64,000 nucleotides of DNA from Ulva prolifera (taxonomy: Eukaryota; Chlorophyta; Ulvophyceae; Ulvales; Ulvaceae). The notes below the pieces were generated by a model. That model was given only the letters and a program-made list of their open reading frames with translations, did not search any database and was not told where the DNA came from. Shown in pieces: positions 1 through 64,000 of this stretch. Position numbers and translations under genes: made by a program. Position 1 is the stretch's first letter. Each line of letters opens with the position of its first letter. The stretch lies in contig CM041199.1 of assembly GCA_023078555.1 (NCBI GenBank), positions 8,251,315 to 8,315,314 of the forward strand, read 5' to 3'.

Positions 1-328
1 CTGACGTGTTCAACGTGGCTTTGCTAGCTGGTTGTGAACAGCTCGGGCAGTCTTTCGTAGTTGGCCATGGCCGCCTGGAACTTGCTTGCCACGGCTGTCT
101 AGTCTTGATCGCGCCAAGCGCGTTCTTCCGCACCGCCACGTGCACGGCGTGTTCTTCACCTAGGCGCATTCACCTTGACGCTGTTGAATGGACTGCTAGG
201 CCCCATCAATCGCGCATATGAGGATAGCACAATATATTTGTGCTGATGCTCCGGCTTGCTGAGGTGTAGCCGCTGGGGCATTGTGCAGGAGCACCGTTGT
301 TCGGGTGCATCCGTATCGTTCGGTGAAC

Positions 329-1428
329 ATGAGCTCACATTGCTACTGCGGCTGTGCTACACGCTCCAATCGCGTCCAATGGGCGGCATTTGTGATTGCC
401 GGACTGGCAGGACTGATGTTCCTGGCAGCGTACCTGGGCGTGTTGTCGAGATGCAGAGAACCCAAGGTCGATCTAGCTAGTACGCTCCTCTTCACTTGAA
501 TGAATTTGCACCCATCCGGCTGCATTTAAACGCTGCCTTCGCTCACAGCGCCAAGTGTGCGCGTCCGGACGCTTACAATTCTACAATATTTCAACAGCAC
601 GGGAGCGCATAATCCGGACCTGCTTGACCATGAGCTCAAAATAAACATCATGAGCTCCACATGCAAGCGCTACGTGTCGATTAGGTACATATTTGTGCAG
701 TTTCGCACAGGTGGAGCTCTCAATGCCATGCTGCCACCATTTCGAGAGTAGGCCTTCCAGCCTGGCTTTCGTCTTTTGTCTGCACATTTTTCAGACAGGG
801 CAGAGTCCCAAGACCTACGTTCATGCTGTCTGTGTGTTTGCCCTGCAGAATGCCAGGATGGCCATGAGTATAGCCCCGAGGTGTACGGAGGGGATCCCTG
901 TGTCAACCAGGAAGTGGTCCTGTCAAGCTGCCTCAGGGACCACGTGGACTCTCTAACCTTCCTCCCGATACTGATGGCTCTATGCTTCGTTCTCTGCCTC
1001 ATTCCATTGTACATGATGTGCTGTCGCACGAGGCCTCCCAGCCTCGGAGAGGTATGTCCCGACTGTAGCAGCCTGCCATCACAACTTGGTTTTAGTACTC
1101 GGCCCGTGTATTCCTCTCCTTTTGCAGCCAAATGGTGTCTGCTCTAAACATTCTATGTGTTTGGTCCCTGCCTTTTGTGCATGCGCCAGCGAACAGGCCT
1201 GTGGGCTTGAAGCAATCACCTGAGCCTTGATGCTTCTGCCTGCAGGACGCCTATCAGGCAGTAGAGCTCGGCACAGCTGCTCCTGCCTCTCAACGTCCCC
1301 GAAAGTATCGAGGGCCGTATGCAGCCTCTCCAGACAGCTATGCGCCCCTTGAAGGCCGCACAAAGCTTGATCAGCAAGGCTCCTTTGCAGCCAGTTCAGC
1401 CGCTGATGCGCCCCTAGACCCGAGCTGA
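329..1428 (+). CDS. Small two-TM membrane protein gene, three or more exons
   Basis: Not recognised as a known family. The first coding block (ATG at 329 to about 466) is Cys-rich at its N-terminus, followed by a hydrophobic segment of about 24 residues (AAFVIAGLAGLMFLAAYLGV). A second block ending at 1051 before a GTATGT donor has a Cys-containing extracellular-looking stretch and a second hydrophobic helix ending in MMCC, a possible palmitoylation site. The last block, 1246-1428, follows a CAG acceptor in the same phase. It gives a polar tail with several Tyr-Ala-Pro and Ser-rich pieces and ends at TGA. The 1051/1246 junction is phase-consistent. The join between block 1 and block 2 is not resolved: the simplest donor at 467 does not match the phase of acceptors near 795 or 849, so a further small exon is likely. 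The product is probably a plasma- or endomembrane protein; function unknown. Confidence 0.45.
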
Positions 1429-1894
1429 CCTCTCGCTGTCCTCGTGCCGCATATCACTCAGCCCAGATGCTCGCAACAGCGCAGGGAGCAGACCATGGGA
1501 GTGTCCCTGCCTGCTGCTGAAGGCATGGCTCCTTGACAGAAGCTGCCTACGCAGAACAGCTAGTGCTGATATTGTGACCCTTGCCTGGTGCCATGACGAA
1601 CTTCAATCGACAGGCATCGTCTCGTAGCGTTTTAGAGGCCCAGTAGCGTAATGATGAGGGCATCAGCTCCGAAGTTCTGGGTCTGGATGGGATGACCCTT
1701 CTATGCCGCAATGCTGCTGCTCTGCAGGCAGCATGGCGCCAATTTTTTCTCACCAAGGCCAGCAGCTATGTGCAGTGCCTAGATGATTGACTGAGACGTA
1801 CCTCTGTCGATTCCAACTTGTGTGTAGCTGGTAGCCTTGCCCAGCCTGCATCTGCAGGGGGCGTGACTGGCAGGCATCGGCGGACCGTTGTCCA

Positions 1895-1986
1895 GCCACC
1901 TGCAGCAAGGGCACGGCGCAGAGCTGCTGTGGTAGCGGGCCACCTGCAGCAAAGGCACAGCGCAGAGCTGCTGTGGTAGTGGGCCA
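1895..1986. repeat. 44-bp tandem duplication
   Basis: Two adjacent copies of a 44-bp unit starting GCCACCTGCAGCAA, differing at a few bases. The rest of 1429-3994 shows no convincing gene. It has short CAGCA/CGCACA microsatellite-like sequence at about 2917-2970 and a G-rich stretch at 3680-3740. Its ORFs are GC-rich open frames without splice or domain support. Confidence 0.75.
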
Positions 1987-3994
1987 CATGTGCCGTAGAC
2001 ACCCCGTTGCATGGGCCATCCAGCACAGGCGCGATGGCTGTGAAGATAGATTAAGCTGCGGTCTGTGCGTGTGGCCGACTAGAGCTGCTGTGCTTGCTTT
2101 GGCGGCTGGACCTTGCGTGAGAGGCTTCAGTCCGCACTGCAGCTGAGCGTAGCTTGGTGGTAGAACAATCGGGGAAGAGTGTTCTTAGATAGATGGGGGC
2201 GCAGAGGCTAGGCCGCACCAAAGGCGCCGGACGGCGGCGCCCGATGTCCCGAGCAGTACATTCGTTTGCTACAAATTTCCAATCCAATAACGCGGTCCGC
2301 CACCGCAAAGCATGTACCCGCAGTCGCATCGACACGCCCGCATGTAGTCTGCAATGGGATGTTGCCGCTTCTGATGCTCAGATGCGCCTGGAGTGGCTGC
2401 TCTGTTGGAGCATCTGCGTGTCTCGTGTTGTACTGCTGTGTGCACCACCTTGTGAAATGTGCCAGCACACTGCTATTTGCGAAGGTGTCCAGCAGGCGCT
2501 GGTGCCGCAGCTGCTCTCCGACCTGTAGCCTGCTTTCGCCAGACCCAGCCTGCTGTGTTGCGGATCTTCAGTCCAGGCACAGGCCACTCTGCAAGCACCA
2601 CGGCATCCCCACGGCTGGTCCATCCACAGCGCCACAGTGGCGTGACGTCATGTATGTCACGCCAGGCACATGATGGGGTGGCCAATTCCAACACAGCTCC
2701 CTTCTCGCAGCCTGTGCTACCCGAATTATTCCGTGAACGGGAAGATTGTGTGCCCCCGCCGGATACTCGTTGCTTACTATTGTTAGTATGAGTTCAAATT
2801 GACGCCCAGTGACCTGTTAGGCTCTTTCCGCTGCAGTGAGGAGGCTGCATGCATGGCGTCCGGCACGAACTGCACCCCCAGACACGGCCACCTCGCTACA
2901 GCTGCATGCTCCGAGCGTGCACAGCACAGCATGCACAGCACAGCACGCACAGCACGCACAGCACAGCGTGCAGATCGCATGCTGGAGCCGCGTCGAACCT
3001 CACACGGCCGCGTTTGCGCCCTGTCCGCGACGCGGCATCGTTCCCTCCCTATAGCTAGAGCTCGTGCTACTTTTGCTACTTTTTACGTTCTGTCTACTGC
3101 CGTTGTGAGGTGGCTGCGCGATGTGCACGTGAGCTGCCGCCGACACCGAGTGACGGCCCCAGGTGGCTTGCAGAGCACACTCACCTGCGCTGGTATGCAG
3201 CGGCATGCATGGCGGCGAAAGGCTCGAGTCTACTCACCTGCCATCTCTGTGCGAGGCGTCCACGTGTGCCACAGCCCCGATGCATGATCAGCTGGTGGCC
3301 CCGCTCCCGCCCCTCGGAAACGTCCCAGGTGCAGCATGCATGTGCCGCCGTCAGGGTTCCAGGGTGTTCACGCGGGAGCGAACGAGGGGAGACCTCACCG
3401 ATGGCGTCACGGCCCGGGCCCGCACCGACACTGTGTCATGCATGCCCTGGGACACAAGACCTGCGGCCAATGCTCATGGAGCTTGTGGTACGCGCAGTCC
3501 ACGCGGTGCTGTCTGCGCCGAGCTCGGCGCGTCATCTCCGGAGGTCACTGACCGCGGCACCTGTGCGCGGCCGCTTCGGTGCGCCATGCCGCGCCGTTCG
3601 AGTGTCTTCCTCAGCTTGATGTTGGCCTATTGCGGCTTATCGAGGTCTGACCATACGCGCGCTCACTCAGGGGCGATGGCGCCAGGTGGTGGGGCGGGGG
3701 TGCGGGTGGGGGGGCCTGGGTGGGCGTGGGTGGTTGCGACTGTTGCCAGGCCCCGGGGTTTGCACATGCGTGTGCGGCGGCACGGGTGTGCTGGTCTGCG
3801 TTGCGTGCTGGTGGTTGCGTGGGTGTGCGTGTGCCCTGCGGTGCTACCCCCCTCTCTGGCTTTGTCCTCTGTTTCACATCACTCAACTGCTTCAGCCATA
3901 GAGCGGCCGGTCACCACCTCTTGAGCAAGGACCGGCGATGGTTGAGACATGCGCATCTCATCAGCGGAGCATCACATTCGGCTTTTGATCACCT

Positions 3995-4819
3995 TCACTG
4001 GGCAAAGTCATTGTAGTACGACTCAACAAGCTCCTCATTGTCGCGGTCACCACTCAACTCATAGAATCCTCTGCCAGTGGCAAGGGCTGAGCGAATCTCG
4101 AATTTGAAGCGGTCGGCGAACTGGTCAGTCTCATACCCATCGTCTGCTATGTGTCCGGCGTCACACACTGTCCTGGTGTAGTGCTCCAGCCAGTCGGATT
4201 TGGCGATGGGGCCTCTAGCGTCGCTGGGCAGGTTCAGGTTCACACTGTCATCGTCATACGGGACTCCCACAGCAGCATAGCACACCAGCAACGCCTGCAG
4301 CGTGCTCCAGCCCTCTCCAAACACTTCATCTCTGATACCTTGGGCACTGCGTTTGGTGAGCGAGAACGCCCGCTTCTCCACACCTCTGGCATGTCGCGTT
4401 GGTACCTCCTAAAGAGAGCACCGGAAAACTTCCCCATACGCACCGTGCATCGCAAACGACAGGACAGCTTCATGTTCAACCCAAGTCGAAAAACTCCTGC
4501 TGTAGTACTTGTAGTGCAGCGTGACTGCTTTGCTGGGGTCATCAGCTGCTTGACTTCTGCTGCTCACAGACAAAGACTCGATCTCATCGGCGTCTACATA
4601 GCAGATGGTTCCCACGTCTATTTGGATTCTTTTTGATATGAAATCCCTCGCGGAAGCTTCCGACATTCGTTTCTGATTGATGAGCACCTCCTTCAAAGCG
4701 GTCACGCAAGAGGAGCGGAACAGAGCTCTGTGGTCATCTTCGTCTTCCGGACCTCCCGCGTCAAACAGCGCACCGAGATCAGCAGTGTGTTGTCGAGCGA
4801 GAACAACACAGGTGCATCT
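3995..4819 (-). pseudogene. Hypothetical ORF (275 codons) interrupted by a single TAG
   Basis: One reading frame on the minus strand stays open from just after a TGA at 4820-4822 down to 3995, except for one TAG at 4409-4411. The peptide on both sides is similar in character: acidic, Tyr-rich, soluble. This includes an N-terminal DEDD-type acidic patch, a middle containing YVDADEIESLSV and a C-terminal half ending near YYNDFAQ. No intron that removes the TAG keeps the frame; I tested a candidate of 35 nt with GTGCGT and TTTAG borders and it leads to a stop. The first in-frame ATG is near 4666, so any upstream exon is unknown. Either a recent nonsense mutation in a host or transposon gene, or a misread base. 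No family recognised. Confidence 0.4.
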
Positions 4820-4822
4820 TCA

Positions 4823-6921
4823 GCGTTGAGAATTGCAATTGGCGCTGTGGCCACGTGCTGTGGCGGCGTGTTGGTGCGTTTTGGTGCCATGGCGCCGCGG
4901 GGGTGTCTTTTCGTGCCATGGGGCCCGGGGTGTGTTTTGGTGCTGTGGCCGGGCGGAGTCCGCTCGGAGGCACGGGCTCTGCGTCGACGGCGCGTTGTTC
5001 TCGCTTCATCGTGCAGTGGTGCTGCAAATATGCATGGCCATGCATATCGGGATCCTGGATGCATATATATATCGGGAGGTGGAGAATGCCATCGTATACA
5101 TGCGCTTGCATGCTGTACAGCGATTCGATGCTGTACATGTGGTCATCCGGAGCTCATATCTTGGGATGGGGCTGATGATCGTGAACTCTTCTTGAGCTGA
5201 CTTGACATGACTTGACAAACAAGCGGGACGGCCAGCCAGCGGTAACATGTGCAGGTAGCACTCAGTGACTGACTTCAAGTTGGAATCTGGGATATTATCA
5301 GGTACTCACAACCCATTTGAATGCGACATGCTTTCACATGTGCTCTTCATCGATGAAGAGATATCTGTTCATTGACTGGCACCGTGATTTTTGTTCCCAC
5401 TGCGCGCAGTCAGGCAAAATATATACCATGCATGTGGACGAATCACCATGGGCAGAGCTCAGGCCATTGCATGGCAGAGAAGCAGTGCGTACCTACACAA
5501 TGCATACCTGCAGCCATCAGTATCGAGATGGAGATGTTCTAGAACCACCTGATTGATTTTGTGTGCATTGTCGGATGATGTGTGCACACATAAGCCGAGC
5601 TCGAAGCTTAGGATCCGGATCCGAGTCTTTTTTTTTCTTCAAAGGCACACACAAAATTTAAAGAATACCACAGTTGACCCATGCATCCTGGGCACAGCAA
5701 GAAGATAGGGATACTCTAGATCTAGCGCTGTAAACAGGATCTATCAAAGAACTGCTTGCCCAATCACAGGCATTGGTAATTGCCAGTGGCAATGTCGAAT
5801 GAATTAATTAAGTGTTATAACACTTGAGGACATGTGCCCACTGTGTGGAGCCCGTGCATTGGATCACAATGCTGATGCTTTAAACAAAACAAAATCGCAA
5901 TAGGTGCAACAGGCTGAGTGCATCATCGTTGTTCTATCCAACAAATTTGTTGCTTAAGCAGCATGACAATATTAATCTATATGAATCCCGCATTGTATCC
6001 ATCAGATCTGATGAGTGTACTCGCATAAGTGGTTACCCTGTACATGTGAAGCTGTATCCGGTACCATCACGCTAGATCGTTCTAACTGCAGATTGCTTAA
6101 GCAATTGTTAGCTCAAGCTGCCGTGCCGCTGCAGACTAGTGCTAGGCCTAGGGTTTGTTCTCAGCAGCAATCCAGCGACTGCATCATGGACGATAACATC
6201 TACTTTGCCAACTACACTTAACTCGGAGTTGTCAATGTCCAATAGGATACGGCTCAGTCAATGCAGATTTACTTTGCTTTACACTTGTGCGATCACAGCG
6301 CAACAACTCGTAGAGATCATGTACACGTTGGCTGTCCGCTCTCGCCCTTCTCCTCCGGAGGAGATCCCAGGCTACCTCAGAGGCTCTCATCACAGCCAGT
6401 AGTATGCATAAAAATGTTCACTCCCAACAGCTGACTGAAAGTGGAAAGGCTGGGATGTGTTGCTCCAGCTGACACCGGGGGCCATCAAAGTGTCCCCCAT
6501 GCATGCAAGCCATCCCAGCAATCAAATACTAGTAGCAGAGCACGCTCAAGAGATCTGCTCACCACGACGGTCACATCCAGCGGTGCAGGCATCGGCAAGC
6601 CTGGCAAAAGCGTGCTGGACCGTGATATAGCCGCGTACAGACTTGCCACACCTCACGCCTGATGCCGGCCGGGCCTTCATATCCTTGGAAGGACATCGCA
6701 TGCAGCTGCACCAGGAATCAGCCCACTTGGCAAAACTCAACAGATCCTCGACTACAGGCCAGGCCAGCACCACCATACATATGGCAGCCGAGCAGACCCA
6801 GGGCCCAGCCTGCCTGCGGGTATATCACATACGGTACATGCCCACAACATCGAAGGCCCAGGCACCATGGCCGGGCCCGGCCTCTCGCCGTCGCGTACGG
6901 AGAAGGCAGGCTGCTGGCTAG
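4823..6921. other. Non-coding stretch, AT-richer, with one dispersed repeat
   Basis: No supported gene. Below-average GC between about 5580 and 6330, with poly-T at 5625-5635. Positions 6219-6280 hold a roughly 60-bp repeat related to copies at 21555 and 22890 (core GGAGTTGTCAATGTCC followed by GATACGGCTC). Confidence 0.5.
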
Positions 6922-9430
6922 CTAAGGCTGGAACGAGGGCAGCAGGTTGACCTCGGCGACGAGGCCGAAGGCGACGCCGCAGTCGATGTCACCGGAGAAG
7001 GCCTGGACGTATGACTCCGCGAGAGCCTCCGCGAGCCGCTCCTGGGCCCGGTTCTGGAAGTCAAAGACGCGGGCGTAGTCCGTTCCCTCTGCACATGCGG
7101 CGCCCGTGACTCTGGCGTGCTCAAGTGGTGTGCTGGGGAGTGCTCGCCGCTGCCGCTGCGATGGCGACATTCGGAAGTAGCATTCGGACGGATGCATGCG
7201 CATGCACGTGGCGGATAATTGGGCCCACTGCCAAACATACAACTGCACGGTGTCGAAGACAGCCCCAGGACAGATCATATGGTGGTACAGGCATATCATC
7301 TAGAGATCTAGAGATCTAGAGATCTAGAGATGGACATCATGATGGGGGGGGGGGGGGTTGTGTGGGTTGTGGGCGCACCCACGCAGACTTCGGCGAGGGA
7401 CGAGACGCTGGCCTCAGCGATGATGGTGGCCATCTCCTGCGCGTCGAGGCGCGTTGCGACCTCGCAGTTGCACTCCGGGCCGTACGCCTCCCCGATGGCG
7501 AGCGCAAATGCCTGAGCCTGCATGTAGGCACAGCACAGGTGACACCTCCTCTCCCCGCCCTGGGCTAGCCTCGGGAAGGTGTGGCCACCGGCATGCATCA
7601 AATGTGAAACGGATGCATGCATGCATGCTGCAGATGCATAGATCAGCTTCATACAGCAACGGGCATGGGAGAGACGAAACCTACGCAGTGCACCCATGGC
7701 TACAGCTACTACATGCATGTAGTTGACATATGTCAGCTATAGCGACAGCGCTCAGATGCAGCTTCAAGACTGAGAAGCCAAGTGCGCCTACGTTGGAGAA
7801 TATTCAATATTGGGCAGAGTGCCGCGGGCAAGGTGCAGGAGCACACGGTGGCGGTTGCGACAGAGTCGACGGTGCCCCTGCTCACGCCGCACGCCATCGT
7901 GCCCACGCCGCCGGTGGTCTCGCAGAACGCTGTGGCCTGGCTGACGGCCTGCGCCACAGCAACCGCGACCTCGCGCAGCTGCAGCTCCACCTCCACGAAG
8001 CTGTCCACGCCGTCGCAGCCGAAGGCCTGCACCTCGAGGCCGGCATCCGCGACCGCGTCGATCTCGGTGACGATCTCGGACGCGCTGATGGACACGTCGC
8101 ACTCGGCGCGGGCGGCCCCGGCTTGCGCGGTGCCGAGGGCGTTGGCGCTGCAGCCGTCCAATGCGCTGCTACGCACCTCGCCGGTGATGGTGGACAGAAG
8201 CTCAGCTACCTCCCTCTCGATGACTTGTTGCACGACGTTCACGGTCAGCGGCTCGCCGGTGAACTGATATGTGGCCTGCATGCAGCGCAGGCGGTCGTGG
8301 CCGCGATCGACTGAACAGCTTCACATTGGAATCAATCGTCCTCAATCTACCGTGAGCCTGTAACTTCTACGTGGCAGGTGGGGGCGCAGTAGGCATGCAC
8401 GTCAGACGTCAATGCTACAGCGTGCGGGAGGAAACAAGTGGCGGGGGCGCACATCCAGGTCGACCACGGCAACGGCGTTGGCTGTGAGGGTTTCGACCGC
8501 GATTGCGAACGACGTCAGGGCCGTTTCGCAGAGGCCGCAGACACCGGAGGAGGCGACGATGTTGGCCGATGCGGTGCCGACCGCCGTCGCCTGCGCCTCG
8601 GCGCGGCGGCGCGCCCGCACCTGCAGCTGAGCATTGCCGTCGCCGGCGCACGTGCCGACAACCGACGCCACGGCCTCGGCCTGAGCAAAGGCCACCGCGG
8701 AAATGCGCTCGTTGATTGGCACCACGATCGGCTGGCCGGTGGCCTCGTTACAGATTGACTCCGCGATGTCGATCACTGCATATATTTTTCCAGCCACGCC
8801 ACCTCAGCCACAGCCATGCTGACTGGTCGGGCACATGTCCGAGGGCACCACAGAGACCTTCTGACGGGAGTGAAGCTTCCATGTACATATGCATGTGAAG
8901 CGCGGCACTCATGCATTGTATGCAGCGCTCAGCTGCCTTATAATCCAGACTGGGCACGCATGTGCATATGGGCAGGACGAAGTACGCGGGCATGGTGGAC
9001 AACACCGTTATTGTCACGCAAGCGGACAGGATATATCCTAATCTCAATCCTCAAGCCGCGGGGGCATAGTGAAAGTTGACACGTGTATGCTGCAGTGCTG
9101 AGGCTGCAGGCAGGGACCTCGAGCAGCGGGGTTGGGGGGGTGGGGGGGGGGGGGGGGGGCGCACGGGCTTCGGCGTAACCGTCTTGGTACTGGATGCGGG
9201 TGCTTGAGGCGCTGACGATGCGGCAGAAGACGCGGGCGCCCTGCACCGAGAGCGCACTGGCCGCGATCGCCAGGCACCCCAGGCCCGCCACCCGCAGGGC
9301 CCCCTTGTTGCTGTTACGTGAGCTCATCATCTCTGCGTGTAGGAGCGCTGCAGCCACGATAGCATGCCCGTCAGTGCTCTTGTTTGCTCTTGAGAGATCT
9401 GGCTTCATCAAGGCGGACAGGTAGCTCATG
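6922..9430 (-). CDS. Secreted Ala-rich, Cys-containing repeat protein, five exons
   Basis: The minus-strand coding blocks share one style: long Ala/Val-rich amphipathic stretches punctuated by Cys. The first block (from about 9330) begins at one of two adjacent Mets, then a basic residue and a hydrophobic stretch (LRVAGLGCLAIAASALSVQG), a good signal peptide ending before ARVFC. Blocks then follow at about 8780-8450 (acceptor ATATATGCAG), 8274-7830 (GCATGCAG acceptor), 7519-7390 (CTACATGCAG acceptor) and 7103-6922 (TAG stop). Each holds one or two Cys-bearing units such as the one with CNEATGQPIVV or CNCEVATRL. The end of block 1 runs into a C-rich (Pro-coding) tract at 9128-9160. Probably an extracellular or wall-associated protein; no family recognised. 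Exon borders come from splice motifs only. Confidence 0.5.
7303..7360. repeat. AGAGATCT microsatellite followed by poly-G
   Basis: About four copies of an 8-bp AGATCTAG unit, then a run of about 13 G. Both lie in the intron between exons 4 and 5 of the secreted-protein gene. Confidence 0.8.
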
Positions 9431-10960
9431 AGAATCAGCTCTACAAAATCGAAATCGACACGCTGCCGTGCAGTGACTACAATATCATCCTGTGATAGTA
9501 TACACTATAGCTAGCTAGTAGGTGTGCACTGCACACGGCACCCCTACGCACACAGCACACAGCACACAGCACAGGGGCCCACTGGCAAGTGGCATACACT
9601 GGCTCAACATATGCATGCGGCTCAATATATGCATGCGCCTAGGCTGCGCTGTCTGCAAGCGTAGCTACAGCTGGCCTAGGTCATGCATGTGTAGTCCGTG
9701 CACTCCGTGGCCATGGAAGCAAACCTTAAGGCAATATCAATTAATTGACAGTCAGCTGTGTGGCTTGTCCTGCTCGTAGGCACACTAGACACGCTAGAAA
9801 CGTACGGCTTGCTGTCTGAGAGCAGGTGTGTATAGTGCCTGGTTGCGAGGGAGTTGTAGATAGCTATTTCAAAGAGGCGAACTGGTGCTGGTGTCCTGTC
9901 TCAATCCGCCATCGCCTTATATATGCGCAAGTGCTTAAGCTTATAACGATAGGTGCACCTGCACGTTGCGTCCATGGCCTTGCAGATCGACTTGGAATGG
10001 TATCCTGGCTGGCCGCAGTTCTGGGAGGTGGCGCAGCGGTAGCATGCTCTCAGAACTGAGAGCTCCGGAGGCTGGGCGGTGGGCTGCATGCGTGCGCCGG
10101 TTCGTCAGAAATGGGAGTAGCATGCATGCTCCCGTTCACTCTTTTGTAACGCATGCATGCTGCGCGAGCGTGCCGTGGCGACAATTGGCGACAACTTAAG
10201 GTCACCCGGACTGCGAGCCTGAAAGCGAGCCATCAGCGCGAGACCCTGCGGGAGAGGTGCGCTGCGCGCGCGGGAGAGGCGTGCTGCGTATACCATGCGT
10301 GGCTAGCACTCCACACATGTAGGGTGTACCTGCCAGGTAGACAGCGAGAGGACTCCGGCATCAAAGGGCGCTAGCAGCTGCAGCATGTAGCGAGGCACTC
10401 CATCGTTAGGGACGACAGTTCGGGACGCCAAGGCCACAGTTCGGACCTCGAGGTCCGCTCCGTATCCCCGCCTATAGGCGCATGTGTATGTGTGTGGCGC
10501 CATGTTCACGCTCACTCTGCTATGTTGTCACGAATCGAGCTCATGGTGTCGGTGTTGCAGAAGCCTGCAGCGCAAACGGGCTCAAAGGCAACACATGAAT
10601 CACTGTCGGAACAGTTCCTCACACACAGCCTCACCGGAGCAGCACTGCACGAATCGAACTCGCGATCATGATCATGATCATGATCATGGTCATGATGACC
10701 CGGCGCCGCACGTGCCTACCCCATGCGCATGCATGCCCCCACTTAAGCCGGCCATGCTTCACTCGAAAGCTTCCGGGCCGGGCTCGGGAGTCCCGAGTCG
10801 GGATGGTCTGGCCATGCGCATGCTCGAGAGAGCGACCTGCAGCTAGTCAGACTGCCTGTACCAGTTTGCCCTTCTGTGGCACCTGCAGCTAGTGATCCAC
10901 ATGTGCCCATATGGCCCGGGCGTGCATGGATACTATAGTACGTGCACACATATATGCAGT
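9431..10960. other. Intergenic, with ATGATC microsatellite
   Basis: No supported gene. A short (GATCAT)n run lies at about 10664-10690. Several TGCATGCA palindromes occur. A CCCGTTCACTCTTTTGTAA sequence at about 10131 recurs almost unchanged near 21758. Confidence 0.4.
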
Positions 10961-10965
10961 GGTGG

Positions 10966-11107
10966 TGCGAGCTCGAGGTAGCCAGGGTGCGGCACTGGCA
11001 GGGCCTTGGGTGCAGGCCACCGCGGCTGCTGGGCGGGAGGAAGCGCTGGAGGCGGTGCTCATGACGATGGCCCATATGGATGAGAAGGTGGTGGACATCA
11101 TCGCCTG
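10966..11107 (+). CDS. Possible last exon of an unknown gene
   Basis: After a TGGGTGCAG acceptor at about 11011, the frame encodes a short Ala/Glu-rich helix (REEALEAVLMTMAHMDEKVV) and ends at TGA 11105-11107. The codon choice and helical character look coding, but I could not identify the preceding exons. Confidence 0.2.
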
Positions 11108-12129
11108 ATGCATGACCCTTCAAGGTCAAAGTTTGCGCCTATATAGGGGCCCCGGACCCTTGTGCTGGTATAAGGATATATCTACGTAGTATACTAGTAT
11201 TGCAGCCGGGCGGCTCGGGAGCCTCCCGTCCTGACGTCTGTACACGTCCTGGCTCATGTTACAAGGGCGGGCCTGACAAGGGCGGATAGGTCGGAGCAGA
11301 AACAGTCGCCTTTTGATGTGATTTCAACCGAAATGACCATGTTCAATATGATATTGACGCATGATATGCTTTATCCGGTTCGTTGTGGTCTACGGACGCA
11401 GTTGCACTGTGCCTGTCTTCGAGGATGACTCGGTCGGCCGGCGCTGTTACGATGCTCACGAACAGCGCGATCAAAGCGTGTATATCCTTTCATGGGAACA
11501 TATTTGGTTTCATTCAGGCTTAACTTGGGCTCTGGAGACTCGCGGCATTTCTGGAGGTCAATCAGCCTGAGGACACACTTGGGCAGAGCTTAGGACGGCT
11601 GCGTGTCACCGCTAGAAGCTAATCCGTCAGTGATACAAAATTAAACCTACTATGAACATGTTTACCAATTTGCTCAAAGTTTTATGACGTGTTGTCTCTA
11701 GCGGAGCTCATCATGCGCCATCGCGAAGCGGGCTACTGGAGCATCTGGTCTATGAACAGGCCCCACACGCACAGATCGCGCCACGATCTGATTATACAGC
11801 GCAAATTATATGTATGTTAAAATCGGCAATATACGGCTGCAACGGTGTTCAGGGACGAGCAGGGCAAACCATCGCTGCGGCATAGCCATTTGGAAGCTCG
11901 GGCACATCATGCTTCACCAATCTGCAATGGAGATTTTGGAAACTGTATGAACCACAGGCGCGAGCGTCTACGGCTACGGACAGTTGCAGACATCTTACGA
12001 CACTGCTTGCGGCAAGTGATGCCTGTGCTCTTCGTACTAAATGAGAGTGCCACTGCGGGCGCTTTGGAGATCAGTCCCCCTGGCCATGTGGTTATGGAAA
12101 CACCGGATGGACACGAGGACGGCTGTGCA

Positions 12130-12570
12130 GATGATGCAAGTGCTTGTCGGTGTGCTGAGATAGCCCTCCTGTGGATGTCAGTGATGTGATCACATGCAGC
12201 CGCTGGTATTCTGGCCAGCAGAGATGCTTCACACGATTTACCAGCCTCTTTGCAAAGGGGTTGTCACGCTAACTGGCCACGAGTACAGCTGGGCTGGTGA
12301 TGCAAGTGCTCGTGCCTGACGGTGTGCTGAGACAGCCCTCCTGTGGATGGCAGTGATGTGATCACATGCAGCCACTGGTATTCTGGCCAGCAGAGATACA
12401 TCAAACTATTCACCAGCCTCTTTGCAAATGGGCTGTCACGCTAACTGGCCACGAATACAGCTGGGCTGGTGATGCCAGTGCTCGTGCCTGTCGGTGTGCT
12501 GAGATAGCCCTCATGTGGATGTTAGTGATGTGATCACATGCAGCCGCTAACTGGCCTCCGCTAACTGGAG
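12130..12570. repeat. Tandem repeat, about 174-bp period, 2.5 copies
   Basis: The block GTGATGTGATCACATGCAG recurs at about 12180, 12353 and 12527, with near-identical sequence between (GGTATTCTGGCCAGCAGAG, then CACGCTAACTGGCCACGA). The third copy is cut short. The surrounding 11108-12129 has no supported gene. Confidence 0.8.
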
Positions 12571-12859
12571 TCCATAGGCTCGTGTAAGAACAGAAGCACA
12601 TCGCAGGATACAAACGGCATGTTCATGAGTCTCAGTTTTCAGTACTGCTTTGGATGTATAACCTTGACAGACATCGGTTCATTGTCCCCTACATTGGCGC
12701 CTTGAGATCAGCGCAACACAATCGTTCGCAAGCAATACGCAGCTGTGCTAGCAGGGATGCATCATTACTTAACAACAGGAGGATCATGCGTTCCAGCCGT
12801 ACTACATACCGGAAAATGTTGGAACGGAAGGCTCTCCAATCTACGTAAAGTCATCCACT

Positions 12860-13480
12860 GTGTCCTTCATCAGGTGGTGTCATCGCCTATGCCCGAGTGC
12901 TCTGTATCCGGCAACAGGTTCCACCCCTACCAAAGCTGCCAAAAGGATTGATCCCCTAGCTGCTGTAGCTGGATGCGACCGCCTGGCGTGGGCCCGTGTT
13001 GGGGAGGGGGGGGACCCGGAAGGGTATGGTGCACTGAACAGTTCAATCCGTTCTAAGATCAGTGCCTTCAGAGCGGCACGCCCTGGTGGCAATGGTCCCC
13101 AAGAGCAGGGAAAGGCCCACCAACGTGCTGTTCGTGCACGTGCCGTGAGTGGAGCTAGAGCTGCTTTGCGAGCGTTCACTGCTGGGCGATTCAGAAGTGA
13201 TGACGCTTATGCTGGGCGGGCATACTGCGAGGTGCTATCGACTCTGGTGTCTGCAACACCGGTGTCTGTCATGCCAGATTTCGCGTGCTCCAGGCGAAAG
13301 GCAGGTTGGGAGCCTGCCAGCAGCAGTAGGTCAAGCCAGACCAGGGGCCTTTGGGCACGATTCGCTCGTAGCCAGGGTCATCTACTGTCTGGCTTCCATC
13401 AATTTCGATTGAATCTCCTAGTGAATCCTGGACAACTAGATATCGATGATGAGGATGATGATGCTGGTGCTGTAGGCTAG
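12860..13480 (+). CDS. Hypothetical ORF, about 200 codons
   Basis: An open frame rich in Ala, Arg and Ser that ends with a short acidic tail (DIDDEDDDAGAVG). No recognised domain and no clear promoter or intron context. The opposite strand is also fairly open, so this may not be a real gene. The following 13481-14682 has nothing further that I can support. Confidence 0.2.
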   Translation: MSFIRWCHRLCPSALYPATGSTPTKAAKRIDPLAAVAGCDRLAWARVGEGGDPEGYGALNSSIRSKISAFRAARPGGNGPQEQGKAHQRAVRARAVSGARAALRAFTAGRFRSDDAYAGRAYCEVLSTLVSATPVSVMPDFACSRRKAGWEPASSSRSSQTRGLWARFARSQGHLLSGFHQFRLNLLVNPGQLDIDDEDDDAGAVG

Positions 13481-14682
13481 TGTTTGTGTAAACAGGGTCA
13501 GCCTCCAAGGCTAGTGATATTGGAGGAGGTCTGGTCTTGTGAACGGGCAGATTGCTACTTGATGTATCTCGTTCTGCACACACTCAAGTGGGTTTGCATT
13601 GTGTCGACCAATACCATTCACTCTTGCTGCCGCACCAACACGTGATAGCGCACACTGGCATCTTCAAGGACAACGTCTCCGCCTACCCCACCATGTCTCG
13701 TGTATATCGCTGGTGCATTTTTGCAGAACAACTGTGGTCTGGAAGAGACTGTAGATGCATTGGCCTCGGGTCTGAGTTGATCTAAGTTGAAAAAGAAAAT
13801 GGGGACAGCCAAACTTACTCCCCGGCATCCCCTTAATTTGTGACCTGACGAATGAGATTCGCGGCTGTTTCGGGATTCTGGGCACTGTGCAGAGATCTGG
13901 GCTTTCACTGGCATTTCTGTTTATTCTCGTTCAAGTCATGAAAAGCCGGGAGAACCACTCCAAAAATTCTCAAATTAACCATGCAAAGTTTTGTGAGGTT
14001 GGCTTTGGCGGATATAGCAGTGGGATGCGAGCTAGAGTCCACAGGCTGCTATGCAGCACATGGCAGCCACAATCACCAAGGCGCTCTTCGCCTGCTGCTG
14101 ACGATTGCCTATTCAAGAGTAGACATCATCTGATTATCTCCCGCTTGCCAGAGCTTGATCGTTGCTGATACTCGACGATCGTGCAGACCGTGCAGTAGAG
14201 CAGCCTGCCTCGACATGTACCCTCGTAGCCACTACCTGAAGGTGCTGTCAAGCACGTAAATGACCAAATAATATAATGCTGTCCGGAAATCGCGTCATCC
14301 CATAGTGATCAGAATATATTATTTTGTCATCTCGGATTGACGAATACCCGGACACCGATCTAATATTTGGTCCTTTCCACTTCATGGGCAGCATAGGCGC
14401 AAAACTCGCCATGTGGCTACGAGGGAGCCACGCCCCAGGCTGATGTCACTTGTAATACTCACTGTAAAACTCGAGTCAGATAAACAGCACTAATATGTCG
14501 TGAATCTAACTGTGCACGCTGGATAATACTATCATCAGGTTCATGGAGTAGAGAAGGCTCATCCTCTTTTGACATTGACACTGCAAAATAGCATTACAAA
14601 CATTTTGAAAGCGGTACAACAGTCACCAGCCATCGGCAGTACAGTCACCATTCTAACATTAAAGCAGAACCGCTGAGCCAAA

Positions 14683-17600
14683 TCACGGTCCGTATCCTGG
14701 CCACGGCCAACTGGCCTTGGCTGCCCGGATCCACTCCAGGAAGGCAATGGACGCCCCTCCCCTACTAGCGTGATAGGCTGTCATCGCATCACATCCCTGG
14801 GTGATGCTTTGAGCTCTTTTCAGGATCCTCTCCCGCTCGTCGGGGCCAGTAGCTCCTTTCGCCTGCGTCATCAATTTCTTCACTGACTTCCTGAGGTAAT
14901 TGGTGTGAGCATGCAGAGCCCGTGTACTGCGATGACGGCTATTGCGTCCAAAGCGGCCACGCAGAACAGAGGCCATTGTCTTCAGGGTCTTGGTCTTGCG
15001 AGGACCTTGGTCGGCCTCATCGCCACTGTCACCATCGCCGGGTTGAAGGTCTAGGATGTCTGCAAAAGCTATCAAAACTTGATATGACTGCTAGTAAGCG
15101 CCTCTTGTCGCAACAGTGCGAAGCGATCAATACCCCGGAAGGCTCGCCATGACAGAGGTCGAGTCAGGCCAATACAATACTGATGTATGTACGTGGCAGT
15201 CAAACGCACTGCAGAAGTTCAAAGAAGAAGCACATTCGACAACAGCTGCCGTACACCACCAGGTGACTGGAGTGAGACATGGACAGTGTGCTGAGCTGAT
15301 GTCAAGGGCGTACCACTGAGCGCCATCTTCACGAACTGTGCGGCAGGGGCAGCAACGGAAGCCGCCACCATGTTGTCGGAGTCTCCGGTTGGCGGGGGAG
15401 CGTTGACCAGAGCCAACGGGCTGGTAGAATCCCTATGAGAGGTCGTGGCTGGACACGTCACTTCGGTAGAATTGTCATTGGCCGGCGCGGTGGAGTCATT
15501 TGATGAGGCTGACAGCTTGATCTGCAAGACGCCAGTGTAAGTGTCAGGATGCAACGCCTCTGCACACCAACAGGAGAAGTCCGCTGGCATTGGCAGAAGC
15601 TGGATTGCGTTTGTGTGCCTGCCATCCAGAGCATGGGCATATAACAGTCGGCCAACGTCTGATAATATCTCAGCATCTGGGTCCCACTCGGGAATCAGCG
15701 TCTGCACGATTGAATCCTTCGTTCGGGGATCAGCCCCGCGAAGGACAGCATAGGCATAACAAATCACCCCGTTCTGCAAGGGAACATCTGAGTTATTCTG
15801 GGCACCCCCCCCCACACACAATCTTGACTACCTGCAAGAAATCCATTGCATGTAGTTTGCTGTAGTTTGCACGTTTATCGCCACAAACAGTACTCAGCAT
15901 CCATGAGTGCCGCACCTGCGTCAGACCCCAACACAGCACTGAGAATGATAGTGTGGGTGGGCACCACCCATCACGACCAGTAGCTAGGATAGCACGGACC
16001 GGCTGGTGACCGCCTTCATCAAGTGTAGTCACCACCTGAATCTTGTCAGTTTGTTTGGTCAGCCACGCAAGCATGAGCAGGACCATGGGCCCGGCCAAGA
16101 TACCATCGTCACCGTTGGAGAAAATCCCGTGCAAAGCCTGAGCGAGGAGGTCGGCCTCGAGCATGCAGTGGTCTACATGAAACCGAACACTGCTGGACCA
16201 GGTATAGAGCCGTTGGAGCGCATGTACAGTCTGAGACCAAAATCATGAGGCAGTGCCAACACCAGAATGGCCGCACACCAGCTGCTCGAAGCTCGGCCTC
16301 AGGGTACACTCTTGAGGCCAACTTCAGGATGGGATCCTTGCTTTGCTTCTCGCGATCAGCCACAGCCTTGGTTTCCATGGCGTCCAGCATCTCGGGGATA
16401 GTGACTGGTCCCCCCGCACCCTTCTCATTCAGCGCATTGCGAACCGTAGCGATTGGAGCCTGGCGCATCACCTGTTGGCAAGCATATTCCTTGAAATTGT
16501 GGGTTAGATCTATACAGGCACAACATTTTCGTTAGTTTCTAGTTCATGTCACCCACAGCAGCGCAACATTGCACAGCCAAGGAAAGAGAATATTACTCTG
16601 GAGTTGCTCCTTCAACCTGTCGAACAAATGTTCCACTGGAGTAGTCTTGACACTCGTAAAAAGCAAGTATTTGAAATAATCTGGAAATTGGGTCTTACAA
16701 CCATCTGGGACCACACCCTGTGCGGCTCGCAATGATTCAGACAGAGTAGATGCAGTCAGCATACCAATGTCCTCTGCTGAAAGCCGGTGTACCTACACAT
16801 TCAGTACAGGAAGGTTGGCTGGTGACGCATTGATGCCGGTGCATCTTAATCATGAAGCTATGACGCACCATTTGAGGGTAGAACTTTGTCTCTGGACACA
16901 AACCGGAGGAATCTGTCATGGCACCGAATAATATGGCCCACACGACAGGTGGCAGCTGCGAGCACACGCCATGTGTGAACAACTGACGCTGTCCAATAAG
17001 GTACACCACAGCCAGGGAAATCTGCGCAGATGACCTGAACCTGGAAACACGGTTTACTATGTTCGGCGACAGCTCATTAGAGGGGAAGTGGACATACTCC
17101 AGTCGGCAGCAACAATATCCAGTCACGTAACAAGCTGCAATCCCGCACCATGCAGCGGGTTCGACTTTGTCATTGTAAGTCCGGCGCAGCGAGAACAGCG
17201 GGTGCCGTTTGATCTCATTGATCGCACTCAGTATGACAGGGGACGTGTTGGGCTTCTTCTCTTCCCAGGTCAAGTTGACATTCACGACCGATGCAAGGAG
17301 AAGCCCGAGCTGAGTCGGATCACTGAATCCAAACTGAATGTGCCCGTGACAACCTGCCTTTTGAACGATGGACAGCCCAGTCGGAAGAGACCGCATCGGA
17401 CCTAGGCATGTGTCAAGTGGAGGGGCAGCAGCTCCAGTGGTGAAGGTGTCGCCAGCAGTTGCCGCAGAATCACCCCCCCCCCCCCTCCCCCCCCCCCCAC
17501 CACAAAGCGGTAGGGACGCATGGGTGGAAGCACCGGTGGGAGCAACGCTTGGAATAACACGCAAAACATCAGTGGCGGACACACCAAACAGGCGTTTTGT

Positions 17601-18186
17601 GAGGTCCTCGAAAAATCCACCAGGCTCGCACAACCCACGCAGCAGTTTGTCACAGCCCGCCAAGAGGGATGCTGGCGTTGGCGCCGAAAAGGCACCCACA
17701 TACATATGCAGCCTAGTGCTGCAACTGTTGATCACTACCTTGAACTTTTGGCGCATGACGTCTTCACGCGGAACTCCCTGCGCCGGCAGACACCCTAGAT
17801 TAGCACCTCATCGACTGCAATGACTGAGCTAATTGAGACACTTGTCAACTGTCTTCTGCAAAGCAGTGGGCCACACAGGGGGATGGCGAGAGTGACAAGG
17901 CAAGTACAGGTACCTGGGGTGAGGTTTCAATCCAGTGAATCATGCGGTGACACACAGATTGAGCTGCCTCTATCATCATAGGCATATCATCCGTGTTAAG
18001 ACCTAACTCGAGCAATATCGTGCAGACGTCCTCTGTCCACAACTTGTACATGGCTGCAGCCGTGAACCCTTGATCCGCAGTGCCAGTCGCAGGAGCCACA
18101 TCGTCTTCTCCGTCCGAGCCACTGTCATTTGAAAAATCGCCCCGACTACCAGGGCGACCTGGTGAGGAGAACACTATCGAAGCCAT
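14683..18186 (-). CDS. Unrecognised multi-exon gene
   Basis: A chain of minus-strand coding blocks with GT-AG borders between them: about 18186-17920 (ATG, then a Ser/Gly/Asp-rich acidic N-terminus and a helical part with GLNTDDMPMMIEAAQSVC), 17750-16850 (the longest, about 300 aa, with an internal Gly run encoded by poly-C at 17467-17500), 16740-16560, 16470-16230, 16160-15830, 15790-15230 and 15075-14683. The last is a basic helical tail ending in PWPGYGP and TGA. Several blocks are clearly protein-like, with hydrophobic cores and mixed composition, but no domain is recognised. The GL-x-PD...-VC pattern in the first block faintly resembles the last exon of the orphan gene in the two CACTA elements, so transposon origin is possible. 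Exon limits are approximate. Confidence 0.45.
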
Positions 18187-19453
18187 AATCAGGAACAGCA
18201 AGCAGGCGCGAGGCACTGGAATCAGCGTTGAGCAGTAACGGAGGTCCCCAAAATCAGCAATGAATGACATGTCCACTCATACACATCAACCAACTCGATT
18301 TTTAGGTCGATGATCGTGTGCGTGCGATCGCCGGCAGCTTGATGGATGTTCGGTGCACGCGCACGACGTATCGAGGGTGGCTTGGACCTCCAAAGCGCGA
18401 CAGTGTACTGCACCGTTGTGGCCCCGCTCGCAGTGTCATGTTATAGGTTCATCATGCACGCCTATCCGGCAAGCCTGTCACTTTGTCTGCTTGTAATGGC
18501 TCTTGAGTTTCACGTATATCGAACCGCATCAATTCTCGTCAGCGTCTCCACGGTCAACGGACCTGCGCGTTCGGTAACTAAAACGGCGCAGATGCTAGCC
18601 CGAGAGACGTCGGCCAATCAACACACAAGCAAGGTACAGTACCTACATTTCCATGCTGCCGGTGCAGGTGTGTCTGACCGAGGTAGGAACACAATGCCGA
18701 CCCCGTTGTTGTTCCTGATACGCCACATCCACAGTCGATCTGCCTGTTGAGACCACGCACAAAAGCACCTGCAGGCTTTTGTAAGTCTCGCCAGCGCTGA
18801 CTGCCGGCAATTCGACGTTGGATGCGAGGTTGCACGGTGTTAGTTTCGTTGATGGTGGCTTGTAGTTGCCGCAGGCCACAATACCATAGTGCCTGGGACA
18901 GGCAAACACATATGTAACCTACACCGTCCAACGTGACCAGACCGTGGATGATCGCTGCAGCGTTGTAACAGTGGCGACTGGTTTGATTGCGCGGTGGACC
19001 GCAGGTACCAGAACCGACAGGAGAACAGGCACGAACTGTACGAAGCGTGAGACAGGAAGAGGCATTCAACGATTCAAGGATGGTGCGAGCCACCATCAAC
19101 GCATATTCTCACGTCAAGTAACCTGTCATGTCGTGAATGCGGAACGAGGTTCACCACTGTCACAACTGAGTCACGTGCCATGATTTCGTTGCATTCTATC
19201 CTTCAGTCTGACAATACATCCGTACTGCAGGTTCATAGAACGGGTACAAGTGGCAAAACGCGCTGACATGGCCATTGAGACACACAACGTCAGCGAGTTG
19301 CAAGACGCTGTCATCGGACTGGAGCCTAACGATGCAACAAGAAGCGAAGCCTGTGTTTATTGACAGACTCTTGACCTTGATGACTCTTGACCTTGTTTCG
19401 GCATGCAATTCAACGAGGCGGATCAACCGTCACATGGACGTGCAGCAACCATG
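18187..19453. other. Intergenic, no supported gene
   Basis: ORFs of up to 173 codons exist on the minus strand (18578-19099), but none has domain, splice or composition support. Confidence 0.4.
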
Positions 19454-19772
19454 GCCGTTGGCTTGTGCGTGACGAGGGATGTGCTGCAGCACATCCCTCG
19501 TCACGCAGAAGCCAGCGGATTCGATTGCATTAATCATGTCCGCAGGCTCGTGCGTGTCGTGGGATGTGGTGCAGCACATCCCTCGTCACGCACAAGCCAA
19601 CGGCCTCGATTGCATCCCGCTCGTTGCAGCATCATGCCACACGCAGGTGCACCACACTGCTGGTTGATGCGGATGGTGCAGACCGTGCAGCCAATCCGCA
19701 TCAGCTGTGCGTGGGCACTTTTTTTTTACGGCGGATGCTCCCCGCCCTTGTGGGTAGAGCGGATCCGCCGTA
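19454..19772. repeat. Cluster of nested hairpins
   Basis: A near-perfect palindrome at 19455-19518 is centred on GTGCTGCAGCAC. A second imperfect palindrome follows at about 19545-19614, whose right arm repeats the right arm of the first, so the outer arms also pair. Two shorter hairpins follow: arms TGATGCGGAT (19665-19674/19694-19703) and TACGGCGGAT (19727-19736/19763-19772). No coding signal. Confidence 0.8.
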
Positions 19773-20035
19773 GCATATCTGGTTCAGCGTACCTGCCTCA
19801 GAAGGGCGGGCGCCCGATTATGTTAATAAATAAAATGGTCAATTAAGGGGGCTCCGCCCTTACAGTATTGCCGGAATAATGATTCACATGTCGCCCTTAC
19901 TTTTGCCATTCGTTAAATCATGCCGCCCTTAATTAGGCTTCAAAAAGTGCCACCCCAAATAAGGGCGAAATCTAAGGGCGACAGTAAGGGCGACATGTCA
20001 CTTTCCAAGGGCAAAATAAGGGCGGGGGTAGGTAC
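19740..20035. repeat. Clustered CGCCCTTA / TAAGGGCG motifs
   Basis: At least nine occurrences of CGCCCTT(A) or its complement in about 290 bp (for example near 19741, 19853, 19889, 19922, 19965, 19975, 19985 and 20022), in both orientations. Spacing and density resemble the subterminal binding sites of a CACTA or similar DNA transposon. No terminal inverted repeat was recognised next to it. Confidence 0.6.
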
Positions 20036-20061
20036 AGACGGAGGACGGGTCTGCGGCGGTG

Positions 20062-20273
20062 GTGCGGGACGTGCAGAAACGCAATGCTTATTGTGCGTAC
20101 GACCCTGATGCATATACTTCTGTGCTGTTGTCGCATGAGACGCGTGGTCGGTTGGGACGGCCTGCTATACATATGAATCACTTGAATCGGCCGGCAAAGA
20201 TTGCGTCTCGTTGTGGTGTGGTGAACCATGGTCTGTTTGTGATGAATGCTTTGCGCCGGTTGAGTGTGGCGTA
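20062..20273 (+). pseudogene. Possible C-terminal fragment of a retrotransposon polyprotein
   Basis: A 70-codon frame ending in TAG. Its pattern, a Ser-His-Glu-Thr...GRLG.PA block followed by HGLFVMNALRRLSVA, resembles the tail seen after the reverse transcriptase in some algal LINE-like elements. This is my recollection of the pattern, not a search result. No RT or endonuclease domain lies upstream, so it would be a short relic. Confidence 0.25.
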
Positions 20274-21034
20274 GTGCAAAGGGAATGCTGATAAGCATGT
20301 ATGTGCTCCGTACGCGTGCGGGGCTTCAATCTTTGGCTGGAATCACCTAGGGCTGTAGTACGCGCTCGTGCCCGGCCTAGTGCCACGAATGAGTGAGTGG
20401 ATGTGCGAGTGGATTCCGATAAACGGCTCCATGCCCAGCCTCTGTTCTTTGTGACCACATACGCAGCTGGCTTCAGATATATACATATATACTGTATACG
20501 TAGTACACTGTCAGATGTTGGCGCCCATACGTAGCAAGCAAAGAAGCCCTGTCCCGAGCATCACACGTCCTGACCATAGTTAATCATCCTTGCAATTGCA
20601 AGCCTTGATGGCATCATGCCTGACTCAGATAGACGATCTTCCATATTTCAAAGTCTTCGTTGACAGAACGATAGCTTTGATACATGCATACGTATATGGC
20701 GTGCAGCAGGCAGAGTTCCCGCGATCGGCGGACATGTTTGTTTGGTGCAATTCCGCCTCAGGCTGAGCTTGACTCCGCATAGAGTCTGTGCGCTCATCCA
20801 CGCTGTGCATCCTCAGGCGTATACATACCTGCCCTATCTAATTGAGAACAGCCCGTATGCAGCTGCGCAATAGTGTACTTCCCGACTTTTGATCTCGGCC
20901 ATGGCACAAATCGTGACAGCCAGATGTGCCTACCAGCCTACTGAGTAGTAGTACATGTACCTTAAGGTAAATTTCAGGCCGCCTTGCCAAGCGGCTTGCC
21001 AAGCGCAGCCTGCACTGATCATGATACCCCCCCG

Positions 21035-21038
<4 letters not shown>

Positions 21039-21072
<34 letters not shown>
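21039..21072. repeat. 34-base poly-C run
   Basis: Uninterrupted C from 21039 to 21072, preceded by another C/G-rich stretch. The flanking 20274-21550 region holds no supported gene. Confidence 0.9.
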
Positions 21073-21650
21073 ATATGCATGTCGAGATCCTGTCAGGCCT
21101 GCCTGCCAACGCTGCTGCCGCCGATTCGTGCCGGCAGACACACGATGCACTGTGGAGTCCATAGCGTGGCTGCACCCCACCGGCAGAATGAGAGTCATGC
21201 ATGCATGAGCGCGATATGTCCCCTTGCTTGGGCTTGCCAACTTGAAGTAGCCGGCCTGAGCGAAAGGGGGGGGGGTTAAATGTGTTCGGTACCGGTCGTG
21301 GACGGGCCAAATGCATATGTTGACTCAACATTCGGAATCTATATATGGAGCTCTAGAAGAAGTTCTTCTTCTTCAAACTATCACAAAGGTCACAACGGTT
21401 CACTGGAATCTAGCACTAAATTACCGATCGGCGCCACTCTCGCACGGCACGGCAGCCAAATCCATGTATGTTGTATGTCATTTCATACGGTATGAAATGC
21501 ATGTCGCCTTCGGTGGGTACCCGGTGGTTGTACTAGCTATAGCACATGCATAGTTAACTCGGAGTTGTCAATGTCCGATAGGATACGGCTCGGTAAATTC
21601 AGATTTAGTTTACTTGACTAACTTTGAAAGTACTAGTAGTACATGCATGC

Positions 21651-21716
21651 GCAGAAGACCGGAATTCCGAATCTCGAAACCATATGGTTTCGAGATTCGG
21701 AATTCCGGTCTTCTGC
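21651..21716. repeat. Perfect 66-bp palindrome, no loop
   Basis: Both 33-base arms match exactly around a central CATATG. The left arm begins GCAGAAGACCGGAATTCC and the right arm ends with its complement. Not inside a gene. Confidence 0.95.
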
Positions 21717-22889
21717 CAGGCTTCGGATGGGATTCGGTTTCAGTGTTTGTTTTCTCCCGTTCACTCTTTTGTAATTACCGCTGCAGTGCATGTGCAGCTC
21801 GAGCTCTGCAGGCTAGCACTGCAGCGGTACTACTAGTAGTCACGGTGTCGACTGCAGCAGCCCGCTCAGAGAGATCGCAATTATCAATGATTTATCACCA
21901 GCACTTGCAATACACTGACACCACACGCAGCAAGGATTCTCTCAATCGTATTCTGCTCAATACTGTAGCACCTGCACAGCGTTGATGCTGCCGGCAGCAC
22001 GGCACGTGCACGTGGTGCGCATGCGCTGCGCGCTGGTTCGACGCCACGGCGCCGGCGCGCCGCGGCGGTACATCCACACCTTGCATGTGCAGTTCACAGT
22101 GAAATTCACCCGAGCTCGTAGCGAGCGCTGTAGCACGCGCACGAGTGTGCACAGCCATAAGCTCTATAGGATCAGGCATGCCAACGCGGGCAGCACATCG
22201 CAGCAAGGAATCCGCGAAGGTGTGAGTGCACTTCAAGGAAATTGTGACCGCGCCCAGAGATGCGCATGCATACCACCTGCAGTGCCCTCGATCAGTATTG
22301 ATCAATTGAGCACGGCGCAATACTGATCGATCCTCCAGGAAGCATATGTGCATGCGTGATCTGGTATACCTACGTATTGGTCCTGCCGGTTCATGGGCCC
22401 GTTAACGTTTCCAAGACCCTGTGAAAGGGCTGATCATCTTCCGATCCAGACAACCTGCAGGGACAACCTACATGTGCGCCGAGCTATGTACATACACACA
22501 TGTGCAGGGGATATATAAATATTTGTGAAGATTTCCACTTGCATGCGCTCACGTAATGTTTCAGACTCGGCTCCTGAGTCACGTGGTCCAATTGCAACTT
22601 GTATGTGCATGAGGGCTCTGCATGTGGTTCTTTTTCGGTGGGAGATTGGCAGTGCAAAGACAAAAACACAGTGGCAAATTATTTCTGATCGGGCTGACAT
22701 CGATGTCGATGCCGGCAGCGGCGGGCAGCCTCAGGCTGCCAAACGATCAGTTACCCGGGTAGCCGATCGAAGGACCCCCTAGCTAGGGCCTATAGGCCTT
22801 GAGGCTTGACAGCGGTCGGAGTGACCACGGTTGCAGTGTAAATGCTGATCCCTTGCAACATTTTCAGCGTGTGAACCCGGGCCCGTTCA

Positions 22890-23287
22890 TTCGGAGTTGT
22901 CAATGTCCTCTACAGTATACGGCTCTGTTGAACGAAAAGCGCCAACCCCGGATCCGGGGATTAATTGTCAACTGATGAGGATGGGATGCCTATATAGTGC
23001 TACTTGCGTGGCAGCTTCACTCGTAACAGGCTCACTGCAGCTGATAATTATAACTTGAAATCTGGATTTACTGGCAGTAAATCCAGATTTCAAGTTATTC
23101 TACTTGACATGTGTCAAATATATGGCCGGGTGGGTGCCGCCGAGCTGCTCACTGTAGCATCCGGTGCCATGGTATCTGCAGATACCTGCAGGTCAGCTCT
23201 GGATACCAGGCACACAGGCTCTTAAGAGCAACAGTTGTTGAGCGAAAAGCGCCAACCCCCGAGGGTTAATTGTCAACTGATGAGGAT
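22890..23287. repeat. Dispersed and locally duplicated non-coding motifs
   Basis: Contains a third copy of the GGAGTTGTCAATGTCC...ATACGGCTC repeat (22890-22926; others at 6219 and 21555). It also holds two copies of a roughly 55-bp block (22927-22983 and 23237-23287) built from CGAAAAGCGCCAACCCC, a short GC hairpin and TTAATTGTCAACTGATGAGG. Confidence 0.65.
23050..23098. repeat. 49-bp hairpin: perfect 23-bp arms, 3-base loop
   Basis: Arms 23050-23072 and 23076-23098 are exact complements, beginning ATAACTTGAAATCTGG, separated only by GGC. Confidence 0.95.
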
Positions 23288-23442
23288 ATCCGTACGGCAA
23301 CACCCCGGGTGTGAAAGTCCAGTGATAACACCGCTCTACCACTGGACACCACGGGACCGGGCCAGAAGAGCTCGAGCAGCTGCTCGAGCGCTCAGATGGG
23401 CCCATCCCGGGCCCTGCCAGTGGGGGTCGACAGTGGGGAGAT

Positions 23443-23800
23443 CACTAGGAGAATGGTGACGTGGTGGTGGGGAACGTGCGAGGACGGCTCGCGGAAGAGG
23501 GGCGGATGCGTGGCGGAGCCCCCGGAACAGCGAAAGGACTGTTAGCGGAGCGTCCGGAAGGCAGTCCGGAGCGTGGGAGGAAGTTCCGCGAGCGTTCCGA
23601 CCGGGTGGTTTCCAAGTGCACTCCACGTGGGTGTTCCGCCGGAACGTTTCCGGAGTGGTGCCGGAACGCGCGAAGGTTCCGCAATGCATCCGAAGGACTG
23701 TTTGAGGAAGAATGCTTAAAATTTCGGAATGATTTCGGATCCGGGGACGTTCCGGCGGAGCCTTGCGGAAGCCGTCCGGAAGCGTGGACGAACATGCTGG
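23443..23800. repeat. Left TIR and subterminal TCCGGA-rich zone of copy 1
   Basis: The TIR occupies about 23443-23460. Over the next 340 bp the motif TTCCG/CGGAA occurs about 20 times in both orientations, as expected for subterminal binding sites of a CACTA accessory protein. Confidence 0.75.
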
Positions 23801-24377
23801 TTCATGAGGGGTTATTACTTGGTTACTCTCTGTTCGACCGTGCCGGAGGCAGAGTACGTACGTGGTGAGGTCAGCGAGGCCTCCTTTACATGTGTGCCAC
23901 GTGCATGTTGCCGTTGACACGGATGCGACTCGGTATCGGTGTTTGTTCTCTCTCATTCACTCTATTTTAACAGGTGCACCAGGTTTTCAACGTGAATCGC
24001 GAATGGTGCGCACATGACATACGGTCTTGCGGGATAGGCAGTTTCGCGTACGCGTATACAAGCAGCATGTACACCGTGGTTCCGAAACAAGACAGCTTTG
24101 TTGATGTGTTCACACGAGTTTGTAGGCAGGCGGTCATGCCTTGCATAGGCAATCATAGACTATCATAGACATTGCTTACATTGAGATCTCGTCACCTTGT
24201 GACCTCTGCATGTCCATACGGAACGACATTACTACTATAACAGGTAATGCCACGTCTAACATGTCATATACCCCACTCATACACTCGGCCACGACCGCCT
24301 GTGTTCAGGGACAGTGTCTTCTGAGCCCCCGTTGGTGTACAACTAATATACAGACATCTTCAATCTGAGTCTTCACC

Positions 24378-27300
24378 TCACGACAGCATCTCAATCAAGG
24401 TCTGCATAAGCTCCCGGACCTCCTCCTGCACGCTCCGCCGCTGTATCATACCGCTGACAGTACACACATATTGAGATATACTTGTTCAGATAAACTGTGG
24501 CATACCTTGTCCTGTTTGATTGATTCATCGAGCTTCTTTGCCTGCGGACCCTTCCGGTTGCGGGCGGGGCCGGATGCCAGCTTCGCTAATTCGTCCTCAG
24601 ACTTGGCTATTCTGTCATTGAGAACCTGGAGGGCATGCCTGAGAGATTCTACTTCGGCCTCTGCCTGGCGCTTCTCCAGAGCTGGATGAGTATCTTTTTT
24701 CTTTGCCTTCTGCAGAACAACGATGCTGTCACACGATCTCTCGCACCTACGGAAACAACATGACCAGCATCACTCTTTTGTAAACTCACATGACCAGCAT
24801 ATATACGATGTTGATGCATCAGCAAGCGCACTGCATCATTATGAACGCGCGTACATGAGCCTGGGCTTATGAAAGCACAGTTTATGTCAACCTTGTGGAG
24901 GTATGTACAGATCAAGGCGTACCGGTTCATCCTCCTGTATGTCCATCTCTGTTGGGCCGCTTCGCCGAGTCTTGGGCACTGGCATCTCGTCGTCCGCTTC
25001 TTCCGGGCCGGCTGCCACTATGTGGGGTAGGACCTCGAGCTCTACGTCATCGCTGTCAGGTACATCCTCCCGTGTTCGGTTGAGAAACGGAGGTGAAGGG
25101 GGGAGATCGGCGAGTGACCTGTCGCTGCCTCTCTTGCGGGCGCGTCTCCCGCCGTTGCTGGTCTCGGCCTGCGTAGCAAAGCATGTCGCGATTCTGGATC
25201 GACGCTACTTCCACGGCTGACATCGCTTTAAAATCCCTGCGTCATGTACAGCATGGCCACGAAGACGTACCCGGCCACCCTGTTGGCTCCTCCGGTGAGT
25301 GGGACGCAACGGAGATTCCGCTGTCTGTTCCCTTTTCATCTCACCCAGGATGAAATCCCTAAAGTAGTGGTTGTCAGCCACGTACACTCCGTCTTCCCGT
25401 GCCCACTGCGCGGCCGACTTCATCGTGCCATCGCCGTAAGCAGTCCTGGTTCCGATTCTGGACAGCTGCATGTATAGGTGATGTGTCAGTGGCGTGCGCT
25501 TGTCACGTGCACTAGGATGCTGTTGCCTAATGTGTTCGTTGTGCAGTATCAAAACGTCCGCATCAGATGGGTCAGGCGCGGTGCACGAGAATGGTTGGTG
25601 GGCCACCAGCCATTCGGGCATGCGTGCACGTCACTATTTTCACGCGCCTCGGAATGGTTGGTGGGCCACCAACCATTCGGGCAGGCATGCACGTCAGTAT
25701 TCACGCGCCTCGGAATGGTTGGTGGCCCACCAACCATTCGGGCATGCATGCACGTCAGTATTCACGCGTCTCGGAATGGTTGGTGGCTCACCAACCATTC
25801 GGGCATTCAGGCATCTCACTATCCACGGTCCCCGAATGGTCGGTGGCCCACCAGCCATTCGGGCATGCATGCACGTCACTATTAACGCGCCTCGGAACGG
25901 TTGGTGAGCCACCAGCCATTCGGGCATTCAGGCATCTCACTATCCACGGGCCCCGAATGGTCGGTGGGCCACCAGCCATTCCGAGGCGCGCATGCACGTC
26001 ACTATTAACGCGCCTCGGAATGGTTGGTGGCCCACCGACCATTCGGGCATTCAGGCATCTCACTATCCACGGGCCCCGAATGGTCGGTGGGCCACCAGCC
26101 ATTCGGGCATGCATGCACGTCACTATTAACGCGCCTCGGAATGGTTGGTGGCCCACCGACCATTCGGGCATTCAGGCATCTCACTATCCACGGGCCCCGA
26201 ATGGTCGGTGGGCCACCAGCCATTCGGGCATGCATGCACGTCACTATTAACGCGCCTCGGAATGGTTGGTGGCCCACCAACCATTCGGGCATTCAGGCAT
26301 CTCACTATCCACGGGCCCCGAATGGTCGGTGGGCCACCAGCCATTCGGGCATGCATGCACGTCACTATTAACGCGCCTCGGAATGGTTGGTGGCCCACCA
26401 ACCATTCGGGCATTCAGGCATCTCACTATCCACGGGCCCCGAATGGTCGGTGGGCCACCAGCCATTCGGGCATGCATGCACGTCACTATTAACGCGCCTC
26501 GGAATGGTTGGTGGCCCACCGACCATTCGGGCATTCAGGCATCTCACTATCCACGGGCCCCGAATGGTCGATGGGCCACCAGCCATTCGGGCATGCATGC
26601 ATGTAACTATTAACGCGCCTCGGAATGGTTGGCGGCCCACCAACCATTCCGAGCAGTCCTGCATGTACGTCACGATCCGGGAGCAAGAAGAACGCGCCTG
26701 TTCTTGCTCCACGTCCTTCACTGCCGCGGTCACTCTCGGGTCCTTGCGGTCTCGCTCGCTCTGCCGCATCTTCTTGTTGTGATCAAATGCTCGTCGAGGG
26801 AAACCCCTGCAAGAACAGGATGATCACGACTGTGCGTGTGTGCTTACACGAACACAAGATGACCACCGATTACGGCCGAACAGGTGCATCCTGACACAGT
26901 CGTGATGCACAGTCGTGATGTCGCATGCTCAAGAGGACACGCACTTGTACTTCACGTCCCTCAACATGGCTTGCTGGCCCCGAAATGCTGCTGCTATGTT
27001 CCTCGCAGCCGTGTACGCCGTCCCCTCTTTGCCCGCCTGCAGAAGTCAATCAAGTATGGTCGTCATCGATGTACTGTGGTGGCCATTGCCCCCCGCGGAG
27101 CACAGTCCGTGGCGACCACTTCCAGCAAGAAAACAACAACTGGGTCATTCACACTACACGCTCAGCCATACAACACAACACGAAACCATCCCAATCCACC
27201 GTAATCTTCACACTACCGTATGGCAACCGCCCCAGCAAGTCAGGCCGGCGATAGAGTCAAGTTGTTAGCAGGCATAGCACAAGCGTACCCCCGCTGCTGC

Positions 27301-27861
27301 CGCTGCGATCGCACCAACGTGCTGATGCATCAGCATACTTCCTTCATACATCCGCAGCTTTGGGTCGCCGGTGTCCTTCAGCAGCGCCTGCATCAGCGGA
27401 GACGCCTTGTCCTCGTCCCTCATCTGGCCCAGGATCGCCGACAGCTTGTCAGTCCACATCAGAACTCCCGACTGTAGTACCTCCCACACGTGATCGCTGT
27501 CGCACGTCGCAGCGGTAGCAGTGGAGCCCGCTGTGCGTGCCGACGCCCCTGGAGCGGAGCCTCGATTCTTCCGCAGGTTGATGGGCTGGACCAACACCGG
27601 GGGCTCGATGCCGCCAGCGATCTTCCCCTTCTCGAAGTAGAATGAAATACATCTCTTCAGGGACTCCACGCTGTCGAGGTCCAAGGTGGCGTCCTCGTCG
27701 TTGGCCGACGACAGTGTCATGCCGTCCGACCCCCCTCCCCTTCGCCAGATACTCCTCGCTAGCACGTCCAGCATCCCATTCGCAGAGTCGTCATCCGCAG
27801 TGTCTTTGTCGACGACGATCGCGGCCTCTCGCTTGAACTGAAATTGAAGGCTGTCCGACAT
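24378..27861 (-). CDS. Accessory coiled-coil protein of CACTA copy 1
   Basis: Starts at the ATG at 27859-27861 and ends at TGA 24378-24380. Recognisable exons: 27861 to about 27290 (about 190 aa; acidic, Gly/Ala-rich C-terminal part), 26806 to about 26690 (basic, with RRAFDHNKKM), 25470 to about 25330 (with GDGTMKSAAQWAREDGVYV), an acidic block near 25190-24900, a charged coiled coil near 24705-24480 (with ALEKRQAEAEVESLRHALQV) and a 48-nt last exon, 24425-24378. Every block has a counterpart in the same order at 59469-61950, which strongly supports the exon chain. Its position next to and divergent from the transposase, plus the coiled coil, suggest a role like TnpA of En/Spm (binding subterminal repeats), but no DNA-binding domain is recognised. 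The intron after exon 2 holds the palindrome array. Confidence 0.7.
25589..26650. repeat. Array of 18 palindromes inside an accessory-gene intron
   Basis: Eighteen units at about 60.5-bp spacing. Each has a roughly 27-bp palindrome of the type GAATGGTTGGTGG-CCCACCAACCATTC, followed by an alternating linker. One linker type reads GGGCATGCATGCACGTCACT and the other GGGCATTCAGGCATCTCACT, so the higher-order period is about 121 bp. Units in the middle are nearly identical, those at the edges more diverged, consistent with unequal exchange. Open frames through the array, on either strand, are a by-product of the repeat. Confidence 0.95.
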
Positions 27862-28193
27862 CGCGACGCGTACACAACAGAGAGGACCGGAACCAAACAG
27901 ACACTTAGCAGCCAATACGTTTACAGTAACTTCAACTTCTTTGGAACTTGGCGAAGCCTATCCGTCGATGCTGGTATCCAACCTTTTGAAAACACAGTGC
28001 CGTGTTGGTGCCCGGCCATTGGCCACAGGGACACTCCCTCGTTACATCCTCACGCATGATTATCCCCCGCCACTCAACTCGTCCCCGAGTACGCTTGCAC
28101 TACGCCTGAACCTCGTTCATACCACGCCGCTCGCTTGCCGCGACGTCTTTCCATTCATCCAGGCAAAGTTTATCGACGTTTACTGTGCAGATA
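27862..28193. promoter_or_regulatory. Divergent promoter region, copy 1
   Basis: 332 bp between the start codons of the accessory gene (-) and the transposase (+). The corresponding gap in copy 2 is 337 bp. No TATA box is obvious; initiation sites are not visible. Confidence 0.55.
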
Positions 28194-31100
28194 ATGGCTC
28201 CGCGTAAGCCTCGCACCGCCAAGCGTACTGTAGACGACGACCTTGCAACCGTTGGCATTCTGCGCCTTGATCCTCCTCTTCGTGAAGGGGACCGAAAGTT
28301 ACTATACAGGTGCAGTAAATGTAGTAAACCGTTTGACAGGCTTCTAACCGCCCAGAACCACCCCCGCGCCTGCCCCACGGCGCGCGCTCAGACTCGTGAC
28401 GATGGCACTGGCGATGACACAGGCAGCCAGCAAGTGGCGGGCAACCAGCCTCCGGGCGATGTCGACCTCGGTCGAGTCGACGAGGTCCTCATCGAGGTGT
28501 GCCTGTCCCTGAACACCTCGTCTGATCTCGGAGTGCTGACTATCTGGTGATCGTGATTGGTGTCATGTGGCCAGGTCCCTGAGGGCTCCGACGTATCCGA
28601 AGAAGACTACGGAGACGACGATGCCGACAGCCTTTACGACGACGCCAGCAGTGTCCTCTCCAGCCTGTCAGGAGATGACTGGGACACAGACTCTACCGAG
28701 GTTTGTCCTTTCGGTGTCCCCCGACGCAGCAAGATTATCCGACTTGCTCTTATGCTGGGCACCCACCCCCTGCTCCCTCTCGGCGTCAATGGCTGGTGAC
28801 TATGTGCAGAGCGACGCCCTCGACGGCCGCGAGGGTCCACAGGTCTCAGCCGAGGCTGCAGCCGTGAAGGGGACTGCCGCATGGTGGCGTCAGAGACGGA
28901 TGGATCCGGTCTCCGACACCTGCTGTCTCACAGTGTTGACTGTATCAATGTGGATCGCCAGCCTGAAAAGCATGTTCCGGATGAGTGATGTTGTGGTGGA
29001 CATGTGGTGTCGTTTTGTGCATTATCTACTCTTACCAGATGGGAATATGTTCCCCCCATCCTTCCACCTGGTCAAGGCTGTCCTGGCTGTACCAGATGTC
29101 TCTTCGGTGACCCGACACGTGTGCCCACAGTGCTGGACTCTCTTCCCAGGTATAAAGCCGTGTGATCATACCCACCACTTGGACGACGTCTGCAACACCC
29201 CAGGGTGCACCCAGAAGCGTTTCGAGGTGGACCTGGCAGGCAAGGGTGCACCTTGCCGGAGTGTCTTCTACTTTGGGGAGGCCGCATCGCTGAAAGACCT
29301 GATTCTGCAACCCGGCGTCCTTGCCGCGGTTCGTGCTCATCGAGTGCACGCCCTAAAGGATCCCGCCGGTTTCTGGAAGTCCCCTGCCGGACGTGCCCTG
29401 AACGCCAAGTGCGGGGGGATTTTCGACAAGGCTGACCCGGACGAGATTGCACTGCTTTTCAGCTTGGGTGCGCTCGCCTTGAGTTCGACCTATCCTGCGT
29501 CATCATCACTCAGTAGCCAGGCCATTGATATCGGCTGGGTCCAGTGGGGCCTGCAGTAGCCTCTCCCGGACACTGAGCCCGCTTGCAGGGGGTGACGGCG
29601 CCCAACTGTACGTGAACAAGCAACACGGGACCACAATCTGGGGCATCCGCCTGCTGGACCTCCCCCCTCATCTGTCTCATTGCAATGATGCCTGGATCCC
29701 CCTGGGGGTGGTCGAGGGCCCAACTGAACCCACGAACATGGACAGCATCCTTGCACAGGTACTCGAGTTCTTCAAGAAGCATGACCCAGGTACGTGTCAG
29801 TCTGGTGAGTGTGTACCTAACGCACACTCATGTCCGGCCAGTGCTTGATGTGGCTGTGTTTGACTATGAACCCCCTACGATGCAGCCAGGAAGGGGGAGG
29901 ACGGGATCGAGGCTTTCAAAGTTGAGATGCCCGACGGGACAGTTCTGCGCATCTGGCCTGTGCTCTGCTGTGTGGAGGGCGACATTCCATGGATGCAGAA
30001 GTTGACCAACAGCATCGGGCACGGCGGCAAGAGGGCGTGCTACCGTTGCGCCCAGAACGGCGTCTGGGTGTTCGCAGCCAACACAGTACGGTATGTTGGC
30101 TCCAGTTGCCGTGCCGTCGCCATGCTGCCTCTGACCACCACTGCTTACCCCTGGCATCCCGGCCAAGCCCGCCTCCGCCACCCCCTCCGACATGGCTTGG
30201 GGGCTCCCTACTGTCCTTATCAGACATCCGCCGTGCAGCTGGCTTGGGTTCCATGGCCCGGTCATCCAGCCTCAGCCGGTTCACGCTGCGGGGCCTGATC
30301 AAGGAAAGCCCCTCACAGCGGCGCAAGAGGCCGACATTGCCGCGGGGGCGGTGCCAAGGATGGTGCCCGGCAGTCTGGAACCAGACCCCGGGCCCCCCCC
30401 CCCCCCTCGCACGAAGTGGTCCGAGGTTACCACCATCGACCCGGCGACTCTGGCAAAGGACTGCCGGCTGAAGTACTCTGCTTCGGAGATGTGCGCTCGC
30501 GGCCACACAGCAGACCAGTTGACTGATCAGGTGCGGGTACCCTTGTATTTGAATCTTTCCTCTGTCATGCGGCTCATGTGCCTGCATGCATGGTCGATGT
30601 TCTGCCGATACGCCCACCAGGAGGCTTGCATGCAGACCACCAGCCCCACGTTGGACCGCTACACTGCCAAAGACACCCTGCTGGAACGGCAGAAACTTGC
30701 GAAGAAGGAGCACATCCGCCTGGGGGTTAAAGGGTCATCCCTGTTCAGCACCCTCTCATACTTCAAGTGCGCACCCCTACCACAGGACAGCGGCAGTACC
30801 GTCATCTGGACCCATGAATACACCGTGAAGGAGGTTGTTTCTGCAGTCCATGCCACTTCTTCCGCTACGGTGTCGCGCACGTGTTCCTCCTTGGCCTCCT
30901 CATGGACTTCTGGAATCAGTGGCTGCCGAGTTCGAAGAGGCGTAAGAAAGCCCGCCCTGCAGGCCCCAGGCGGTTGTATCAGCTGCCTAAAGAGGTGGTG
31001 GCCCAGATCGCTGCCCGCGCGTCCCACATCATGCACACTTATCTGTTCAAGAAAGTGTACACCGACATCACCAAGTGCGGTTCCGCGGCCCCCCACAATA

Positions 31101-32563
31101 CGGCAGCGGTCACTGGTTACTGCTGGCAGCTGTCCCATGCACAAATGTCGTGAACCTTACATCTTGTGGAGGCCAGCAGGTGGCTCGCTTCAAGTTTGCA
31201 CTGCTGCAGGCACCGGTCTCGGTGGCTCATGGAGGACTGGCTTGCGTTCACTGAGACGTTCTCCTTGTACTTGCTGCACGACCTCCAATGGGAGCCCGAC
31301 CAGGAGGATGTTCGGCTGGTGTTCGAGGAGATGTGGACGCACCTCCGGGCAGGCACCCTGTATTTCCTGCGGTACGAGGAGCTCCAGCATACCGCACCCC
31401 GGATCAAAGCAGCTCAAGACGCATTGATGAAGTACGGCGCGATGGCAGAAGATCTCTTTGGGGGGGAGGTGATCTGCACCTTCAAGCTTCATATTGCAGC
31501 CTGGCACCTACCGGACCAGGTGAGATGCTGTGGGCCTGCGTTCTTCTGTCTAGAGTTCTGGATCGAACGCATGGTGCAGCTACTTAAACGGCTGATCAAA
31601 TATCGTTCCACCAAATCACCAGAGAAAGTGTATGTCAACGATGAGCTGCTGCGGCGCACATGCATGAGGCTGCTTCACAGCAGCGAGACGGCAGAGGCGG
31701 CCATGCGCACGTTGCAAGAGGCCGTGGCCTCAGAGAAACGCCGTCGGTCAAAACGGCGCAAGGTCCGGGCCGCTGTGCACATGGGCGACACCGACTCTGA
31801 TGACGGTGATGACGACAGGGTGTTTGGGGCGGGTAAGGACCTCGACGCCGAAGAGAAGAAAGAAGTGATGCCGCTGGGGTACACTGGGGTCGGTGAGTTG
31901 TCCGGGCTGCCTTACCTGCTCTACCACCAGGACGCCCTGCAGGATGCAGGGTGGCTGACCCAGCGGGTCTTGGGTGCGGGCTACGGCAGGAGAGAGGCCA
32001 TCATGCGGGCGCTTGGGCTGCCGGTCGCTGGGGAGGTTGTTGCTGAGCGGCAGCTCTGTGAGGTGCACCTGCGAAAATTCCTGCGAGGGCGGGCTTTGGT
32101 AGGGGATGTCCTGACCTGTGCGCAGCACACTGGTCAGGGTAAGAAAGACAATCGATGGTGCCTGCTGAAGTACCATGTAGTAGAAGAGGGTACGAATAGG
32201 GGCCAGGATCGGTACTATGTCGGCGACTTGCAATACATAGTCCGTGCCAGGCTCAGCACGGCAGACGGGTCGAATATCTGTAGAACCTGCACTGTAGAGG
32301 CCAGCGTACTGTACCTCGGTGTGACAGACGTGTACGAGTGTAGTACACCCTATACACCCGGATGCAGGGAGGCGGATGAGGAGCTGAACCGCGCTCCCGA
32401 GTTTTACAGGGTTGATGGCGTGCATCACCGTTCCTCAGCTTACACTGGCCGGTATGTAGTGAACATTGATGCTATGGCCGGGCAGCTGGTTCCGGTGAAA
32501 CGGACGGCAGGAGGTGTTCAGTACTGGCAGACAGCGAATAAGGCCTCCGGGCGTACTGTGTAA
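28194..32563 (+). CDS. tnp2-type CACTA transposase, nine exons, intact
   Basis: Catalyses element excision and integration in the nucleus. Exons that join in frame: 28194-28496, 28575-28700, 28810-29467, 29589-29789, 29886-30090, 30224 or 30239-30530, 30636-30766, 30847-31074 and 31210-32563, giving about 1,165-1,170 aa. Order: N-terminal C2HC zinc finger (CSKC...H...C), a Glu/Asp-rich region (exon 2), Cys/His-rich region, then the tnp2 core. The first likely catalytic Asp is in GDGAQLYV (29594), the second in EGDIPW (29981), followed by the ACYRCAQNG knuckle. The C-terminal exon has the DUF4218-like stretch HLPDQVRCCGP...FWIERMVQLLKR. I did not fix the catalytic Glu with certainty. No stop or frameshift was seen, so copy 1 may still make active protein. 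Confidence 0.85.
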
Positions 32564-32624
32564 GTAGGTCATCCCCCATATGGCGGCCACCATGCGGAAT
32601 GCATGTGCCCAGTCAGCGCCACCG

Positions 32625-32728
32625 TGGAATGGTCGGTGGCCCACCAACCATTCCGCATGCGAGCAATGCATGTGCCCAGTCAGCGCCACCGTGGAATGGT
32701 TGGTGGCCCACCAACCATTCCGCATGCG
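32625..32728. repeat. Two further palindromes of the copy-1 type
   Basis: Two units with core GAATGGTYGGTGGCCCACC, linked by GCATGCGAGCAATGCATGTG. They lie between the transposase stop codon (32563) and the protease start (32962). They match the array at 25.6-26.6 kb in the palindrome but not in the linker. Confidence 0.9.
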
Positions 32729-32961
32729 AGCAATGCATGTGCCCAGCACTACTCAAGTGTCTACAGGATGCCCGCGTGCACAGCGTCGATGCTGTGACGT
32801 CATGTGGAGTTGGCCAAGGCCAGCCTGGCTTCTCAAGGACACGCGCTTCTCACACGCGCTGTATCCATGTACCTCCTTTACAGTACACCACGCGTCTCGC
32901 TCCAGCTTGTGTAGTATTAGCTCCCATTGTCGTTCGAGCCCGTGGCCCGCGATTCATTCCG

Positions 32962-35829
32962 ATGTCTTCAACGTTGAACATTGGCACGATCACCGTGCAA
33001 ACGCTGAACTCGTACCTCACTGACTTAGATAGTAGAGCTCAATATGAGCCTACTTTTTATAGATTCGTGGAGGTAGCGTCACAGGGAAACTGGGTTCCTG
33101 GGCACCGCATCCCGTCGCTGGTCATGGACAGGCCACACGGCTTTCCGGTGGACATGATGGAATCCGGCTGGGTACTGACAGCTTACGATGTCGCTATGAT
33201 AGATACCATCCTTGCCGGCGATAAAAAGGCGGAGTCCAGGATGATGGCAGGCTTCTCGTCCATGGGAAGGGTACTAACCCGCGAAGTAGCGGGCGCAAGT
33301 ACTCCATACCTAGCTGCTACGCACCATTTAAAGCTGCTATGGGTCGCGATGCGAGAAGCCGCGTTTCAGCGGGCCGTCCAGTCAGAAGCACCGTGCGGGG
33401 TGCATGCCATCGCGGTGTACAGGTCCGTCGCCACGACCCAAGGCCCCGACGAGACCATGGCAGGGCTTCTGCTTCGCCTCCGGATGACCATCGGTGGCCG
33501 GCCGATTGCAGCATGGTGGGATAGGCTCCAGGCCAGCGCCCCACAAGCCACACCGATGTGGCCCAGACCGGCGGTCCTCGAGGCCCGCTTAACGGCGCCA
33601 GTAATGCCGCCGCAGCTCGAACCCCAGGGTGCACAGCCGTCGGCCCCGCATGGCGGTGTCATGCCATCTGGGTCACCGCAGGCCCCCGAGCCTGGCCCTC
33701 CCGAGAGGGCAGAATCCTGCGGCCAGAGCGCTGTGGGGACCACGGTGGCGTCCCGCCTGGCACCAGCCCCCGACAGCCCCCGGGACGATGACGCAGCGGA
33801 ACGTGCAGTAGCGGCAACACCGCCAGCGGCTCTGCCGGATCGACAGGAGTGCGCGGCCCCCAAGGCAAAGGGGGCTGCTGCTTCTGGGCGTGCAATGATG
33901 CACCCTGCCCAGCCCAGGAGGTTCAGCCGCGGCGCAGTACTGGCTGCAGCCGCCCAGGACCCTCCTGGGCCCACACCGGCGTCGCCGCGCCAGGTAGCCG
34001 GTGCCGCTGGGCCGATGGAAGTGGACACCCCTGACGGTAGGGAAGGCGCAGCTCGCCCATCCGCTTCGGGCCAGTTAGCCGGTGCCGCTGGGCCGATGGA
34101 GGTGGACACCCCAGACGGTAGGGAAGGCGCAGCTCACCCACCCGCCGTGGGGAAGGGGTTCTTGTCCCCAGAGAGCTTGCTGCCACCGGAGGGCGGGGGA
34201 GGGAGACAGCCAATGAACCGGGCTCCGGAGAGGTCGGATGCCCGGCCGCTGAAGCGGCTGGCCGCTGAAATGTCGCACGTGGCCCCCACGGGGAACCTCC
34301 TCCGCGGCCAGAAGCTCGACGTGGTGGACGTGGAGTGTCCATCAGGCAGCACTAGAGTGCCCAGTGTTGAAGTGCACCTGGCAGATTTCGGTGCCACGAA
34401 AGTGACGGTACATGTGGCTGTCGACCACTTCCGGGAGTTCTGGGTGACAGAGTGGTTCAGCTCCATCCCGGTGCAGTATGCGGTAGTGAAGGCGGCTGTC
34501 CTAGCCGGGCCGGGGGTCATTGCGGTCCCGTCTGACCACATCGCAGGACTGGTCACCCGTGACCCTAGCAGCGACCCCGAGGCCCGTCGAATGCTGATGC
34601 ACCTCGCCAAGTGGCTGAAGAGGGCGGACGCACTAAACTCAAGGTGTATCCTCATCCCGGTGCCAACGGGGAAGCACTGGGCACTTGCAGCGGTGTACTC
34701 TCCAAGTGCGATTCCAAATACCATCGTATGCACTTGGGACAATGCATGTGAACACCCCCCCCCAAAACCCCCCGATTTCCCCACCTTCCCCCGTTTGTGC
34801 CGTATGACACAGTGCCCCTGTGGACACTCTAACCACCCCTACATGCAGGGCTTCTGCTGCTTGGGAAGCGCCCCGTCATGAGCTGGTTTGATTCACTTGC
34901 CGACGCGTCGGCAAGTGCACCAACTGCCCTCATAGACGTGATGAGCCTGGCGCTGTGTCAGGGCCTTAAGGGGGAACCCCCCCTAACTGAGCTGCCAGAG
35001 GGGTTATCGACACCTGGTCGACAGAAGTACCAGCCGAAGCGCGGAGCCAAACAAGGTGCCCTGCCAGCGCTGAAGCCGAAGTACCTCCTCAAGTTACGCG
35101 TGGTATGTCTCATCTGTGTGTCACCTCACTGTCGCCGTCAGTTACACCGCATCACAGTGTGGCGGACTAGTCCTGCCAGCCACAAGTGGGGCCTCTGAAC
35201 ACAGGCGCGGTGTGCAGGTGAAAGGTGTTCCTGAACAGCGGAATACCTTTGACTGCGGGGTCCACACCTGCCTGATGGCAGAGGCTGTGGGTGACGCCAT
35301 TAAACAGAGCGACCAGGGTCGCCAGAACATGGTGGTATTGTCCACCAGCGACGGGTCCGCTGTGGATCGGGGGGCTGTCAGCCGGCTGAAGCTGTTGAAG
35401 GCGGAGCATGTAGTGATATACCGTGTCCTCATGGCACGTGCACTGTTACAGGAATGGGAGAATAAGGGGCGTGCGGGGGATTTCGTTGGTCGCCTAGGCT
35501 CAGAGGAGGCCCGACGCATCTTAATTGATGCCAGGTGGGATGTGAACCTGAAGGAGCCTATCTGCGCGGACCTCACGGAAGAGGAACTACGGTACCGCTC
35601 CAGGCACCAATTGCCTCCTTCAGTGCAATGCATGTACGTTGCGCGTGTCCATGTCCAGGCACCATCGAAAGTTGGCATGTCTTCTGACGCGGGAGCATCT
35701 GTCTGCAGGCACTGGTTCAGGACGACATTGTGGACTGATATTGTCCCCAGTGTTCAGAAGCCGGCGGAAGCCCTGAACGCCGAGTATAGATCCCTATTTC
35801 AAATGTCATTGCCTTGCCTTAGGCGATAA
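32962..35829 (+). CDS. Ulp1/SENP-like (C48) cysteine protease of CACTA copy 1
   Basis: Ulp1-type proteases cleave SUMO or similar tags; CACTA and related elements often carry one of unknown role. The ATG at 32962 begins a long first exon (to about 34735) with an unrecognised N-terminal domain, a Pro/Ala-rich linker and the start of the protease. Exon 2 starts at about 34851 and exon 3 at about 35202. The full catalytic set is present: His in KHWALAAV (34675-34677), Asp in SWFDSL (34890-34892), oxyanion Gln in PEQRN (35236-35238) and Cys in FDCGVH (35254-35256). The order His-Asp-Gln-Cys and spacing fit the family. The end at 35829 assumes no further intron after about 35630; copy 2 suggests a shorter C-terminus. 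Within the linker is a duplicated roughly 100-bp unit (about 33990-34140). Confidence 0.75.
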
Positions 35830-36465
35830 ATACAGATTAAGCGCATGTTGAGTACAGCAGCTGCGCTGCTCAGTAGATGACTGATGCTGTCCAGGCGGAT
35901 GTTATTTCAGCAGAAACTACTGACAAAGTTGAGTCATTTGTTGATTGTAATACTAACAGCAGACATGTGTTGCATGCGAACTGAAGCCATTGAGGATGGA
36001 TAGTTATGTTTACACGAGATAACGATTGGGATACTGAGTCGAAATCCGTAGGTAAACTGTGGCGTCTTGCCTTATGTACCTATTGTGTTCAGAATAGTGT
36101 CAACTGTGCCACCCTGGTAGCAGCCCACAGCGCTGCAGTAATCGAGATAACGAGGTACAGTGCAGCTGCAGCGAAATGGCATCACGAACATAAGTATCAG
36201 CTCGAGACAATACGCACCAGTAATTGCATAGGTATACACGGACTGCAGGTTACAGATCCGTGTTGTGGCACATCGCACCCCCACGCTAACACACACACCC
36301 CACTGCAATGAACCCCTTCAAATTCCCTACAAATCTACAGGCAGCCTACTCCCCGCCGGGTATGTCACCGTCATCCGCCTCCAGTATACCCAGCGCGTCT
36401 CGTAGTTCACTCATGGGGTCTTGGGGAGACTGCAAACACGGCGCCAGTTAGGCCACATCACGAGG
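35830..36465. other. Spacer between convergent genes, copy 1
   Basis: Non-coding, presumably the two 3' untranslated regions of the protease and orphan genes. No repeat of note. Confidence 0.5.
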
Positions 36466-39400
36466 TCACACTTCGGAATCGTAGATACGGGGGACCGTAC
36501 AGGGACGACGTAGGTGGACAGGGGACTCATACAACCAGCGACACACCTCCTGACTCGTCAAGAGGACCTCGTTCATGGTGGTGGCGTCTGGAATCAGCCC
36601 ATGGCCAGAAAGGACCACCATGAGCATGATCCTCTGGTCATCCCCGGGTGACTGTAGACGCGGGTTGCAGCGCGTCATTGTCCCCCACATGGCAGCGGCA
36701 CACTGCAGCTTCGTCTCCCTGTCGCAGGTGGATGGACCGGACGAAGGCGGATCGTCATTTATGGTTATGACGGTTTTGCGGCCACGGTCCTGCTTGTTAA
36801 CGGATACTACAAGAGTCCCAGGACCGGCTGGCACCAGCGAGGTCGCAGGGTCCCACATAGGGCGGTCTGGTCCCGACGTGGGGTCGACGGGGTCATACTG
36901 AGGCCCGACCGTCGGGGGCTGTGAGGCGGTGGACCTCACCACGCTCGGGGTGCCCCCCCCTCCGCCCCCCCCCCCCGGCAAGACCCCAGAGGATGGATCC
37001 GAAGAGGGGGGGGCAACGCCTGATACGCGGGCCAGAGTACCCAGAAGGGTACCTCCGTCGGGCCATGATGCGTTCAGGGCCGTTGGTGGCCCTGACGCGC
37101 AGCCCCAATCATCCCCGGGCCCCGAGCTGCTGCCAGATCCTGGCCTATCTGCGGACACCACCCCCCCCCCAACCGCGGCCTTCGGCAGGCCCCCCCCGGC
37201 AGCAGCTGCCTGCTGAGCCGGCTGCGACAGCGCAGCTGCGGCGTTGTCAGTGCCGGCGGCTGCAGCGGCAGGGCCACTGCCACCACCCCCCCCACCCGCG
37301 GCCTTTGGCAGGCCCCCCCCGGCAGCAGCTGCCTGCTGAGCCGGCTGCGACAGCGCAGCTGCGGCGTTGTCCGTGCCGGCGGCAGCGGCGGCAGGGCCAC
37401 CGCCACCACTCCCCCCACCCGGGGCCTTTGGCAGGCCCCCCCCGGCAGCAGCTGCCTGCTGAGCCGGCTGCGACAGCGCAGCTGCGGCGGTGTCAGTGCC
37501 GGCAGCTGCAGCGGCGGGGCCACTCCCACCACCCCCCCCACCCAGGGGCTTCGGCAAGCCGGCGAGGTCCCCATCACCCGGGTCCACGTCGCTACCAGAT
37601 CCCTTTCCACCGCCGGTGGTGCAGGTGGAACTATTCCCACCCCCCTCCGCAGTGGACACCAGCGGTGCACCCAGGGCATCGGGGGGTAGCTGCTGGCGTA
37701 CACAGTGTGGGAGGTGCCCAAGCTCGCCGCTGTACAGACAGCGAGTGTGTTTGAAATCATCCCCCTAGCTGTGACTCGCGCGGGCAGTTGAACGCTGTTA
37801 TGACACTGCAGGGCATCCAGGAAAACACCCAAGAGCGGCATGACACACCTGGCGCATTCTGGAACCTGCATCCCCATGACGATAGCCCTTGTAGCCAGGA
37901 TTTGCGCCGCGTCGTACCCCCAGTCCTCAATGTCCTGGAATGAAGCAGGGACAAGGGCAAGCAACTTACTCTTCTTCTTTGCGCCCCCTTGATCTGCGGC
38001 ACCTTCAATCTCAGGGACACTGGTGGTGCACAGGTACCGCCATGCCCTCAATGCCCAATGCCAGATGGTATCCTCCGGGCAGACGTCAATGAGGAGGGAG
38101 GTGAAACGGTGCACCGGGCTCCCGACGCCGGTGGGTGACAGCCCTGCAAGCGGGGTACCGTTTAGAGGCCCACCGGGGGAAAGGCATGGCGTACACTACC
38201 AAACCAGGGAGCCGAACCAGCAACACCTCGGAACAGGCAGAGGCAGTCTAGGGACGCACAGGAAGTGTTCACAGCGGTGACGAGTATGGCCGCCATGAGA
38301 GGATCCAAAAAGCAGGGCCCGGCATCGCGATAGGGTTCAAGTTCCCACCCCGGGACCCGCATCTTGACATCGGGGTCTGCGTGCGCCCACCCAAACACCA
38401 TAGCCTGGTAGGCGGCGAAGCAAAGCTGCAGCCCCGACCCGCAGGACTCCCGCTTCCCACGTACTGGCATGTACGCGACGCAGCCACTAAGCATGGCTTG
38501 GTGGAACGTCGTGACATCTGCGAAGCATGATGCAAAAAGCATCGATTGATCAGACTCCTGCATGCTAGTTGAGTATACAACTCCTAGATTGAGTGACTAC
38601 ATGTGCAGCTAACACACGCCGTAGTCGTGGCTACAGGGAGATTCGGATCTGAAGGAGCCACACCAGCCTCGGATTCAGCAGAGGGTGTGCCGCTGCGTAC
38701 TCCACAACAAAAGGGGCCAGATTATAGACGGCCGCAACAAACTCCCCGATGATGTCAATGTCCTGCAGACGGTCTGTTTGCTAAATCGCTCCACCAGGCT
38801 ACTGGTCAACGTCACATGCGCCAGGCAAGTTTGTAGAGGGTGCCCAGAGAGGAGGAACGCACATATACGTCTATGAGATGAGGGTAGAATATGTGGATGT
38901 CGGTAAGCAGACCCCCACCGGCGGCCAAGTTTGTCACCGCTTTGGACACCTCACCCTTGTGCCCTGACAGGACGGATCGGCAAGCTGTATCCTGATAGAC
39001 CCGCACTGCCAATTCATCGCTTGGAGACCTCCCGCTTTCAGAGCAGAGAAGTGCCGCCCTCGTCTTCTCGTACAAGAACAACGAGCACAGGGGGTTACAA
39101 CCCACCGGCACGTTGCAGGTGGGCTCGGGCACCTGGAGTTTGGCTTTGCCCTTTTTACCGCCCGTCCCCTCCTCGGCCTTTGAACGCTTGGTGCTGGGCA
39201 CGTCCATGCACTGAGCGTCTGGGGGGAGGCCACTGAAGAAAAAACACCAGGCCCACAACATGGCCCGAGGAGTGGCGACGTAGTACTCTACAAAACACAC
39301 CCCGCTCACACAACGTGATACACCACGTGCAACTGTCGGAAACAGAGCGACAGGGAGGCACTGTCGACAGTACACAAGTGTCAGAGAGAGAGGGGGGGGG

Positions 39401-40205
39401 GGGGGGGGGGGGGCGGGGGTTCATACTGCCGTGTTCCTTCGGGGGGGCATCGGGCTGTTTCCGCTTCTTGGAGCTCTTCAACTGCGGGAGCCCGTGCGCC
39501 GCCCTGTCGCTCTGTTGTACAGTCTCGGAGCCAGCAGCCCCAGCGTGACCCGATTCGGTGGTTGCCCGAGCGGGCGCTGGTGGGGCATGCTGGCGAACAT
39601 TCCCAGTTACAGGCACCTACATGATCCGGGGGGACTCGGGATGGCGAATTCACCAACAAGGGCGGGTGTGACAAGGGCGGGGGTGTGGCGGATGGGCATG
39701 GGCGCCGACAGTGCATTTCCCGTGTGTAATGTCGGGGCCAAACAGAACGGACCTGCTGGGTCTGGGGTGGGCACACCTTTTTCTGGCCGTACAACTTCGC
39801 CAGCACACAAGGGGCGTCACATCCAGGTGGAGGTGCTGAGATTCCCTCCCATGCTGGGACGAACAACTCCTCCTGCTCGCGCATCCACGCCCCGAGTTGC
39901 AGACAAGCGAGCACTACAGAATACTTCACGTACGCTACGCCCTGTTCTACTGTTTGCGAGACACGGCCCACCGCCTGTAGCCCGGCATTCAACCAAGCGT
40001 CGCAAGCGCTGTCAGAGCCGGGCTGTCCTTTACGGCCGACGCGCCCCAAGTCCGTAAAATGGCCTGACCGAGATATCAGCGTGCCAATCACGGGAGACAG
40101 CGCCGGCCGCAGACAGGCGGGTGGTGTGAACGCGGCAACGCTTGTGTCAGGCTGGGCATCGCCAGGGCAACAGGCTACTGCTTCCTCACCACCCACGACA
40201 GACAT
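36466..40205 (-). CDS. Orphan gene of CACTA copy 1, about six exons, repeat-bearing C-terminus
   Basis: Function unknown. Minus-strand blocks: 40205 to about 39790 (with PVIGTLISRSGHFTD), about 39600-39420 (basic KKRKQ motif; poly-G at its border), about 39230-38860 (with DIHIFYPHLIDVYVRSS), about 38560-38220, about 38110-37770 (with TIWHWALRAWRYL) and 37700-36466. All have counterparts in the same order at 44252-48574. The last exon carries three 123-bp repeats (about 37170-37560; 41 residues each, GGLPKA and AAAAGTDNAAAALSQPAQQ) before a conserved helical end with NPRLQSPGDDQRIM. Hydrophobic but not clearly membrane-spanning. Exon borders are approximate. Confidence 0.6.
37170..37560 (-). 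repeat. 123-bp coding tandem repeat, three copies
   Basis: Period set by GGCAGCAGCTGCCTGCTGAG at about 37200, 37322 and 37445. Translated on the minus strand as a Gly/Ala/Gln-rich 41-residue unit in the orphan protein. Embedded C-runs of 7-9 bases. Confidence 0.85.
39391..39418. repeat. Long poly-G run
   Basis: About 20 or more consecutive G, then GCGGGGG, at the border of the second coding block of the orphan gene (minus strand). Confidence 0.85.
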
Positions 40206-40250
40206 CTTCTACAACACTTTTCGAAATTATCTGAAAAACTTTCGGGACGC

Positions 40251-41712
40251 AGCACACAATCAGCTAGCCGCAGTAGACGCCAGGACGATACCAGCGATAG
40301 ATACACAACTCTGAGTCTATATCAATGCCGTGATGAGACTGCGGTCACGCGACAACAACCTTGCCTCGTCTGAAGCGACTCACAGCGCTCTGGGAAGCTT
40401 GGAAGGTACCACGCTCACTCCAGAGTTCAGCAAAGTCGATACTCGGTGCTCGTGGGCATCCTGTCGACACTTGCGGCTGTCAGCACATGCACAAACCGGC
40501 ACTTCATGCACAATGCCATATAAACATATCAAAACATGAGAGAGAGGCCTGACCGAGCCATGCACAGCGCATAGGGAGCAGTTTTGTGGCAATGCATGGG
40601 CTACGATGCCCTAGCAGGCGAGCAAATCAAGTAAATGAAAGACGAGACGAACGGCATAGTGAAATAGAGGGTGTCTCCGGTGGCCGACAGAATGCCCGCA
40701 CTCTGTAAATGGTGGAGTACAGGCTCTTGCACAGCCGAGTGACCGGCCTAGTGATACAGGCACTCGAGCAACCTGTGGCACACCGCACTCAATTCCGACT
40801 GCAACAGCTATCTGCAAACTATATTTATAGACTTTACGCCGTGCTGGCGGGGGCGGCGAGGCGTGCACGCCAGCGACGCTACGTTGCAGGTACGGAGACG
40901 TGTACCGGCGAGCTCGAGTCAGGTGATGTCTTGGTGTGTCAGCTACATGTCCCCAAAGAATCAAGGCCATAACTGTTGCAGTGAACCTAGAGGTGCAGCC
41001 ACAGTGTTCTCCTGTCATGGGGGGTGGGGGCTGCAGAGTCAGCCACACGACCACCACAGCAAAAAAGCTGAATAGTGCGATCACCAGCTCCACTCCGGAA
41101 CTGCTCACACAGCATGCACATTTGGTTATCAAGGACGTGAACTGGGTTATCCGTATTGAATTCTGCTTAGCGGTTTCAGTGACGTGCAGTGTTTTCGAAA
41201 TTTGAANATTCACGCATCAGCTCGACTGACCTGTCAGGTGGCCGGGTCGGTCGGTGTCTCAATGTACGAGCCTGCGGGCAATAGTGCGGTTTATCCATGC
41301 ACGGTCGATCGATATCCGCTGAACGAGTGCAGGGGTAAGCCGCGGGTGGGATTGTCCCGGAGCAGTGAGGGAGATTCTGCGTGGATCCGCCGTGATCTTG
41401 GCTGTTCAGTGTGCATATATTGATGTGCGCACGAAGATCTGTAACCATTCTCTCTACTATTTCACGGCATTCGCAATCTCCCCTCGGCTTTTTAAGGTTC
41501 CGCCTCTGAGCGCAGCTGGACTGGAATGCTGCCTTTCTGACCTAACCTAAACATACTTTAGCGTCAGACCGGCATAAGAGGGGTGTTCTCTGTTGACCAG
41601 TCGGGTAGCGCAGTGAGCTGGGTACCCTAGCGTGCGTGCATAAAACGACAGGAGAGAAAGACATGGGTAACAATGCAGCACACAATGGAATGACTGGAAC
41701 AGAAGCGCCCCA
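40251..41712. other. Region between copy 1 and the outer CACTA end
   Basis: No supported gene. One ambiguous base (N) near 41206. A minus-strand frame at 40611-41205 has one hydrophobic stretch, but it runs across the N and lacks other support. The missing right end of copy 1 should lie here if it exists. Confidence 0.4.
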
Positions 41713-43877
41713 CACTAGTAGCACTGAGTTGTCCTTACAGCGGCTCACGCGATCCTCACGTATGGACAGCCGAATATCATCCTTATGACGTCCATGCGGC
41801 TTACATGAGCCTTACGGGCGACAGGGCTGAAGCATAACGTCCGTAAGGACAACACTATGTGGTCATAAGTGTAGGACCAGACTGGGCTGGAATTTGGACA
41901 CATGTTGCTACTTTGTAAGGACCCAAAAGTGCCCAGCTTGTGGCAGGAACATTGGGAAGCTGTGCACTGTCACGTGAGGATATACTGAGGAGCTGGTCAG
42001 GCTCACGTGGCGACAGTCGTATACACCGTATTTGTGATCACGGAGTATGTACATGTCATACTATAGTTATTGTATACCGTGGCGGCAATGCAATCTGTCA
42101 TAAAGTGCTCACCTACGTGGTTGGACAGCGATGGGGACAGACGAGGTGAGTCTGAAGTGTCACAAGTGGTCACAGCCCCAACAGAATTTTAAACCGCACT
42201 TGGCATCATACAAGGATCTATCGTGGAGCCGCGTGTCAGAAAGCAGTGATGTCTGCAGGACTCCACTGATGCACAGCAAGCACTCAAGTGCTAGCATCAG
42301 CAGGACATCATGGGAAGCACGTTGAACATCTGCTAGTCCGACCTGACGTTCTTGTTCTGACTGGTCTCTTCTCACGAACGAGTCCGCGCTCCTGGCTCAG
42401 TGATTTGCAGCCCATACCTACGGCGTGTTGTACAGCGCTGCAGTATCGTGCACGTCAAGACGCTGGCAGCATCGTTCAACAAGCATTTGCAGACTGCTTC
42501 ATTATTAACACTGTGTGCAGAGCATGCCATGAAATGTGATCGGACGATTTCTGCGCCCATAATGTTGATGCTGTCCGAACGCTGCGCAGTGCAAGGCGCT
42601 TGACTGCGAGACCAGAAGCTAGCGCGTCGCTGTCTAGACTTGTTCATGAGGCGAAGTATGCTCGCAATGGGTTTCGAGTGCCTTTTGGTGGGCGGCAGAC
42701 GTGCCTGCGCCATGGGGGAAGCCCGTGGCCACCGAGCTTCGCGGGAGTGGCGCAGTGCCGCATGAACAATAAGGTGATACAGCGCGAACAACCACATAAA
42801 GCAGCGAACGCATGCAAGTCTGATGAATCGTGTAGGGCATATCGTGCATTCAGCAAGGTGTAGGTAGGCACGCGTAATGCTGTGGAATACCCGCGCGGGT
42901 GGCACAGTTGGTAGCGATTGAACCAGCGTATGTCTTGGACCGGATCGATTGTGATTCCGCAGTCATCACATAGTTCTTGATCCAGTGAGGGGCGCAATCG
43001 CGAGTGCCGTGTTGCTTTCAGTTCGCGGTGCTCTTGTTAACAGCAGCCGAAGGGACTCAACCCCGAGGCCCGGGCCGCAATGATCCGCTGCCCTGTGTAT
43101 ACCTGAGGTACGAAATTATCGAAGTCTGATCGTTATTTTCTTTGTGATGGCAGTGCACAGGCGTCTAGAACAGGTATTCGCCGGTGATGCGCGACTGCAC
43201 ACGCTAAACACATCACGTCACCGGTAGACGTCTGATTCTGCAGCGCGACATCCATTTCTTTAATATTTTGCAATCTTTTGTCAGCAGTCCAGCAAGAGTA
43301 GCCGATTCCAGTGAAAAGCAACGCTGTAGTTGCTGGTCAGCGCATACACTAGGAGAATGGCGACACTCCGAAACGGATCCGGGTGTCGTCCGCCAGATTA
43401 CGAAAGTCCGTTTACTCTCTGATACCTCTCCGATGTCATCGGATGCGAGCAGTCGGATGGCCCTTGGACTTTGGCACCGAATCATCCGCCGACCCACGCT
43501 GCTGCTTGCCTTCGCATGTCCGCGACGGCTGCCATTATACGAGGTCATTTCGGTGAAAGCCCGCGCTAACAGTGGATCGAATGATACTATTGGTGACTTT
43601 GTTACTATACACGCGTATCTGGAAACGACTGGACTGGACACGGTGCAGGTAGACGTGGACCCATACTCATGGCAACTGACATCGACTTTGGGCAGGAGAC
43701 GTAGCGGCATGAAGCTGGAGGTAGGCTCACAATAGCGGTGACTTGCTGCATCGCCCAAGATAGCGTTGATCCGTATTTCAGGCTCGGCAGCAGTCCATGT
43801 AGTGTTGGTCGTCGCCCTGTGAATGGTGGCCGGAAAAGCGTGCACATAGGTTCCTGGATGCGAATGCATGCGGTGGT

Positions 43878-44104
43878 CCAGAGTGGCCATTCGGCGAATG
43901 GCCACTCTGGCCGAGTTACGTCATCATGCTCCAGGTAAGGCGTGCGCTCGCCCTCCTGGACACGAATGCATGTGATGATCCAGAGTGGCCATTCGCCGAA
44001 TGGCCACTCTGACGGGGTGACGTCATCGTAAGGCGTGCGCTCGTCCTCCTAGACGCGAATGCATGCGCTGGTCCAGAGTGGCCATTCGCCGAATGGCCAC
44101 TCTG
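43878..44104. repeat. Three palindromes of the copy-2 type near the left end
   Basis: Units at about 43878-43910 (33-bp perfect palindrome, core AGAGTGGCCATTCG), 43980-44011 and 44073-44104, about 100 bp apart. Each is preceded by GAATGCATG. They lie just upstream of the orphan-gene start at 44252 and share their core with the intronic array at 60.5-60.8 kb. Confidence 0.9.
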
Positions 44105-44251
44105 ACGGGGTGCTGTCATCGTGCTCCGCGGGAGTGCGCAGGTGCCGTTGCAATCGGGGCGTCGTGCTGCATGAAATGTACGAATGGAGGATTGTGTGTC
44201 TGATACGGTTAATCGCTGGCGGTCGTAGCTTACCTGGCATCGCAATTCGAT

Positions 44252-47200
44252 ATGGTCGAAGTGACTTGGAACTCCGTTGCAGATCTGCGCATCTCGTCAC
44301 CAGTGACCGCTTTCGCTAGTAGTATATTGACATACGTATTAGCGATGGATCCACGCGTTGCAGCACTGGTCGCAGGACTGCCAAGTACCCAGCATGGGCT
44401 GACTTCTGCGCGCAGCGGAGACTTGCTTGTCGGTCGCATGCGCACTAACCGAATCCCAGTAGTGGGTAGTTTGATTTCTAGAGACGGGCGTTTCACTGAC
44501 CGAGCCCGCGTCGGCACCAATAGCGGTCCAGCATGCGGGCCTGGGGTGGCTGTGTGGTGGGGCCTTGGGGAGGTCCTGCGAGACAACGTGGTGGTAAGCC
44601 GGGGGAGTGAGCTGGAAACGGCCAAGGGAGTGGCCACTACTACCCTTCTCGTGCTCTCCGGCTGGCTCCACGAGCAGGACATGTTCGTGTCCTCGTGGGA
44701 GGGCAAAGGGATGACCCCTGCTGGGTGCACGGAACCCCTGCGGTGGAGGCCTCTGCTGGGAACGAAGGAGGTGTGTGCCTCCTGGTGGGCTGGTGGTAGA
44801 ACTGCTGACCACGCTCTACTGCAACTGCCTGTTTACTGCGGAGGGGCGTAGCCTGACTATGGAGTGGGTTCAGTAGTCAGTGCATCCAGCTATGCAGCAT
44901 AAGGTCACGGGCCACGTCTCTGAGTCAGGATTCCCCAAGACTACAGTCACGGAGGAGCGAGATCCGGAGCTCGCCGAGCGGTTCGATATCCCACATGCGA
45001 AGGTTGGGGAGAAGCGCAAAGCCGCTGACCCCCCGCCTCCTGACGGTGTGCTCACTCCCCGTCTGCTGCGCTTTTTTTGGGAGTCATGCAGTCCGTGTCC
45101 ACCGCGGGCGTGCCAAATGCCACCGCGTCCATGCATAAGGTCCACATGTGTTCTTGGGCGTGTCCCAGAGGTGATGGAAGGGGCCCGCTACAAGAGGTGT
45201 CGGTGCAGTTTTCTATTGCCCCACCCCCCGGCACGTCGTGTGGGCATGGGCTTCTTTCATGTCTGGCCTCTCCCCGCATCGTGTCAAACTGTAGACTGCC
45301 GGAAAGCGGACACCCGCGGCGGGGGGGGGCCGGGTCCGCTAGGAGCAAGGAGAGACCAACCTCCAACCTCCCTGACGGCCTCAACCCTCTGGTGGCGTGG
45401 GTGTTGTATGAAAACGCCCACTACGAAAGTCTGGAGGGCTTCATTGAAAAGAAGCTCGAACCTTCTCAGGCAATAGCGCGGCACATTGGGGACCGGTGTC
45501 ACGCGCTGCTGGCCAACACAAATGGGGTCCCCTCCCAGGTGGTGTACCAACTGACGTCGGGCGCGTCGGTACTAGCGGACATGCACGTCTGGCACTCGGA
45601 CCTCATCGAGGCGTTCGTGCGTTCCTGATGTTTTCTATGATTCCGGTGTGGTCAGGCATGGCTGCCTGTATGCTTGTGCGTTGTCTGGCTCGGCAGTGCA
45701 TTCTTTCCACCACGCATGCATGAGTGTGGCTAGGCGGCCTCTGATTCCTCCTACACCTCAAGCCTGCCCAGTCACAGGCCTGTGAACGATGAGTGTAACA
45801 TGCCTCAGATCGTGCAGGATATGAAGTTCCTCGGCGAATTCGTCACCACCCTATACAATCTAGCCCCCTGGGTGTTGGCGTATGCGGCGGAGCATCCGTT
45901 GATGGATTGGTCAGAGGTGCGAGTCGCCACTGTACAGAACATGTTCTGAACATCCCTTGGGCGGCGTGACACTGTGGTGCTACTTGGCCTAACCCCCCAT
46001 GTCGTTCACTCCTGGGTCCGGCCGTGCAGGGAGACAGGGTAGCCCGAGCCCTCCGTCCGGCGTGGCTTTCTGTCAAGTCATTCTACTCCCACATCATGGG
46101 AGCATGTTCAGGGCTGCGGTCGTCTACACAGGACCTGGCGGCTTTCGCCAGTAGCGGGGTCCACCTCTTTATGCATGCGTATGTGCGCCTCGTTGCTACA
46201 GCAATGACAGGCAACCCTGAGGCGCCTGACCTAGAAAGGCGGGGTGGAGAGGACATCCCGGCGCTGGAGCCCAGTCTCCTTGATCCCGCCTTTGCCGCCA
46301 TCTTGGTGTGCACGGTCAATCACAGCTGTGCGTCGCCAGCCTGTCATGTACACCTGTATATGGAGCTATAGTGTCCTGTTGTATCCCCCCGGGTGGGTCA
46401 ACACTACGCTTTGCAGTCAGTGTGAACGCCTGAACCCCGCGGTGCATGCAGGCTTGGTGAAATCGGGGTACGGTCTGCCTGTCAAGAGGTTGGCTGATGC
46501 GCTGATTCCATTGTGCCCGCCCCACACGATCTGGCACTGGGCGCTCAGGAGCTGGCGGCACCTGGCCGTGGCGCAAACAGTCCCCGCTGCGAGCAGTTCA
46601 GGCAATCCCGTCTCCACGCCCGCCGTTCGCCTGAGGCCAGTGACGTTCCCGGATATCAAGGACTGGGATTACGCCGGCGCTGAAGAACTCGCCAAGCAGT
46701 CCATCGCCAAAGGGATGCAGAGTCCAGCCTGCTACAGGTGCATACCCCAGCGATGTCTGGCCCTACGGCTGGTTGTCATCTGCATCAGAACCTGCTACAC
46801 GGACGTAATGTCATAGGCGAACACTGCTGTGGCCACCTCCTATTCTTGTATCAATTGCTCCATCTTACCTGCTGCAAGTGTGACTAGTGCAACAGAGCAT
46901 GCATGTGCCCTGTGACTCGCGCCGTGCGCTGCGTGGTGCGCGGCCTTACCGGCTATGGTTCGCAGGGAGGAGCTCCTCAACATCCCCGACGGCATCCTCG
47001 CCACCCTCCCCGTGGGTTGCCGGCAGCCCCCTGTGGCTGCGGCCCAGGCGCCCCCTGGGACAGGGGGTGCCAATGCAGCCCGTGCCCGCGGCCACCACCA
47101 GCGTCGGGCAAGTGGGAAGAGCTCGGCGGCATAATCACGCGATAAGGCGCTGCTGCTGCGAAAGTGCGGCATTCCAGCACCCCTGAACACGGGCACTGCC

Positions 47201-48574
47201 GCCGCGGGTACCAACACCGGCGACAGCGCCACACAGGGTTCCGGTGACGCGGCAAGCCCCGCCCGCCCAGCTCCACCCAGCAGGCTGGGTGAATTAGCAG
47301 CGCCTGTGGGGGGTGCGCCTGCGTCGGGGGGCGTGAACCCGGGGGACTCATCAGCGCCTGTGGGGGGTGCGCCTGCGTCGGGGGGGCTGAACCTGGGGGC
47401 ATCAGCAGCGCATGTGGGGGGTGCGCCTGCGTTGGGGGGGCTCAACCCGGGGGACTCGTCAGCGCCTGTGGGGGGTGCGCCTGCGTCGGGGGGCGTGAAC
47501 CCGGGGGACTCATCAGCGCCTGTGGGGGGTGCGCCTGCGTCGGGGGGGCTGAACCTGGGGGCATCAGCGGCGCATGTGGGGGGTGCGCCTGCGTCGGGGG
47601 GCCTGAACCCGGGGGACTCGTCAGCGCCTGTGGGGGGTGCGCCTGCGTCGGGGGGGCTGAACCTGGGGGCATCAGCAGCGCCTGTGGGGGGTGCACCTGC
47701 GTCGGGGGGCCTGAACCCGGGGGACTCGTCAGCGCCTGTGGGGGGTGCGCCTGCGTCGGGGGGGCTGAACCTGGGGGCATCAGCAGCGCCTGTGGGGGGT
47801 GGGCCTGTGTCGGGGGCCCTGAACCCGGGGGACTCGTCAGCGCCTGCGGGGGGTGGGCCTGCGTTGGGGGGGCTGGCCCCCCCCGAGGCAGTAACCGTGG
47901 GCCCACGTGGCACCTCTGCGGCCACGCATGCAAAGGCACAGGAACCCCTCCCCACCGCGCAGCCGCCTGCGGGTGCCGGAGATGGATCAGGGTTCGGTCT
48001 GGGCGGTGCCGAGGACATCGCCGGGTTTGCCGAACCCCTTGCTGACGCCTTGTTCCTCGACTACGAAGAGATGTTCGGTCATCATGCTTCTGATGACGAT
48101 TCGGAGCCTGCTGATTCGGCGGACATCTCGGTAGATGAGGACGACCTGCCAACATCTGATCCAGAGGTTAGGCCATCCCAGCTGTACTACCTGCAGGACA
48201 CTGCTGGCTCGGTGCAGCTCACCGTGGCAGAGTCTCCAGCTGCACAGCAGACCACAGTTCAACTGTCCGCCACCTTCGCCATGCCCGCGGGACCTGGTTT
48301 CGGGCGAGCTGCTCAGTTGCGGCTCATTGTCGTGGCATGCGACTTAATGATGCTGAGCAACCCTCGTCTGCGTGAGGATGATGACGACCGCCTGCTACGC
48401 GTCATGGCCCTCATTTCGGCGTACGGGCTGGAGCCTGACAATGCCACTGTAGCAGAGGTTGTGGCACTGATCCGGCAGGTATGCTCCGTATTGAGGTTGC
48501 CTCTCGTCCCGAGCTTGGCTGTTGCCCAGGCCCTCCCTGTCCCCTTGTGGCCACTCTTGCGTCCTGCCCCCTAA
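44252..48574 (+). CDS. Orphan gene of CACTA copy 2, repeat-bearing C-terminus
   Basis: Counterpart of the gene at 36466-40205 in the other element; function unknown. Blocks: 44252 to about 44770 (PVVGSLISRDGRFTD; WLHEQDMFVSSWEG), about 44890-45060 (EKRKAADPPPPDG), about 45330-45628 (DGLNPLVAWVLYENAHYESL; DMHVWHSDLIEAFVRS), about 46030-46345, about 46400-46740 (TIWHWALRSWRHL; FPDIKDWDYAGAEELAK) and about 46960-48574. The last exon contains about eleven 18-residue repeats, then an acidic stretch (DYEEMFGHHASDDDSEP) and a conserved helical end with NPRLREDDDDRLLRVM. It is transcribed towards the protease gene. Conservation of order and motifs against a quite diverged copy suggests selection on the protein. 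Exon limits are approximate. Confidence 0.6.
47290..47880 (+). repeat. 54-bp coding tandem repeat, about 11 copies
   Basis: Period of 54 bp (18 residues, SAPVGGAPASGGLNPGDS and variants with LNLGASAA), in frame in the last exon of the orphan gene. It occupies the place where copy 1 has an unrelated 123-bp repeat. The opposite strand is also open (Pro-rich), a consequence of the repeat. Confidence 0.9.
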
Positions 48575-48695
48575 TCCCATTTCATTATTCGCAGCTGCTC
48601 ACCGTGCAGGGACGCAACGTTGCCGAGTGAAGCCGGACCACGAAGGGGGGCTGCTATGAGGAGTGCTGGAGTGCGGATTAGGGTGGGGTTGGAGT

Positions 48696-48739
<44 letters not shown>
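48696..48739. repeat. 44-base poly-G run
   Basis: Uninterrupted G in the 48575-49394 spacer between the convergent orphan and protease genes of copy 2. Nothing else is recognised in that spacer. Confidence 0.95.
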
Positions 48740-49394
48740 CTTTCCGTAGAATGTTGACTCTGAACCTAGTAATGCGAACGATTAATGAGTAGCACGTACA
48801 ACAACGAGCAACATCAGCATCTCATGTGCCATTCCACGTGTACATGTAAACAGACGGAAGGTTGTCACGCCTCAGTGCACTTTCTTACCACAGGTGGCTG
48901 TGGCCTTTCGTCGCAGCAGACACACTAATAGTATACAGCTACCCAACACTGCACTACAACATCAACGCCGACGGACGCCTGTGGCCACAGTGACACTATC
49001 GCATGACTGCTATGGCGTGCCGTGGTGTCCCGCCACCTGGTAGCCGCCCCCTGGGAGCCTCCTGCGCCAGTACCCCCCCCTAGCAAGTTCCCGCCCCACC
49101 TGCCAGCTAGTGCAATGGGCAACCCTGATGCGAATACCCGCCGACCAGGCGCACAGCGGGCGGTGCATTAGAACCGCACGGCTACCGCCCCCGCACGCCA
49201 TGCGGGGATACTCAGATCCGCTTTTTCAGCGGAACGGCCATCAGCTTGTTGTACTGTTGACTCAGGGTTGCCACCAGTGGCTGCACCTTATTCATGAAGG
49301 CGTCGTACCCCGCCTGAAGGTACCAGTCCCTGCATAGTACCGGAATCATGTAGGAGTTGTGCCGTCTACGGTGGGGTGGGGGCGAGACCAGCGC

Positions 49395-52300
49395 CTATGC
49401 GATGACTAGACATAGCCTGCAGGGGCGGGCGAATGACCAACTCGCCAGAGGAGTGGAGGGGCAACGGTGGTGATAACAAGGATTGTGTAGCGCATACCTC
49501 AACTCATCTGCAGACATGTCTGCAAACGGCGGGGTCCGCAGGTGGCGGTCCCATCGTGCATCAGCTAGGATGTTGGTGCCGTCTTCGGCGGATATACCCA
49601 CTAGCTGGTCCCCCGCCCTCCCGCCACGGTGCCATTCTTGCAAGAGGGCCCGTGTAAGCAGGATGCGGTACAGCACCGCATGCTGCACTCTGAGGCGGGA
49701 GATGCGCCGCAGTACCCTACGAGTGGCCCCCTCCCCGTGGACGTCACTAGAGAACAGGTCCCCCTCCTCATGTCGCATTTCACGGACGACCTGGCAGACG
49801 GCATCGGCGAACATTGCAGTATACACCCCGCAATCATGGCCGTTTGGTTGCTGGGGGGCTCCACCGACCTGTACTCCACCGAGCACTGATGTAGGTGGCA
49901 CGCAGGGTCGTGTCAACGGCGAAAACTCAAGTCAATGCTATGACAGGGTGTGGTTATGACAGGGCCCGAGGGGATGAAGGCTGGAGGGCGGGACGGGTGG
50001 AACAAGGTAAGCTGGCCGGCGCCATGCGGTGGATCGCATGGCACCCCGTCAGCGGGTGACAGCAATGGGGTAACCGCAAGTTCAAGATACCAGTGCCCGG
50101 TGAGAATCGCACCTTAGTCAACTTCAGAGTGATCCTCGCTGTGGAAGCGGGTGGCCTGGTGCCCAAACGCATGTTTTGACGCCGTCCCGTTACTGCCCCC
50201 CTAGTCCCCGACTTAGTTGGGGGATCCGCTGGCAAGGAGGTGGCGGGTGCCTTGCCCTCCGGGTTGTCAAGCGCCATGCACAGCGCCGCACTCAGCACTG
50301 CCTGGATCCGCTCGGCATTGCCGGCGCCGGCGTCCATCAAGCTGTCAAAGAACGACATGCTAGGGGCCTCGTCCTGCTTCAAGAGCCCTGCAACACGCCG
50401 ACACCCTCAGTGGGCCCTTGCAGTGTACTCCCCACATGGGATGACCCGACGGGATCGACGAACCTAGAATATGATTCCCGTTGCAAAGTCAGATGAGTCG
50501 AGGGGGCGCACGTGGCTGCCAGATGACGGCCAGTGCCCAGTGACCGTTCCGGGGGACTGGGACAAGGACGCATATCTGATCGAATATGTGAGCTCGGGCC
50601 ATCCACCGCCCCAACCACCTACTGCGACTGTCAGACCAGGCTGCACCCGCATCCCCAGTACAAACCCCGGCCAGGCTCATGCTAGGCAGTGAGATGACGC
50701 CCTGGCCTGCCAGCGTCACACATCTGCTACAGGCGTAGTCTACGTGCGTCGAATCTAGCCAGGACGTGGGCCAGCCTCTTGCGAGGCTTGGCAGCCCCAA
50801 AACAACAGAAACCCGTGCTTCCCCAAAATGCCCCAGCTCCACCGTCACGCCCCCCGGCACTGATGACGGCCCTGGCTCGTCGTCATCGGAGGAGCCCACA
50901 TGCGTTGGGCCGCCCGCGTCACTGGACTGAGCAGGGGCTGGGTTACTCGCCCCCGGGCGGGTCGGCGACCACTGCTGCTTCAGTTTCCCCGGCGGCTTTG
51001 CAGGTATGTCCGTCACCCATGCCGGAGGGGTTACCGGAGGGTGAGCCAATAGTGAGGCCGAGAGGAGCGTAACGCCCTGACTGGCCCCCGGCGGAAGCGG
51101 GGCGACCTCGTCTGCCCCGGGCGACATGCCTGTGTGTGCGGTGGCCCCCCCTAGAGGGTTGGGGCTTGCGCCGGGGCCCTCCCCGGCGGCCGCAGTGGTG
51201 ACCGGTACGTCCTGAGATTCAGGAGTTGGCTCGAGGTTACCTCCTGCGGGGGGGTCTGCAATGCCCCCCTCCCGAGCGTTGTGACCCTCCTCCGCCTGTG
51301 CCAGTGGCCGGGGGGGGGCCGCAGCTGTAGCAGCCACCCCCGGAAGCGGGGGTGGCAGACAGCCGGTGGTCCGGGACGGAGGAGATGCGGCCCTTGCAGG
51401 CCCTTCTGGCTGATCGGGCTCTGGCCGCACCGCCGGAGGGCGAGCCCCGACTGCTGCTGGCACTAATGCTGCCGGAGGCTCACGGCTGAGGATCTCCGCC
51501 ACAGCCGCAGCACCCCGCCGGGAGCCACCCCGTGCACTGAAACGTACTTGCGCAGGCTGTTGATGGGTGTTACTGCGCGACCCACGCCCTGCAACCGGTG
51601 CCACTGCCCCTTGTGCCCCCACCCCCCTAAGCCGCTTCGGGGCATGTCTGCCACGTCCCAGCTTTCCACCACCCCTGAACGCGATGTCACCGCTGGACTC
51701 CGCCCAGGGTAAAGGATCGACCCCCCCCACCCCCGGGGATGTGGCGGCGTCGATGCCCCCCTCCGGAGCGGGGTCATCCGCAGCCCCCCCGCCGTCGGGC
51801 TGTAAGGGAGCGACCGACCCCACTCCCGACGAGGTGGCGGCGTTGATGTCCCCATCCGGAGGGGTGTCATCATCAGCCCCCCCCACATCGAGCTGTAAGG
51901 CCAACAATGGCGCCTGCAGAGGGGCCACAGGCACCTCTGACAGTGGCCAAATGGGATTGGGCTGTCGCGGCGCCTCCCTCTCCCGATCTAGCCACTGGCT
52001 AATCGCCTCGGTCCCGCTCGTGCCAAGCACACGCTGGAGCAGGCCGCCAACATCCTCCGCCACCCCCGCTCCGGATTGACAAGCTCTGTACAGTACGATC
52101 TCCTCGGGCCCGCCGGGATACACCGTACGGACCGCGCGCTCGACCGCGACGAGCCGGATGTCGTGCCATAGAGAATGCATCTTCTTCTCGACGACCGCTG
52201 CGTGGTTTGCGGCGTGGGCTACCTGGACGCCTTCCTTCATCGCCCGAATCGAGTCCAGATAATCATCCAGACCATCTCCCCCGGCATCGAGAATAAACCC

Positions 52301-52594
52301 CACCATGGTGATGTCAACCGTGGTCAGGATATACGAGTTTCCCATTAGATCTAGTGGGAACCCCGGATCCCTGCTACAGATAGTGAGAACCGGGATCGGT
52401 TGACCTGGCGTCCATTTCCCCTTGAGGGCCGTTTTCACGAATCTATAGAACGACGACTCGTATGAATTTCTACTTTCTAATGTCGCAATCAAGGTCCTCA
52501 GGTCCCCGTCTGAAATCATCCTGTCTAACCAACTCGGGGATGTAAGCAGTCGGGCGTGTTGTACCAATCGTATCGCGTCGCTGTCATCCAGCAT
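49395..52594 (-). CDS. Ulp1/SENP-like (C48) cysteine protease of CACTA copy 2
   Basis: Homologue of the protease at 32962-35829. Blocks: 52594 to about 50500 (ATG at 52594; N-terminal domain with SSFYRFVKTALKGKWTPGQ, long Pro/Ala-rich linker, then protease start), about 50395-50190 and about 49885-49395. Catalytic residues: His in NGHWALAV (50540-50542), Asp in SFFDSL (50343-50345) and Cys in HDCGVYT (49830-49832), with the Gln in PQQPNG just before it. All are thus preserved even though the transposase of this element is broken. Linker repeats differ in sequence from copy 1. The junction between blocks 1 and 2 is uncertain: the frame after the His motif differs from copy 1, so a small frameshift cannot be excluded. 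Confidence 0.7.
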
Positions 52595-53733
52595 GTATTA
52601 CATTTAACTATCAACATATCTTTAATCGAACCGCAGTGCCGGTATCATGATGTCGGAGCCGGCGCCGATGCTCGAAGCAGGTGCGAAAGTGGCTACACGC
52701 GCTCCACGTCTGGCGAATGACTGTTGGCTGCTGCCGATAATGCACCGGTGGCCATACAGTGCCGGAGACTGGGCGCCAACTTATCTGCTGTAGCAGGTGC
52801 CGTATTGGTATCAAGGAGAGAGCACCCGATGACCCCAGCGCTTTACACAGTTCGGCCAGAAGCCTTGTTCGCAGTGGCCCAATACTGCACATTTTGTGCA
52901 CCCCTCCGGACTGGAACTAACTGGCATGGAACTGCGTCCAAGTGTACGACGTATCTGCCGACATATGCCCGAGACCCCCTGTTTGCACCCGCCACACCGA
53001 AAAACTCAGGGGGACGTTTCAACACGGGATCTGGGGCGCGGGCTCCCGGGGTGGCTGGCAAGGTGCAATTATACAGATCAGCAACCCCCAGGTACAATGG
53101 GTTTGGTTCCGCAACACATGACACGCAACACACGCCATCCCGGGGCTGCAGACACGCCCTCGTGAAATACTGCAGTTCCCCGACGAAATACGTCACTGTC
53201 CCGCCACCCCCGTCCCCGTCCCCCCCAATGAGGTACCTCAAGAGGCACCACTTGTTGTCTTTCTTCCCTTGCGTACACTGTTGCGCGCAGCTGAACATGT
53301 CTGCAACGCGGGAATGCATCTGGTGGAACTTCATAAGTGTCACTGTGCCCTCACGGCGAGCCTCATCAACAGTGCCATCCACCTTCAGGCCCAGAGCTCG
53401 GTGGATGGCCGCGCGACGTGCATATCCAACCCCCAGGCGACGGTGAGTTGGCTAGCCCTCATCCTGTAGGGAATCCTGATGGAAGAGGAGGTACGGCAAC
53501 CCTGTCAGCTCATCTCCCACGAAGTCAAGGGGGAGGACCTCTGCAGCCTCAGACAGGGCAGGAGCCCTGCCCACCCCGACGACCCTGCCGGTGATCCGGT
53601 CGCTGTCAACTGATTGATCCCCGTCAGCGGATCTTCCATTGCGAGTTCGTGCCCGCCGGCGTTTTTTCCGTCGCTATGGCATCCGACAGTGAGGTCATGG
53701 CAGCAGGCAGTGAAGCTGCATCATGTAGCAGCC

Positions 53734-55498
53734 AGGGGGTCATCCACTCCCGCTAAAAGGTGGTCCCCCCCCGGGCGCGCAAAATCCGCTGCGAAACAGC
53801 CAAATTGGGGAAGGTTTCCACTATGGTCTATGTTGATTGGGAACTCGTAGTGTACGATCTCAGTCTTGGGGAAAGTCCCCAAGCAGAGTGCCCTTTTCGG
53901 CGAAATGTCGCCGTTTTCCCCAATATCGCGGGAACGATGCGAGATCATCCCCAATCAACCGCCATTGCTTCCAGACCGAGGAACTCAACGAAAATGAGCT
54001 ATAATTTGTTGCACTGTTGTTACATGACATGTTTGTCACTCTCGACGCCTGATCGGTAGAAGTTCGAGAGTACTGCATTTGTCGGCTGTGTTGTGTCCAT
54101 CAGACAATGGTGTCTCGCGCGAGACCGGCGCAACAAGAGTTAGATGATGCTGTCGAAAACGTTTCTGCTTGTTATTACATCAATCGCAAGCCTGTGACGG
54201 CGAGGCAGCTACAAGACGCTGTGTTGCCCGCCATTGCACGAGCTAGGCTCGTGCCAAATGAGTACAGGGACGCCGAAATATTCCAGTTTTGTTTCAAGTT
54301 AGCTGACCTCGAGGCTTCGTGTGCCTCAGCACAATATGAAGCCGCACTCACAGGTCGTGAGGTAGAAGTAGGGGGGGATGAAGATGAATGTGGGCCACAG
54401 GAGCAGGTGAATATTAGCGGATCGTCAATTATCATGAGATCAGTCAATGTCGATTGGAGGCAATGTGTATTGACAGAGCCGGAAGTGGTGCTAACTGCCA
54501 TTGAGACTGCATATGTTTTGTAAGCTGGACAATTTATGGAGATTGGCATTTATGTGAAGCACATGCTTGATGTGTGTACACATATGTAGCCATCTACCAT
54601 GTCATGATTGAGTGGCTGAACAGTGTCGCTTGTTTGTATGTTGAGTCCTGAGATATGATCGGGCACAGATATAAAATTGTACAGTGTATATAGTCTGGAC
54701 TGATCCCCGGCGACAAAGCTTGTGCGACAATACCGTCAATTACGTGGTCTGCACGAAATGCATCAAATAAATGACCGGAGCAAGAGGCAATGGCCGCCAT
54801 CATGGAGGTTTTCGAAAGGCTAGGACACCTGACGAAATACCCGCATTTCACATTCACATAGCGCAATGCACAAAACATAGCAGAAATACTTTGCTGCCTA
54901 GCAGTACACAACTTGCAGGTGACTGAATACCAAGCATGGACTCTGTTGCACAGAGAAGCAGCAGGCAGATATATAGCAGGTTTGAACCAGCAAGGGCAAT
55001 CTGCAGTCGTTACACTGTAGCATCAGGCCACTAAGGCGACATTCACAGAATGCGGAGATCAAGTACTAGTTAGCAATGGATTATAGGTCGTGACACAACC
55101 GTCCCCCAGCTGTAGCACGTCCTCAGGAGGTGATTCGGAGCAGTAGCAAGTCAATTGCCACAAAAGGACGTCACCGGGCTACGGAATAATCCGGCGCGGC
55201 CGTCCATAGGCAACCGAAGACACCTATTAACTTGGAAGATGCAATTTGGGAAAGATTGGGGAAGGAATTGAGTGATTGGGCAGCTTTGGGCAGCGTTGGG
55301 AAGCCACAGACAGTTCTCCCCAACCAGACCGGCCATTTCGGCGAATATGGCCAACTCTCCCCAAGACTCTGAACTAAAACACTAGGATTGTTCATTCAAC
55401 ATAGACCATAGTGGAAACCTTCCCCAATTTGGCTGTTTCGCAGCGGATTTTGCGCGCCCGGGGGGGGACCACCTTTTAGCGGGAGTGGATGACCCCCT
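53734..55498. mobile_element. 1,765-bp DNA transposon with 103-bp perfect TIRs, 8-bp TSD
   Basis: Left TIR 53734-53836 and right TIR 55396-55498 are exact complements, beginning AGGGGGTCATCCACTCCCGC. TAGCAGCC flanks both sides (53726-53733 and 55499-55506). Closing the gap at this duplication restores the host transposase sequence at this point. Inside the TIRs are further TTGGGGAA/TTCCCCAA words. An 8-bp duplication is typical of hAT and a few other superfamilies, but the length and perfection of the TIRs and the terminal AGGGGG are not enough to assign one. Identical TIRs imply a recent insertion. Confidence 0.93.
54107..54523 (+). CDS. 138-aa protein of unknown function in the inserted transposon
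   Basis: The only sizeable ORF of the insertion, ATG at 54107 to TAA at 54521-54523. Mixed, soluble composition: an N-terminal helical part (QQELDDAVENVSACYYINRK), a middle with several Cys and acidic residues, and a C-terminus ending AIETAYVL. No transposase motif and no zinc finger recognised. Too short to be a complete DDE transposase, so the element probably depends on one elsewhere; it could be the first exon of a decayed gene. Confidence 0.45.
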   Translation: MVSRARPAQQELDDAVENVSACYYINRKPVTARQLQDAVLPAIARARLVPNEYRDAEIFQFCFKLADLEASCASAQYEAALTGREVEVGGDEDECGPQEQVNISGSSIIMRSVNVDWRQCVLTEPEVVLTAIETAYVL

Positions 55499-58400
55499 TA
55501 GCAGCCGCATACATGTGCGGCGCAGCAGTTCATCTCTCACGTATACTTGTTCAGGGCAACGAGTCGATCGATATTTGATCAGCCTCTTCAAGAGCTGGAC
55601 CATCCGCTCGATCCAGAATTCAAGACTGAAGAAGGATGCACCGCAGCACCTCACCTGATCCGGAAGGTGACAAGCTGCCAGATGCAGCTTGTACGTGCTG
55701 AGAGCGGCGCCCTCAAACGTCTCCTCCGCCAGCTTGGCGTACTGCAGCATCAATCGCTGTGCTTCCGTGATTCGGGCCGGTGTGTGCTGACCCTCTTCAT
55801 ATCTGAGAAAGTAGAGGGCCCCTGCTCGCAGGAGCCCCCACGACTGCTCAAACACACTGCGTATGCGTTTCTCGGAGGCCTTCCACGGGAGATCGTGCAG
55901 GAGGTACAGCGAGAATGTCTCGGTGAAGGCCAGCCAGTCTTCCATGCGCCAGCGACTGCGGTGCCTACGCAAACAGTCACCCTGACTCAGACGGGCTGCT
56001 CCAACAGGAGTGCACATGGTTCCTGTGTCCAAGTAACAGTCCGACAAATGGGGCAGCCTCGGATGCGAGCAGGGTGTGCAGGCGATGGGACTGCGCACTT
56101 GGTGATGTCGGTGTACACCTTCTTGAAAAGAGAGGTCTGCATGATGTGGGGCGCTCTGGCAGCTATCGCCTTGACGACATCCTCTGGCAGTCGAAACAGG
56201 GCCCGGAGGCCAGTCAATGGCGCCTTCTTGGACTTCTTCCGGCCCAGGGGAGGGAGCCACTGGTTCCAGAAGTCCATGAGCACACCGAGCAGGAACACGT
56301 GCGCCACTCCGAGCCGGAAGAAATGGCAGGGACTGCAACGCCACAGCGTATTTCATAATCAACTCCAGACTCAAGGGCGAGGCAGGCAGCAGCAGGCTGG
56401 GGGTGCTCGTACTTGAAGTAGGATAGGAGACTGAACAGCGGAGAACCTTTCACCCCCAGTAGCTTGTACTCATCTTTGGCGAGCTTGGCCCTGGACTTCG
56501 GTGTCTTCCGGTCGCAATAGCGTTTCAAGGTTGGTGCGTGGACCTGCACTACCACAGGCCTGGCCAGGGTTACCACAAGAAAAGAGCCGTATCACCAACG
56601 ACGCTTGTTCGGCGTCAGAGGGGTTGGCATGATGAGTTGCGGCGCACAGAGGGGGGGCAGGGGAGTAGGCCGCATGTGCACAGTTTGCATTCGATGACAC
56701 TGTAGATGGAATTGCACCTGGGCAGCGATGTTGTCGCCCTTTCGGCCCCTGGCCAGGATCTCTGCCGCCGAGTACTTCAAGCGGTTGTCAGACTCCCAGG
56801 ACGAGGGCTGCACATGCCGGGGCTCAGACCACGCGGTCCGCGGGGGGTTGCCACCAGTGTCCGGTTGTACACTCCCAGGCACCATCCGGGGGTTTGCAGC
56901 CGAAGATGCTGCTTCTTCCTCCGGGGTGAGTGATTTCCCTTTCAGAGGCCCGTCGGCATAGCAGGGCACGGGCTGGTGCAGAGGGTGATGGTGTCCCATC
57001 CACCTGTGTGGCATGCATGATAGCAGTTATGAGCAGGACAGGTACGTGAGACAGCACTAGCAGGAAAGAGATTACAAACGTAAGTGAACACCCCGGACCT
57101 GACAGTGTTGGCGGGGTAATCCCACACGCCGTTTTGGGCACATCTGAAACATGCCCTCTTCGCTGTATGGCCGATGCTGTTGGTAAGTTTCTCCAGCCAT
57201 GGGATATCCCCCTCCACACAGCACAGCACCGGCCACACGTGCAGTACCTCGCCCCCTGGCAGTGTGATTTCGAGTGCCTCACCCCCAGCTCCTGCACTCC
57301 AGCCATCACGTGGTGCGGGGGCCAGACACTACGTGATCGGGAACTGTACACATCACCCGGCAGTGACCAGGAAGACAAGGTGAGTGCGCGCCCGGATCAT
57401 GCTTCTTGAAGAACGCCATCACGGACTCCAGAATGCTGGCCATGCATGTTGGTTCGGATGGCCCCTCCACCACTCCAAGGGGAATCCAGGCCACATTGGT
57501 ACTTGAGAGATGGGGCGGCAGGTCAAGCAGGCGGATCCCCCAGATGGTGACACCGTGCTGCTTGTTGACATACAGCTGGGCCCCGTCCCCCCCTGCAGGA
57601 AAAGCGACTGTCGGGACACGAGGCAGAGGGTCTCAATTCGCGGAGTTGCATAGGCGTGCCGTTTCGGTGTGCCTGATAGCCACCTGCTCAGATGAGGAGG
57701 TGGAGCGCACCGAGGCTGAACAGCAGGACAAGCTCCCTATGCTTTGGCTTCAGGATTTTGCCCCCACACGCCAGGTTGAGGGCCTTTCCAGCCGGGGAGT
57801 TGAGGAAGCTGCTTTTGTCTTTGACAGCTGTTGCCCTGGCTTCCCGTACGCTCGTCAGCAGCCCCGGCTGCAGGAGGAGGTCTTTCAGCGAGGCTTCTTT
57901 GCCAAAGAAGAAAGCTGAGCGCACTGGGACACCCTTCCCTGTGAGATCGACATCGAATCGCTGTTGACAACAACCAGGGGTTCCGCAGGTGTCCGCCAAA
58001 TGCTGGTGATGGTCACCCGGATCAAGTGGGGGGAACAAGGTCCAGCATTGGGGACAAACGTGGCGCGTCACAGAGGAAACAGGCGGGACACCCAACACCG
58101 CCTTGACGAGGTGAAAGGAGGGGGGGAAAAAGTTGCCATCGGGTAGCAGGAGGTAATGTATGAACCTGCACCACGTATCGACGACCACGTCTTGTATGCG
58201 AAAGAGGCTCTTCAACTGGGCAATCCACCTGCACACCGCGAGGACGGTGAGGGCGCTGCCAGTGTATATGTGTTTCATGCGTTGGTCATGCCACCAGGCG
58301 CCCGTGCCCTTCCGGGCCCCTGTGGTGGGGAGCGGGCCGTCGTCATCCGCCTCCTGCATGGGCAACGATCCGGCCAGTCCCACGGAGGAGTACGAGCGGA

Positions 58401-59131
58401 TTCACAGCATTGCATGTAATGTAAGTTGAGGACACACCTCGGATTCGTCTGAACTGTAGTCCGTCTCTGAGGAGAAGGCAATGGAGTCTGCGTCTGAGGT
58501 GTCTGAGTCGGCGTCTGAAAATTGTGCGGGGCCCTCGGCATAGTCACTTTCGGACGGTGGGGGCAGCTGTACACAATCCCAACACATCAGAGTTGCTTTG
58601 GGCGAGCAGGCAGGATACAGCAAAGGGACAGGAGCGCTGACACCCATGGCCAGCACGAGCCGCTGTCATGCCGATCTGCATCATGATCAGGCAAACCGGG
58701 ACTTAGCACGGTCAACTACCGAAGGTACGCACGTCGAAGAGGTCGTCGGAGTGGGCAGGCTCATCGAGGGGGACCCCCCATGTCTGGAGGTGATGGGGAT
58801 CTCCCAGAGGGACCGGCCCCGTCGTGTCTGCCGCTGCGGTCATCATCGGCAGTAGCGGAGGTCGGGCCAGCGGCTGGCCTCGAGTCTGGGCCCGCGTCGT
58901 CGTGTCCACCAGCGGCTCTCCGCGATGCGGCTGCTGCACTCAGTCGACGGCTGCAAGGACCGTGATGGTTTTGGGCGGTGTTGTGCCCCTGAAACTTCTC
59001 ACCACAGGCTAGACACTGGTATTTAAACGGTTCCTTCCCCGTCGGCTCGGGAGGGATCAGGCGCTTACAGTTCGCTTTGGCAACAATTCGTTCACCTCCG
59101 CCCTCTTCAGTCTATTCGCCGAACCGGCCAT

Positions 59132-59468
59132 GGTAGCCAGCCGTACTTAAGCATTCTTGTGACGAGGTTCAACGATAGCGCGGCCTCTGGTGTTTGTCGT
59201 CCCTATGATGGCATTACGTCCCACGAAGACCTCCCTGTCGCATCCCATGTTCGCCCTGACGCCACAATCCCTGGCGAGGCGCCGGGGTATCGAGGCAGCC
59301 AAACCTTTGAAGGCGGACCGCGCGACGACGCTACATCGGCATACCATTAAAAGCACGGAGCAGCAAAGCATGTGCGAATGACGCGATATGTTAGCTGTGC
59401 CTACGATACGACCATCCACAGTACCCGCCATAGACGTGTGTTAATTCCGCTTTGTCTAATCATCCACC
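59132..59468. promoter_or_regulatory. Divergent promoter region, copy 2
   Basis: 337 bp between the transposase start (-) and the accessory-gene start (+), against 332 bp in copy 1. No clear core promoter element. Confidence 0.55.
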
Positions 59469-61950
59469 ATGTCCAACCTGCAGTTCACGTTCCTCCGCGC
59501 GGCGCCCGTCGTCATCGAGAAAGAAGTTGTAGATGACGCAGACAACGGAGCAGGGATGCTTGACGTGCTGGTCAGCAACGTGTGGAGCAGAGGTGCCGGC
59601 GTCGACGGGTTGACTTTGACGTCAACCGTCGACAAAGACAGCTCCGTTGATATCGACAGTGTCGAGAAACTGATGACGTGCGTAAAGTACTTCTTCAGGA
59701 AAGGCACAATCGCTGGACTGCTGAAGCCGCCCGTGCTGGTGAAGGCGCTGGGCAAGGGCAGAGGGAGCGTGGGACAAGCGTCGGCAGCCGTCGGCACTGC
59801 ACACTCCACAGCTACGGCCTTGACTGCGGACCCCGACGCTGCCAGGCGGTGGGAAACGATGAAGGATGCGGTGATGATGTGGACGGAAGGGATGAGATCC
59901 AAGGTGGCGGGAATGGCCAATGCCCACACGCAAGGCAAGAAGGTGCAGGCACTAGTGAACCTGGCCCTCCCAGACGACGAGAAGGTGTGGGTCGGGAGTA
60001 TTCTAACGAAAACACAGGCGGACGCACTCGGCAAAGCTGCACATGGGGTACGGCTGCTGTCTCCGACTAACAACGTGATTGCAAACTGGGGTCCACTACC
60101 ACCCCGTCAGGGCCACGGGATCGCATGCCACCGACTGTCAGTGTAGTGTCTTGGCACGTCAGAGTCGCCATTCGCGGTCAGTATGAAGTGACGGGTATCG
60201 TGTACAGGTCGGCAGAACAGGTGAAGCGTACGAAGCTGCTACTAATATCAATCATGCTTTCTACCGCCAGCACGCCCATTTGAACGCCGTGACCAAAGAG
60301 TGTGCCTCTGCTGATGCTCGGGTTATGCCGTACCTGTTGCCGTGCCCAACGGTGGCGGAGAAGGGAAGCACACAGTATCCGCCCAGACGGAGGTGACCCG
60401 ATGTGCAGTAAGTTTTCGAGACGGGCGTGGGACCATAACACGGGCCTGCGGAGGAATCCCAGCGCCCGCGAGCAGAGGAATCTGCTCGCGGCAATGAATG
60501 TGTTCCAGAACACCAAGGTATGTCCTCCACCTTGGTCAGAGTTGGAGTGGCCATTCGCCGAATGGCCACTCCAGCGCGTCATGCATTGTGTTGCACTGCA
60601 CGCGCCCGGAGTGGCCATTCGCCGAATGGCCACTCCAGTGCGTCATGCATTGTGTTGCACTGCACGCGGCCGGAGTGGCCATTCGCCGAATGGCCACTCC
60701 AGCGCGTCATGCATTGTGTTGCACTGCACGCGGCCGGAGTGGCCATTCGCCGAATGGCCACTCCAGAGCGTCATGCATTGTCTTGCACTGCACGCGCCCG
60801 GAGTGGCCATTCGCCGAATGGCCACTCCAGCGCGGCGCGGCCTGCTTGAATCCGCACTTGCATGGCCACTGACCTGCCATTCGGCGACTGTGTTCCAACC
60901 AATGTGGTTCGTGCGCAGTTCACCGTGAGAGGAGACCGCTTCCCTATCGATAGCGAACCCATGAAAACCCCCGAGGCCTGGGCTATGGAGGACGGTGAGT
61001 ATGTGTGCGAAGGAATCGCCAAGGTTGCTGCGGCCCGGCGCGCTATCGAAGGGACCGCTGACTCTCCCGTCCAACGGGGCAAGAGACAAAGGAAGACCGA
61101 GAAGGTACAATCTCACCACACGCTGTACTGCCCGCCTGAGGTTGGCCATTAAGTGGTACCGGGATTGTACGGGCGCCTGTGTGAGCGGCATGTGCCATCA
61201 TTCGAGGCAGCCATGCGTCTACAGGCTCCTACCGCATCGAAGTCAGGAAGACGGGGCACTCATTCCAACAGCGGACGGCGCACAATGCTCGCTGACTTTT
61301 CTCACCGGCGGCCAGGGCTAGAACCAAGGGCAGACCGCACTGCTGATAAGGACAGTGAGCACCAGCCGGACGTGGAAGAGGTGGGTCACGATCAGATGGG
61401 TGAAGAGGAAGAGCCTGATTCTCCCCAGCGGGCAGACGATCGATGCGAGTCCCCGGAGATGGAGTTACAAGCCGCAGCGCCGGTATGTCCTCTTATGATT
61501 TGTGCCAATTGACGCCTAGTCCGATTGTACTTGCCCCACCCATCAACAGACCAGGTGTAAGAGCGCCTGTACATTGCAGAAGTCCAACAAAGCTCTTGAG
61601 AAGCGAAAGGCCAAGGCAGAGACGGAGGCCGCCCACCAAGCGCGTAGGGATATTCGGAAAAAGATTGAGGATTGCGAGGCTAAGCTGGCAAGGCATCAGC
61701 CCAGAAGCAAGGGTGCGAGTGTGCAGAAATTAAAACAGCAGCTTGGTGTATTGACGGTATGTCACTACCCCGATACACTTGATCTGACATGTGACACCAA
61801 TGCCTGCAATTGTAGCACTATTTGTGTGACAGTCGCTCAGACCACGAATGCATTAGAGCCGTGCACTCATGCAGCTGGTATTGCATGCAGGCCGAGTTGT
61901 CAAAGGTGCAAGACTCCATAATTGACGGCTTCCCGGACGAGGACGAGTAG
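59469..61950 (+). CDS. Accessory coiled-coil protein of CACTA copy 2
   Basis: Counterpart of 24378-27861. Exons: 59469 to about 60078 (starts MSNLQFTFLRAAPVV, with VDIDSVEKLMTCVKYFFRKG), about 60410-60519 (RRAWDHNTGLRR), about 60920-61105 (MKTPEAWAMEDGEYV), an acidic block near 61250-61480, a coiled coil near 61580-61758 (ALEKRKAKAETEAAHQARRD) and a last exon 61891-61950 ending in FPDEDE and TAG. GT-AG borders are present at each junction inspected. No stop was seen. The same gene with the same exon order in both elements, divergent from the transposase, suggests a conserved role in transposition, perhaps site binding as for TnpA; no DNA-binding fold is recognised. The intron after the second exon carries the palindrome array. 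Confidence 0.7.
60544..60830. repeat. Array of five palindromes inside an accessory-gene intron
   Basis: Five 29-bp perfect palindromes of the form GGAGTGGCCATTCG-C-CGAATGGCCACTCC, 64 bp apart, with a conserved linker (CGTCATGCATTGTGTTGCAC). Same intron position as the 18-unit array of copy 1 but a different sequence. Confidence 0.95.
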
Positions 61951-62764
61951 ACATGCCAGTGCATTGTATGGTTGTATTTGGGCCACCTCAGGACCATCTT
62001 GCAGCCTGTACGTATACATAGGTCCTTTGCCCGGTCCTGTCCGCGGAATGTCAGGGAGTCTGTCCTGAGGAAATGTGTGGGAGTGTGAGCTATGTATGAA
62101 TCTAGCGATGAACAAGGAAAGAACGCGCCATGTAAGCACCTACAGCATATGAATGCAGGCATACTGCCAACTGCAGCCCCGTGTTCACGTGCCTCATCAC
62201 AAAGAAAACAACCACATCATGCTTCCACAAAACCGCGATCCTTCCTGCACTCCGCTTACATGTGCGCGACCAAGTCTGATCCGGTAATAACGCCCATGAC
62301 GCCTTTGGTCAAGCATTGCGTGTCCACAAGTGCACACTCCTCGTAACCATACGTGAGTATATCTCAAGCCAGACGGATACATGTACGTCACGAGGTCACC
62401 AATCCTACGGCCCAGCCTGTACTTCCTGCATCCCCGAGGCGGACGCCATACGGATCCGAGACGGATCCGAAATTTAGTGCACGCGTCCGTAGTCCCTCCG
62501 TCGGACGCACAACGGAACCGTCTTTTCTTCCGAACATCCTCCGGTTGGGCTCCGAAGGCAGGCTAGTAACAAAAGGCGTTGCCCTGGGGCGTACCGGACG
62601 GGAATCGGAAAATCCTACCTGCCTCTGCCCCACCTCCGCCACAAGTCTCCGATACTCCTAGCAACCTACGTCCGCCCTCCACCGATTCTCCGTAGGCTCT
62701 CCAACTGCCCCTCCGCACACACTACGTCAGCTCTCCGATTCACCGTGTCGCCATTCTTCTAGTG
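61951..62764. repeat. Right subterminal region and TIR of copy 2
   Basis: 61951 to about 62430 is non-coding, presumably the accessory-gene 3' region. From about 62440 to 62744, TCCG/CGGA words are dense (for example the CGGATCCGAGACGGATCCGA cluster at about 62452-62472). The TIR is at 62745-62764. Confidence 0.75.
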
Positions 62765-64000
62765 ATAGGTCCTAGCACATATCCATCCAACGCAGACCCG
62801 CATTCACAAGGAGGTGAAACACTGACTCATAGTTTCAGTCGGGTCCTTGCCACTAAGTGATAGCGTCTGAGGGTTTCACTCGATCTCTCTCGAGGCACCG
62901 TCAGTCTCGCCCCAGTATGCAATCAGTTGCAGCTTACCCACTGCGCTTGCACACGGATTCAGCACATGCGGATATCAAGTTTTTTTGCTTGGGCTAGTTG
63001 TGAGGCATTGTCGGCTCGTAATTTTTACATTGCAGTGTGCTTTGAGCTTTGTGCTTGCGGTGTCCTGCATACTGTGAAACACTGTGGATCGAGCGCTTCT
63101 GCTTCAACTAAATGAGTTTCATGCAATAAGTGTGTGTGCATAATAAGGCATATGGGTGCATATCTTGCCCGGGTACGCTACAGAGATGGCATGCCAGAAG
63201 CTGAAGACACATCATTCAATTGCAGTTCACCAGCGTTTTTTTATTCAGCCTCTAGCACCGGCATGCCAAAGCGGGCTGAGTGCATAACAGAGAGGTTGCA
63301 GTGTGCTGCAGTGAACAGCAGCGGTGCATGGTAAGCAGCGCTACTCGAAGACAGCTTGTCATGTGGCTGCTTCAGCACAACCAAGTGTGGCCATGCTGAA
63401 GGGTGTGGCACGCACACGCTTGACTTCTGTGGCCTGCGGGCCACTGGCAGCAAGGCATCAAGGTAGTGCAGTGAGCAGCGCTGCTTAGGGAAAGACTGCC
63501 TGTCATGCCGCTTCAGCATAGCCACATGTGGTCATGCTGAAGGGCATGACACGTACACGCTTCCCCTAGGTGGCCTGCTGGCCACAACCAATCAGCCAAT
63601 GAACCAGCCATTGCATGTTGCAACTGCATCATGTGGTGACGATTGCACACTACACACGCATACACCAAACACAGACACTACATGATCCTAAAACTGTCAT
63701 TACGGATGTTTGCTAGGTCTCCTAATGTGGTCCTCATCTGTAAGGACTATACTTGTTAGGACATCCTACCTGTTAGGACGGAACTCTATCTTTCCAAACA
63801 TGTGCCAAACCAGTCCTTATGTAAGGATTTTAAGCATGCCACAAATCCTTGCGCTGTCCTTACATCAGCCTAGCCTTGGCCTCACAACGCGTATAAGGAC
63901 ACTGTATGGCTGAAGTGAGGTTGTTGTAAGGACATTTCGGTGCTACTAGTGGACCGAGTCCGTGTGGAGTGTCCGTGTGGATTGTACGTGTGGAGTGACC

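Follow-up and report, generated by a model that had tools for sequence, protein, structure and literature searches.

Clade-specific palindrome arrays in an accessory-gene intron of CACTA-like transposons of Ulva prolifera: putative recognition sites of a transposon-encoded protein

What could maintain a row of regularly spaced palindromes inside the intron of a transposon gene? The question arises from a 64,000-nucleotide stretch of the Ulva prolifera genome (the window), situated on contig 4 of the 88.9-Mb genome, which holds two elements in opposite orientation that are collinear by protein similarity (copy 1, 23640-40112, and copy 2, 62554-44438; Table 1). An initial annotation, made from the letters alone, had described 18 palindromes of about 27 bp, spaced at about 60 bp and separated by two alternating linkers, and had proposed either co-evolution with a self-encoded protein or selection for hairpin structure itself. 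By eye, no telomere repeat was visible in the first 120 bases of four contigs. We found exactly 18 units in steps of 60 to 63 bp, all of them 27-bp near-palindromes; in four the arms match perfectly, and the other 14 have one to three mismatches between the arms. The region contains 16 windows of 27 bp with at most two arm mismatches, compared with 0 in each of 20 mononucleotide shuffles. Tandem Repeats Finder returned periods of 61 and 121 bp, and the two linker types alternate along most of the array, giving the 121-bp double period, though not throughout it.

Table 1. Features of the window, with positions counted from its first base
Feature	Position	Strand	Remark
Main array, 18 A-type palindromes GAATGGTTGGTGG-S-CCACCAACCATTC	25589..26649	.	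steps 60, 61 or 63 bp
Copy 2 array, five B-type palindromes GAGTGGCCATTCG-S-CGAATGGCCACTC	60545..60827	.	64-bp steps
Second array of copy 1, two A-type palindromes, different linker	32627..32720	.	between transposase and Ulp1-like ORF
Second array of copy 2, three B-type palindromes	43881..44102	.	0.53 kb from far terminal repeat
Gene X, copy 1, six modelled exons	24506..27861	-	exon alignment
Gene X copy 1, exons 1-3	27861-27289, 27036-26945, 26806-26698	-	
Gene X copy 1, exons 4-6	25465-25271, 25168-24923, 24709-24506	-	
Array intron, gene X copy 1, GC-AG, 1232 nt	25466..26697	-	predicted; exon alignment and splice sites
Homologous gene X intron, copy 2, GT-AG, 401 nt	60518..60918	+	predicted; exon alignment and splice sites
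Copy 2, TIR to TIR	43347..62764	-	ATA flanking each side
Gene-X-side terminal inverted repeat, copy 1 (CACTAGGAGAATGGTGAC)	23443..23460	+	
Transposase region, copy 1	28780..32560	+	sub-threshold DUF4218 match
Ulp1/C48-like gene region, copy 1	32989..35829	+	Peptidase_C48 20.4 bits vs cut-off 20.7

The elements are CACTA/EnSpm-like, as their CACTA-type ends and 3-bp target-site duplications reveal. Their terminal inverted repeats (TIRs) begin with CACTA (CACTAGGAGAATGGYGAC occurs at 193 places in the genome, its reversed control at 0), and a 3-bp duplication flanks all four elements with both ends read (AAC, GGC, AGT and ATA); on these two grounds an identity with KDZ/Zisupton, the initial guess, was dropped. 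A far-end terminal repeat was searched for in copy 1 and not found. By eye, uncounted, the element ends appear rich in CGGAA/TTCCG. Pfam comparison of the transposase gave DUF4218 matches below the cut-off (E 0.0034 and 0.049), and a search for PF02992 (Transposase_21) gave no match, but neither did its positive control. The family falls into two clades, A and B, represented in the window by copies 1 and 2. Most aligned blocks of the transposase show 46-77% identity between the clades, and 17/18 TIR positions agree, whereas gene X exon 1 is about 40% identical and the palindrome is different. Compact palindromes are absent from a 174-bp tandem array in a distant transposase clade, where no gene X was detected either. 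This array lies upstream of a 45%-identical transposase (L061:1-2105; G000:C2:10723200-10725304), comprises 12.1 copies at 98% match within the piece and continues past the piece's edge.

The gene that carries the main array, here called gene X, is oriented divergently from the transposase, and its exons can be aligned between both copies, with two small exons equal in length (92 and 109 nt). Exon alignment, splice sites and CACTA ends uphold the annotation's placement of the array in what is predicted to be an intron of a transposon gene, and the copy 2 array, as it had also stated, lies in the homologous intron. Splice acceptors are CAG and donors GT, except for GC at the copy 1 array intron; judged by eye, the array-intron donor is GC in 22/22 A-like and 8/13 B-like copies and GT in 5/13 B-like copies. 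The 5' splice site of this intron is flanked by inverted repeats, GGAGCAAGAA/TTCTTGCTCC in copy 1 (window 26680-26710) and CCAAGG/CCTTGG in copy 2 (window 60513-60535). Three exon-1 comparisons within A, pairing L009 or L012 with L027, L028 and L029, gave dN/dS of 0.30-0.36, and L027/L028 gave 0.52; B pairs gave 0.34, 0.48, 0.56, 0.75 and one value of 1.43; exon 3 gave 0.42 and 0.87. From these values gene X looks like a real gene under modest constraint. Its last modelled exon looks like a coiled coil, with a weak Tropomyosin match below the cut-off that would suit a dimer. Spliced gene X from both copies yielded no DNA-binding domain and no VANC-type domain (DUF1985/DUF287) in Pfam, and exon 1 had no PDB match. 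Other genes of the element, which were partly scanned for VANC-type domains, could also encode a candidate binder.

Copy 2's palindrome had been called unrelated to that of copy 1, which is too strong, since A and B half-sites agree at 7/13 positions, a level reached by 4.4% of shuffles. We also observed ATGCAT in nearly every linker, the linkers being otherwise different, at window 25589-26650, 32627-32746, 43881-44102 and 60545-60827 and at related loci. Per unit it was present in 225/240 A1, 41/41 A2, 46/46 B66 and 14/16 B64 linkers, and in 10/10 of the short element, 11/11 of A second arrays and 9/9 of B second arrays; neighbouring units have linkers in common, and the background outside arrays is 0.95 per kb. 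ATGCAT in the linkers is possibly a second site.

Searching the genome with exon 1 of copy 1 gave 100 matches, or 96 places after split ones were merged, 35 A-like and 61 B-like. The gene X region was read at 27 of the 35 A-like places and at 13 B-like places plus copy 2, and palindromes were detected without presuming their type. Members without an array are few: the A palindrome was near gene X in 25/27 A-like copies and the B palindrome in 13/14 B-like copies, and the other clade's palindrome was found in none of these 27 and 14. Palindrome type thus follows the accessory protein between clade A and clade B, as the annotation had suggested it might, in what is one contrast only. Where exons 2 and 3 were both present, arrays held 2 to 20 units by the type-free scan, which undercounts (15 of copy 1's 18). 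Most A copies have steps of 60-61 bp; L027, L029, L030 and L034 have 66 bp, and B copies 64 or 66 bp. Exons 2 and/or 3 are missing from L032 (one A palindrome) and from L033, L035 and L042 (none each); for L024, with scarcely any exon 3, and L026, with exon 3 distant, the scan covered 2-2.5 kb after exon 1 or 2.

Array position is not random, in agreement with the fixed position claimed at the outset, and the same intron is used in both clades. The first palindrome centre follows the exon-2 match by 62 nt in most A copies, 56-58 nt in other A copies and 40 nt in most B copies, with L018 (90), L043 (58), and L044 and L048 (106) as outliers. A search pattern running from the donor side through the first B palindrome has 56 matches; it puts a B palindrome just past the exon-2 donor, 468-757 nt after exon 1, in 52 of the 61 B-like copies. 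Among the nine others, five have no such pattern and four have it 2.8-10.3 kb away, a displacement consistent with insertions.

The palindromes also occur at a second place in the element. Far ends of three A elements (L050, L054 and L055) and three B elements (copy 2, L051 and L052) carry palindromes of their own type in 6/6 cases, 0.5-0.6 kb inside the terminal repeat, with degenerate units in L055, and a two-unit array lies between the transposase and the Ulp1-like gene in both copy 1 and L053. Three further B ends (C1:3931097, 5408409 and 9458015) have palindromes 565-667 bp inside and no gene X exon-1 match within 25 kb. Intron and second arrays have the same palindrome arms, whereas their majority-rule 32-base flanks agree at 9/32 (A) and 8/32 (B) positions, which is chance level. 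Nothing points more strongly to the palindrome itself as the thing kept than this constancy beside unrelated linkers.

Elements without gene X exon 1 retain the arrays as well. Among 100 of the 193 TIR places there were 11 convergent T-type pairs, 6.0-10.6 kb apart and without gene X exon 1, and all 11 held an A array whose nearest listed unit was 1244-1315 bp from an end. A short element read in part (L049, L056) still has the array, exon 3 and the end, and its flanks match the A1 majority at 24/32 bases; the short elements may come from one common ancestor. A 15.1-kb pair without exon 1 had A palindromes 5.7 kb from its nearer end, and a 22.4-kb pair without exon 1 had no palindrome among the matches listed. 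Conversely, two elements with exon 1 had no array marker among the matches listed (L029 and C2:7604018); in L029 the array was found on direct reading of the region.

Genome-wide, the exact A pattern occurs 659 times and the B pattern 363 times, with 0 for the reversed controls. The matches listed form 5 A and 13 B clusters, all on contig 1, and 16/18 have a family TIR or gene X exon 1 nearby. Another (C1:1790419) is a second array next to a family transposase, and the last (C1:2838831) is tied to the family by a weak exon-3 match (E 0.07). The palindromes, which might have been widespread outside the family, therefore have a family context in 18/18 listed contig-1 clusters, one of them on weak evidence.

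We consider it probable, judging from sequence patterns, that the palindromes are DNA recognition sites, that is, dyad operators, of a dimeric protein encoded by the transposon, with gene X the foremost candidate. That they act instead as RNA, with folding of the gene X pre-mRNA steering splicing, intron retention or small-RNA production and the array selected thereby, appears quite unlikely. The intron RNAs would indeed fold into hairpins, as had been predicted, and far better than shuffles (z -13.2 for the 401-nt copy 2 intron against 100 shuffles; z -20.9 for 898 of the 1232 nt of copy 1 against 20), as any palindrome array must, and the common GC donor could mean regulated splicing. The palindrome arms, however, do not covary as RNA stems should. 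Identical arms were seen in 119/302 A units (112 expected) and 25/72 B units (20.2 expected), the units being not independent and counted within 6 mismatches anywhere in the locus. Departures on the sense strand were more often C.A than G.U (148 vs 65 in A introns, 43 vs 5 in B introns), an asymmetry that would suit an antisense RNA, and the palindrome is present in other parts of the element, as well as in elements that lack gene X exon 1. Selection for hairpin structure, the annotation's second proposal, is thus disfavoured. About equally unlikely is that the array has no function and is a minisatellite, captured or expanding by itself, that unequal exchange has homogenised. The wide range of unit numbers and the homogenisation of units within arrays would fit, and CACTA elements of Chenopodium are reported to have captured satellite arrays (PMC8978399), but such an origin does not account for the recurrence of one palindrome at two places amid unrelated linkers, the use of the same intron in both clades and the retention in short elements.

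Somewhat less improbable, though still doubtful, is that the palindromes serve the transposase itself as internal, TIR-like binding sites, for synapsis, titration or excision enhancement, gene X not being their reader. Each half-site shares a 7-mer with its own TIR, GAATGGT in A and GAATGGC in B, and 6 bases match when the clades are crossed. A match of 7 arose in about 1% of half-site shuffles for each clade and in 0/5000 for both at once. The match was noticed post hoc, however, the half-sites of the two clades may not be independent, and the TIR and transposase are well conserved between clades where the palindrome is not. A half-site match was also tried for the bases past the TIR, TGGTGG (A) and CACTCC (copy 2), and rejected because other family ends lack them, so the 7-mer match alone is kept, as a lead.

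Under binding by a transposon-encoded protein, the gene X product, as main candidate, would attach to the palindromes as a dimer, and the arrays in its intron and at the second place would mark the element in cis. Since stripped-down copies keep the sites, these are probably docking points for the self-made protein, which could thereby act on family members including copies without gene X. Like TNPA, the bound protein may aid transposition; like VANC, it may protect the element from silencing; or it may do both. By analogy, the two roles would fit about equally well. An intron location may leave the array free to grow or shrink without breaking a protein. The annotation's appeal to a self-encoded protein gains to this extent, DNA sites being favoured by the constant palindrome, its presence outside the intron and the short elements, while co-evolution would have behind it only the A/B difference, a single independent contrast. 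More tentatively, this may be a CACTA lineage with its own self-addressing system: dyad arrays bound by an accessory protein, with the protein and its palindrome diverging jointly when clades A and B separated. If so, through the array in the intron of its own gene the protein could gauge how many copies of the element are present and adjust its own expression, and a copy, autonomous or not, would be recognised with a strength determined by how many sites it has.

Comparable repeats are known from other systems. In the soybean CACTA element Tgmt*, subterminal repeats can form palindromes, two in the left border and 12 in the right, the latter within 732 bp of the 3' TIR, according to the passages cited (PMC2613891). 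Like the TNPA-type repeats described there, ours occur with CACTA ends, a 3-bp duplication and a motif able to form palindromes that varies between related families, and short derivatives keep the cis sites. Unlike those repeats as described, the largest arrays here are in an accessory-gene intron about 2 kb from one end, have 60-66-bp steps and up to 20 units, and have a binder that is putative. In Arabidopsis, target repeats of VANC21 are reported in introns of VANC21 and VANB21, and the domains of VANC-type proteins are named as DUF1985/DUF287 (excerpts of PMC5735166). Both systems have an element-specific motif tandemly repeated in introns and other non-coding regions, with fast-changing repeat number and a motif differing between related families (PMC5735166 and PMC10398659, in the parts cited). 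VANDALs differ in being another type of transposon with a 9-mer motif, as against 27-bp palindromes, and gene X has no VANC-type Pfam domain. In its discussion, PMC10398659 refers to activation of Spm by TnpA, with demethylation. The Chenopodium elements likewise have a tandem array inside a CACTA element (PMC8978399), but the part cited describes a captured satellite near the 3' end, unlike the short palindrome with unrelated linkers at fixed places seen here. Among open-licence PMC papers, our searches brought up no report of a palindrome array within an intron of a CACTA accessory gene. The 96 gene X places and the exact palindromes of both types offer, within one genome, material to test joint change of a transposon DNA-binding protein and its sites. 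If binding is borne out, arrays of element-specific motifs, the principle known from VANC, would be found to hold for CACTA elements as well, and there would be a second example, outside the plant models, of a protein that reads CACTA repeats.

Other inverted sequences were noted around copy 1. Just outside it are perfect palindromes of 66 bp (21651-21716) and, with a 1-base loop, 49 bp (23050-23098), and another long palindrome at window 19455-19598 forms two tandem units with a period of about 85 bp. Past copy 1's final gene, at window 41400-41460, there is a TCAGTGTGCATATAT-like sequence similar to an inverted repeat 3' of exon 1 in the disrupted gene X copies L024 and L042, which is perhaps another inserted element.
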